A DNA stretch of 64,000 nt from Arenicola marina (Eukaryota > Annelida > Polychaeta > Arenicolidae), in NCBI GenBank assembly GCA_964019135.1, contig OZ025258.1:6777961-6841960 (forward strand). The letters run 5' to 3'. Shown piece after piece: positions 1 through 64,000 of this stretch. The notes below the pieces were generated by a model that saw nothing but the letters and a program-made list of their open reading frames with translations, was not told the origin of the DNA and searched no databases. Positions within the stretch are counted from its first letter, which is position 1, and the number at the start of each line of letters is the position of its first letter. Position numbers and translations under genes: made by a program.

Positions 1-3000
1 GATGTCTGCGCTGCCAGTATCTTGTGAATGCCATGATGCCGATGTCTGCGCTGCCAGTATCTTGTGAATGCCGTGATGCCGATGTCTGCGCGGCCAGTAT
101 CTTGTGAATGCCGTGATGCCGATGTCTGCGCTGCCAGTATCTTGTGAATGCCGTGATGCCGATGTCTGCGCTGCCAGTATCTTGTGAATGCCGTGATGCC
201 GATGTCTGCGCGGCCAGTATCTTGTGAATGCCGTGATGCCGATGTCTGCGCTGCCAGTATCTTGTGAATGCCGTGATGCCGATGTCTGCGCTGCCAGTAT
301 CTTGTGAATGCCATGATGCCGATGTCTGCGCTGCCAGTATCTTGTGAATGCCATGATGCCGATGTCTGCGCTGCCAGTATCTTGTGAATGCCATGATGCC
401 GATGTCTGCGCTGCCAGTATCTTGTGAATGCCGTGATGCCGATGTCTGCGCTGCCAGTATCTTGTGAATGCCATGATGCCGATGTCTGCGCTGCCAGTAT
501 CTTGTGAATGCCGTGATGCCGATGTCTGCGCTGCCAGTATCTTGTGAATGCCGTGATGCCGATGTCTGCGCTGCCAGTATCTTGTGAATGCCGTGATGCC
601 GATGTCTGCGCTGCCAGTATCTTGTGAATGCCATGATGCCGATGTCTGCCCTGCCAGTATCTTGTGAATGCCGTGATGCCGATGTCTGCGCTGCCAGTAT
701 CTTGTGAATGCCGTGATGCCGATGTCTGCGCTGCCAGTATCTTGTGAATGCCATGATGCCGATGTCTGCCCTGCCAGTATCTTGTGAATGCCGTGATGCC
801 GATGTCTGCGCTGCCAGTATCTTGTGAATGCCGTGATGCCGATGTCTGCGCTGCCAGTATCTTGTGAATGCCATGATGCCGATGTCTGCGCTGCCAGTAT
901 CTTGTGAATGCCGTGATGCCGATGTCTGCGCTGCCAGTATCTTGTGAATGCCGTGATGCCGATGTCTGCGCTGCCAGTATCTTGTGAATGCCGTGATGCC
1001 GATGTCTGCGCTGCCAGTATCTTGTGAATGCCATGATGCCGATGTCTGCGCTGCCAGTATCTTGTGCATGCCATGATGCCGATGTCTGCGCTGCCAGTAT
1101 CTTGTGAATGCCATGATGCCGATGTCTGCGCTGCCAGTATCTTGTGAATGCCGTGATGCCGATGCCTGCGCTGCCAGTATCTTGTGAATGCCATGATGCC
1201 GATGTCTGCGCTGCCAGTATCTTGTGCATGCCATGATGCCGATGTCTGCGCTGCCAGTATCTTGTGAATGCCGTGATGCCGATGTCTGCGCTGCCAGTAT
1301 CTTGTGAATGCCGTGATGCCGATGTCTGCGCTGCCAGTATCTTGTGAATGCCATGATGCCGATGTCTGCGCTGCCAGTATCTTGTGAATGCCGTGATGCC
1401 GATGTCTGCGCTGCCAGTATCTTGTGAATGCCGTGATGCCGATGTCTGCGCTGCCAGTATCTTGTGAATGCCATGATGCCGATGTCTGCGCTGCCAGTAT
1501 CTTGTGAATGCCATGATGCCGATGTCTTCGCTGCCAGTATCTTGTGAATGCCGTGATGCCGATGTCTGCGCTGCCAGTATCTTGTGAATGCCAGGATGCC
1601 GATGTCTGCGCTGCCAGTATCTTGTGAATGCCATGATGCCGATGTCTGCGCTGCCAGTATCTTGTGAATGCCGTGATGCCGATGTCTGCGCTGCCAGTAT
1701 CTTGTGAATGCCGTGATGCCGATGTCTGCGCTGCCAGTATCTTGTGAATGCCATGATGCCGATGTCTGCGCTGCCAGTATCTTGTGAATGCCGTGATGCC
1801 GATATCTGCGCTGCCAGTATCTTGTGAATGCCATGATGCCGATGTCTGCGCTGCCAGTATCTTGTGAATGCCGTGATGCCGATGTCTGCGCTGCCAGTAT
1901 CTTGTGAATGCCGTGATGCCGATGTCTGCGCTGTCAGTATCTTGTGAATGCCATGATGCCGATGTCTGCGCTGCCAGTATCTTGTGAATGCCGTGATGCC
2001 GATGTCTGCGCTGCCAGTATCTTGTGAATGCCGTGATGCCGATGTCTGCGCTGCCAGTATCTTGTGAATGCCATGATGCCGATGTCTGCGCTGCCAGTAT
2101 CTTGTGAATGCCGTGATGCCGATGTCTGCGCTGCCAGTATCTTGTGAATGCCATGATGCCGATGTCTGCGCGGCCAGTATCTTGTGAATGCCGTGATGCC
2201 GATGTCTGCGCTGCCAGTATCTTGTGAATGCCGTGATGCCGATGTCTGCGCTGCCAGTATCTTGTGAATGCCATGATGCCGATGTCTGCGCTGCCAGTAT
2301 CTTGTGAATGCCATGATGCCGATGTCTGCGCTGCCAGTATCTTGTGAATGCCATGATGCCGATGTCTGCGCTGCCAGTATCTTGTGAATGCCGTGATGCC
2401 GATGTCTGCGCTGCCAGTATCTTGTGAATGCCATGATGCCGATGTCTGCGCTGCCAGTATCTTGTGAATGCCGTGATGCCGATGTCTGCGCTGCCAGTAT
2501 CTTGTGAATGCCATGATGCCGATGTCTGCGCTGCCAGTATCTTGTGAATGCCATGATGCCGATGTCTGCGCTGCCAGTATCTTGTGAATGCCATGATGCC
2601 GATGTCTGCGCTGCCAGTATCTTGTGAATGCCGTGATGCCGATGTCTGCGCTGCCAGTATCTTGTGAATGCCATGATGCCGATGTCTGCGCTGCCAGTAT
2701 CTTGTGAATGCCATGATGCCGATGTCTGCGCTGCCAGTATCTTGTGAATGCCGTGATGCCGATGTCTGCGCTGCCAGTATCTTGTGAATGCCATGATGCC
2801 GATGTCTGCGCTGCCAGTATCTTGTGAATGCCATGATGCCGATGTCTGCGCTGCCAGTATCTTGTGAATGCCGTGATGCCGATGTCTGCGCTGCCAGTAT
2901 CTTGTGAATGCCATGATGCCGATGTCTGCGCTGCCAGTATCTTGTGAATGCCATGATGCCGATGTCTGCGCTGCCAGTATCTTGTGAATGCCGTGATGCC

Positions 3001-4320
3001 GATGTCTGCGCTGCCAGTATCTTGTGAATGCCATGATGCCGATGTCTGCGCTGCCAGTATCTTGTGAATGCCGTGATGCCGATGTCTGCGCTGCCAGTAT
3101 CTTGTGAATGCCATGATGCCGATGTCTGCGCTGCCAGTATCTTGTGAATGGCATGATGCCGATGTCTGCGCTGCCAGTATCTTGTGAATGCCGTGATGCC
3201 GATGTCTGCGCTGCCAGTATCTTGTGAATGCCATGATGCCGATGTCTGCGCTGCCAGTATCTTGTGAATGCCGTGATGCCGATGTCTGCGCTGCCAGTAT
3301 CTTGTGAATGCCGTGATGCCGATGTCTGCGCTGCCAGTATCTTGTGAATGCCGTGATGCCGATGTCTGCGCTGCCAGTATCTTGTGAATGCCATGATGCC
3401 GATGTCTGCGCTGCCAGTATCTTGTGAATGCCGTGATGCCGATGTCTGCGCTGCCAGTATCTTGTGAATGGCATGATGCCGATGTCTGCGCTGCCAGTAT
3501 CTTGTGAATGCCATGATGCCGATGTCTGCGCTGCCAGTATCTTGTGAATGCCGTGATGCCGATGTCTGCGCTGCCAGTATCTTGTGAATGCCGTGATGCC
3601 GATGTCTGCGCTGCCAGTATCTTGTGAATGCCGTGATGCCGATGTCTGCGCTGCCAGTATCTTGTGAATGCCATGATGCCGATGTCTGCGCTGTCAGTAT
3701 CTTGTGAATGCCGTGATGCCGATGTCTGCGCTGCCAGTATCTTGTGAATGCCGTGATGCCGATGTCTGCGCTGCCAGTATCTTGTGAATGCCGTGATGCC
3801 GATGTCTGCGCTGCCAGTATCTTGTGAATGCCATGATGCCGATGTCTGCGCTGTCAGTATCTTGTGAATGCCATGATGCCGATGTCTGCGCTGTCAGTAT
3901 CTTGTGAATGCCGTGATGCCGATGTCTGCGCTGCCAGTATCTTGTGAATGCCATGATGCCGATGTCTGCGCTGCCAGTATCTTGTGAATGCCGTGATGCC
4001 GATGTCTGCGCTGCCAGTATCTTGTGAATGCCGTGATGCCGATGTCTGCGCTGCCAGTATCTTGTGAATGCCGTGATGCCGATGTCTGCGCTGCCAGTAT
4101 CTTGTGAATGCCGTGATGCCGATGTCTGCGCTGCCAGTATCTTGTGAATGCCATGATGCCGATGTCTGCGCTGTCAGTATCTTGTGAATGCCGTGATGCC
4201 GATGTCTGCGCTGCCAGTATCTTGTGAATGCCGTGATGCCGATGTCTGCGCTGCCAGTATCTTGTGAATGCCGTGATGCCGATGTCTGCGCTGCCAGTAT
4301 CTTGTGAATGCCGTGATGCC
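1..4320. repeat. 40-bp minisatellite, 108 units, in a CDC45 intron
   Basis: The 40-bp unit starts GATGTCTGCG and ends with GATGCC. It repeats exactly 108 times from base 1 to 4320 with no insertion or deletion, so units stay in register throughout. The array runs off the left edge of the window. The main variation is G or A at unit position 33 (CCGTGATGCC or CCATGATGCC), with rarer variants such as CGGCC, CTGCC and CTGTC. The right end is 31 bp before the acceptor of the CDC45 exon at 4352, so the array is intronic. Because 40 is 3n+1, every minus-strand frame reads the same stop-free 40-residue cycle. The long open frames here are therefore a property of the repeat and not genes. Confidence 0.97.
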
Positions 4321-4351
4321 GATTTCTACCATGTTTATAACTATATCGTAG

Positions 4352-7300
4352 GATGCCGCTCGTTCAATGCCAGCAGAAGTTCGTCTCCATGGATGTGTCA
4401 TGCAAAGAAAACGTCAAAGACTTGCTCGGAAAATATACCGAAAAATACAGGTGAGGAGTATTTATACATGTCCATGTATTATCAAGTGAAGTAGTATGTG
4501 TTACTTGCGGTTTAGGGCAATCCTGGCAATATTCGCGGTCCTTCTAACGCTTGTCTAAGTTTAACGGGAAGTGATTGCCCGATTAACTTTCGAAACCACT
4601 GTAGTGGTTATGTTGGTCCGCTTTGTAGATGGCACTCTGTGTCAGGGCAACCATCTTAACGCATGTCGAGGGCCCGCGCCTCACTGTAGGAACCTTGTAC
4701 ATACTGAAGCCCAATGGAGACCGCGTTGCCCCTGCAGGCCTACCGTCGACCATTCCCGCTGTGTCATTGGGGCCAACAACTTGGGAAGTTCATGTACCCT
4801 AATTGTTATGAACGCAATAAAAGTTTCGTTCAATACCATAACATAGCTCATACCTTTATGTTGGCCATGTGTGGGGCTCCATAGCGTGAGTGAACGTAAT
4901 ATCTGTATGGTGGCCATGTGTGGGGCTCCATAGCGTGAGTGAACGTAATATCTGTATGGTGGCCATGTGTGGGGCTCCATAGCCTGAGTGAACGTAATAT
5001 CTGTGTGGTGGCCATGTGTGGTGTTCCATAGCCTGAGTGAACGTAATATCTGTGTGGTGGCCATGTGTGGGGCTCCATAGCCTGAGTGAACGTAATATCT
5101 GTGTGGTGGCCATGTGTGGTGTTCCATAGCGTGAGTGAACGTAATATCTGTGTGGTGGCCATGTGTGGGGCTCCATAGCCTGAGTGAACGTAATATCTGT
5201 GTGGTGGCCATGTGTGGGGCTCCATAGCCTGAGTGAACGTAATATCTGTATGGTGGCCATGTGTGGTGTTCCATAGCGTGAGTGAACGTAATATCTGTGT
5301 GGTGGCCATGTGTGGGGCTCCATAGCGTGAGTGAACGTAATATCTGTATGGTGGCAATGTGTGGGGCTCCATAGCCTGAGTGAACGTAATATCTGTATGG
5401 TGGCAATGTGTGGGGCTCCATAGCCTGAGTGAACGTAATATCTGTATGGTGGCCATGTGTGGGGCTCCATAGCGTGAGTGAACGTAATATCTGTGTGGTG
5501 GCAATGTGTGGTGTTCCATAGCCTGAGTGAACGTAATATCTGTATGGTGGCCATGTGTGGGGCTCCATAGCGTGAGTGAACGTAATATCTGTGTGGTGGC
5601 CATGTGTGGTGTTCCATAGCGTGAGTGAACGTAATATCTGTGTGTTGGCCATGTGTGGTGTTCCATAGCCTGAGTGAACGTAATATCTGTGTGGTGGCCA
5701 TGTGTGGGGCTCCATAGCCTGAGTGAACGTAATATCTGTGTGGTGGCAATGTGTGGGGCTCAATAGCGTGAGTGAACGTAATATCTGTATGGTGGCAATG
5801 TGTGGTGTTCCATAGCGTGAGTGAACGTAATATCTGTATGGTGGCAATGTGTGGTGTTCCATAGCGTGAGTGAACGTAATATCTGTATGGTGGCAATGTG
5901 TGGTGTTCCATAGCCTGAGTGAACGTAATATCTGTATGGTGGCAATGCGTGGGGTTCCATAGCCTGAGTGAACGTAATATCTGTATGGTGGCAATGTGTG
6001 GGGTTCCATAGCCTGAGTGAACGTAATATCTGTATGGTGGCAATGTGTGGTGTTCCATAGCCTGAGTGAACGTAATATCTGTATGGTGGCAATATGTGGT
6101 GTTCCATAGCCTGAGTGAACGTAATATCTGTATGGTGGCAATGTGTGGGGTTCCATAGCCTGAGTGAACGTAATATCTGTATGGTGGCAATGTGTGGTGT
6201 TCCACATTGTGAGTGAACGTAATATCTGTATGGTGGCAATGTGTGGGGCTCCATAGCGTGAGTGAACGTAATATCTGTATGGTGGCAATGTGTGGGGTTC
6301 CATAGCCTGAGTGAACGTAATATCTGTATGGTGGCAATGTGTGGGGCTCCATAGCGTAAGTGAACGTAATATCTGTATGGTGGCAATGTGTGGGGCTCCA
6401 TAGCGTAAGTGAACGTAATATCTGTGTGGTGGCAATGTGTGGGGTTCCATAGCGTGAGTGAACGTAATATCTGTATGGTGGCAATGTGTGGGGTTCCATA
6501 GCGTGAGTGAACGTAATATCTGTATGGTGGCAATGTGTGGGGCTCCATAGCGTGAGTGAACGTAATATCTGTATGGTGGCAATGTGTGGGGCTCCATAGC
6601 GTAAGTGAACGTAATATCTGTGTGGTGGCAATGTGTGGGGCTCCATAGCGTAAGTGAACGTAATATCTGTATGGTGGCAATGTGTGGTTTTCCATAGCCT
6701 GAGTGAACGTAATATCTGTATGGTGGCAATGTGTGGGGCTCCATAGCGTAAGTGAACGTAATATCTGTATGGTGGCCATGTGTGGTGTTCCATAGCCTGA
6801 GTGAACGTAATATCTGTATGGTGGCAATGTGTGGTGTTCCATAGCGTGAGTGAACGTAATATCTGTATGGTGGCCATGTGTGGTTTTCCATAGCCTGAGT
6901 GAACGTAATATCTGTATGGTGGCAATGCGTGGTGTTCCATAGCGTGAGTGAACGTAATATCTGTATGGTGGCAATGTGTGGTGTTCCATAGCGTGAGTGA
7001 ACGTAATATCTGTGTGGTGGCAATGTGTGGTGTTCCATAGCGTGAGTGAACGTAATATCTGTATGGTGGCAATGTGTGGTGTTCCATAGCCTGAGTGAAC
7101 GTAACATCTGTATGGTGGCAATGTGTGGTGTTCCATAGCGTGAGTGAACGTAATATCTGTATGGTGGCAATGTGTGGTGTTCCATAGCGTGAGTGAACGT
7201 AATATCTGTGTGGTGGCAATGTGTGGTATTGCATAGCCTGAGTGAACGTAATATCTGTATGGTGGCAATGTGTGGTGTTCCATAGCCTGAGTGAACGTAA

Positions 7301-10300
7301 TATCTGTATGGTGGCCCTGTGTGGGGCTCCATAGCCTGAGTGAACGTAATATCTGTATGGTGGCAATGTGTGGGGCTCCATAGCGTGAGTGAACGTAATA
7401 TCTGTATGGTGGCAATGTGTGGTGTTCCATAGCGTGAGTGAACGTAATATCTGTGTGGTGGCAATGTGTGGGGCTCCATAGCGTGAGTGAACGTAATATC
7501 TGTATGGTGGCAATGTGTGGTGTTCCATAGCGTGAGTGAACGTAATATCTGTATGGTGGCAATGTGTGGGGTTCCATAGCGTGAGTGAACGTAATATCTG
7601 TATGGTGGCAATTTGTGGGGCTCCATAGCGTGAGTGAACGTAATATCTGTATGGTGGCAATGTGTGGGGTTCCATAGCGTGAGTGGACGTAATATCTGTA
7701 TGGTGGCAATGTGTGGTGTTCCATAGCCTGAGTGAACGTAATATCTGTATGGTGGCAATATGTGGGGTTCCATAGCCTGAGTGAACGTAATATCTGTATG
7801 GTGGCAATGTGTGGTGTTCCATAGCCTGAGTGAACGTAATATCTGTATGGTGGCAATGTGTGGGGCTCCATAGCGTGAGTGAACGTAATATCTGTATGGT
7901 GGCAATATGTGGTGTTCCATAGCCTGAGTGAACGTAATATCTGTGTGGTGGCAATGTGTGGTGTTCCATAGCCTGAGTGAACGTAATATCTGTATGGTGG
8001 CAATGTGTGGGGCTCCATAGCGTAAGTGAACGTAATATCTGTATGGTGGCAATGTGTGGTGTTCCATAGCGTGAGTGAACGTAATATCTGTATGGTGGCA
8101 ATGTGTGGGGCTCCATAGCGTGAGTGAACGTAATATCTGTATGGTGGCAATGTGTGGTGTTCCATAGCGTGAGTGAACGTAATATCTGTATGGTGGCAAT
8201 GTGTGGTGTTCCATAGCGTGAGTGAACGTAATATCTGTATGGTGGCAATTTGTGGGGCTCCATAGCGTGAGTGAACGTAATATCTGTATGGTGGCAATGT
8301 GTGGTGTTCCATAGCCTGAGTGAACGTAATATCTATATGGTGGCAATATGTGGTGTTCCATAGCCTGAGTGAACGTAATATCTGTATGGTGGCAATGTGT
8401 GGGGTTCCATAGCCTGAGTGAACGTAATATCTGTATGGTGGCAATGTGTGGTGTTCCATAGCCTGAGTGAACGTAATATCTGTATGGTGGCAATGTGTGG
8501 GGCTCCATAGCGTAAGTGAACGTAATATCTGTATGGTGGCAATGTGTGGGGCTCCATAGCGTAAGTGAACGTAATATCTGTGTGGTGGCAATGTGTGGGG
8601 CTCCATAGCGTGAGTGAACGTAATATCTGTATGGTGGCAATGTGTGGGGTTCCATAGCGTGAGTGAACGTAATATCTGTGTGGTGGCAATGTGTGGGGCT
8701 CCATAGCGTGAGTGAACGTAATATCTGTATGGTGGCAATGTGTGGGGCTCCATAGCGTAAGTGAACGTAATATCTGTGTGGTGGCAATGTGTGGGGCTCC
8801 ATAGCGTGAGTGAACGTAATATCTGTATGGTGGCAATGTGTGGGGTTCCATAGCGTGAGTGAACGTAATATCTGTATGGTGGCAATGTGTGGGGTTCCAT
8901 AGCGTGAGTGAACGTAATATCTGTGTGGTGGCAATGTGTGGGGCTCCATAGCGTGAGTGAACGTAATATCTGTATGGTGGCAATGTGTGGGGCTCCATAG
9001 CGTAAGTGAACGTAATATCTGTGTGGTGACAATGTGTGGGGCTCCATAGCGTGAGTGAACGTAATATCTGTATGGTGGCAATGTGTGGGGCTCCATAGCG
9101 TAAGTGAACGTAATATCTGTATGGTGGCAATGTGTGGGGCACCATAGCGTGAGTGAACGTAATATCTGTGTGGTGGCAATGTGTGGGGCTCCATAGCGTG
9201 AGTGAACGTAATATCTGTATGGTGGCAATGTGTGGGGCTCCATAGCGTAAGTGAACGTAATATCTGTGTGGTGGCAATGTGTGGGGCTCCATAGCGTGAG
9301 TGAACGTAATATCTGTATGGTGGCAATGTGTGGGGCTCCATAGCGTGAGTGAACGTAATATCTGTATGTTGGCCATGTGTGGTGTTCCATAGCGTAAGTG
9401 AACGTAATATCTGTATGGTGGCAATGTGTGGGGCTCCATAGCGTGAGTGAACGCAATATCTGTATGGTGGCAATGTGTGGTGTTCCATAGCGTGAGTGAA
9501 CGTAATATCTGTATGGTGGCAATGTGTGGGGCTCCATAGCGTGAGTGAACGTAATATCTGTATGGTGGCAATGTGTGGGGTTCCATAGCGTGAGTGAACG
9601 TAATATCTGTGTGGTGGCAATGTGTGGGGCTCCATAGCGTGAGTGAACGTAATATCTGTATGGTGGCAGTGTGTGGGGTTCCATAGCGTGAGTGAACGTA
9701 ATATCTGTGTGGTGGCAATGTGTGGTATTGCATAGCCTGAGTGAACGTAATATCTGTATGGTGGCAATGTGTGGGGCTCCATAGCGTGAGTGAACGTAAA
9801 ATCTGTGTGGTGGCCATGTGTGGTGTTCCATAGCGTGAGTGAACGTAATATCTGTATGGTGGCAATGTGTGGGGCTCCATAGCGTGAGTGAACGTAATAT
9901 CTGTATGGTGGCAATGTGTGGGGTTCCATAGCCTGAGTGAACGTAATATCTGTATGGTGGCAATGTGTGTGGTTCCATAGCCTGAGTGAACGTAATATCT
10001 GTATGGTGGCAATGTGTGGGGTTCCATAGCGTGAGTGAACGTAATATCTGTATGGTGGCAATGTGTGGGGTTCCATAGTGTGAGTGAACGTAATATCTGT
10101 ATGGTGGCAATGTGTGGGGTTCCATAGCGTGAGTGAACGTAATATCTGTGTGGTGGCAATGTGTGGGGTTCCATAGTGTGAGTGAACGTAATATCTGTAT
10201 GGTGGCAATGTGTGGTGTTCCATAGCGTGAGTGAACGTAATATCTGTGTGGTGGCAATGTGTGGGGCTCCATAGCGTGAGTGAACGTAATATCTGTGTGG

Positions 10301-13300
10301 TGGCAATGTGTGGGGCTCCATAGCGTAAGTGAACGTAATATCTGTGTGGTGGCAATGTGTGGGGTTCCATAGCGTGAGTGAACGTAATATCTGTATGGTG
10401 GCAATGCACGTCAATATAACATCGGGAGAAGACCCTGATACCTTTACAGCACTTGACAAGTAGTAGAAATCAATAACATGAGGGGAACACCTTGAGATCT
10501 GTTCTATGTTTGTGTTGCAGTATCAGTGACCAGGAGTTGTTCCTACCGTCGTTCCAAGCTCAGTACGGATATAGACACAAGTACTCTGCGATTGACGTGG
10601 TTAGCGCGTGCGATGCACAACTAGAATCCACTGTAAGTTTACCTTCTATCAAAACAATCTTCCCTGCTTATTTAAGTCGAATTAGACACAATAATCCCAA
10701 GATGGTCCCTTTAATGAACAAATTGAAAGAGTTTTCTTGTCTTCAGCTATTTATTGCTGGTCATGTGGGAGGCGGTACAAAGTTCCACTTGATCAAATCA
10801 AATGATTGTGCAACTCAGTTGTGTTCCATATCAGTAGTATTCATCGAAATATAAAAATTGCAACGTTTCTTGGTAGGCGTCTAATTCTCCTAAAAGCACT
10901 TCACATCAGAATAAGTTTCTTTTTATAAGCAGCATAAGAACCAAACTGCTATTTAAGTTCTTTTATGGCTATGTAATATTTGATTAATTACCGTGTATAA
11001 CAGAGATTGATTTGGGGTTTCAGGACAAAGACACTTCTCCGTCTGACAACTTCCTGGCGGCCGCAGATCTCCTGAGAAGGTCAGTGCACGGTGTCAGAAG
11101 CATTGGGGTCAGAAACATAGTGACGACAGCAGATCAATAACTGTTGTTAACCACCTGTTGATACTGGATCTCAACCCGCATATGCGATATTAAAACGATT
11201 TTGTGAGGTAGTTATTAAGAGTGTTGTAGCCGCTAATCGTGTTGACGTGGTCAAGCGTCACAGTGTATGGTCGTTTACAGAGGAAGAGGAAAGGAGGCTC
11301 AGTCAGCAGTCGGGATAAGCTGTATATCAGCAGGTCGTGGGTACGAACCCTGGCACCTGCATCTGGGTTTCACCCAACACCATGTCATTGTTCCTAGAGG
11401 TTTCTTGGCCCAATTTAGCTTTCATATCCACGGAATCGACCTAAAAGACCAACATTTCGTTTCATGTACAGAGGGTTAATCTGTGAAGTAGCACACTAAA
11501 TTTCCTGCTTGGAAGTTGAATAAGGTGAACAAAATATGCGGGGACAATCAGGGAATTCGCCAACAAGCTAAGAAAGAGCTATGAAAAGTGGTGCAATCAA
11601 GGAAGTTTATTTTACCTAGCCTGTATATTTATGCTTATAATGCTGTGCAGTATACGACTTGTGTTTCGCGACGCCGTAGAGATTACAACATTAAGATTAA
11701 GTGTTAACGTGAATGGTGGATTGACGTGTTGATTGATGCACCCCGCGGCAGGGGGAACTCTGACCTGATGGAGCGGTGTCTAGAGATGGCGAAGACACAG
11801 CTGAAGGCGCAGGTGACTCAGGTTAACACCTTCCTCGACATGAACCAGGTCATCTCGGCCGGACCCTTCCTCTATGCCTTCATACAAGAGGTATGCCTCA
11901 TAACCAACGCAACCAACGACGCCATTCGGCGCGATGTGTCCTTACATGTCCCTAAAATGTAGTCGACGTATGCAAACATTGTGTTTCATCCAACCTTATT
12001 TCGTTGTTCCGGGAGGTTTCATGCCCAATTTTCCCCTTCATGTGCAATTAAATGCTTTACTACACCCAGCATTTGTGTTTCTCGCAGGGGACACCTGACG
12101 GCCGGCTGTTTGCTCACCCACAGTGCCTGTCCCGGCTGGCCAGGTTCACACTGGAGGCCTACTGTGCCACGGTAAGTCACACAGGGCTTCAAAGGCATCA
12201 CACCTGACTGTCTCTGACCGCTCATTCTCGGCGTTATTTATGAACAAGTTTACTGTTAGAGTTCCTCGATATACGTTATTGTTAAGCTGTGGATAAAATT
12301 TAAAAACAATCGTTTCTTTGTGGAATTGATATGTAAACTAACCACTTCGTGCAAGTGTTATTTAATTGATATTGCTTTGTTAACTGTAGACGAAGAGTAA
12401 GCGAGCGAAGAGCCTTCCCTTTGTACTTGGAGCGCACCACGAGTCCGAAATCGGCACAATGCTGGTCGTTGGACTGCCGCCCCTACTGGACAAGTCACTC
12501 AAAAAGTAAGTTCCCTACCACCATTGCTGATACAGGGAATGAGTTCCCTACCACCATTGCTGATACAGGGAATGAGTTCCCTGCCACCATTGCTGATACA
12601 GGGAATGAGTTCCCTGCCACCATTGCTGATACAGGGAATGAGTTCCCTGCCACCATTGCTGATACAGGGAATGAGTTCCCTACTACCATTGCTGATACAG
12701 GGAATGAGTTCCCTGCCACCATTGCTGATACAGGGAATGAGTTCCCTGCCACCATTGCTGATACAGGGAATGAGTTCCCTGCCACCATTGCTGATACAGG
12801 GAATGAGTTCCCTGCCACCATTGCTGATACAGGGAATGAGTTCCCTGCCACCATTGCTGATACAGGGAATGAGTTCCCTGCCACCATTGCTGATACAGGG
12901 AATGAGTTCCCTGCCACCATTGCTGATACAGGGAATGAGTTCCCTACCACCATTGCTGATACAGGGAATGAGTTCCCTGCCACCATTGCTGATACAGGGA
13001 ATGAGTTCCCTACCACCATTGCTGATACAGGGAATGAGTTCCCTACCACCATTGCTGATACAGGGAATGAGTTCCCTACCACCATTGCTGATACAGGGAA
13101 TGAGTTCCCTGCCACCATTGCTGATACAGGGAATGAGTTCCCTGCCACCATTGCTGATACAGGGAATGAGTTCCCTGCCACCATTGCTGATACAGGGAAT
13201 GAGTTCCCTGCCACCATTGCTGATACAGGGAATGAGTTCCCTGCCACCATTGCTGATACAGGGAATGAGTTCCCTGCCACCATTGCTGATACAGGGAATG

Positions 13301-14826
13301 AGTTCCCTGCCACCATTGCTGATACAGGGAATGAGTTCCCTGCCACCATTGCTGATACAGGGAATGAGTTCCCTACCACCATTGCTGATACAGGGAATGA
13401 GTTCCCTGCCACCATTGCTGATACAGGGAATGAGTTCCCTACCACCATTGCTGATACAGGGAATGAGTTCCCTACCACCATTGCTGATACAGGGAATGAG
13501 TTCCCTACCACCATTGCTGATACAGGGAATGAGTTCCCTGCCACCATTGCTGATACAGGGAATGAGTTCCCTGCCACCATTGCTGATACAGGGAATGAGT
13601 TCCCTGCCACCATTGCTGATACAGGGAATGAGTTCCCTACTACCATTGCTGATACAGGGAATGAGTTCCCTGCCACCATTGCTGATACAGGGAATGAGTT
13701 CCCTGCCACCATTGCTGATACAGGGAATGAGTTCCCTACCACCATTGCTGATACAGGGAATGAGTTCCCTACTACCATTGCTGATACAGGGAATGAGTTC
13801 CCTGCCACCATTGCTGATACAGGGAATGAGTTCCCTACCACCATTGCTGATACAGGGAATGAGTTCCCTACTACCATTGCTGATACAGGGAATGAGTTGC
13901 CTGCCACCATTGCTGATACAGGGAATGAAATGCGAGGGCTGAACTCGTTAACTTACTCGCTCCTAAAATGATGGTTAAAGGTAGCTTTCAAGTTCCCACG
14001 GTTGAATTTAAGTTTGTCACGGGTATTTTTGAAACGTTGATTCTATTTCAAATACAATATTATAAATTAACATATATCTGTGACAATGTGGTTATGGTCT
14101 TTTGATAATAACTTTTGTCATCAAAGAAATCTAGGGCCTTTAGAATATCGGTTCCCGCCACCAAAGAAATCTGGGGATTTAAGGCGTCTTGTCATCAAAG
14201 AAACCTAAAACCTTATAATAATACGTTATCTTAGTACGGTTGGGATATATGTTGCTCATCCAAAGAATAATCTTTCCAGCTGTTTCGGGAAGGCGTTTGA
14301 ACAAGCCGCGTCTACAACCAACTCTAGAATTCTGAATGATTATTTCGACACCAATAGTAAGTATGGGTCGTGGAGACCAGTGGCATGCTGTGCCTATTGT
14401 AAAAGACAAATATGTCTTACATGTGTGATACAATTCGGATCATATGCAGTGAGGCCCAAGCGCCCTGTGCATGGGTTAAACCCAACCTGTGCAATTTTTT
14501 ATGCAGGATAAAGATCTTTCTTCGCATATATTAGTGGGTACTCTTTAAAGGCATACACAGGACTAGCATCTGGTTGCCATGACAGACATCCATGTTTAAT
14601 TGGCTTGAAATGGCATCAGTTGAAGCGTTTTGTTTAGCGCACACATTATCTTTTATATCCTATCTTTTATAGTCCTATCTCTGCCAAAATATCACTCGCT
14701 CTCGGAGAAACGAACCCTTACTTATATCATGTGATTGATGTGGTCTTTGCTTGCCTTGCAGTCATCGAGTTGAAATCTGAGGACAGGAGTAAGTTTTTCG
14801 ACGCCTTGATTACCTTGCTGCAGTAA
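4352..14826 (+). CDS. CDC45: CDC45, C-terminal eight exons (partial gene)
   Basis: CDC45 is part of the CMG (CDC45-MCM2-7-GINS) replicative helicase and acts in the nucleus at origins and forks. Eight exons join with consistent phases: 4352-4450, 10521-10632, 11024-11079, 11752-11890, 12088-12171, 12390-12505, 14280-14356 and 14762-14826 (stop TAA at 14824). All introns are GT-AG. They encode 248 residues that follow the C-terminal part of animal CDC45 without a gap. Landmarks are MPLVQCQQKFVSMD, YGYRHKYSAIDVV, NQVISAGPFLYAF, EGTPDGRLF, SRILNDYFD and the terminus IELKSEDRSKFFDALITLLQ. The N-terminal part lies left of the window, beyond the 40-bp array. Three introns are filled by minisatellites (before exon 4352, at 4451-10520 and at 12506-14279). 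Identification is by recalled family sequence, not a search, but the match is extensive. No frameshift or stop is seen, so the gene is probably functional. Confidence 0.96.
4451..4860. other. Start of CDC45 intron, before the 49-bp array
   Basis: This is intron sequence after the donor GTGAGG at 4451. A short open stretch at 4629-4802 is followed by AATAAA at 4816, but it does not resemble CDC45 or any family I recognise. Nothing else is evident. Confidence 0.6.
4861..10407. repeat. 49-bp minisatellite, 113 units, in a CDC45 intron
   Basis: The 49-bp unit contains GTGTGG, CCATAGC, GTGAGTGAACG and TAATATCTG. The first GGC(C/A)ATG core is at 4863 and the last at 10400, a distance of 5537 = 113 x 49, so there is no net indel. 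Units near the left end mostly read GGCCATG and those right of about 5750 mostly GGCAATG, so the array is regionally structured. It fills most of the intron between the CDC45 exons ending at 4450 and starting at 10521. Many units carry GTGAGT or GTAAGT in the CDC45 sense direction. As 49 is 3n+1, all minus-strand frames are open for over a thousand codons by chance, so these are not genes. Confidence 0.97.
11285..11420 (+). mobile_element. tRNA-derived SINE fragment in a CDC45 intron
   Basis: An A-box-like stretch (GGCTCAGTCAGC) is followed about 40 bp later by a B-box-like GTGGGTACGAACCC and a non-tRNA tail at about 11366-11416. The tail is similar to sequence at 11981-12032 in the next intron. 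I cannot name the family, and no target duplication is obvious. Confidence 0.55.
11981..12032 (+). repeat. Second copy of the SINE tail seen at 11366-11416
   Basis: About 50 bp align with 11366-11416: GTTTCAyCCAAC, then TTGTTCC, GAGGTTTC and GCCCAATTT are shared. It has no tRNA head. It lies in the CDC45 intron 11891-12087, close to the acceptor at 12087. Confidence 0.5.
12511..13929. repeat. 33-bp minisatellite, 43 units, abutting a CDC45 splice donor
   Basis: The unit is TTCCCT(G/A)CCACC, ATTGCTGATACAGGG, AATGAG. Forty-three units fit exactly in 12511-13929 with no indels. The first unit starts at base +6 of the CDC45 donor GTAAGT (12506-12511): the donor reads GTAAGTTCCC where later units read ATGAGTTCCC. 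The only frequent variants are GCCACC, ACCACC and ACTACC. Since 33 is divisible by three, several frames on both strands are open as 11-residue repeats. In the CDC45 frame a stop (TAA, 12507-12509) follows the exon at once, so the array is intronic and not coding. Confidence 0.97.
14507..14545 (+). repeat. Small SINE-tail remnant in a CDC45 intron
   Basis: CAGGATAAAGATC followed by TTTCTTCG resembles the segment CAGGATAAAGATCCCATG, TTTCTTCG inside the SINEs at 16875 and 49482. It is short and diverged. Confidence 0.4.
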
Positions 14827-15620
14827 ATGGTGCATCAAGCGCCACCCACTGACCACAGCTCAACACACCAATGTACATCACAAGATACATTGGCGAAGAT
14901 TTCGTTGGCACGCAGGAAATTATATCCATAGGCTTCCTTAAAGCCCTGCGTTTCTTATGGTCGCTCCACCTTCCTATTTGGTTCCATAATTTTTGTTTCT
15001 GTTTGGCCCCTATGTTTTTCATTAACTTTTCACATTATGTTAATCTTCGGAGAAGACGATTTGCAAGGGAAATTGCTGTTTTAATGGCCACTGTGGTGGT
15101 TTGACTATATATCGCTATTCTTGCTCTCTGAAGTTGCAAATCTAGAACAAATGTGCGACTTCCATAGATGATTCATGTAGATTTGATTATTATATTCAGT
15201 CGTTTCCAGAGAGCATAAAACATTTTTACCGGAATATATTACGGAGGTTGTTTTCATTGAATATCAAGCAGCAAATTACCTGTAGGTCCTGTATGATTCT
15301 TTCTACACGTAACTGATCCATCTTCTCATAGCTCGCAGGCAGTCCTGTCATATTTGAATATGAGAACTTATGCCTGAGGCATTCCTTTGCATTTCAAGAC
15401 TTGCCGGACGATGTACATTGTATTTATCATTGTTTTGTATATATTATATGCTAGTACAGCATCGCTGTGAAAATTAAAAGTTATTTAGCATAGGCCACAC
15501 TCGTGTTCCTTGTGAAATGCAGCTCCTACTGCTTTCTTACGTGAAATTTAGTTTTGACTGCATTTATGTTTTAGTGTCTGCCTATTTATATCAAATAAAA
15601 TAAAATAAAGTGCCATGTGA
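14827..15620 (+). promoter_or_regulatory. Probable CDC45 3' UTR and poly(A) region
   Basis: Downstream of the CDC45 stop there is ATTAAA at 15473-15478 and a cluster AATAAAATAAAATAAA starting at 15594. Either could be the cleavage signal, giving a 3' UTR of about 0.65-0.8 kb. No other gene is seen in this stretch. Confidence 0.5.
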
Positions 15621-15838
15621 AGTTTCACGACAACAATATCTTTGTGCCTTATTTGTGCGCTTACACCCTCCGAGAAAGTCCTTTGCACAACGATGGAAAT
15701 TATTAACATATAATATTTTCATTTCGAACTCTCAACTAACAAGACCATGGTTCGGTCGAAAACGCTATTGAATAGTAAGATGTTAAGCATTATCAATATC
15801 AATATGAACACCAGGCTGAGTAATTGGCCACACCAGTT

Positions 15839-15953
15839 GCGGATCCAGGGGGGGGGATTAAACCGCCCCCACACACTCAAGCAAGGTGATGTTTAAGAGG
15901 ACAACTTCTTTCAATAACTCTTTCTGAGGAAGAACTGAAATTCCTAGATCCGC
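15839..15953. mobile_element. Short MITE-like element with GCGGATCYAGG termini
   Basis: GCGGATCCAGG at 15839-15849 is inverted as CCTAGATCCGC at 15943-15953 (10 of 11 matching). The interior is noncoding with a G run. A similar left end, GCGGATCCAGG, occurs near 56946, so this is probably a dispersed family. No clear target duplication. Confidence 0.5.
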
Positions 15954-16439
15954 CCCTGCATACAATCTGGTGTATTCCGTCCTTGAATGCCTTCGAACGC
16001 GCTGAATCTGTGTCAATACAAGGACACTTGTCGTCCTATCACAATGTGACTGAAGATGAATTGGTTCAGGAGCAGCTAACCTCTACATTATGGCAGCTGT
16101 AGGACTGTTCAGCATGTAGTGCGAACAACTGCGCATTACATAGATCTTCTGTCTGCACACGTCGCTTTCTCTCGCTTCAGGAATATGCAGGAGTCAATCG
16201 TTTTTTCGGTTTTATTATTCGATTAAAGTTCAGCCCACTTGAACATCCAAAGGGGATAGTTCACAACATGTCTTGAAAGTCGGACCCTAGGTCAACTGTC
16301 CCGCTTAGTTCTTTCTAAATATAGATCTAATTTTTATATACGCTACACAGCACCTCCATACAGGTCAATAGTCGACATCCAACAAAATATTGGAGCTGTT
16401 CGGCATGGGCAGGCATGTCGTTATATTTGGCCCTGGGTT
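15954..16439. other. Intergenic sequence, nothing recognised
   Basis: No exon, RNA gene or repeat was recognised here. Confidence 0.5.
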
Positions 16440-16520
16440 AGACACACATATGTATGTATCCATGATGTACATATGTATGTATCTATAATGTACATATTTA
16501 TGTATCTATAATGTGTGCGA
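16440..16520. repeat. Three tandem copies of an about 23-bp AT-rich unit
   Basis: ATGTATGTATCCATGATGTAC recurs three times with small changes (TCTATAATG). The sequence resembles microsatellite-derived DNA. Confidence 0.7.
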
Positions 16521-16579
16521 ATTAGAGAGGCGATTGGATTCAGGAGGTGGTCCGTCAGAAGCGGTTTTTTCAGTTAACT

Positions 16580-16850
16580 ATTATACAAATCTGGTAGGGC
16601 TGGAGAGCCGCGGGGGCCTTAACGCCTGAGAGAGCGGATATTTGTGATGAAAAAGATTTAGAGGGGATATTTAAAAAATTGCGACCGGGAGGCGGCTCTG
16701 AAAAGGTGCGTTCATAGAGCGCGTTGCCGCGAAAAAATACCCCTTCCGAGCAGGTTTTGGTAAACGCCACGACCGATCGGATTTTTATCGGTGAAAAGTG
16801 AAAACCCAGCGATGTATTAAATACCCCCCCCCCCCCCCCCCACCCCCATT
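16580..16850. repeat. Dispersed repeat ending in a long C run; relative at 39.9 kb
   Basis: GCCTGAGAGAGCGGATA through CCCCTTCCGAGCAGG aligns loosely with 39905-40100 (GCCTGAGATAGCATACA through TCCCTCCTGAGCAAA). Both copies are associated with long C or G homopolymers (about 16830-16846 here). Confidence 0.45.
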
Positions 16851-16874
16851 CCCGGGAATGAATTCCATGCTGAC

Positions 16875-17126
16875 GGGGGCCGGCGCGATAGCTCAGTGGG
16901 CTAGAGCGCTCGCATTGAGTGCTCTGGCCACCTGAGAGCGGCACGTGGATCGATGGTACGAGCCCTGCTATGGCCATGTCTCTGTGGTCGCAGGATAAAG
17001 ATCCCATGTCTTTCTTCGTAAAGAGTGGGGGGTTAACCCCGGGGACATGGCTCCACTCTTCCCTCCTTCTCGCATTGACGCGATATGACCAAAATTTTGT
17101 TAAAGCGTCCTGAATAACCAACCAAC
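16875..17126 (+). mobile_element. tRNA-derived SINE (copy 1)
   Basis: The head contains a polymerase III A box (TAGCTCAGTGGG) and a B-box variant (GGTACGAGCCC). A shared body follows (AAAGATCCCATGTCTTTC, CCCCGGGGACATGGCTCCAC, GACGCGATATGACC) and it ends in an AACCAACCAACC tail. A nearly complete second copy is at 49482-49736, which fixes both ends. The flanks CATGCTGAC (16866-16874) and CATAGTGAC (17127-17135) match at 7 of 9 positions and look like a decayed target-site duplication. The B box has one change from consensus (GGTTCGA to GGTACGA). Confidence 0.88.
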
Positions 17127-17170
17127 CATAGTGACCGCCTGGATGAGAATCTGGCTTAAAACTCTGGCTC

Positions 17171-17360
17171 TGATTCAGCGACCTCGCACTGGTGTGACCC
17201 TATAGCATGTCATCGAAACGAGGCTGTGACCTCCGTTGAGACCTCCGTTCGCCTTGTTGGCGGTACGGGTTACGACGGTCGTGTGGAGATCTTCCACAAC
17301 GGTGAATGGCGCACGGTCTGTGACAACCTCTGGGATGACACGGATGTCATGTAAATATAA
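17171..17360 (+). pseudogene. Orphan first-half SRCR exon with part of its intron
   Basis: The sequence encodes [33 protein letters not shown], the N-terminal half of a group-A SRCR domain, followed by a GTAAAT donor at 17351. It is nearly identical to the exon at 21151-21259 of the intact SRCR gene. Compared with that copy it has lost the intron end and acceptor AG just before the exon, although upstream intron sequence is still present. There is no second-half SRCR exon nearby. I infer a broken duplicate. Confidence 0.8.
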
Positions 17361-18190
17361 TGGCAACAGCAACATTAGTACATAAGCAGCGATGCAGCAA
17401 TAACTGACTGATTGCATGTATACTAACTTGTCAGTTTGTAGGGTAGGCCGGAAGAGCCTTAAATGCAATTGAATTACTTACTACATGTGACAGCATACAT
17501 TCCGACGCTCATGCCAGTTGTTCATAATTCAGCATAATCTGAGTGGTCTTATTATTCCGGATCGTTCCCAGTACAGGCTCAAAGTGACTTAAAATGTTGA
17601 AATCACTCAAAATCAATTTACATACTAACAATAAATTTGACGATGGGCCACTTAAACAAGGGTATCGCAGATGGGCTAGTAGCATTAATATATACGGTAG
17701 TTTGATTGTCAACGGTATTATTTCTGCTGATTTATTTCAATCTGTTGATACAATAATACACATTGTCTGATAACAATAAATATATATATAGGAACATCTT
17801 CTCTTTAAACATGGTAGATCCCAACTTTTTGGGTTGTCCCAACCCGACCCCTTGAACAACCCACACGGAAAAAAGAGTAAATGGTAGTTATTATTTTCCT
17901 GTTACATATCAAATACCTAGCTGGAGGCCCTGTCTTAGTGGCACAATGTACAGCAAGACCTTATCACATTCACTGATAAACTTGCCAAGTAAGTCTGTCG
18001 CCCAAATACTTGATCGCTTTGTAACCATTTTGTAAATGATGCTAAAAATCCCAAATGGTTCTTTCCATATTCAACGCTTTAATCGCCAGGTGGAAGCACA
18101 ATACATCATTCTGATTTCCGCCAGGCGTAGGAACTCTTCAATGCTTTGTAGATCACCCTGTCACGCTGTCCAATTCTAAAAGATTACTAC
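17361..18190. other. AT-rich intergenic sequence, nothing recognised
   Basis: No exon with convincing splice sites, RNA gene or known repeat was found. Confidence 0.5.
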
Positions 18191-18392
18191 CATGGATGTC
18201 CACTTTTTTACCTCCTGATTTGGTAATAGAGTGGACAGTAACGGAGTGGACATATTTTGCAAAAAAGCGTTCCCGCGCTATGAGATATATCTTGTGTGAT
18301 CACCCAAATTTGTCTTGATTAGAATTTTATGGGGTTTAACTTTCCTTTTTATTTTCCTTCAACTCTGAATCATATATAAAATGATATAATCT

Positions 18393-18439
18393 ATGGTAAC
18401 AGAGTGGACTTAACACCCCACTGTCCACTCTGTTACCAT
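18393..18439. repeat. Perfect 17-bp inverted repeat with 13-nt loop
   Basis: ATGGTAACAGAGTGGAC (18393-18409) is exactly complementary to GTCCACTCTGTTACCAT (18423-18439). Related words (TGTCCACTTTTTTACC, GGTAATAGAGTGGACA, GGAGTGGACA) lie at about 18196-18251, suggesting a degraded foldback element. Confidence 0.8.
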
Positions 18440-20014
18440 GATCGGCTTTATCAAATATATCAGCTATCCCAAGACACAAATAATGCGCTGGAGTAAACAA
18501 TCCCGCTGTATGACAACTTTATTTTAGATAAAAAAAATTATCATGCACGAACAATATTGACAAAAAGACGTAACTTATTTCATGACATGTTACTTTTATA
18601 TTAATATTGCTTAATTTGTTCGGCAATTTTCACATGGACAAATTTCGAGTCAGGCAAGTCAAATCTGGTTCCGAAATAATGTTTCTCTCTATATCTAATA
18701 CTATCCGCAATGGCGGTAACAATGTGGAAATGGCATACCTGTGGTCCAGTAAACAAGTTATATTAGAAAACGGAAGGTACATTAAAGCTGCCAGTTGTGC
18801 AGGGATGAAATCAGTATACACGTACTAACAATTTAGGCATTTTGAGATCAATATAGACACATTCCGTTGTCGTATGATCACAATGACAGAGTTAAGCGAA
18901 AAGTATTTCAAAATAACACTGGGTCAAAGTTCAAAGCGTTTCACGCCTTTGATCGCGATCGAACTCGAAAAAAAAGTTCCTCAGTAACATGACTTTTAAT
19001 GAACCAAAATCGAAGGAATTCGTCCGGTACGGCACCAGTAGCACAGCACATGCTAAACAACGGTGTATTTGAAGCCAAACTGCGAATATATCTTCGATTT
19101 GATCCATTAACATTTTCGCGTATGAAGGATAATTTCTGATTAAATTTGACGCGGGACATAGGGACTATAGTGCAAACGGAACGCCCACTGGCGGGACATC
19201 AGGTAAACTAACAGACTGTTTGCCCTGCCCATATTGTTTCCAATAATCGTTGGAACCGTCCGCTGGAGCCACACTCAAGTTCCGATGTTAATTTAAGTCC
19301 AATCAATGTCACAAGATAATCTTAGGAGATAACAATATGAGAGCACTTGCTGGATTCTAAGGGGTCTGGAAGGATCCAGTATCTAGTGACGATTGTTCGA
19401 AATGTTCAGTGTCGAATGTCGATTTTTCAAATATGCCTGTATTGCGTGTCGCCATTTACCCCTTTCAGATCCCTATTCTACACAATCATGCTTGTCAAGC
19501 TGATGAGCTCGGGTTTGAAGTACGTCAACGGCCAAATATTGCTTAGTGCCATTTATTGAAGAATAACACCACCAGGTATAGGGTAGGTTGAGATAAATTA
19601 GAGATATCTGTAAGACAGCTTGTCTGTATTATGTTGGTTGTCTGCATGACGCTGATGCAGTCACCGCAATATCCGTCCCTGGGAAAATACAATGCATCAA
19701 ACACTGATGTTCAGTGGTGGTGATTATGTAACAGGACATGTTACATGACAGGCCTAAAAACAAAACAGCTTCAAACAGGGAGAACGCGCTGGGCAAACTC
19801 CATAACGAACGCATTAAAAAAACAGTCACTAAATAAATATGGTAAATGTCCAACGCTCAGCTTTGTTGTGGTCATTTTGGACCGTAATAACGCCTATATG
19901 TTGCATTATCCTGTATATGGGCCCAACCCACCCAGCCTCACGATCGTGACGTTAAATGGGAGTGTCTATAGGCCCATCTACTACGATGTGTATCCATGAA
20001 TGCATCAGCTAAAT
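18440..20014. other. Intergenic sequence without recognised genes
   Basis: Open frames at 18607-18828 (+), 18931-19159 (-), 19347-19559 (+) and 19629-19999 (both strands) are short, overlap on both strands and show no motif or splice context I recognise. I leave them unannotated. Confidence 0.5.
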
Positions 20015-20150
20015 ATCCGGTGGGTGCGTAGCCCCCACTCCCACCCTGGTACTACTAATCCGGCAGGTGCGTAGCGCCCACTCCCACCCTGCTTCTACTA
20101 ATCCGGCGAGTGCGTAAACCCCCACTCCCACCCTGGTTCTACTAATCCGG
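20015..20150. repeat. Three tandem copies of a 43-44-bp unit
   Basis: ATCCGG, GTGCGTA, CCACTCCCACCCTG, CTACTA recurs at 20015, 20058 and 20101 and ends in a fourth ATCCGG at 20144. Confidence 0.85.
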
Positions 20151-20223
20151 CAAATTAAGTAGTCATCGTATTTCACGATTTAGCCATGACGTCCTGCTGT
20201 GTATGACCTTGGCTTACCAGTTC

Positions 20224-22538
20224 TCATTCCTCATCCTTAACGTGAGCCTTGGCCTCCAGCTTCTTCTGCTGAAGTTGCTTTTTCTGTTGACCATGCTGCT
20301 TGCCAGAATTCTCAGCATTCTTGGCGTAGCCACCTGAGTAATCAGCTTAAGATGACATGTAACATCAAAGGAGCAAAGGTGTTAATGTGAGCACTTATTT
20401 GATAGGATTTCATAATATATGAGGACTGTTCATTTCTTATTGTTGCTCAAATGGCCGTGTGACGGTCTTTTATGACATGTTCAAGGACAAGGCCAATAAA
20501 CAATGTTAGGCGCGTATCTCTGACCGGCCGGGGTACGCGTGCATTTAGATCCCCGCGCTTCCGTTAGTTACAGTCATACTTACATGGTCCAATGTCGTAG
20601 CTGCAGACCACACTGGCATCTTCACTGTGGCCACAGTTATGGTAGCCCCATCCCAGGTGCATGCAGTCAGGCAGATACCACTCATGGCCCATACAGTTCA
20701 CATCGTCCATCCAGATCTGACCAGTGCCCTGTCCGTAGGCAGCGCTTTGCAGACCGTAGCCAGAGTTGAAACCCAACTGGCGGCAAACAGCCCGATAAAT
20801 AGCGTTAATGAGTAATACGATTAAATGTCTAGTGGTGGTGTAGTTCCTTATTTCAAATATGTAGGCGCGAGCAATAGTCAAAAAGGGATTAGTATCGACT
20901 TTCTCGTTGCCCGCTGTGATAACGAAATTTAAAAAATGGCTAATATAATGAGTATTGTAAAAATAGTAACAACTTTCCTTGTGATTATTGCATTGCTATG
21001 TACAATTTGAATCCTTAACATACTTATTTACAAAACTCATCAGGTTACTGTAATTCTTAATATAGGCATAATCTTAACTTCTTTTGTCCTTTTTTGCAAT
21101 TTACGTATTAATTATATATTTACATCTGAGGTGAAGATTGTTATATTTACGTGGCGTCCGTGTCATCCCAGTAGTCGTCACAGACCGTGCCCCATTCACC
21201 GTTGTGAAAGATCTCCACACGACCGTCGTAACCCGTACCGCCAACAAGGCGAACGTCGCCTGAGGACAGAACCAAACACAGTGTATCAACGGAGGTCACA
21301 GCCTCGTGTTGATGACAAACCCTTGGATCCCACCAGCCCCGAGGTCGCTGAAGTACAGGCGGGGTCCCGTCTCATCGAGACGGTCAGTATAAAAGGGCTT
21401 TGGCGTATACAATGAAACATCCCTGAACCACCATGCACCTCTAAACTCTAATCGCCTTCGTAATTCGATACAATATTATTCATATATATCTATATGTATG
21501 GATACCACACAACACGACGACATGCCGGCCCAAGTCAAGAAATATCTGGCTGCGTGCCAGATATTTACATGAGTAGACAATTTTATAAATGAACGTGGAA
21601 TATGCAGTAAAATCCACTGGAGACTTCACTCCATTTTTCTCTCACGACATTATTTTTTCTGTAATGTAGTGTGTTTGAGTCATAAAGACGTTTTTACTTT
21701 TATTTTCAGTTCTCGCATGTATTACTTTCAACTGGACTTCCCAAAACAAGTTGGCGTATCGCTTTCCGTAAGCTGCCATATGCTGAATCATGTGCTGCCA
21801 TCTGGTGCCTTGCCGATATAAATCCATCCGTTAATTGGTTAGTTATGATTGCAAGCTAGAATCTTAGCCGCTCGCGATGGGTTTATTTGGTCCAAAGTTA
21901 ATTTACTCCGAATATCCCCCAGTCGATCGACAGGAAACACGCTATCAATCTATAACACAAAACATAACATAAGGCATAACACACGATATTTGACAGTAAT
22001 CATAAGCTCAACCTAGCTAGTCTTACCCTCGTAGCCGCAACCGTTGTTCCAGTTACTGCTTTGCCAGCTGTAGTAACTGTAGTAACCGTTGTAACTGTAG
22101 TAACCGTTGTAACTGTAGTAACCGTTGTAACTGAAGTAACCGTTGTAACTGTTACTGCCAGGGTTCACGAAGGACTGCGCAAATGAAAAACCTATTAAAA
22201 GCACATGTCGAGGAAAACTTATGGAGGAAATGACGGGACATCTGTACCATATAACGGTAGAATTCCCAAACAAAATGGCCAAAAGCTTTCAGTACTGTCA
22301 CGTGCTCATGAAGTTTTTGACGTGTGGTCAGTTGTTTTACCTAGATGAAGTTTTAGTGAGGAATATGAAGATCACTGAAACTGCGACATTGTGATCAACG
22401 TATCGTGCAAGTGTTACAACACAGCCGATCATGTAACCTACACAAATATGATGACATTCGCAATTCAAGACTGCGTTTCCCTACCGACTGTCCCTTGGCC
22501 AGAGCCAACACCGCGACGAGGAGAATCAAACGAAGCAT
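20224..22538 (-). CDS. Secreted single-domain SRCR protein, five exons
   Basis: Minus-strand exons: 22485-22538, 22027-22174, 21151-21259, 20584-20792 and 20224-20333 (209 residues). Exon 1 is a signal peptide, [18 protein letters not shown]. Exon 2 holds YNGYYS-type repeats (about residues 25-50). Exons 3-4 encode one scavenger-receptor cysteine-rich domain with six cysteines (TVCDD, AVCRQ, VNCMG, PDCMH, HNCGH, VVCSY), split over two exons as in group-A SRCR. Exon 5 is a Lys/Gln-rich tail ending [12 protein letters not shown] proteins bind ligands extracellularly, often in immunity, but the ligand is unknown here. Exon 4 ends at a strong donor, CCAT|GTAAGTATG. Reading through instead gives a stop at 20564 and a shorter protein. 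Exon 5 could start at 20345, since both acceptors keep phase. Oddity: where exon 4 should begin (20792) the preceding bases are CG, not AG, so the acceptor is mutated, non-canonical or a sequence error. Confidence 0.85.
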
Positions 22539-22652
22539 GATGACGTGAGGAGTCTTGAAGTCGTCAGCTCTCTTCTATGTCTCGTTCAGATCTCGTTTCA
22601 GGCGTCGTCCTGATCGTGAGTAATGATGGTTGACTCTGCCGCATATACACTG

Positions 22653-22659
22653 ATATATA
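22653..22659 (-). promoter_or_regulatory. Possible TATA box of the SRCR gene
   Basis: TATATAT on the minus strand lies 115 bp upstream of the SRCR start codon at 22538, which allows a short 5' UTR. The support is position and sequence only. Confidence 0.4.
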
Positions 22660-22719
22660 GCGCAAAGCGACACCAGACTATTGATACAGGTGTCAGCTGA
22701 TGTGAGTGCCCATAGTGCC

Positions 22720-23088
22720 ATCGCTACCCCCTTTGGTTTAACTCTAACTAACTAACTCTTAAACTTATATTATATGACATGAATATCGTCTGGTGTGACG
22801 TGGTGTCAGGGAATTTCTTTCACCGATATGGTAATGGGGTTCATCGAGTCGAACCATCGATTGTTCAAGCCAACTTTGAATGCCGGTGACGTACGTTATC
22901 AATTTACTTCTATTCGATTATCCCCCAATTATAGTTGATGTTTAAGTATGTCTGTAGCAAAAAAAGTAAAGAAAGAAAAAAGGTCACACAGTGCAATACA
23001 CTTGAACATTCCCGCTAAGGTTAGAAACCTTGTCACGTCATTGATGCAAACAATGCGTCCTATTGTAGGGCCCCATAGGGGCTTTTTC
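22720..23088. other. Intergenic, nothing recognised
   Basis: No gene or repeat unit was recognised. Confidence 0.5.
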
Positions 23089-23330
23089 GACACGGCGACA
23101 CGGCGATTTTTAAAATCGACAACGCGACATTGGGGTTGTCTTAGAATCGACATGCGACATAGGACTTAGCGACACGCGACATAGAACTTTTCTTAAAATC
23201 GACACGCGACATGGACCTTTTCTTAAAATCGACACGCGACATATAGACCTTTTCTTTAAATCGACACGCGACATGGACCTTTTTCTTAAAATCGACACGC
23301 GACATGGCTACCCCCCCCCCCCCCCCAGGG
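23089..23330. repeat. 30-32-bp tandem repeat followed by a C run
   Basis: ATCGACACGCGACAT with CTTTTCTTAAA recurs about seven times with a spacing of 30-32 bp. The left copies are more diverged. A C homopolymer of about 16 nt follows at 23312-23327. Confidence 0.9.
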
Positions 23331-24662
23331 GCCCTTATTGTGAACAGATATGCGACCATGTCGTTTCTCACAGTCTATTTATAGACCAACATTACGAGAG
23401 AGATACCTAAATTATAATGCTGAAATAACCGGCGTATGGATGAATAGAGCTAGAGGGTAAAGCCAGGGTCAAATAGATAGCACTGTTGTTTCTCGCCAAA
23501 ACCACGTCAAGATCTAAATTTGCTACATATATTAGGATTGTGATTTGTATAAACATTTTATATTCTGATCACCTAATTATCACTGCAAATTCATTGTCTG
23601 AACCCTGCACAGCATCCCTAAAATGTTGTAAAACCCGATGAACTGCGCACACATCTGTCATACATTCCACGTGGCTTCCAACTTGTGGTAAGCTGTAAGC
23701 AACAAACACCTTTCAGGATTGCCACAATAATTTGTTTATTAGGCAAAACATTTTTTAGGGAAACAGCTGCTTAAATAACTTCAGTTAAACATCAGCCTGT
23801 GTGAGGTAATCGAAGATAAAGTAATTGGATAACGTTGACAGATGGAAAGTGGCTTGCAACTTGGCTACAAGTCATTCCCTGACACCAACATCCAACGATA
23901 ATCATGTCATATAATAAGTTTAAAGGTTGGTCACAATGCGCACGTTTGTCAGCTGGCAACCTGCATAAACCAAAGGGGCTAGCGATGGCACTATGAGCAC
24001 TTACATCAGCTGGCTCCTGCATCAATAGTCTGGTGTCACTTTGCACGATATAATGGGTCATTATCAAATTTCTAAGGACATGAAGTGTCCTTAGGACCCC
24101 TGCCGCGTCAGCGTTACCTAGCGATATAATAAACATATCTATATTATGAGTGACGTACTTTCCGTTGTGTAGAAGTTTTAGATATATATCCGTTTATATT
24201 TTACAAATCTCAGGCAACAAACATTATTATAACAAGAATGCCTTGTCCCAGCCGTTGTTCGATATATCACTGATTAAACAACACATATTGGATGATGACT
24301 AATGGTTTTTCGTACTTCATTGAAGTTTGAATTATTCGTGAATCGTCTGCTACAGTCCCTTGTTGTATAAACTCCAGCAGCGCGGGTAAAGAAGAGGTAT
24401 CGCTGTCCCATGATTTCAGTGTCAACTCCGTTGAGCTTGCATACACAGAGTGAAATCAAGCATGTGACCAAACATCTAAAGAAAAAAGGGTAAGAAAGGT
24501 GATTTCGTTTTCTCGTTACGAACACTGAAAGTCACATGTTTTCTGATAGTGACCCATATACGTACATATATACGTGGCAGAGTCAACCATCCCCACTCAC
24601 CAGCAGAACGACTCATGAAAGAGATCTGATTCTAGTCAAAATTATATAATTCCGTGTCGGAT
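23331..24662. other. Intergenic, nothing recognised
   Basis: An open frame at 23792-24136 (-, 114 codons) has no motif I recognise and lacks convincing splice or promoter context. The rest looks noncoding. Confidence 0.5.
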
Positions 24663-24730
24663 GTGTTTTAGATTGTACTTGGTGTGTACGCTACAGTCTG
24701 CCAGACACGCGGACCTTGGCGAACCAGCCA

Positions 24731-24842
24731 GACTCCTCGATCTGAATCGTCGAATGTATGTAAACCACATTGCCAAACGCGACGGCATGCCTGCCCAAGT
24801 CAATGTGATATAAACAGATTCGACAACTCAGATCGAGGAGTC
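24731..24842. repeat. 25-bp inverted repeat just left of the tRNA-like head
   Basis: Arms 24731-24755 and 24818-24842 are complementary at 23 of 25 positions (GACTCCTCGATCTGA is exact). An inner CACATTG/CAATGTG pair can extend the fold. Part of the loop (GGCATGCCTGCCCAAGTCAA) resembles 21516-21538. Confidence 0.8.
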
Positions 24843-24875
24843 ATGGATGCAGCCATGGCTCGCCGGGGTTCGCTG

Positions 24876-24931
24876 TTGCTCAGTAGTTAGAGTTGCCGGC
24901 GCGCAAAGCCGGCGGTCTTTGGTTTGATGCC
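24876..24931 (+). mobile_element. tRNA-like head (D arm, anticodon arm, start of T arm)
   Basis: TTGCTCAGTAGTTAGAG matches a D arm/A box. GCCGGC, GCGCAAA, GCCGGC forms a 6-bp stem with a 7-nt loop in the anticodon-arm position. GGTC is the variable loop, and GGTTTGATGCC is a T-arm/B box with two changes. The 5' acceptor strand is not recognisable, so this is a tRNA-derived element and not a working tRNA. The 21-bp array begins inside its B box. A related unexpanded fragment is at 58946-58975. Confidence 0.72.
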
Positions 24932-27900
24932 TGGGTCCTGGCTTCGATTCGTTGGGTATTTGGTTCAATTCGTTGGGTCCTTGGTTCGATTCCCTGGGCC
25001 CTGGCTTCGATTCCCCGGGTCCTGGCTTCGATTCCCTTGGCCCTGGCTTCGATTCCCCCGGTCCTGGCTTCGATTCCCTGGGCCCTGGCTTCGATTCCCC
25101 GGGCCCTGGCTTCGATTCCCTGGGCGCTGGCTTCGATTCCTTGGGTCCTTGGTTCGATTCCCCCGTCCTGGCTTCGATTCCCTGGGTCCTTGGTTCGATT
25201 CCCTGGGCCCTGGCTTCGATTCCCTGGGCCCTGGCTTCGATTCCATGGGTCCTGGCTTCGATTCCCTGGGCCCTGGCTTCGATTCCTTGGGTCCTTGGTT
25301 CGATTCCCTGGGCCCTGGCTTCGATTCCCTGGGCCCTGGCTTCGATTCCCCGGGTCCTGCCTTGGATTTCCTGGGCCCTGGCTTTGATTCCCCGGGTCCT
25401 GGCTTCGATTCCCTGGGCCCTGGCTTCGATTCCCTGGGTCCTTGGTTCGATTCCCTGGGCCCTGGCTTCGATTCCCTGGGCCCTGGCTTTGATTCCCCGG
25501 GCCCTGGCTTCGATTCCCTGGGCCCTAGCTTTGATTCCCCGGGTCCTGGCTTCGATTCCCTGGGCCCTGGCTTCGATTCCCTGGGTCCTTGGTTCGATTC
25601 CCTGGGCCCTGGCTTCGATTCCCTGGGCCCTGGCTTCGATTCCCCGGGTCCTGCCTTGGATTTCCTGGGCCCTGGCGGCTTCAATTCTCCGGCGGGTCCT
25701 GGCTTCGATTCCCTGGGCCCTGGCTTCGATTCCCTGGGCCCTGGCTTCGATTCCTTGGGTCCTTGGTTCGATTCCCTGGGCCCTGGCTTCGAGTCCCCGG
25801 GTCCTGGCTTCGATTCCCTGGGCCCTGGCTTCGATTCCTTGGGTCCTTGGTTCGATTCTCTGGGCCCTGGTTTCGATTCCTTGGGTCCTTGGTTCGATTC
25901 CCTGGGCCCTGGCTTCGATTCCTTGGGTCGTTGGTTCGATTCCCTGGGCCCCGGCTTCGATTCCCTGGGTCCTTGGTTCGATTCCCTGGGCCCTGGCTTC
26001 GAATCCTTGGGTCCTTGGTTCGATTCCCTGGGCCCTGACTTCGAATCCTTGGGTCCTTGGTTCGATTCCCTGGGCCCTGACTTCGATTCCTTGGGTCCTT
26101 GGTTCGATTCCCTGGGCCCTGGCTTCGATTCATTGGGTCCTTGGTTTGATTCACTGGGCCCTGGCTTCGATTCCCCGGGTCTTGGCTTCGATTCCCTGGG
26201 CCCTGGCTTCGATTCCTTGGGTCCTTGGTTCGATTCCCTGGGCCCTGGCTTCGATTCCCTGGGCCCTGGCTTCGATCCCATGGGTCCTGGCTTCGATTCC
26301 CTGGGCCCTGGCTTCGATTCCTTGGGTCCTTGGTTCGATTTCCTGGGCCCTAGCTTTGATTCCCCGGGTCCTGGCTTCGATTCCCTGGGCCCTGGCTTCG
26401 AATCCTTGGGTCCTTGGTTCGATTCCCTGGGCCCTGGCTTCGATTCCTTGGGTCCTTGGTTCGACTCCCCGGGCCCTGGTTTCGATTCCCTGGGTCCTGG
26501 CTTCGATTCCTTGGGTCCTTGGTTCGATTCCCTGGGCCCTGGCTTCGATTCCCCGGGTCCTGGCTTCGCTTCCCCGGGGCCCTGGCTTCGATTCATTGGG
26601 TCCTTGGTTCGATTCCCTGGGCCCTGGCTTCGATTTGTTGGGTCCTTGGTTCGATTCCCTGGGCCCTGGCTTCGATTCCTTGGGTCCTTGGTTCGATTCC
26701 ATGGGCCCTGACTTCGATTCCTTGGGTCCTTGGTTCGATTCCCTGGGCCCTGGCTTCGATTCCTTGGGTCCTTGGTTCTATTCCCTGGGCCCTGGCTTCG
26801 ATTCCCCGGGTCCTGGCTTCGATTCCCTGGGCCCTGGCTTCGATTCCTTGGGTCCTTGGTTCGATTCCCTGGGCGCTGGCTTTGATTCGTTGGGTCCTTG
26901 GTTCGATTCCCGGGGCCCTGGCTTCGATTCCCTGGGCCCTGGCTTCGATTCCCCGGGTCCTGCCTTCGATTTCCTGGGCCCTGGCGGCTTCAATTCTCCG
27001 GCGGGTCCTGGCTTCGATTCCCTGGGCCCTGGCTTCGATTCCCTGGGCCCTGGCTTCGATTCATTGGGTCCTTGGTTCGATTCCCTGGGCCCTGGCTTCG
27101 ATTCATTGGGTCCTTGGTTCGATTCCCTGGGCCCTGGCTTCGATTCCTTGGGTCCTTGGTTCGATTCCCTGGGCCCTGGCTTCGATTCCTTGGGTCTTTG
27201 GTTTGATTCCCTGGGCCCTGGCTTCGATTCGTTGGGTCCTTGGTTCGATTCCCTGGGCCCTGGCTTCGATTCCATGGGTCCTTGGTTCGATTCCCCGGGC
27301 CCTGGCTTCGATTCCTTGGGTCCTTGGTTCGATTCCCTGGGCCCTGGCTTCGATTCGTTGGGTCCTTGGTTCGATTCCCTGGGCCCTGGCTTCGAATCCT
27401 TGGGTCCTTGGTTCGATTCCCTGGGCCCTGACTTCGAATCCTTGGGTCCTTGGTTCGATTCCATGGGCCCTGACTTCGATTCCTTGGGTCCTTGGTTCGA
27501 TTCCCTGGGCCCTGGCTTCGATTCCTTGGGTCCTTGGTTCGATTCCCTGGGCGCTGGCTTTGATTCGTTGGGTCCTTGGTTCGATTCCCGGGGCCCTGGC
27601 TTCGATTCCCTGGGCCCTGGCTTCGATTCCCCGGGTCCTGCCTTCGATTTCCTGGGCCCTGGCGGCTTCAATTCTCCGGCGGGTCCTGGCTTCGATTCCC
27701 TGGGCCCTGGCTTCGATTCCCTGGGCCCTGGCTTCGATTCATTGGGTCCTTGGTTCGATTCCCTGGGCCCTGGCTTCGATTCATTGGGTCCTTGGTTCGA
27801 TTCCCTGGGCCCTGGCTTCGATTCCTTGGGTCCTTGGTTCGATTCCATGGGCCCTGACTTCGATTCCTTGGGTCCTTGGTTCGATTCCCTGGGCCCTGGC

Positions 27901-30900
27901 TTCGATTCCTTGGGTCCTTGGTTCGATTCCCTGGGCCCTGGCTTTGATTCCCCGGGTCCTGGCTTCGATTCCCTGGGCCCTGGCTTCGATTCCTTGGGTC
28001 CTTGGTTCGATTCCCTGGGCCCTGGCTTCGATTCGTTGGGTCCTTGGTTCGATTCCCTGGGCGCTGGCTTCGATTCGTTGGGTCCTTGGTTCGATTCCCG
28101 GGGCCCTGGCTTCGATTCCCTGGCCCTGGCTTCGATTCCCCGGGTCCTGCCTTCGATTTCCTGGGCCCTGGCGGCTTCAATTCTCCGGCGGGTCCTGGCT
28201 TCGATTCCCTGGGCCCTGGCTTCGATTCCCTGGGCCCTGGCTTCGATTCCTTGGGTCTTTGGTTCGATTCCCTGGGCCCTGGCTTCGAGTCCCCGGGTCC
28301 TGGCTTCGATTCCCTGGGCCCTGGCTTCGATTCCTTGGGTCCTTAGTTCGATTCCCTGGGCCCTGGCTTCGATTCCTTGGGTCCTTGGTTCGATTCCCCG
28401 GGCCCTGGTTTTGATTCCCTGGGTCCTGGCTTCGATTCCTTGGGTCCTTGGTTCGCTTCTCTGGGCCCTGGCTTCGATTCCCCGGGTCCTGGCTTCGATT
28501 CCCTGGGCTCTGGCTTCGATTCCCTGGGCCCTGACTTCGATTCCCTGGGCCCTGGCTTCGATTCCTTGGGTCCTTGGTTCGATTCCCTGGGCCCTGGCTT
28601 CGATTCCTTGGGTCCTTGGTTCGATTCCCTGGGCCCTGGCTTCGATTCCTTGGGTCCTTGGTTCGATTTCCTGGGCCCTGGCTTCGAATCCTTGGGTCCT
28701 TGGTTCGATTCCCTGGGCCCTGACTTCGAATCCTTGGGTCCTTGGCTCGATTCCCTGGGCCCTGGCTTCGATTCATTGGGTCCTTGGTTCGATTCCCTGG
28801 GCCCTGGCTTCGATTCCCCGGGTCTTGGCTTCGATTCCCTGGGCCCTGGCTTCGATTCCTTGGGTCCTGGCTTCGATTCCCTGGGCCCTGGCTTCGATTC
28901 CCTGGGCCCTGGCTTCGATTCCATGGGTCCTGGCTTCGATTCCCTGGGCCCTGGCTTCGATTCCTTGGGTCCTTGGTTCGATTCCCTGGGCCCTGGCTTC
29001 GATTGCCCGGGTCCTGGCTTCGATTCCCTGGGCCCTGGCTTCGATTCCTTGGGTCCTTGGTTCGATTCCCTGGGCCCTGGCTTCGATTCCTTGGGTCCTT
29101 GGTTCGATTTCCTGGGCCCTAGCTTCGATTGCCCGGGTCCTGGCTTCGATTCCCTGGGCCCTGGCTTCGATTCCTTGGGTCCTTGGTTCGATTCCCTGGG
29201 CCCTGGCTTCGATTCCTTGGGTCCTTGGTTCGATTCCCCGGGCCCTGGTTTCGATTCCCTGGGTCCTGGCTTCGATTCCTTGGGTCCTTGGTTCGATTCC
29301 CTGGGCCCTGGCTTCGATTCCCCGGGTCCTGGCTTCGATTCCCTGGGCCCTGGCTTCGATTCCTTGGGTCCTTGGTTCGATTCCCTGGGCCCTGGCTTCG
29401 ATTCCTTGGGTCCTTGGTTTGATTCCCTTTGCCCTGGCTTCGATTCCTTGGGTCCTTGGTTCGATTCCCTGGGCCCTGGCTTCGATTCCTTGGGTCCTTG
29501 GTTCGATTCCCTGGGCCCTGGCTTCGATTCCTTGGGTCCTTGGTTCGATTCCCTGGGCCCTGGCTTCGAATCCTTGGGCCCTTGGTTCGATTCCCTGGGC
29601 CCTGACTTCGAATCCTTGGGTCCTTGGTTCGATTCCATGGGGCCTGACTTCGATTCCTTGGGTCCTTGGTTCGATTCCCTGGGCCCTGGCTTCGATTCCT
29701 TGGGTCCTTGGTTCGATTCCCTGGGCCCTGACTTTGAATCCTTGGGTCCTTGGTTCGATTCCCTGGGCCCTGACTTCGAATCCTTGGGTCCTTGGTTCGA
29801 TTCCATGGGCCCTGACTTCGATTCCTTGGGTCCTTGGTTCGATTCCCTGGGCCCTGGCTTCGATTCCCCGGGTCCTGGCTTCGATTCCCTGGGCCCTGGC
29901 TTCGATTCCTTGGGTCCTTGGTTCGATTCCCCGGGCCCTGGCTTCGATTCCTTGGGTCCTTGGTTCGATTCCCTGGGCCCTGGCTTCGATTCCTTGGGTC
30001 CTTGGTTCGAATCCCTGGGCCCTGACTTTGAATCCTTGGGTCCTTGGTTCGATTCCCTGGGCCCTGACTTCGAATCCTTGGGTCCTTGGTTCGATTCCAT
30101 GGGCCCTGACTTCGATTCCTTGGGTCCTTGGTTCGATTCCCTGGGCCCTGGCTTCGATTCCCCGGGTCCTGGCTTCGATTCCCTGGGCCCTGGCTTCGAT
30201 TCCTTGGGTCCTTGGTTCGATTCCCCGGGCCCTGGCTTCGATTCCTTGGGTCCTTGGTTCGATTCCCTGGGCCCTGGCTTCGATTCCCTGGGTCCTGGCT
30301 TCGATTCCTTGGGTCCTTGGTTCGATTCCCTGGGCCCTGGCTTCGATTCTTTGGGTCCTTGGTTCGATTCCCCGGGCCCTGGTTTCGATTCCCTGGGTCC
30401 TGGTTTCGATTCCTTGGGTCCTTGGTTCGATTCCCTGGGCCCTGGCTTCGATTCCTTGGGTCCTTGGTTCGATTCCCTGGGCCCTGGCTTCGATTCGTTG
30501 GGTCCTTGGTTCGATTCCCGGGGCCCTGGCTTCGATCCCTGGGCCCTGGCTTCGATTCCTTGGGTCCTGCCTTCGATTCCCTGGGCCCTGGCTTCGATTC
30601 GTTGGGTCCTTGGTTCGATTCCCTGGGCCCTGGCTTCGATTCCCCGGGTCCTGGCTTCGATTCCCTGGGCCCTGGCTTCGATTCCTTGGGTCCTTGGTTC
30701 GATTCCCGGGGCCCTGGCTTCGATCCCTGGGCCCTGGCTTCGATTCCCCGGGTCCTGCCTTCGATTCCCTGGGCCCTGGCGGCTTCAATTCTCCGGCGGG
30801 TCCTGGCTTCGATTCCCTGGGCCCTGGCTTCGATTCCCTGGGCCCTGGCTTCGATTCCTTGGGTCCTTGGTTCGATTCCCTGGGCCCTGGCTATGAGTCC

Positions 30901-33900
30901 CCGGGTCCGGGCTTCGATTCCCTGGGCCCTGGCTTCGATTCTTTGGGTCCTTGGTTCGATTCCCCGGGCCCTGGTTTTGATTCCCTGGGTCCTGGCTTCG
31001 ATTCCTTGGGTCCTTGGTTCGATTCCCTGGGCCCTGGCTTCGATTCTTTGGGTCCTTGGTTCGATTCCCCGGGCCCTCGTTTCGATTCCCTGGGTCCTGG
31101 CTTCGATTCCTTGGGTCCTTGGTTCGATTCCCTGGGCCCTGGCTTCGATTGCCCGGGTCCAGGCTTCGATTCCCTGGGCCCTGGCTTCGATTCCTTGGGT
31201 CCTTGGTTCGATTCCCTGGGCCCTGGCTTCAATTCCCCGGGTCCTTGGTTCGATTCCCTGGGCCCTGGCTTCGATTCATTGGGTCCTTGGTTCGATTCCT
31301 GGGCCCTGGCTTCGATTCCTTGGGTCCTTGGTTCGATTCCCTGGGCCCTGGCTTCGATTCCCTGGGCCCTGGCGGCTTCAATTCTCCGGCGGGTCCTGGC
31401 TTCGATTCCCTGGGCCCTGGCTTCGATTCCCTGGGCCCTGGCTTCGATTCCTTGGGTCCTTGGTTCGATTCCCTGGGCCCTGGCTTCGATTCCATGGGCC
31501 CTGGCTTCGATTCCCTGGGCCCTGGCTTCGATTCCCCTGGTCCTGGCTTCGATTCCCTGGGCCCTGGCTTCGATTCCTTGGGTCCTTGGTTCGATTCCCT
31601 GGGCCCTGGCTTCAATTCCCCGGGTCCTTGGTTCGATTCCCTGGGCCCTGGCTTCGATTCATTGGGTCCTTGGTTCGATTCCTGGGCCCTGGCTTCGATT
31701 CCTTGGGTCCTTGGTTCGATTCCCTGGGCCCTGGCTTCGATTCCTTGGGTCTTTGGTTTGATTCCCTGGGCCCTGGCTTCGATTCATTGGGTCCTTGGTT
31801 CGATTCGTGGGCCCTGGCTTCGATTCCTTGGGTCCTTGGTTCGATTCCCTGGGCCCTGGCTTCGATTCCCTGGGCCCTGGCGGCTTCAATTCTCCGGCGG
31901 GTCCTGGCTTCGATTCCCTGGGCCCTGGCTTCGATTCCCTGGGCCCTGGCTTCGATTCCTTGGGTCCTTGGTTCGATTCCCTGGGCCCTGGCTTCGAGTC
32001 CCCGGGTCCTGGCTTCGATTCCCTGGGCCCTGGCTTCGATTCTTTGGGTCCTTGGTTCGATTTCCCGGGCCCTGGTTTCGATTCCCTGGGCCCTGGCTTC
32101 GATTCCTTGGGTCCTTGGTTCGATTCCCTGGGCCCTGGCTTCGATTCCTTGGGTCCTTGGTTCGATTCCTTGGGTCCTGGCTTCGATTCCCTGGGCCCTG
32201 GCTTCGATTCTTTGGGTCCTTGGTTCGACTCCCCGGGCCCTGGTTTCGATTCCCTGGGTCCTGGCTTCGATTCCTTGGGTCCTTGGTTCGATTCCCTGGG
32301 CCCTGGCTTCGATTCCCTGGGTCCTGGCTTCGATTCCTTGGGCCCTGGCTTCGATTACTTGGGCCCTTGGTTCGATTCCCTGGGCCCTGGCTTCGATTCC
32401 CTGGGTCCTTGGTTCGATTCCCTGGGCCCTGGCTTCGATTCCTTGGGTCCTTGGTTCGATTCCCTGGGCCCTGGCTTTGATTCCTTGGGTCCTTGGTTCG
32501 ATTCCCTGGGCCCTGGCTTCGAATCCTTGGGTCCTTGGTTCGATTCCCTGGGCCCTGACTTCGATTCCCCGGGTCCTGGCTTCGATTCCTTGGGTCCTTG
32601 GTTCGATTCCCTGGGCCCTGGCTTTGATTCCCCGGGTCCTGGCTTCGATTCCCTGGGCCCTGGCTTCGATTCCTTGGGTCCTTGGTTCGATTCCCGGGGC
32701 CCTGGCTTCGATTCCCTGGGCACTGGCGGCTTCAATTCTCCGGCGGGTCCTGGCTTCGATTCCCTGGGCCCTGGCTTCAATTCCCTGGGCCCTGGCTTCG
32801 ATTCCTTGGGTCCTTGGTTCGATTCCCTGGGCCCTGGCTTCGATTCCTTGGGTCCTTGGTTCGATTTCCTGGGCCCTAGCTTCGATTGCCCGGGTCCTGG
32901 CTTCGATTCCCTGGGCCCTGGCTTCGATTCCTTGGGTCCTTGGTTCGATTCCCTGGGCCCTGGCTTCGATTCCTTGGGTCCTTGGTTCGATTCCCCGGGC
33001 CCTGGTTTCGATTCCCTGGGTCCTGGCTTCGATTCCTTGGGTCCTTGGTTCGATTCCCTGGGCCCTGGCTTCGATTCCCTGGGCCCTTGGTTCGATTCCC
33101 TGGGCCCTGGCTTCGATTCCCCGGGTCCTGGCTTCGATTCCCTGGGCCCTGGCTTCGATTCCTTGGGTCCTTGGTTCGATTCCCTGGGCCCTGGCTTCGA
33201 ATCCTTGGGCCCTTGGTTCGATTCCCTGGGCCCTGACTTCGAATCCTTGGGTCCTTGGTTCGATTCCATGGGCCCTGACTTCGAATCCTTGGGTCCTTGG
33301 TTCGATTCCCTGGGCCCTGGCTTCGATTCCTTGGGTCGTTGGTTCGATTCCCTGGGCCCTGGCTTCGATTCCTTGGGTCCTTGGTTCGATTCCCTGGGCC
33401 CTGACTTTGAATCCTTGGGTCCTTGGTTCGATTCCCTGGGCCCTGACTTCGAATCCTTGGGTCCTTGGTTCGATTCCATGGGCCCTGACTTCGATTCCTT
33501 GGGTCCTTGGTTCGATTCCCTGGGCCCTGGCTTCGATTCCCCGGGTCCTGGCTTCGATTCCCTGGGCCCTGGCTTCGATTCCTTGGGTCCTTGGTTCGAT
33601 TCCCCGGGCCCTGGTTTCGATTCCCTGGGTCCTGGCTTCGATTCCTTGGGTCCTTGGTTCGATTCCCTGGGCCCTGGCTTCGATTCTTTGGGTCCTTGGT
33701 TCGATTCCCCGGGCCCTGGTTTCGATTCCCTGGGTCCTGGCTTCGATTCCTTGGGTCCTTGGTTCGATTCCCTGGGCCCTGGCTTCGATTCCCCTGGACC
33801 TGGCTTCGATTCCCTGGGCCCTGGCTTCGATTCCTTGGGTCCTTGGTTCGATTCCCTGGGCCCTGGCTTCGATTCCTTGGGTCCTTGGTTCGATTCCATG

Positions 33901-36900
33901 GGCCCTGACTTCGATTCCTTGGGTCCTTGGTTCGATTCCCTGGGCCCTGGCTTCGATTCCCCGGGTCCTGGCTTCGATTCCCTGGGCCCTGGCTTCGATT
34001 CCTTGGGTCCTTGCTTCGATTCCCTGGGCCCTGGCTTCGATTCGTTGGGTCCTTGGTTCGATTCCCGGGGCCCTGGCTTCGATCCCTGGGCCCTGGCTTC
34101 GATTCCCCGGGTCCTGCCTTCGATTCCCTGGGCCCTGGCGGCTTCAATTCTCCGGCGGGTCCTGGCTTCGATTCCCTGGGCCCTGGCTTCGATTCCCTGG
34201 GCCCTGGCTTCGATTCCTTGGGTCCTTGGTTCGATTCCCTGGGCCCTGGCTATGAGTCCCCGGGTCCGGGCTTCGATTCCCTGGGCCCTGGCTTCGATTC
34301 TTTGGGTCCTTGGTTCGATTCCCCGGGCCCTGGTTTTGATTCCCTGGGTCCTGGCTTCGATTCCTTGGGTCCTTGGTTCGATTCCCTGGGCCCTGGCTTC
34401 GATTCTTTGGGTCCTTGGTTCGATTCCCCGGGCCCTGGTTTTGATTCCCTGGGTCCTGGCTTCGATTCCTTGGGTCCTTGGTTCGATTCCCTGGGCCCTG
34501 GCTTCGATTCTTTGGGTCCTTGGTTCGATTCCCCGGGCCCTGGTTTTGATTCCGTGGGTCCTGGCTTCGATTCCTTGGGTCCTTGGTTCGATTCCCTGGG
34601 CCCTGGCTTCGATTCTTTGGGTCCTTGGTTCGATTCCCCGGGCCCTGGTTTCGATTCCTTGGGTCCTTGGTTCGATTCCCCGGGCCCTGGCTTCGATTCC
34701 TTGGGTCTTTGGTTTGATTCCCTGGGCCCTGGCTTCGATTCCCTGGGCCCTGGCTTCGATTCCTTGGGTCCTTGGTTCGATTCCCTGGGCCCTGGCTTCG
34801 AGTCCCCGGGTCCTGGCTTCGATTCCCTGGGCCCTGGCTTCGATTCTTTGGGTCCTTGGTTCGATTTCCCGGGCCCTGGTTTCGATTCCCGGGGCCCTGG
34901 CTTCGATTCCCTGGGTCCTGGCTTCGATTCCTTGGGTCCTTGGTTCGATTCCCTGGGCCCTGGCTTCGATTGTTTGGGTCCTTGGTTCGATTCCCCGGGC
35001 CCTGGTTTCGATTCCCTGGGTCCTGGCTTCGATTCCTTGGGTCCTTGGTTCGATTCCCTGGGCCCTGGCTTCGATTCCCCGGGTCCTGGCTTCGATTCCC
35101 TGGGCCCTGGCTTCGATTACTTGGGCCCTTGGTTCGATTCCCTGGGCCCTGGCTTCGATTCCTTGGGTCCTTGGTTCGATTCCCTGGGCCCTGGCTTCGA
35201 TTCCTTGGGTCCTTGGTCCGATTCCCTGGGCCCTGGCTTCGATTCCTTGGGTCCTTGGTTCGATTCCCTGGGCCCTGGCTTCGAATCCTTGGGTCCTTGG
35301 TTCGATTCCCTGGGCCCTGACTTCGATTCCCCGGGTCCTGGCTTCGATTCCTTGGGTCCTTGGTTCGATTCCCTGGGCCCTGGCTTTGATTCCCCGGGTC
35401 CTGGCTTCGATTCCCTGGGCCCTGGCTTCGATTCCTTGGGTCCTTGGTTCGATTCCCGGGGCCCTGGCTTCGATTCCCTGGGCACTGGCTTCGATTCCCC
35501 GGTTTCTGCCTTCGATTCCCTGGGCCCTGGCGGCTTCAATTCTCCGGCGGGTCCTGGCTTCGATTCCTTGGGCCCTGGCTTCAATTCCCTGGGCCCTGGC
35601 TTCGATTCCTTGGGTCCTTGGTTCGATTCTCTGGGCCCTGGCTTCGATTCTCTGGGTCCTGGCTTCGATTAGTTGGGTCCTGGCTTCGATTCGTTGGGTC
35701 CTTGGTTCGATTCCCTGGGCCCTGGCTTCGAATCCTTGGGTCCTTGGTTCGATTCCCTGGGCCCTGACTTCGATTCTTTGGGTCCTTGGTTCGATTCCCT
35801 GGGCCCTGGCTTCGATTCCCCCGTCCTGGCTTCGATTCCCTGGGCCCTAGCTTCGATTCCTTGGGCCCTTGGTTCGATTCCCTGGGCCCTGGCTTCGATT
35901 CCTTGGGTCCTTGGTTCGATTCCCTGGGCCCTGGCTTCGATTCCCCCGTCCTGGCTTCGATTCCCTGGGCCCTAGCTTCGATTCCTTGGGTCCTTGTTTC
36001 GATTCCCTGGGCCCTGGCTTCGATTCCCGGGGCCCTGGCTTCGATTCCCTGGGCCCTGGCTTCGATTCGTTGGGTCCTTGGTTCGATTCCCTGGGCCCTG
36101 GCTTCGATTCCCTGGGCCCTGGCTTCGATTCCCCGGGTCCTGCCTTCGATTCCCCGGGCCCTGGCTTCGATTCTCCGGCGGGTCCTGGCTTCGATTCCCT
36201 GGGCCCTGGCTTCAATTCCCTGGGCCTTGGCTTCGATTCCTTGGGTCCTTGGTTCGATTCTCTGGGCCCTGGCTTCGATTCTCTGGGTCCTGGCTTCGAT
36301 TAGTTGGGTCCTGGCTTCGATTCGTTGGGTCCTTGGTTCGATTTCCTGGGCCCTGGCTTTGATTCCCCGGGTCCTGGCTTCGATTCCCCGGGTCCTTGGT
36401 TCGATTCTCTGGGCCCTGGCTTCGATTCCCGGGGCCCTGGCTTCGATTCCCTGGGCCCTGGCTTCGATTCGTTGGGTCCTTGGTTCGATTCCCTGGGCCC
36501 TGGCTTCGATTCCCTAGGCCCTGGCTTCGGTTCGTTGGGTCCTTGGTTCAATTCCCTGGGCCCTGGCTTCGATTCCTTGGGTCCTTGGTTCGATTGTCTG
36601 GGCCCTGGCTTCGGTTCGTTGGGTCCTTGGTTCGATTCCCTGGGCCCTGGCTTCGATTCTTTGGGCCCTGGCTTCGATTCCCTAGGCCCTGGCTTCGATT
36701 CCCTTGGCCCTGGCTTCGATTCCCTAGGCCCTGGCTTCGATTCCCTGGGCCCTGGTTTCGGTTCGTTGGGTCCTTGGTTCGATTCCCTGGGCCCTGGCTT
36801 CGGTTTGTTGGGTCCTTGGTTCGATTCCCTGGGCCCTGGCTTCGGTTCGTTGGGTCCTTGGTTCGATTCCCTGGGCCCTGGCTTCGATTCTTTGGGCCCT

Positions 36901-37145
36901 GGCTTCGATTCCCTAGGCCCTGGCTTCGATTCCCTTGGCCCTGGCTTCGATTCCCTAGGCCCTGGCTTCGAGTCCCTGGGCCCTGGTTTCGGTTCGTTGG
37001 GTCCTTGGTTCGATTCCCTGGGCCCTGGCTTCGGTTCGTTGGGTCCTTGGTTCGATTCCCTGGGCCCTGGCTTCGATTCCCTAGGCCCTGGCTTCGATTA
37101 CCTGGGTCCTGGCTTCGATTCGTGGGGTCTTTGATTCGATTCCCA
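24921..37145. repeat. 12.2-kb array of a 21-bp monomer carrying the pol III B box
   Basis: TTCGATT words recur every 21 bp from 24943 to 37135, about 580 monomers with few indels. Two alternating types dominate: CCTTGGTTCGATTCC with TTGGGT, and CCCTGGCTTCGATTCC with CTGGGC. The first contains GGTTCGATTCC, an exact pol III B box; the second differs from the box at one position (GC for GG). A variant block (GGCGGCTTCAATTCTCCGGC) recurs at irregular intervals and marks segmental duplications. The array starts in the B box of the tRNA-like head at 24921 and ends in GATTCGATTCCCACCGAGAC at 37133, which reads like a tRNA T loop, T stem and acceptor 3' side. GGTCTTTG occurs at both ends. As 21 is divisible by three, GFDSLGP-, LASIPWA- and GPRESKP-type heptad frames are open on both strands but are not genes. 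Confidence 0.96.
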
Positions 37146-37153
37146 CCGAGACA
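37131..37153 (+). mobile_element. T-arm/acceptor-like right end of the B-box array
   Basis: TTGATTCGATTCCCACCGAG reads as T loop, CCCAC T-stem strand and acceptor strand. The just-upstream GTGGG (37121-37125) could be the original complementary T-stem strand. Confidence 0.5.
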
Positions 37154-37243
37154 TTCTATCGTATAAAAACAAATACATTTCGTTCTGAAACTGCATGATA
37201 CTGGGAATTATTACGAATTGATGGTCGTGTTAACTAGCACAAT

Positions 37244-37386
37244 AGGGCTGTACAGTTCTCGCGGGTTCTATTTCCGGTTAAGGTCCTTTGGGGACCAAGA
37301 AAAGAACAGTGCTCCCTAGAACGAGTGCGCATCACGCTGGTTCCTTGCTACAGCTGCGTGCGGCGCACTCATTGTAGTCATCGATG
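37244..37386 (+). mobile_element. Dispersed terminal repeat AGGGCTGTACAGT (type B)
   Basis: From AGGGCTGTACAG to GCGCACTCATTGTAGTCA the segment is closely matched at 63539-63676. It is preceded by AT. Both contain TTTGGGGACCAA, shared with the type A repeats at 37501 and 63331 and with the inverted copy ending at 47801. Confidence 0.75.
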
Positions 37387-37500
37387 TTTACATTTCTGCG
37401 TCAAACGGAACATCAATTTCCTCGTCTGGTCAGTCCATATGAGGAGCGTTGTTACGTAGCCATAGATACCGCGCGCAGACGTGCGAGTCATCATGATTAT

Positions 37501-37708
37501 AGGGCTATAAAGTCTCGTTCGCTTAGACTTCCGGTTTACTCATTTTGGGGACAAAGAAACGAAGCACGTGTTCGGAACGAGTTTAGAATCTCTGCGCACA
37601 CTGGTATCCTGACTATCTGTGACGTAGGCGTGACGTCTATGTTACGCAAAGAGAGAGACTGGGAACCAGACTTTCTGCGCAAAAGCCAGGCGCCGAGGGG
37701 CGGGTCCA
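37501..37708 (+). mobile_element. Dispersed terminal repeat AGGGCTATA (type A)
   Basis: This stretch matches 63331-63533 at high identity (TTGGGGACAAA, CTGACTATCTGTGA, GTTACGCAAAGAGAGAGACT). It is preceded by AT at 37499-37500. Open frames here on both strands fall inside the repeat and are not annotated. Confidence 0.75.
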
Positions 37709-39600
37709 TGGCGGATCGCCTAGCGATACGATGAAGAATATTTAAGAAATATAACTGCACAAAACGGATAGACGACATATTTTTCATTCGTTTGCGCCAT
37801 CACAATGATGAAAAATTGTCACGACGGGACAACACGGCTGAGAAACTAGCGCTTTTTTGCGCTTTCTACGATAACGAGGCATTATGACGTCACACGGCAC
37901 GTCACACGGATTCTCCCCGGTGACAACCTTGGCGCGACGCTTGAAACAGTAAGTAGCCGCGCTTCAGCAACAGATTTGAGTCATTTTATTATGTTAACGT
38001 TAAGTCTGCTACAATATCTTATTTGTTTTACCTAATCTGATGTTACGGATTGTTTCTAATTTGTGGTATTATGTAAACCAGGGTTATATAATCCTCAACC
38101 GGCGGTCAGTCGAGCTGACCGTGCACTGACACTCACTGTCAGTGTCAAGTGTCTCAAGCTCACATCATCTGATCATGTTAGGAGTTGGGCCTACCTAGCC
38201 TGTCATTGTTATCCAGTCATGAATCACTGACTTCACTCTGTTAGGATATTGACGCTAGCATTTACAGCAAAGCAAGTCTGGGAGTGGTTGCATACCTCTA
38301 TGAAGCCGCCCTCCCTCGTTTAACGCCACGCCCCCTTCAGCTTTAGCATTACCAGTAGAATATAGTTTAAGAATATGGAGTTCTACTGGTATTATATATC
38401 AGTAAAAAATATATAAACAAAAAAATTAATACAATTTAAATGAAATTAACTTAATATAGATCTATCTAATTGTTGGTATAAGCTTAGTTGGGAGTTTTTC
38501 CATGTTGTAATAATTATACTGAATACATAGCTAATTTCCTAACATTAGCTTGAAAAAAAAATAAAGCTTTAAAACAATATTTTATTAAGTACTTATTAAT
38601 CCAAAATATATATAAGCTAACTAAAATTCGAGATACAGTTAAAACATATATATTTGGCAGTACAATTTATCACTGAAAATCACAGAAATTGGGAACGCTG
38701 TCTGAAATGTATAGATCTAAATGGCAATAACTTTTTTCTTTATTAATATTCTGTAATAATTTTTTCTTTATATATATTCTGATGTACTCTAGTTTGTATT
38801 TAAACAAACAGAGACATTAGTGCATTGATTTGAAATTCTCTTCCGGAGAGGCGAACTTAACAGATATGCTGTCGTGCTGTGCCTATGAACTAATCAATAA
38901 TTTCATTTCTATGTCCATATGTCATTGGTTAGCATCAAATAGCTCTAAAATGTGTGGTGTTTTTATCAGTCTTTTTTTACATAAGTGAATTGATAATAAA
39001 CTGTTTTTATCGTATAGATTCTAGATCTAGTTTCTTTATTCTGGTAAATCAAAATCGAAATAACACTGGTAACATGATATTTAAAATATTTTACAGTGTA
39101 AGAAAAATAAACTTGTGGTCAAATATTCATTGGGCTACTTAAATACATAAAATAAAAATATTCAAATCTAAAGCAATTGGGACAAAATTAAAAGTCATTT
39201 TATGATCTGAAATTGATGAAATTCCATTGTTACGACTCGAGTGTTCATTTTAAATATATTAATGTTCAGTCAGTATATTCTTAGTATTAATATTGATGCA
39301 ATAGTGAAGTGATGATTTTTATTTATCTAAATAATGCATTAAGTCAATTTATAATTGGCTCAAGTGAACAGGTGTTGGATCAGTTATTTGTTATGACATT
39401 TATGGGATACTGTTCATTTTTTACGAAAACATCCATTTACCCCAATTATTTGTGAATGGGTGATAACAACATAATAAAAACTTTGTATTAAACAAACGAA
39501 TAATCAGAATCTACTATTACAAGCAAAATAACAATTATAAATGACTAATATCAAGCAAAGTCTTCAGTAATATGAAAATCTACTTTGATGAAAATAGCCA
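37709..39600. other. AT-rich noncoding stretch
   Basis: Strongly AT-rich with no exon recognised. It may be noncoding left part of the transposon whose coding genes begin at 41178. Confidence 0.4.
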
Positions 39601-41177
39601 AAATACGCTGAAAATTATGCATGGACGTCACCCGTTTGAGCTCTCACTGGGTGTGCTCTAACAAGTCATTTCAATTAGCCACTGTGGCTAAACACCTTAA
39701 TTTTCTTTAGCCACACACAGCTCTCATTAGCCACATATATGTTGCATTTTCCCCTTCCAAAAACATTGTGTTCATAAGCCAAATCACACTTTCTTGCGGA
39801 ATGCATCATGGGATCCATTAAGGATATACAATACCACGTGGACGAGTGAAGTGATGAATGCCCGGGGGGTGGGGGGGCTATTATGCCATGGTGGGGTCCC
39901 TAGGAGCGTAATGCCTGAGATAGCATACATTTCTGACAAAAAACATTGACCTGATGTTTTAAAACTTGCGATGGGGGGCGGGGGGGGGGGTGGGGACTCC
40001 TTCCGAAAATTTTGCATCCATAGTGCCACTTAGCCATCTGTCAGCGGCGACATAGAACTGGTCAATAGGGGGAAAAAAATATCCCTCCTGAGCAAATTTC
40101 GGAAACCCGACATTGTATTAGGCGTTCTCCCCCCCCCCCCTCCTCCACTTATACAGGACTTTGAAAGGCACTTGCCCAACGATACCAAAGCCCCTTTTGG
40201 GTGGTGGGGGGGACCTCCGCTCACCCCTCCCCCACCTCAAGTGGATGTCCAATAAGGGCATGCCAAGGACTGTAAAGTAGAGTAGCGGGCCCCTAGTCCC
40301 ACCGGTCGTCAATTTTGCGAACATAATCAACCTCCGCCTCTTTGCAAGTCCGATGATTGAGCAATTAAGGTCTCAGATGATTGAAGAAGTTGAAGTTAAA
40401 AGTTGAGGTCCCCGGACCCAGAAATCACGGGGATATGCAAGGAAAATCGCAATCAGAATCTTCTTTCCACCTGAATCCTGGGCCCTTTCTGTATACAATT
40501 CTAGTCCATTTCACTCTTGTCTCCAGCTCGGCTGAGGACTGTTGACGCTAAGAAGGGGTAGTCTAAATGGTGGGGAGCACTCATATGGCGCTTTTAGCTA
40601 TGAATGCCAATCTCTCTCCAAACCCACGTGGGCATTTAATTCATTACTAGGTTTGGGCGAGTTCCGCTTTGAAGCGGCATCAATCTGTTTGCTATTGACC
40701 CGGCCTTCTCTGCCACATTTCTATGCAAGTCCTCTTGGATTGTCTTTTACCAGCAAACTCGCGCTATAGACACTGTTGTGTGCTGATAGAAGTACACCAG
40801 AATTTCTTAGTGATACAAATTTGATTCAGTTCTGTGGCTTAACTTCATGAATATGTCAGGTCTGATGGGTATCTTTTTTATAAAAAAATGTCCTCACCAC
40901 TCAGGGCTTATAAGCATCTGGCAGCGCGCTATCTCAGACATTACTGGATGTCAACGGATCATGTTGTCACCGTTTGCTTGGACATTACATTACTGCGGAC
41001 AATCCGTTTCGCGAGATCGCGTTTTTATCGTTGATCAAAAACCAGGCCATTTTTTTCGCCGCTGTGGCGACATGCATGGGCCAATCTTGCGCCACATACA
41101 TTTTCCTTTCGCCATTGGCGATGTGGCGAACGGCTAGCGCGCACCCAGTCTCATACTAAGTGTACGCTTTTTCAGAA
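39601..41177. other. Noncoding with G/C homopolymers and an old dispersed repeat
   Basis: 39905-40100 is related to 16600-16790. Several G or C runs (39846, 39974, 40129, 40203) create glycine/proline-rich open frames that I reject. No convincing exon before 41178. Confidence 0.45.
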
Positions 41178-43594
41178 ATGCCAATTTGCTTTGTGTACGG
41201 ATGCCCGCATCGCGGGGAGGACTCGTGCAAGCTTCTTCGCTTTCCCAAGCGACATGTACGTCACTGGGCGATACTGTGTAGGTAAGTATTTGCATCTTTG
41301 AATGTACATAACTTACTTTGAGTGGCCTAATGTTTGTTGCGATGATCATGAAGAGTTTTTATTAATCTGAATAATAGATATGAGATGAACAAAGAACGCA
41401 ATATTGGCAAGGTTGTAAATACAGCACCCACTCATTTTGAGATAGGTTGAAACTACATATAAGTAGCACCGGTGTATAAATCTTACTCTCGAAATCGGTA
41501 TTAAACCACTAGGTGCATGATCATCACGACTCAGCATTCTGGATCTTTCAGAAGAAAGGATCGACAAGTCACAGCGGATGACAGAATATGTAGCTGCCAT
41601 TTTAAGGACGGCATAAAAGAAAATGGCCCGTCCATATTCCCCTGGAACAGCTCTACGATCGAAGTTGAAGAAATTCCACAAAAACAGCGGTGACAATGTT
41701 TTTTAAATAAAATTGCCTTTATACATCAATATTATGAGCGTTGCACACATGCAAAAAGGTATGCAAAATATACAGGCGATTTACGGTAAAAATGGCTTCA
41801 GAACACATGAAGGAATATATATAATACTTATGATTTGTCTTGCGCAAATCTGACACAGAATACAAGTGGCATTAACTATTTACCTCAAGTTTATTATATC
41901 CAATTGGCATTCTAATGCAGATTACATAAGTTTATAAAAAAAAAGTTAACATTTTTACACTCTTACACAGCAAAATATAATGTCGAAACGTTAACACGGC
42001 AGATGTGATGTGTTTGCTTACAGAAAATTAATAAACACCACCCCAGCTGCAACATCGGATGGAGCACACGATTCTGAAGCACAGGGATTCGCCAGGCATC
42101 ACGACCATACCTACCGCAAGAGTTACGATGCTCTTGCTAGGAGCTACATGGTATGATGGGTTTTCCTTTTTGCGGCGACGTAATATGCTTAGAGTGGTAC
42201 GAGTATCATTTACAACATATATACACCATTGTAGCCACATTTTCGAGACTAGTTGATCTCGTTAATCCCAATATAAATATAGAACGTAACCTTTAGCGTT
42301 AAAATGTGCTCATTTCATGTGTGTACAAGAGGCATCCAGGGTCCTTAAGCGGCGACATTGTTGACACACCTAGATACAGACATAACTGACAGTGCAAATT
42401 GTGCATCGTTGCACATGAGAAAAGACATTGACTACGTAACGTATATAAACTTACAATAAAAATAATATAAACTCATTGGTTTCAGAAACTGGAAGAGAAA
42501 ACAAGGTCTCTGGAAATCCAGTTTGAGGCAATAAAGCTTCAGAGGCGACCTATGACCGTTGCAGACATTATAAACGATGATTCCAAGGTACCTCGTTTGA
42601 TACAATCTCCAATATGTTTACATGCAATGTGTCTTAAATAACTTCAGTTAAACGTTAAGTTCTGGCAAATTGACAGTTTAATGAAGACCACTATGTGAAA
42701 GTACTCGAATTTGTGTGCAATCTATCTCCAGATGCTGATGTATACCTCGTTGAAACCGGATGTGTTTAACCTCCTGGACGGCTACGTACAGCGATTTGAT
42801 GTGACCTACGTTGATGGGTGGGCCCCAAGCTGTTTTTCGCGAACAGATCAGTTATTGTTAACGCTCATGAAGCTAAAAATGGATCTTCCTTTGTTAGATC
42901 TCGCTGAACGTTTCTGCACCAGCGCTACAACAATTAATAATATATTTGCCACTCATGTTTATTTGCTACACGAAGTTCTTTATGAACAGCTAATCGATGG
43001 AGATTTACCCTCCTTAATTAAGTGCAAAGCGTCAATGCCCAGTTCGTTTGCTGACTTTAGTTCATGTCGTCTCATTCTCGATGCAACAGAAATAAGACAA
43101 GACGTGCCCGGAAATGACTTAAATCTTCAGGCACAAACATATTCCAGTTACAAAACCTCACACACCGTCAAGTCCGTAACTGGGGTAGCCCCAAATAGTG
43201 CCATAGTTTACGCCAGTCCCTTATACCCAGGAAGCGTTTCGGACGTTGCCATAGCGGCTCATACAGGCCTTCTTCAAAAAATGCCGACAAAGACTTTACA
43301 ATCCATAGACTACTACCACAGGGCGTCCATTTGAACATCCCTCCCTTTTTAAAGGACAAGGGCCAGTATACCGAGAGTGAAGTTAAATTGTGTCGCCAAA
43401 TCGCCAGGTCTCGAATTCATGTCGAAAGGGCTAATGAACGAATTAAAAATTACAATATCCTTCGCCATATCCCCCATCAGTATAGATACATCAGTACCAA
43501 ACTTTTCCAAGTCTGCTGTGCACTGGTTAACTTTCAAGAGCCTCTTATTCGAGAGGTGGCCATGCAGCATGAAACGGCAACCACCGTAAAATGA
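41178..43594 (+). pseudogene. THAP-domain DDE transposase, five exons, one frameshift
   Basis: Exons 41178-41281, 41552-41689, 42024-42150, 42486-42587 and 42732-43594 join in phase. Residues 1-65 form a THAP zinc finger (C4, C9, W30, C48, H51, PSIFP), which binds DNA such as transposon ends. A charged, probably coiled-coil linker follows (DHTYRKSYDALARSY, KLEEKTRSLEIQFEAIKLQ). Next comes YTSLKPDVFNLL and a helix-turn-helix (LLLTLMKLKMDLPLLDLAERF), then a DDE_Tnp_4-type nuclease with LILDATEI (D), PGSVSDVAI (D) and IHVERANERIKNY (E). Near 43280-43287 the frame changes and several residues before ADKDFTIHRLLPQG appear to be missing, so the copy is probably inactive. HARBI1-like and ISL2EU-like transposases share this fold; the YqaJ neighbour favours the latter. 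Confidence 0.85.
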
Positions 43595-44086
43595 TAACCT
43601 GGACGAATCAAGCGACGGTAAAGCCCGGGCAGATACTGGCCTGTCACCCTCAATGTCATTTTAAAATGACCGCTCCCATGATATGCAATGAGACGTTCCA
43701 CGCGAATTAGGTTACATAAACGTTGCATCGAAAATGAGACGACATTGCCTAACTACTTCAAAGAAGGTCTACGAACTAAGATTGAAAAATTTAATGGTAA
43801 CAACTATCTTCTATCCACATGTATTTCTATTAATACCGCGTTGAGAATCTATCGCTTTCATGTGAATTATTCACATAATCCACCATGCAATGCAGCTTCA
43901 GTTTTTATAAATCTCGTTGCTATCAGTGGCCTGTTTATCAGCTAAAGTATAGACAGTATCGATATGTGTCGGTACTGAATGTTACACAATTACAATTGTT
44001 GCAAATGAGCGAGATAGCTTTGGAAAAAAAATGTTACGAGTATGTCTAGATTTGCTGACCACTGAGGTTCCCGACTGTGACAGGTA
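43595..44086. other. Spacer between the convergent transposon genes
   Basis: No conserved coding sequence was recognised. A missing C-terminal exon of the YqaJ gene could lie here but was not found. Confidence 0.4.
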
Positions 44087-47000
44087 GATCTGTCCTTGTA
44101 TCTGATGGAAGTAAGAGTGGTCCCGTTTCAGTCGGAAGCCACATCCGCTCTCATCTGCTTCTGAAATAGAACACGAATTGAATGTAAAATACTGGAATTA
44201 AACGTATGTGCATATATATCTAATTGTCGGATCAGTATGGTCATGACGCCGGCAAGCGTTAATGTTGGTAGCTATTTAAACTGCTCCTGGCAATTTAGTG
44301 TTACTGCCTTGTCTGGTATAATATTGTGATCATTGCGATAATGCATGGTTTATGGGCCTGAAATTCATTGATGTGGCTTGATATCGGGTATCACGTATAT
44401 GGTATGATTGAGACAGTAGCAGAAAGCAGTATGGCGTAAGGTATGGCTCCCAGATAAATATATTACATACGAGTCAGTTGTCACTATTGCACTTTTTCTT
44501 CTTAGAAAATGAAGATGTGTGTGTAATGCTTAGCTTTTATTCAGGTAAAGCGAATTAGCTTGCAAGATGTTTGTCAGCAAGTCTTCACAATCTGGCAATC
44601 AAATAAACTCAAGTATCCACTCAAATAGTGTCTCTGTTGATTCCCGACATGACTTATATGCTCCTGGTAGGTAAAGCTTTCTTTCGTTTTGCTTGTACGC
44701 TAATTCATATACAGTATACTACTGCTTCGAATCATGTTCCATTATTGTTGTGACATACCTAAACAAAATCCGGGCACTTGGCTGACTGCCTCCTTGATTG
44801 TCAAGTCCCTGGCGGTATATGGACACTTGACTTCTACGACACCCGGCATCACTTTCGGCTGTGTGGCGTCCGTCAGTTCAGCCGCTTTCTTGATGATCGC
44901 ATCAGGGCTGGCTCCTAAGACGCCGCTTTGGTTCAACCATACGCTTGTGGATAAGTAACGGACCTATGAAAATGGCTACTTCACACTGCCTCCGTTCACG
45001 GCTACTCAGGAGTCCAGGCAACGGGGTCTCCTAGAAATCGACGCTGATATCGACGCATAAATAGTTCTAGAGCATATCCATAAGACCCAAACGTTTATGT
45101 GTCATTTAGTGGCCATCTAAGTAGGTAAAATATTGCCAAACAGTAACAAATAAATCGAGCAAGAACCAACACAGCCTCTAACCTCGTTTGCAAAGAAAGA
45201 CTTCGTCAGTGGTTTACCTGTTTCTTGAACTACTGCACCTAGTGTGCAGTATTTTTCAATGGCTACGGCTTCATTTGTGATTCCCCAGACAATCGGATCC
45301 CTCTTTTCCAGATTGTAGGCGCCAGTGAGTTGCCGAAAAAGCGACGGCGGGAACCTATGAGAGCATAAAAATATTGAGGTTTCAAATGCTTCGTAAAGGG
45401 CATATACACGTTTCAGCATTAAATTTCTCCATTTAATGTAGCCTGAAAGTTCAGACGTTACAGTCTTGACACTTGTTCAGCAAGAACAAGTGTCAAGACT
45501 GTAACGTCTGAACTTTCAGGCTACATTTAACGGCGCATTCGCATACTTACCACTCGAGAAATAAAAGGTAGGATTTATAATAGTATATGAAGCTTTCTCT
45601 CAGACATTTTCATAAACAAATGGCAATACATTTATCGCGCAAATTGTCAATAATGTCAATAAGTCGTCAAATAGTACCGTTTTCTCTCGATGGCACGCAG
45701 TACTGGGCCAAACTGGGAGCTTGTTAGCCGGAACTTGCGCACCGCCGACCACAAACAATTGTCACGCTGGCCTGCAGTCATCATAGCTATCTGCAATGTT
45801 TAGTCAGATGTTTAAATTTCAATGAACGTATCTTTATAAATTACTGACTTTGAGATCACAATAAATTGTATAAACTCATTTTATGAAAATACCATATTCG
45901 CACCATGAGCCAGTCAGAGTAAAATGATTGCCTATCAGCCGCTTATGCAATTATATAAGCTTACGGTGCTGCAGTAAAAGTATCTTGATTTACCTGTGAA
46001 ATCACTTGATCATCAACCAGCAGCTGTCGCCGAAGCCAAGCTTCTTTATCATGAGCCGCAAGAAAATCGGCGTTGGCAATCAGGTCTTGTATGATTGGCA
46101 CTGGCAGTGAAGGCTTGTTCGGCTCAGGGGCCAACATCCATTGCATAGCTGTAAAAAGTGTGTGTCATTAATGTGGCAGTTAAGTTAAGGTCCCACGACC
46201 TGCTTAGCTTCATGTGGTGTACACTGGACAGTGCGCCAAGCAATATGACGATGTATATATGGGTGCATTTGGGTTTTTCAGAATGGGAGTGGTGGTGATA
46301 ACAATAAAGACATACATAATTTCGCCATATAAAAGGTGAAGTAGATACTTATTGTACATGGATGGCGGAATCAGTTATCTCTGATCAAAACAGTCAGAAC
46401 GTTTTAGGTTACATATCATTGTAATTAAACACACAATACTGCCTTTGTATGATAACATGCTGTTATCGATACAAAGTACCTGATATATATTATATTAAAT
46501 TCACTTTGCAAAAATGTTATTAATACACCGATAAACAAATTGTTTCTTGGTCAGCTTAATCATGGGATATGTATTAGAACTACTAGGCAAGGGGGTGCTA
46601 ATTCAATATACAATTAGACTAATAACTTGAAAAGCAAAGAAATAAACAGTAATCCAACTAAAATCTGTAAAGTTAGCATTAACAATACCTCTGGCTGCAA
46701 TGAATGAAACTGGGTATCCAACATATAAAGAGAACATAATGCAAACATTCCAACAATAATGTGAACAAGGTCTGCTGCAATCGCAAGAGCGATATATGAT
46801 GATACCTGAATATCGGCCTAAACCTTACAGCCCAGTGTACAGGAAATGTCTGTCATGTTCACTGACAGGCCTTGATGTTGCTCTAAAATGATGTGGCAAC
46901 TTCCATATTTAAAAGTATAATAAAAAAAAAAAGCTGCTATGACGTTGTTACAAAACACATCTAGAAGCTTTTTCCTGATGATATAATGAAATGGGACTCA

Positions 47001-47469
47001 GACAGGCACAGTAAATTGACTGACACAGGGGGGGGGGGTCTGCACGGCCTACTAATGCGAACCCCCCCATCAACCTAGTGTTGACAGACTTTCTTGATGT
47101 CAGAAGATAGAACAAGGTATATAGAATACGTAAACACTATGATTGTACGCGCACACATTATGCTACAGTCGATTCCCGACTGGCGTCTAAAGAACTTAGC
47201 ATGGACATCGTTGTGCCCCTAGAAAGCGGGCTTGCCTGGGGGCACTTGCGCCAAGCTTGGCCTTGGGCCTTGCACGGGCTGGCCCGGCTCCCTTTACTTA
47301 CCCAGACCTTGTAGCTTCGGTCTTTCATCGATGCCTGCACTTGCCCGTTGACCATGTTCGAGTCTAGGGAAAACTTCAGGACACGGTCAGCCTGGACCGT
47401 CAACTCTGATTTCCGGCTGAGTTTCTTGCTATCGCAGAAATTTTGCCACAGTAAAATTGAGAGCGCCAT
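44087..47469 (-). CDS. Transposon-borne YqaJ-type nuclease (partial model)
   Basis: Minus-strand exons: 47302-47469, 45994-46148, 45678-45790, 45183-45354, 44759-44963 and 44160 down to about 44087. The first starts at a Met and contains VNGQVQASMKDRSYKVW, like the start of a SWIM zinc finger. The exon with its C-x-C...C-x-H residues was not found. The last five exons join in phase and give a YqaJ/lambda-exonuclease-like core: QRDNCLWSAVRKFRLTSSQF, WGITNEAVAIEKY, LGASPDAI, GVVEVKCPY (E-x-K) and LKRDHSYFHQIQGQI. The D and E-x-K catalytic motif is intact. Such nucleases degrade or process DNA ends. The gene is convergent with the THAP-DDE transposase. The 3' end is unresolved after 44087, so it may be decayed. 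A perfect hairpin lies in the intron between 45354 and 45678. Confidence 0.75.
45435..45527. repeat. Perfect 44-bp inverted repeat with 5-nt loop
   Basis: 45435-45478 is exactly complementary to 45484-45527, with loop AGCAA. It sits in an intron of the YqaJ gene. Confidence 0.97.
46149..47301. other. Intron region of the YqaJ gene; missing SWIM exon expected
   Basis: AT-rich, with a G run at about 47030. A weak candidate around 46838-46886 (minus strand, TDISCTLGCK) could be a decayed SWIM exon but lacks the full motif. Confidence 0.35.
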
Positions 47470-47843
47470 TCTCGTTGCGTGTGGTCAGCGTGTGGTCGGC
47501 TGTTCGGGCAACCCGCCAATGCCCGGATGCAGCGCTAAATTTGGAACGCTATTTTTAGCCTTCGAGTGTTTTGACGACGGATTTTTCCTTGTATATTCCG
47601 AAAGTTCTGCGCTTCATCGCCTCCAAATATTATAACGTATACTTCTCATAGCCATGTTTAATGAAATGGAACTCATATTCTTTAGAATTAACCTGGTAAG
47701 AAATTGACTTGTAGCTGCCTATACTTTAACATGGAGCACGTGTGTTTGTTTGTCCCCAAAATTGAAGTCTCGCGGCCCGATCGCGTAAACTGTATAGCCC
47801 TATTGCGTCATGCGACATTGGAAAGCCCCGTGCAGCACATTAG

Positions 47844-48879
47844 GGGCTCGTTCGGAAGCGATGGCTAGTCGCTAACTATATGGCTACCGAACGTCGCTTT
47901 GTCCGACTAGCTAGTCGATTAAGATGAACCACGCTGCCCCCCACGGTTCCTCTGGTCGATTTTGTTTTCCAAGATGGCGCAGGAGCATCAGCCTTAGGCG
48001 GTACGCTTGATCTGTGGCTTCGTTTGCAAGTTTACGAACATTTACCAGCATCAGAATATAACAAGGATCGTGCATTGTTGTATCTTTCGCTTATTGGGTG
48101 CATTCGTTGTGATTTCGCGCATGTTCACATGATCGTAGTAACGCTACGCTCTTTCATTTTAATATGATCTCTTCCGTATTAATGTGGGGTAGTGGGGTCT
48201 TGGGCTCTTGGCAGTCTGGTGGCCCCCTAGGATCCATATTGGATCCCTTTTGGGAAGAATGTGCCTCTTTTGTTGTGCCTCGCACATTGATAAAGCATGT
48301 CGAGTTGTTTCCGGCCAAAACTAAGCCCAGGCGAAACTTATATCAAAATTTGCAGAAAACTCGATTGTTTCATTCTATAAATTCAGAAACCTGATAAACA
48401 TCGCCGTTTCGGCTGTGGTGTGGCAAACATGTCTATCCCGGGACACCACAGAACTCTGTCGCGGCACTGCAACTTATACCAAGCCTCGCGAAGCACACAA
48501 ACTGATGACGCTAACAACTAAAATGAAAACTTGTGGTAAATTGATATTACGGGCAAGGCTAAGAGACACTATTTGGCAGTCTGGCATGGGAGGAATATAG
48601 ACAAAAGAAATCTTGAATGATCCAAAGACTGATTCTTATTTGTATTTTGACCTCTTTAGTTTTAGCGGGAAAGAGCTCGACATTAAATGTCTAACCAGAT
48701 AACCAGTTACACCCCTTCATTGTTACGAAAATCCCACAGAAACCCAACCGTTCCGCCATAGGACTGGTCTGTCAACCGGGTTGACAATCCCGCGTTCGGC
48801 AAAAAGTTGCATTACGCAGGCGCAAGGACGAAATCTAGGTAAGAAAATAGTGCAATAGTGGTCGCTTCCGAACGAGCCC
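47844..48879. mobile_element. TIR element, 1036 bp, TAG target duplication
   Basis: GGGCTCGTTCGGAAGCGA (47844-47861) is perfectly inverted at 48862-48879. TAG flanks both sides (47841-47843 and 48880-48882). An 18-bp perfect TIR with a 3-bp duplication fits a nonautonomous PIF/Harbinger-like element, although that superfamily prefers TWA. Internal open frames (48164-48394 and 48415-48600) show no transposase motif. Confidence 0.88.
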
Positions 48880-48882
48880 TAG

Positions 48883-49470
48883 ATCGCCTAACACCGACAG
48901 CCACACATGAAACAAACGAGTTCTGGTTTGTCAACCGTCTAAAAGCTCATATATGATATAAATCTACTTGGATGGTTATAATTCTGATATGGACAGAACT
49001 TCAGTGGTTAGTTGTGTATCCAAGGACAGTTTTAGCCGATCTTGTGTGTGAAGCGAGTGAAGGCAAACAACCGGAAGGTAGGCAGCACGCACGTACATGC
49101 CGTTCATCCTAGGCATTGACGTAGAGCATACGCATCCCTGTCTTGTGGGATCTCGATGAGATATCGTAGTGACTGTACAGCCCTATCTGACCCAAACCAC
49201 TCTTCGGAATCATTGCCATAGTTACATGGCGTAGAACAATGAAACATGACGTCACGCTCACAATAATTGTGGTTATTGATTAAAATGGCCCTTCTTGCCG
49301 CCTAGTTACATATATCTACGCGCCTTTTCTTGGTCACGATATACCGATATACTTATATGGTGTAAAGAAGGCGACTGGCTCACAAAATGTGCGAAGGCTT
49401 GTAAGCGCTAAACATTTCACTTCGAACGTTGTCTGGGAATTAAACCAATGGAAACATGTTTACGCCCAGC
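48883..49470. other. Intergenic; short AGGGCTGTACAGT end at 49172-49184 (-)
   Basis: The minus strand reads AGGGCTGTACAGT from 49184, flanked by AT. It may be another end of the AGGGCTRTA family, but similarity beyond 13 bp is not clear. Nothing else was recognised. Confidence 0.35.
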
Positions 49471-49481
49471 ACATATATGTG

Positions 49482-49736
49482 AGGGGCCGGCGCGACAGCT
49501 CAGTGGGCTAGAGGTCCCTCATTGAGGGCTCTGGTCACCTGAGTGCCTAACGGCACGTGGGTCGGTGGTTCGAGCCCTGCTGTGGCCAGGTCTGTCCGGT
49601 CGCAGGATAAAGATCCCATGTCTTTCTTCGTAAAGAGTAGGGGGTTACCCCGGGGACATGGCTCCACTCTCCCTTCCTTCTCCCATTGACGCGATATGAC
49701 CAAAAGTGGTTAAAGCGTCCTGAATAACCAACCAAC
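49482..49736 (+). mobile_element. tRNA-derived SINE (copy 2) with 10-bp target duplication
   Basis: Same family as 16875-17126. It has an A box (CAGCTCAGTGGG), an exact B box (GGTTCGAGCCC), the shared body and an AACCAACCAACC tail. CATATATGTG is present on both sides (49472-49481 and 49737-49746), which defines the insertion precisely. Confidence 0.95.
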
Positions 49737-49929
49737 CATATATGTGGGGTAAACTAGAACTTAAATTCAACTATTTCATTATCATTATGAAAATAAAGGG
49801 CTGCTACAAGTTGTCTACAAATCGCGCTATTACTATTATTACGAGTTGAGTTTATGTAGTAGTCCTGCCAATAAAATTGCCTGACGCCCCGCTATTGTTA
49901 TACTACAACTATCGTAAGCTATCGGTCAG

Positions 49930-50150
49930 CTATCTCGGTGCTGGTGTGACCCGAGGGTACGTCTCCAACACGAGGCTGTGACCTCCGTTGGTACACTGTG
50001 TTTGGTTCTGTCCTCAGGCGACGTTCGCCTTGTTGGCGGTACGGGTAACGACGGTCGTGTGGAGATCTTCCACAACGGGGCGCGGTCTGTGACGACCTTT
50101 GGGATGACACGGAAGCCGCGTAAATATACCGATCTTCACCTCAGATTTAT
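49930..50150 (+). pseudogene. Second orphan SRCR half-exon, frameshifted
   Basis: [21 protein letters not shown] is encoded from 50018, right after an intact TCCTCAG acceptor. A 7-nt loss relative to the exon at 21151-21259 then shifts the frame, and the TVCDD cysteine is lost from frame. The GTAAAT donor (50120) and intron flanks on both sides are retained. No partner exon is nearby, so this is a relic. Confidence 0.82.
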
Positions 50151-50246
50151 TGCTTATTATTGCACTTATCATCATGTCTCATGTATGTCAGAGACAAATA
50201 AGTCTTTCATGTCGACACAGAAGCCCAACAAAGGGCGTTTGGTGGC

Positions 50247-50520
50247 ATATTTCCCAGACGTGGAGACTGCGATGGCTTCAGGAAACATGTTGACGCTTCG
50301 TGACCATTCAGAAGAATATAGAACAGCTGTCCATCGCCGCCAGATATCTGCTATTTGCTTAAACCGATGTAGTGAACTACTGTTATCTGATAATTGGCAG
50401 AATAATTATTTATCTGGCGGCAAATTTTCCAGATCCGGAGACTGCGATGACTACAGGACACATGTTGACACTTCGTGATCATGCAGCAGACTATAGAACA
50501 GCTGTCCGTCGATTTCCATT
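50247..50520 (+). repeat. Tandem duplication of a coding-like 80-90-bp segment
   Basis: 50251-50337 and 50426-50512 are about 80% identical. In their two different frames they read FPDVETAMASGNMLTLRDH and FPDPETAMTTGHMLTLRDH, followed by (E/D)YRTAV. Many differences are synonymous. The family is not recognised. Confidence 0.6.
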
Positions 50521-50701
50521 TAAAAGATTAAAACATTTATCAGAGGGAAAATTGCTGTTTAAGTGACTTTACCACCGTAGCTTCACATATAGGGCACATG
50601 AGAACGAGGTTAATAACAAGTTAAACAAATGCAATATCATGCCACAAGCTAGAAACGGTCGTCAAAAAATCACCCGATGGCGTTCATTGGCTTTTACCAC
50701 T

Positions 50702-50728
50702 TTTATTATTGTTAAACGAACGTTTATT
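50702..50728 (-). promoter_or_regulatory. Poly(A) signals of the rhodanese gene
   Basis: Minus-strand AATAAA occurs at 50723-50728 and 50702-50707, about 220-245 nt after the stop codon. Confidence 0.55.
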
Positions 50729-50945
50729 ACCATCGATTATTATCATATTACATCTCAGTTGATAAATAATTGACGAGTATGGGACGCTTATCTCGTGCAG
50801 AGTGCAGTCACGATAAATGCTTAAGTTCCGACACTAGTGATAGTGCGCTTGTACACATTAACGTCTTGTTGCTCTTATAATGGTTTTGTTCATCATTTGC
50901 AGTGAAGACCTGATGGGGTAAAGGCGATACGCAAACGGTCGACAT

Positions 50946-53900
50946 CTAGTTTTCTGGCTGATGCCTTCGAAGTCGCTTGTTCAGTACTTTGCCCCACACG
51001 ACACTGAACGGGTGCGCGTAGACAGTCGGTCGGTCTCTATGGTCCACCATCGGCTTTCCCTCATTCGCCCATTTAAAGATGCTTCCTTCCAGATTGTACA
51101 CGCCGACTTTCTTCTTGAGATCTGTTCCGCCGTCTGCAAAAGGTCAGTTTTACCAAAGAACATTGTAATGTACAATGCAAAGACTTACATATTTAATATA
51201 TAAATATGTAGTAATAATATATAATTACATAGCTATAAATACGTAGCTAGATCTACAATAATTATGTTAATCAAAGACATGGATAATGTTAGGCTGATTA
51301 TTACAGATTTTAACCGCCAAGACACAGTGGCAATGGTTTGTGAATGTCGTGTGCTCAGCAATCTCTTACAAATCATTCGTTATTCAAATTACCACACCCC
51401 TTACAGCAGGAATTAACAACCTTTTCTCATCGGCTACTAACAAACCTTTCTCTATTTCGGTCGCGATCGCCTGCGCGTATTTCGATGAGCGATAGCCCAG
51501 GGCGCAGTAGCACACGACGGTTTGTTCTAGAACAGAAACACCGTACGTGCAATGAATTCAGTTTCCATACACAGGGGTTAACAAATACCAAGGCCGGGCG
51601 CGCCTTGGAGCGTCTTGTTTTAATACGGCCAACCTTATTATTATTTTTTTATTTTTTATTTATTGACTCAAATGGTATACAAAAACAGAGAGAACATCCG
51701 GAGGCGCTTGGCTTAGTTCAATGGCTACATAATTGTATATGACAAAGGGTTGCAGTAACAAACATTTTGTCTATTCGTCCACGTAATTACATGTCAGTCA
51801 AAAATAAAGGGCGTCAAAACAAATTGCAAGTACCCTTAGTTAATCCTTGCTTTTTGCTATTTGATAGTTAGATAGTTAACGCATCTTCTGAATCGTACTA
51901 CAGATGTCTTCAAATCCGGGAACCTTGAATTACATTTGCAAGAATATAGATACTGTTGTCCTAAAAACAAGATAAAAATTAGCAGTTTGTCTTTAACACC
52001 AAATAAATGTCTTTTACATGGTACTCAATCAAAATTCCGAATCCGTTTTCAAGCCACAGGTACAGAGACTACCAAAACGTCTTTAAAGCTTCATATTCAA
52101 CAAAACCATGCATCAAAATGTCAGTGTTTTCGTTACAAAAAAAACATAAATCAAACTCCTTAGACCCCATGTGCATAGTCTTTCATTCGTTTATAGAATA
52201 CGGTGGAGTAACCGGTTTTGGAATTCTTGCAATTTCACACACTGTTGTTTTAAATATATGTTGAAAAGAAGCTAAATATTCGGTCTCTGATATATCTATA
52301 TCAACTCTCCATGCTTGGAGTGGGGTCTTCGGTACTGTAGCAATTCTGCTAACAAGACTCTTATATACAAATTTACTGACATGTTTTGCCTCTATATATC
52401 TCTAAAATCGTGTACAGGTCTTGTTGTCTGGACCGAATGCTAGTAAAGGTTTCCATTTTTCTGGAATGCTGTGTACAATACTATAATAATGTAACACATT
52501 TATATTGATTGCTCCCATACTTTTGACAAATCTGTGGATACGACAGGAAACATCCTTGTTCATCGCAAAGGTCTCTGACAAAAAGTATCCCCAGTTTCAC
52601 CCACCTATAATAACAGAGTACCTTATTATTAACTTTTAGGGGGGAATTATACCATAAGACTTTCTCTTGGACTTCAACTATATCGTCTAATGCGCAAAAA
52701 TATAAATCACACCAAGACGATAATTTCTCGAATGAAAGCGCTAGATATTTTGCGTAAAAGGAGATAGTTGTTAGGTCTTTAACGCTCAAATTACATCTCC
52801 AAAACAGTTCACCTATAATGCAAAAATAGCTGTGAACAAATATCGCACACGATTCATTGCCAACAATACGTTGTACCCATGCAACCTTAAGAGATTTGCT
52901 TTTGATTCCAAGATTTGGGTTACAGATACCTACCATTTGCTTAGTATTATATAATACAGTTCGTTTAATCTTTTCCGGTTTTCCACTCCATATAAATTTG
53001 AAAATTTCCATTTGGATGGTTTTTAACATGGTACCGTCTAGTGTTGGCAATATGGACATCAAATAAAAAAGTTGTGATACTGCGTATGTCTTAACAATGA
53101 CGGCCTTGCCAAACAGTGTTAGGTCTCTCTGTCTCCACATATTAAGGAGCCCAGTAATCTTTTTGCAAATTCCGTTATAGTTTTCTCAACATCTTTACTT
53201 TATCGGTAGATATATGAACCCCGAGTGATTTTACTGGGCCATTCGTCCAAACAATGCCAGATTCCGGTATTAAAATGTCAAAATCGCTTCTGAGTTTGCC
53301 AATCGGTAACATAATAGTTTTTTCATAATTTACTTTCAGTCCGGATGTTTTGTGGAAATAGTCGAATAATTCAAGGACATGTTTTAGTACATCGACAGAA
53401 TATATTAGTATTACGCCAGTCATTTGCGTATAAAACAATCTTAAATTCTCTATGTTGGTATTTAATCCCTTTCACTTTTGAATCCTGACTGATGTTATTT
53501 GCGAAGTCGACAGATAAGTAAATGGCTTCTAAAGTATGTCATTTGGTTCTGCCGCATCAATTAAATTAAGTATAATCGGCGTTTAACTAGCTTATAGGGC
53601 GCCAGTTTTTCACATAAGCACTGTCTTTGCCTTATTTTGGTACCATTGTTATAATTCCTTGTCTCTGATTAATAGATAATTTGCCTTCGTGCTAGCTTCT
53701 GGTAGATGTCCCGCCAGAAAAATTTATAAACGTCATAGGGAAGGCCGTCTGGACCAGGAGATTTGTTATTTTGAAACGTACGCAGCGCTTATGTGAGCTC
53801 ATTTTCTTCTATACCTCCTTCTATATCATCTCTCTCTTTGGCTGTTAATGAAGGACGGGTATTTCCAAAGAAAGCTGGCTCAATGATTCGGTTTAGGTTT

Positions 53901-56900
53901 CCACTATACAGATGCTTATAAAAAACCTCTAGTTCCTTAAGAATCTGTTCTTTACCTTGTCTTTCAGACCCATCAGCTTTTATCAATCTGCTTATGACTT
54001 TCTTATTATAATTCCTCTTTTCTAGATTTAGAAAAAAACTTGGTAGATGTTCCCCCTTCTTCATACTAGGTAACGTTGCTTCGTATGATAGCTCCCTTTA
54101 TCCTGGCTGCCAGTATACTATCCATTTCTTCTTTCAATTAATTGATATCATCCGATATCGATTAGTCTTTGCTCTAGCCTCTTTAGTCTTCTTTGCAATA
54201 CTGTCAATGTATTCGATTCAGATTTCTGTTTCCTGATTGCAAACTGTATAGTAGCCACCTTTAAATTATTTTTCATGGTATCCCATAGTAACATATCATT
54301 AATCGGCCCCTCAGTATCTACCGTCTCTAATATCGTGTTTTTCACGATTTGAATCATATATTCTTGCATATATGTTTTAATTGCGCTTTTAGACTGAATT
54401 TTCGTATGGTTTCTTTTGCCACCCTTTTTGTCCAATTCTAGAATACAGTTAAATCACCCCCTATAATTTGATTTACCGAGATGGATTCTTCCCCTAATAT
54501 CTTACACAGATTTAGGTAGAAGTCGGGACTATCTTCATTGGGACCATAAATATTTATTAAGTTTAATCAACAAGTCTTGTTGAACTGCCCAAGCAGATCG
54601 TTGAACTGGTTAAGAGTTGCTTTTCCAGTAGCGACTGAAGTGGAGTGAGTATTTGTGTGTGTGCGGTTCTCTTTAACACATCCCTACGTTAACCCCTATG
54701 GCTCCTACAGCGAGTCGCTCCAGGTATAACGACTGCCTTGAAATTAATCAATTTCGCTCTTCTTACAACTGTCTTTCTGGGCTCATTTGGCCATATGGGT
54801 TGGTCAAGCATACAATTGCTTGTTTCTTAGGCCAAGGAAAGACTAATTACTTTCTAGAATCTAGCCCAGTCACATTGTTTTGACATATTTCAATAATACA
54901 TACCGCATGCGTCAAATGTCGAACACAAAAGGATCAAGAGACAAGACGAAATATTGTCTACGTGAACCTCATTAGACATTTAGTTAGGGAATAGCTCCTT
55001 AAATCAACGCCTACAGAGATTTTTCATGACAGATGACGATCAGCAGTCTAAGGAAATATCAGTCCGTCTGGTCAGGTCTGGTGCGTTGATAAGCTTTGGC
55101 CAGTGCTTCATCTGTCGTTTCGCCCCAGCGGATGCGAGCTATTGTACCGCGCTTGTCCTTGAGGAAGCATTTTCCTCTCCAGCTCCAGCTCTGTACGATG
55201 TGATCAGCGCTTCTCACACGGTTAAGCAAGTAGTGAAGTTCATCACAAAGGTCATCTCCGATCGATATTCCTGAGGTTTGGAGAACTCGCCGTCGTTTCA
55301 TAATGTTTTTCCTGGTTTCCTCCGAGTCTAGTCTTACGATGATAGGTTTGATAGGTTTGCTGGGCAGTCGGTGGGCTTTGATGATATTGCCCTCGCTGAT
55401 GGAACACGTCTTCTAGACTCAGGGTAGTCATACTTGCCTGTTGTGTTCCTGCGTCTCCGAGACAGGTCTTTTTGTATTCCAAGTGGTCTTCTGTCGAAGA
55501 TGTGGACAAGAAAGCCTCCGATCTTGATCGCACACTCATGAAGTTTTACTTGGTTTGGCCTACCCTTTTAGGTTCGATGGTTGACTACCAGCAGTGAATT
55601 AAAAAAACGTTGCATCTATCCTGAATATCCAGTTTTGCAGCCTCCGTGTTTCGATGTTGCAATGCCTCATCGAATTGGTATTCCTTTTTGGACAACCTTA
55701 TTAATTGAGCACATCTGGTTGGACAACCTTTCCTCGATCGCTCCCCGTATCAATTTCGTAACTGAATACAAAGGATTTACTTCATCCCTGTCTGATCATG
55801 GCTGAGCGCTCTTTTAATAAACTGTTCTTTTAGTTTACTGTAAATTAATATGATTTGTTCACTGGGAAAGATGAAATTCAAGAAATAGTTTAACCCCTGC
55901 AAACATTTTCCAAAATAAACGAGGAAACGTTGTGTTCCGTGATCACACAAAGACAACACTACTTAAACCAGGGGAGGATTTCAATGAATTATATTATGTT
56001 CATATAAATAATGAACCATGCTATAGTATACCGGGACAACACATCTCACCCTGTTTATTTTGTTGGAGCAGTTGCATTGTTTCCTGGATGTCCGCACTGT
56101 CTGGATCCACTCGACGTGATCCAGGGATGTGACTTACAATGAACTCTTCCTCGGGACGCGTATCCTGAAAGACAACGGTTTAAGTATGATTTAAATATTA
56201 TATATTATTACTTCCACTTGACACATTAAATAATGTAAATATACTGGAACAATAACAATTATTTTAATACACTGCAGCAATATAATTCCACGCTTAAGGC
56301 GCACTCTGTTCCCAAGAGTCTTCTTTTTAAGCATTCTAGGGATAAAGAGAAATTACCCACTCCCTCGAGGTGCATAATTGCACCAGTTTATTTCCATTTT
56401 TCTTTTGTCCTTTTTTGTCATAAATAAAAAACGATTTCTGAATGGCGCAATGCCTACGCTAAAAAGACATATATCTGTTAGTAAATTAAATAACTTTCCG
56501 CGAACTGTATATAGCGATATTTGTAACGGTGGATTTCAATAGTTTGCATTTCACAGCTTACATATATGTAGTACTTTGCGATACATTATATGTAGATATA
56601 TCGACATATAAATGTCCGTAATTCGCACATGCTGCGTGGGGAGTACTTCGGTTTATTCAGGGACAGGAACGCGGAGGTTGCACTATATAGTTTTATGAAA
56701 ATATGCTTCATATATAACTCTATAAAGTACGATTTACGTATTAAATCTACTTAACTAAGACCCAAGACTGTTGCTCGATTTTTATCCTACGTGAAGCTTA
56801 GCTTAGCTTAGGTCCGAGCCAGGTTTAAATTCCGGTCAACATCCGGGCCTCTTCTTCTCTCCGTCAGCCATATTGCCAGGTAACGCGGTTTGCTAAACAA

Positions 56901-58551
56901 CTTTCCCGCCCTCAGGCCCCCTCTTCATCTACGTCCTAACCAAGGGCGGATCCAGGCGAAGGGGGTCTAGAAGCCCCTCGTTTTAGGAACAATGCTGTTT
57001 TTCAATGCAAAATTTAGGCCATCTGAGGCGTGGACAACTCCCCCCATTTTTTTAGGAAGAACGCTATCTGAGGGGGCGTGAACCCCTCCCCCCGGTCGCA
57101 AGTTTTCTGTGGACCCCCCCCGGTAGTTAAAAGTAGTTAGCCACTGCTAACGGTACAATTTCAGTGTTGTGGGTGGTGCGCGATCTCCAGCTTGGCTGCA
57201 GTGCCACGTTACCTGTACTTGACAAATTGTGTAACATGTCTTAAGGGCGAGAGCGGGTGGCGCCTGGCGGATTTTTTCAGAACAATTTTTTTTTTAATTT
57301 GTATGGTTAAATGGCAACTAATATCAATCTATGTCACATCAAATAATATTTCCTCCACCAAATTTGCATGTATTTGATGTATTACAAGCAAATACCAATA
57401 TATTTAGTGATTGCATATATGCGCCGAAAGGCACAATTGTGACAATTCGTCATTTTTGGCCTATTTTATAGCATATTTTGGTTACAAAAGAGCTTATAGA
57501 ACAAAAGTTAGTTCAGTAACATATCGTTTTTTTGTTATTTTTGTGTTTACCATGACGCTAGACTTCAGCAGGCAGTTTTTTGGGGAAGTCTGTAGACCAG
57601 TTTTTATAGGGGATTTCAAAACATTGAGAAAAAAACACATTTATAGGATTTTCCCATTGACCGCCATGTTAAAGCCAATTTGACAAAAATGCCCCAAACT
57701 TTTTTTTTAGTGAAGTGACATATTTTTTATTACATTTTCAGGTAGATCCATACATGATACTTATCTAGAGAAAAAATCAAAAAAATCTGTCGACGAATTT
57801 TTTTGGACCCCCCACCCGCTCTCGACCTTAAGTGTTCATTATCTAAAAGAATGCACCGGGAAACAGACCTAGCCGTGTTTTATTAACGTAAGTGTGCGTT
57901 ACTTAAATAATGAACGACAAAACTGTGCATTATCTTAATAATGCACAGATATTGTTTATATTGATTCGCTTGTGTCACGGTGTAATCAGTCGAGCCGAGC
58001 TGGGCTGAGGAGCGCTGGCCGATGTTGTCAGAACTTGTTTCCAAGGGAAGTGGAATTGATACAATAGTTGATTTCCTGCGTCCAAACATGGAAAATGAAC
58101 CACGTAAATCATGAAAAGAACCAACGCCTTGTTACAACAATTTTATGAAGAAAAGTTAAAGAACTCACTGTCGTAAATTCCCCAAATAAATTAGCGATTG
58201 CACTCCACGTCGTTTTTTAACTAGTACATATAGAACCGTAGTGTTGTAATATTTACTTAGCATGCTACATCTGCATGCTATCACGGTCAACTGACGCTAT
58301 CGCTAAGTAGCTGCGTGTGGTAATTCTATGTACAGCAATTATTCAGTAAATATATTATTAACTGGTGTCGCACACATCCTTACCAACAAGAGAAGAGACC
58401 CAGGTTCCTTAACGTCACTTGCTGCACCATAAAGCCAAGTATACAATGTAGAGGTATCCATCAGTGGCACAGTGGGCCATTTACCCTTAAGAGTCTTGAT
58501 TACGAAACGCATGGAGAACGAGTTGTCCTTCGTGTCATCTGCTGATGCCAT
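50946..58551 (-). CDS. Rhodanese-domain protein, four exons, LINE in intron 2
   Basis: Minus-strand exons 58384-58551, 56050-56164, 51446-51526 and 50946-51133 join in phase to give 183 residues from MASADDTKDNSF to HQPEN. After an N-terminal extension of about 50 residues, the rhodanese fold is clear: GSLLLLDTRPEEEF, VSHIPGSRRVDPD, the active-site loop VVCYCALGYRS (C-A-L-G-Y-R fits Cys-x-x-Gly-x-Arg) and VYNLEGSIFKWANEGKP. Rhodaneses transfer sulfane sulfur through the loop cysteine, but the substrate here is unknown. No targeting peptide is evident. The start Met is the first in a frame open only a little further upstream; a 5' exon cannot be excluded. Introns are 2.2, 4.5 and 0.3 kb. Intron 2 contains a same-strand LINE. 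AATAAA sites follow the stop. Confidence 0.92.
51637..54565 (-). mobile_element. L1/Tx1-type LINE ORF2, 5'-truncated and decayed
   Basis: Read on the minus strand from 54565 it starts inside the endonuclease (INIYGPNEDSPDFY, IIGGDFN). It continues through the linker (FFLNLEKRNYNKK, FYKHLYSG at 53789-54064) into reverse transcriptase (KSPGPDGLPYDVYKFFW near 53720-53760; HKTSGLKVNYEKT near 53340). The C-terminal domain follows (52481-53140) with an end containing LCFFCNENTDILMHGF near 52080-52150. The catalytic motif, normally (F/Y)ADD, reads YANDW here (about 53420), and several frameshifts separate the pieces. An A-rich tail ends the element near 51637. It lies in intron 2 of the rhodanese gene in the same orientation. 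Confidence 0.85.
55059..55366 (-). pseudogene. LINE ORF1-like RNA-binding domain fragment
   Basis: The minus strand encodes IIKAHRLPSKPIKPIIVRLD, SEETRKNIMKRRRVLQTSG and SWRGKCFLKDKRGTIARIRW. This resembles the nucleic-acid-binding part of ORF1 proteins of L1-like LINEs. It lies upstream of the ORF2 remnant in the same orientation, about 0.5 kb away, so it may be the ORF1 of the same insertion after an internal loss. It could also be a separate insertion. Confidence 0.55.
56165..57239. other. Intron 1 of the rhodanese gene (left part)
   Basis: AT-rich intron. GCGGATCCAGG near 56946 resembles the MITE end at 15839. No exon was recognised. Confidence 0.5.
57241..57831. mobile_element. TTAA-flanked TIR element (piggyBac- or Kolobok-like MITE)
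   Basis: TTAA at 57241-57244 is followed by GGGCGAGAGCGGGTGG. CCACCCGCTCTCGACC precedes TTAA at 57828-57831. The 16-bp TIRs differ at one position. The 583-bp interior has no transposase motif, so it is nonautonomous. It lies in intron 1 of the rhodanese gene. Confidence 0.82.
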
Positions 58552-59511
58552 ATCAGCATGTTTGGCTGGACCTTGCCAGGAGTCTGCGCGAAATGGGCTC
58601 AGTGAGCCAGTGTCATAAGCATATTTACAACTCGTTCACGGCAACGTCAACAGATATGCCTCGCCACTGCGTTGGACGCAAGTGGATCAGACAAAGGAAG
58701 CTGCAATTAAAGAAAAGCATCATTAAATAACACAGCTTTCAAATGTATGACAAATGCACAAACATTTTGTGCGATCATTTTCATCCAGACCAATATCCGG
58801 ATCTGCAAAAACCATATAAACTCAACCTAAATTATCAATACTAAATTACACTATCGATATCACTTTACTTGGCAGGTGTTCATGAGGGTTGATACAGTAC
58901 ATGTGACATACAGGTCAATACATGAGGAGGTCATGTGATGCCTACGACGCCAAGCCGGCAGTCCTGGGTTCGATTAGTCGTAGCGGCGTCATAATATTTC
59001 CATCGTCATTCAATCCATTTATCCACCAAATGTGCTACTGAAAAGCGCTAACGGTCTAGTATCGTGTACCAGGGCGATTATGAACAAAAACAGATAGAGG
59101 GTCTACGTAAATATATATATATATATACGTTCTCATTCACATAGCGATATCCTGCGGTCCGTTTTCAACGACGAGTGGCTACCTCTATTTGCACCTGTTG
59201 TTTGCATACCCCTGCTCTAATCACCAGAGGGGGGGGGGGGGAGGGGGGGATAACCTGGGTCAATGATCAAGGTCTTGGTTAAGGTATCTCAAGGTGTTCA
59301 ATATTAGTGTCCACAAGGCGATCAGCGAATGGTATAAATATAAACCCATGGGTCGCACGTGTCAGTCGGCAAACCCTGGCAGCCCCACCAACCTCCAAGT
59401 CCGGTGGCTGTAGGACCTGGAGGTGCCTTAAACAAGAACTGTACTTCTTGTACCGCCCCCCCCCCCCCTCCTTCCTCGGGCATCAAGCCCTTGATTTGCC
59501 TCTGATTGTTG
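58552..59511. other. Intergenic with TA microsatellite and G/C runs
   Basis: TA repeats lie near 59111-59126, a G run near 59229 and a C run near 59456. No gene was recognised. Confidence 0.5.
58937..58985 (+). mobile_element. tRNA-like fragment related to the array head
   Basis: GCCAAGCCGGCAGTCCTGGG followed by TTCGATT resembles the anticodon arm, variable loop and T arm of the head at 24905-24931. The B box is GGTTCGATTAG. It shows the element without amplification. Confidence 0.55.
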
Positions 59512-61015
59512 ACACTACATTCTAACTACATTGACGTAACAACTACATATCTAACTACATTGACAGAACAATTACATATCTAACTAGATTGACAGAACTA
59601 CCGGTAGTACATATCCAACTACATTGGCAAAACAACTATATATCTAACTACATTGGCAAAACAACTATATATCTAACTACATTGACAGAACTACATATCT
59701 AACTACATTGACAAAAATACATAACTAACTACATTCACAGAACTACATAACTAACTACATTGACAGGACTACATATCTAACTAGATTGACAGAACAACTA
59801 CATATCTAACTACATTGACAGAACAACTACATATCTAACTACATTGGCAGAACAACTATATATCTAACTACATTCATTTTTTGGCAGAACAACTACATAA
59901 TTAACTACATTGACTGAACAACTACATATCTAACTACATTCACAGAACAACTATATATCTAACTACATTCACAGAACAACTACATATCTAATTACATTGG
60001 CAGAACAACTATATATCTAAGTACATTGACTGAACAACTACACATCTAACTACATTGGGAGAACAACTACATATCTAACTACATTGACTGAACAACTATA
60101 TATCTAACTACATTCACAGAACTACCTATATAACTGCATTCACAGAACAACTACATATATAACTGCATTCAGAGAACAACTACATATCTAACTACGTTGG
60201 CAGAACAACTACATATCTAACTACATTGACTGAACAACTACATATCTAGCTACATTGGCAGAACAACTACATATCTAACTACATTGACTGAACAACTACA
60301 TATCTAACTGCATTGGCAAAACAACTATATATATCTAACTACATTGGCAAAACAACTACATATCTAACTACATTGACTGAACAAATACATATCTAACTAC
60401 ATATATTGGCAGAACAACTATATATCTAACTACATTGACTGAACAACTATATATCTAACTACATTCACAGAACAACTACATATCTAACTACATTCACAGA
60501 ACAACTACATATCTAACTACATTGACAGAACTACATTGACAGAACTACATTGACAGAACTACATTGACAGAACTACATTGACAGAACTACATTGACTGAA
60601 CAACTACATATCTTACTACATTGGCAGAACAACTACATATCTAACTACATTAGCAGAACAACTATATATCTAACTACATTGGCAGAACAACTACATATCT
60701 AACTACATTGACTGAACAAATACATATCTAACTACATTGGCAGAACAACTATATATCTAACTACATTCACAGAACAACTACATATCTAACTACATTGGCA
60801 GAACAACTACATATCTAACTACATTGGCAGAACAACTACATATCTAACTACATTGACTAAACAACTACATATCTAACTACATTGACTAAACAACTACATA
60901 TGTAACTACATTGACAGAACTACATAACTAACTACATTGACAGAACTACATAACTAACTACATTGACAGAACTACATAACTAACTACGTTGAACGAACTA
61001 CATATCTAACTACAT
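59512..61015. repeat. Degenerate 29-bp minisatellite, about 1.5 kb
   Basis: The unit is CTACATTGACAGAACAA followed by CTACATATCTAA. About 50 units vary in sequence and length. A 14-bp sub-array (CTACATTGACAGAA, about six copies) lies at about 60520-60595. Unlike the other arrays it is rich in indels. Confidence 0.93.
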
Positions 61016-61281
61016 TTTTGGTTGGGGGGGATGTATAGCTCAGACTTGCCCTTGGGGTGGATTATTAGGAACTTATGACCGGGGATGTGGGGGCGGGGGA
61101 TGGAACACCACAGGCATAGCCATATCATTTGTTGGCGTTTGGCAAAAACAATTGCAGGGGTGGAGGGGGGGTGGGTGGGGAGGCAGAGGCGGAGGCAGCC
61201 TTCGATGTACCTGTATGTATAAATGATTTAGAGACATCTTCAGATCTGAATGATCAATTTGTAAACACATATAAAATGATG

Positions 61282-61405
61282 AGCATTGCAATAGCCCTGT
61301 TCATGGCCGTTATTAATAGCAGCAAACATATGACAGGCCGCTATATAAGTCGGCACATCAGTCTCCTCGAGAGCAGACAAGCCTGCAGGCCATAAACAGG
61401 GCAAT
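61282..61405. repeat. Imperfect inverted repeat (foldback-like)
   Basis: ATAGCCCTGTTCATGGCC (about 61290-61307) and GGCCATAAACAGGGCAAT (about 61387-61404) are complementary at about 15 of 18 positions, with 80 bp between them. Confidence 0.6.
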
Positions 61406-62400
61406 GTATTAAAGATATGTCTAAAGCCATTTTATATATGGTTAGTTCAATTATACAGTATCGAATACAATTTCACATATGCATACATTTAAAGGTATGT
61501 ATGGAATAATTTAACTTCATTCATTATTCTATTAAACACTACTTTGGCTTGCCATAGCAGACTGGCATGCAGCTCAAGCCGTCAAGGCCAGGTCGTTGTC
61601 AACATCCACATTCAGACTTCAGTAATAATACGGAAACAAATGTAGCCTGACACAGTGTCATGGACCTCTGTTATGTACGTTTCTCGTACGTGTCAGGTGT
61701 GTTAGTTCCATGAAATTTGCAAATAAATTGATTCATCGTTTCCTTATGTGCTTATTTCATGGCCTCAAACACGGCAATAAAAACCACGTTGTTGACAAAT
61801 GCGAGCCAGAAGATTTAGTCAACGGCTTCTTTCCTAAGGTTCGCTTTCTGTAACTTTCTATGCATAAATGAGGGGTGGAAGACGCCCTGCACTTGTTCGA
61901 TTTTAAAAGTTTCTCTGAGAAAGTTGGGTGGATGAGGGGGTCAAGAGGTATTTGCATTTTTCGTGATTAGTCTTTTTTATGTTAGGTCCCTATACAAAAA
62001 ACTGATTTGGGAACAGTCGAAGATCGACCCATATGTGATATGGCATCGGAAGGCATGTCATTATTTGAGAACTGGGGATATCACACTTAAAATCACGAGA
62101 ACTGGGAACCCCCGTCATTCAATAGAAATCATTATGAAGCCGCACCATTGGAAACTCGACCTGCGATAAATGAGAAGCAAAACACCGCATATAGTTACAC
62201 CGCATACACTTAGTTACATATAGTCTGCATGGCCCGTCAGAAGCGGGGGAGGGGGGGGGGGGGGCAGGGGGGCATTACAAGCTATTGATATTTGTATTAG
62301 TCGACATTGCGTTCACTACTAATACCTACTGTTATTAATTAACAAGGAGCAACTATATACATTTTAACTGATGTTGTACCTTTGGCAGGTGGACTGACTG
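61406..62400. other. Intergenic, nothing recognised
   Basis: The open frames 61757-61957 (-) and 61963-62169 (+) have no recognisable motif. A G run lies near 62247-62270. Confidence 0.45.
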
Positions 62401-62420
62401 CAAGGACACATGACATGACA

Positions 62421-62485
62421 TGGCATAGGCCTACAGGGCATAGGCCTACAGGGCATATGCCTACAGGGCACATAGGCCTATCGAT
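62421..62485. repeat. Four short tandem copies of GCATAGGCCTACAGG
   Basis: A 15-bp unit recurs about four times with small changes (GCATATGCCTACAGG, GCACATAGGCCTA). Confidence 0.75.
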
Positions 62486-62714
62486 CTCCCGGCAAAGAAC
62501 GTTCCGCTTAAGCTATATAGTCCCTTTGCCCCACGTCAAATTTATAACCATCAGAATTATCCTTCATACACAAACATTTTAAATGAATCTAATCGTAAAG
62601 ATATCTTCGCAGTTTAACATCAAATACACCACTGTTTATTATTTTACTGTGCGGTACGTACATTAATTAGAAGCCATGCTGCTTTCGAACACGAAGAAGA
62701 ATAAATTTATTGGT

Positions 62715-62960
62715 TTCCAGGTCACGATGAATTAAAAGCAGAACTCTCCGCATGCAATGGAAGGGCGGATATACACGATACTAAATTGAGGATTTCCTGA
62801 TTTACGGTTATTTAATATTAAAACTCCCAGTTCACGATTAATGAAAAATCCTAGATCACGGCAGTCGGCTAATACCCCATTCCCAGTTCACGAAGAATTA
62901 TTTTCCTCATTCCCAGTTCGCGGTGAAATGAAAAGCCCAATCCCAAGGAACTTGCCACCC
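62715..62960. repeat. Imperfect repeats of a CCCAGTTCACGATGAAT motif
   Basis: CCAGGTCACGATGAATTAAAA, CCCAGTTCACGATTAATG, CCCAGTTCACGAAGAATTA and CCCAGTTCGCGGTGAAATG occur at irregular spacing. Related inverted words lie near 62090-62110. Probably an old simple-sequence-derived repeat. Confidence 0.45.
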
Positions 62961-63330
62961 CTTGCCACCCCCCCCCCCCCCCACCACGCCTACCATCCTC
63001 AAAAGATATTTGAAAAATAGTATTGGAACAAAACGGAAAGCGTAACGTAGCTGCTCATACACAATGTAGTCCTCAAAATGTGGATATCATTGCAGGTTTT
63101 TGTCTTTCAAGACAGACAAAAAATGAGGCATATTTATTAATTAGTTGACATTAAAAGCATCAGCCCATGTGTCCAGAAAATTTCCCCATAATAGGTAGAA
63201 CATTGCTGTTGGAGTAAGTTTACTTCGCCAGTCATAGCGCCTTCATAGCCAAAAATTTTGCCACTGGCTCCTTTTAACCACCGTCATAACGTTAACAGTT
63301 TCTGTCCTTCAGTGGTATTACTTCGTTGAC

Positions 63331-63537
63331 AGGGCTATAGTCTCGTTCGCCTAGAATTCCGGTTTACTCATTTTGGGGACAAACACACGAAGTACGTGTT
63401 TAGAACGAGTTTAGAATCGCTGCGCACACTGGTATCCTGACTATCTGTGATGTAGGCGTGACGTGTATGTTACGCAAAGAGAGAGACTGGGAACCAGACT
63501 ACCTGCGCAAAAGCCACGCGTCAAGGGGTGGGTCCAT
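63331..63537 (+). mobile_element. Type A terminal repeat, second copy
   Basis: Matches 37501-37708 at high identity, starting with AGGGCTATAGTCTCGTTCGC. Confidence 0.75.
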
Positions 63538-63676
63538 AAGGCTGTACAGTTCTCGCGGGTTCTATTTCCGGTTTAGGTCCTTTGGGGACCAACAAAAAAA
63601 CATGTGCTCTTAGAACGAGTGCGCATCACGCTGGTAACTAGCTACAGCTGCGTGACGCGCACTCATTGTAGTCAAC
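63538..63676 (+). mobile_element. Type B terminal repeat, second copy
   Basis: Matches 37244-37386 (GGCTGTACAGTTCTCGCGGG onward). Here it directly follows type A, whereas at 37.2-37.7 kb B precedes A. A short shared segment (CCATATAAGGAGCGTTG near 63863, CCATATGAGGAGCGTTG near 37434) follows B in both places. Confidence 0.75.
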
Positions 63677-64000
63677 TTTTGAGTGTTGGGAACCGGCCGG
63701 GGGCGCAGTTTGTGCGTGAAGAATCGAGTGGGTTGGGAACTGTTTTTTGTTTGCTTTGGTCCATGAATTGCTAACTATAAAATCATAATATAGTTAATGA
63801 TATGACATTTATCTCTCCATAATGCATGTGGTCCGTTCGCCATTGTCCTCGCCTGATCACTCCATATAAGGAGCGTTGGTAATTAACCATAGGGCGCATT
63901 TCTTTGGTAGCTCGGTATATCCCTGCGGTCACCCGAATACGCACATTACGCATCGGTAAACCGGCCGACACTTCTCTCACCCGGGTATGGGTGCGCGCGC

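Follow-up and report, generated by a model that had tools for sequence, protein, structure and literature searches.

A tandem array of 581 units, nearly all 21 bp long, lies in register with the T arm of a tRNA-like sequence at its left edge, within the 64,000-nucleotide stretch of Arenicola marina DNA analysed here, referred to below as the window (Table 1). The best-supported reading is that the array would be a SINE-derived minisatellite that grew from one T arm and is without function. It is very probable that a SINE-like element inserted at this locus, that its T arm was tandemly duplicated, that the duplication grew to about 580 units and that the element's 3′ part has since disappeared or become unrecognisable, the outcome most likely being neutral. 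This account builds on direct observations, namely the structure of the units, their tRNA-SINE-like source, a main dimer found at a single locus and runs of units that are repeated inside the array.

Table 1. Features of the array and related elements in the window.
Feature	Position	Strand	Remarks
5′ extension of SINE-like element	24819-24868	+	common to the single copies L005 and L006
tRNA-like head	24870-24934	+	84.6% to the 77-bp tRNA-like unit of other genomic places
Satellite array	24914-37145	+	581 units, most of them 21 bp long, composed of GGTC and the T arm (B box)
Commonest B-type unit, example	24973-24993	+	TTGGGTCCTTGGTTCGATTCC, 139 exact copies
Last, degenerate unit	37126-37145	+	GGTCTTTGATTCGATTCCCA; followed by neither an acceptor match nor a SINE body match
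Stretch between array and next dispersed repeat	37146-37196		no other genome match seen
Probable diverged, unexpanded family member	58939-59090	+	tRNA part 88.6% over 35 nt; body 62-63%, E 1e-4 and 2e-5

Organisation of the array

The preliminary description of this DNA had counted about 580 monomers of 21 bp, and wraparound alignment bears this out with 545 units of 21 bp, 12 of 23, 10 of 25, 10 of 20 and 2 of 22 bp, in addition to two end pieces (n=581). TRF reports a single array (24930-37121) with a period of 42, that is 2 × 21, 289 copies and 88% matches. Two unit types dominate, the commonest B-type unit and CTGGGCCCTGGCTTCGATTCC, the latter with 129 exact copies. The exact B box that had been ascribed to one unit type, GGTTCGATTCC, is present in 158 copies, all of them on the + strand and none outside the array, with 42 bp as the commonest spacing; GGCTTCGATTCC was counted 230 times. 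By labels of our own, the 581 units comprise 164 'B' (GGTTCGATTC or GGTTCGAATC), 323 'b' and 94 others, and adjacent units form the pairs bB (146), Bb (134) and bb (132). The two types were originally said to alternate, and it is true that BB neighbours are absent, but the 132 bb pairs make the alternation a loose one.

The units differ on average by about one nucleotide from the nearer of the two consensus units, as in a homogenised tandem array. Identical runs of up to 18 units recur at distances of 0.3 to 3.8 kb, suggesting that segmental duplication contributed to the growth of the array. Divergence was 1.4 in the ten edge units versus 1.01 in the core, an excess that is not significant (p 0.19), and this counts against simple unequal exchange, which might predict more divergent edges. 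The sequence GGTCTTTG, pointed out earlier at both edges, is indeed present there but also occurs six times in the array, and it is therefore no marker of the edges. Two tRNA-Ser calls made by ARAGORN within the array were rejected as real tRNA genes and are taken as spurious readings of the repeat.

The dispersed source family

The genome (867 Mb in 762 contigs) was searched with positions 24700-24950. This yielded at least 52 matches, which by our grouping represent the window and at least 16 other places. When these 16 were compared to one tRNA-like unit, eight were found to carry three or more tandem 77-bp units, two carry two and six a single one. The longest 77-bp array measured, on C7, has 63.8 copies in the fetched stretch and runs past the end of it. 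ARAGORN types the 77-bp units as tRNA-Gly, -Cys or -Ser. Among the four loci given to Rfam, the units matching RF00005 numbered 20 for L002 and 24 for L007 (31.8 to 49.8 bits); the single copy L005 gave one match at 29.7 bits (gathering 29) and the single copy L006 none.

A common body of about 105 nt follows the last tRNA unit in all 11 loci tested, at E 1e-3 or better; the weakest match, in L015, consists of pieces of 25-29 nt (E 0.001). By eye, the single copies L006 and L016 carry only the first part of this body, and several family bodies end in an A-rich stretch. The presence of the body in 11 of 11 tested loci identifies the source as a dispersed tRNA-SINE-like family. Dispersed copies, a tRNA-like head with A and B boxes and a common body characterise tRNA-derived SINEs, and the family has all of these. 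A probable unexpanded member lies in the window itself (Table 1). Small duplications arise in the tRNA head region of other copies too, as exemplified by a T arm doubled with a 14-bp step in L006 and, by eye, a 10-bp doubling in the anticodon arm of L017.

The tRNA-like head and the satellite unit

The array was proposed to start inside the T arm of a tRNA-like sequence, and this was confirmed, with the head beginning at 24870, slightly upstream of the 24876 given at first. The head sequence left of the array, TTCGCTGTTGCTCAGTAGTTAGAGTTGCCGGCGCGCAAAGCCGGCGGTCTTTGGTTTGATGCC, can be divided into a 5′ acceptor strand, a D arm with the A-box-like TTGCTCAGTAG, an anticodon arm (GCCGGC-GCGCAAA-GCCGGC), the variable loop GGTC and a first T arm, and the left edge of the array is continuous with it. 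When the 5′ extension and the tRNA part were aligned jointly, L005 matched at 75% (E 5e-18) and L006 at 74% (E 7e-16). Among the eight array heads tested, a similar extension precedes the tRNA in L017 only.

Dedicated tRNA searches did not recognise the head. Rfam at gathering thresholds returned nothing across the window, and its tRNA search of the head gave no match at E <= 10. Rfam likewise misses the other tRNA-like element tried in the window (49480-49600) and is thus a weak test for the head. ARAGORN found no tRNA in the head, nor in joins of head and tail, so that the idea of a complete tRNA split by the array did not hold. The lack of a tRNA call by either program implies that the head is degenerate and counts against an origin from a SINE. 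A descriptor of the D arm and anticodon arm matches the head and two more sites of the window. In 2 Mb of random sequence its frequency is about 19.5 per Mb and strand; a match 38 bases from the array is unlikely to have arisen by chance. The tRNA-like identity of the head is settled by the genome-wide family of matches.

In tRNA genes, the internal B box of pol III lies in the T arm. In the family, a variable loop of 4 nt and a T arm of 17 nt give the 21-nt sequence GGTC-CTGGGTTCGAGTCCCGG, in register with the satellite unit, whose two forms, read from the same point, are GGTC-CTTGGTTCGATTCCCTG and GG(T/C)C-CTGGCTTCGATTCCCTG. The sequence CTGGGTTCG follows GGTC in 95 of the 118 family T arms caught by the pattern, a few of which were counted twice on account of an overlap of about 0.6 kb between L002 and L004. 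The two unit types each depart from the family T-arm stretch at 4 of 21 positions, a closeness reached in any rotation by 8 of 200,000 random 21-mers. The unexpanded copy L016 also has the G-type start CTGGCTTC, and the edge unit of the C7 array has GGTCTTTGGTTCGAG; both unit types may therefore predate the expansion as variants of the T arm. The earlier proposal of an internal expansion of one tRNA-derived element is thus supported in that the unit corresponds to GGTC and the whole 17-nt T arm of the dispersed family. As in a SINE-derived satellite, the unit is homologous to part of a dispersed SINE and the left terminal unit runs into the tRNA head and 5′ extension; the right terminal unit does not continue in this way.

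The right edge

The right end had been described as resembling a T arm and acceptor. A degenerate T-arm unit does end at about 37145, but the acceptor-like part remained unmatched, and neither an acceptor nor a SINE body or tail was found there in comparison with the fetched family members. A genome search with the right flank (37110-37260) gave 39 other matches, all within 37197-37260 (40 of 144 candidates scored). These matches belong to an unrelated dispersed repeat. Kinship of the edges to a dispersed element, as had been suggested, accordingly applies to the left edge, which belongs to the family, but not to the right edge, which matched no member. The missing SINE body and tail, together with the unmatched right flank, count against the SINE-origin explanation.

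Distribution in the genome

The exact main dimer of the two unit types has 60 matches in the genome, all 60 in this array, and its reversed control has none. Arrays of the 21-bp monomer elsewhere, lacking tRNA-like flanks, would have spoken against the proposed origin, and with the exact main dimer none was encountered. Judged by this dimer, the satellite is a single-locus one. A DNA search with a piece of the array gave four matches at two unrelated GC-rich arrays and missed the window itself; the absence of the satellite elsewhere is for this reason based on the dimer pattern search instead. Viral and prokaryote contig scans with monomer or head gave 0 matches, as expected for animal DNA. 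The family-type head, the single-locus dimer and the T-arm register taken together uphold the origin from a tRNA element.

T-arm expansions of a related kind occur elsewhere in the genome. Pairs of family-type T arms lying within 20 bases of one another were matched three times, at two loci (control 0), where a 29-bp unit occurs twice (C3) and a 15-bp unit is present in 18 copies (C4). Both loci have a D-arm-like sequence just upstream of the repeat, and tRNAs are again called by ARAGORN within the array of C4. The two loci resemble the 77-bp unit weakly (C4 71%, C3 73%, E 2e-4), and no similarity was detected to the body or 5′ extension of the 77-bp family, indicating that C3 and C4 belong to other tRNA-like elements. 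The sequence after the C3 repeat resembles an element in the window near 11300-11480 (67%, E 5e-6), a link that is weak for C4. The match between C3 and C4 (71%, E 7e-7) comprises mostly T arms and then merely the start of the following sequence. A wider pattern, GTTCGAGTCCN{2,22}GTTCGAGTCC, gave 34 matches at six loci (C1, C3, C4, C5, C8 and C14) and 137 in the reversed control, and we therefore make no claim that B-box arrays are enriched. C1 consists of 8 units of 23 bp and C14 of 5 units of 26-27 bp; in C5 (26 bp) and C8 (21 bp) the repeat extends beyond the counted cluster.

Origin of the array and its significance

The most plausible course of events would begin with the insertion of a tRNA-headed SINE-like element at the locus, presumably by retroposition. 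A 21-bp stretch of its head, the GGTC of the variable loop and the complete T arm, would then have been tandemly duplicated, if the order of events was as proposed. Slippage and unequal exchange may both have contributed to the growth to about 580 units, and additional duplication of segments would have spread the two unit types. Of the element itself, the 3′ portion would have disappeared or diverged past recognition. The 158 exact B boxes would, by this course, be a by-product of the source. The array is most likely a neutral, unstable minisatellite produced by ordinary repeat growth, neutrality being inferred from tests that are weak.

The satellite is tied to its parent element unit by unit, and the step from mobile element to satellite is thereby directly readable. 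Sister copies exhibit other stages, with a single tRNA, a doubled T arm or, on C7, the whole tRNA about 65 times. With its 158 exact B boxes, the array further offers natural material for work on TFIIIC binding without a full promoter, and is an example of a promoter motif multiplied into a dense block.

Relation to known satellites

SINE-derived satellites (sSat3) are known in squamate reptiles, with up to 1000 repeat units and independent origins from several SINE families (PMC10702118). The snake sSat3 resemble the present array in their tandem growth inside a tRNA-SINE, a unit that includes box B, terminal units that continue into SINE sequence and subvariants that often alternate (PMC10702118). 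The snake unit differs in being 67 nt long and including part of the SINE body (PMC10702118), whereas here the unit is 21 bp, GGTC and the T arm alone, and is restricted to one locus; the sister copies of the present array, again unlike the snake unit, expand the whole 77-bp tRNA. PcH-sat of the limpet Patella caerulea, derived from Nin-SINE, is likewise a tRNA-SINE satellite of an invertebrate, but its 179-bp unit derives from the 3′ portion of Nin-SINE and contains neither of the boxes (PMC11121367). The amphibian pol III satellites, comprising Xenopus OAX/satellite I, newt PolIII/TAN, Rana/polIII and Hy/polIII, are also tandem repeats with tRNA-like parts, but their units, so far as lengths are stated, measure about 200-360 nt, and their link to SINEs is judged inconclusive in the source on squamates (PMC10702118). 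No earlier report of a satellite of the T arm alone was found in a literature search that covered few subscription journals. To judge from its sequence, the array is an extreme new variant among the known SINE-derived satellites.

Alternative readings

The cases of T-arm expansion listed here (21 bp × 580 in the window, 15 bp × 18 at C4, 29 bp × 2 at C3 and 14 bp × 2 at L006) could be taken to mean that the T arm with its B box is a recurrent satellite seed in the heads of pol III SINEs of this genome, multiplying B boxes into dense TFIIIC-binding blocks, possibly via slippage promoted by TFIIIC occupancy or by the T-arm hairpin. The units of 23, 26, 21 and 26-27 bp on C1, C5, C8 and C14 are perhaps further cases. 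The reversed control of the wider pattern, when counted by match, lends no support to an excess over other words, and we hold this generalisation to be unlikely.

It is also conceivable, but quite improbable, that the array is a functional TFIIIC-binding block, kept for its B boxes as a boundary or clustering site similar to extra-TFIIIC (ETC) sites. The number of exact B boxes, all on one strand and with 42 bp as their most frequent distance, would suit such a role, as would, by our own argument, a unit of 21 bp corresponding to two helical turns. Precedents are the fission-yeast IR element, in which five B boxes support boundary activity (PMC4502379), and ETC sites, where B boxes occur without pol III (PMC12409998). 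The IR boundary resembles the array in placing several B boxes in one short DNA, but its function has been shown with five boxes (PMC4502379), whereas here 158 boxes are found in a satellite.

The composition of the units does not favour selective maintenance. Only 159 of the 581 units hold a perfect GGTTCGANTCC, and the box is changed in the other 422 (283 of the 581 units have one mismatch). In B units the mean consensus share is 0.987 for the box versus 0.989 for the spacer (0.923 versus 0.953 for distinct sequences), and in G units 0.951 versus 0.946 (0.909 versus 0.903), where variation in columns 8-12 is low by construction, the types being defined by these columns, and 18 of 545 units fitting neither type were excluded. 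Conservation of the B box above its surroundings, which would be expected of a boundary element, is thus not seen, and nothing points to selection for B boxes in the array. Further, tauB encloses the B box almost wholly (PMC12409998), and neighbours at 21 bp could probably not all be filled. TRF finds four other long minisatellites in the window, so that long arrays are not unusual here. Some binding of TFIIIC by the array may still occur, given the nanomolar affinity of tauB for the B box and the existence of ETC sites (PMC12409998). For pol III reading through from the head, the first TTTT on the + strand is at 28409, 3.5 kb in.

An ordinary GC-rich minisatellite without tRNA origin, lying by chance beside a tRNA-like sequence and by chance T-arm-like, is a reading that we consider largely refuted and highly improbable. 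Chance would gain some credit from the same four minisatellites, from the B-box-like arrays C1 and C14, in whose 90 upstream bases no D-arm-like match was found, and from the 137 matches of the reversed pattern against 34, which imply that short-distance repeats of a given word are common in the genome. Against it, the register is continuous from head to array, the head is exactly in the right place, the unit matches the family T arm over 21 nt and the family has other tandem expansions. The origin of the array from the T arm of a SINE-like element consequently stands as the preferred explanation.

That the array encodes a heptapeptide repeat (LGPGFDS/LGPWFDS) is scarcely credible, since the frame is shifted eleven times, by ten 20-bp units and one 22-bp unit; although 2277 codons are open in one forward frame, which is kept by pairs of 25- and 23-bp units and by the other 22-bp unit, followed by a 23-bp one, the heptapeptide frame changes about 240 bp into the translated stretch and long open stretches exist in all six frames, as expected for a stop-free repeat. 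The array was accordingly rejected as a gene.

Elsewhere in the window, exons of CDC45 and SRCR were recognised. A 33-bp minisatellite is situated between CDC45 exons, and minisatellites of 40 and 49 bp lie upstream of the first recognised CDC45 exon.

Tandem arrays and other repeats

The 77-bp unit, which is the whole tRNA-like unit of the dispersed tRNA-SINE-like family, forms long arrays at several loci, and these scored at most 49.8 bits against Rfam. Arrays of this kind could inflate tRNA gene counts of the genome. The units follow one another head-to-tail without spacer, the commonest ending in ACCA followed by the G of the next unit. A second tRNA-like element, GGCAGCTCAGTGGGCTAGAGCGC...GGTTCGAGCCCC, is found both in one of these loci (L002) and in the window.

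Other arrays of B-box-like units have periods of 21 to 27 bp. In the genome-wide pattern search, the reversed control CCTGAGCTTGN{2,22}CCTGAGCTTG gave 137 matches, 5 on one strand and 132 on the other, which probably represent at least one large tandem array of that word.

Surroundings of the satellite

Immediately left of the tRNA-like head of the 21-bp satellite lies a 42-nt inverted repeat (24731-24842). The element's 5′ extension is partly covered by the right arm, which suggests that the left arm is a partial copy in inverted orientation. Two window copies of a dispersed repeat carry their two halves in swapped order. Besides the 21-bp satellite the window holds four long minisatellites, and by eye a CDC45 intron has its 5′ splice site right where the 33-bp array begins.

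Features of the window and of comparison loci (L) on contigs (C) of the same genome
Feature	Location	Details
77-bp tRNA-like unit, long arrays	L021 5092-10000 + L002/L003/L004 (C7); L007/L008; L013; L015; L018/L022	
B-box-like units, tandem	L060 (C8:38215430-38216323)	21 bp
B-box-like units, tandem	L061 (C5)	26 bp
B-box-like units, tandem	L062 (C1)	23 bp
B-box-like units, tandem	L063 (C14)	26-27 bp
Second tRNA-like element	L002 1740-2100	tandem, period ~106 bp; by eye
Second tRNA-like element	window 16876-17130 and 49483-49740	dispersed; pair 89% identical
Dispersed repeat	window 37242-37709 and 63331-63674	91% identical
Minisatellite	window 1-4327	40 bp
Minisatellite	window 4850-10406	49 bp
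Minisatellite	window 12509-13928	33 bp
Minisatellite	window 59514-61016	29 bp
CDC45 exons, C-terminal	window 10522-14827	Pfam
SRCR exons	window 20564-20995 and 21147-21371	- strand; Pfam
DDE_Tnp_4 transposase fragment	window 42699-43334	Pfam
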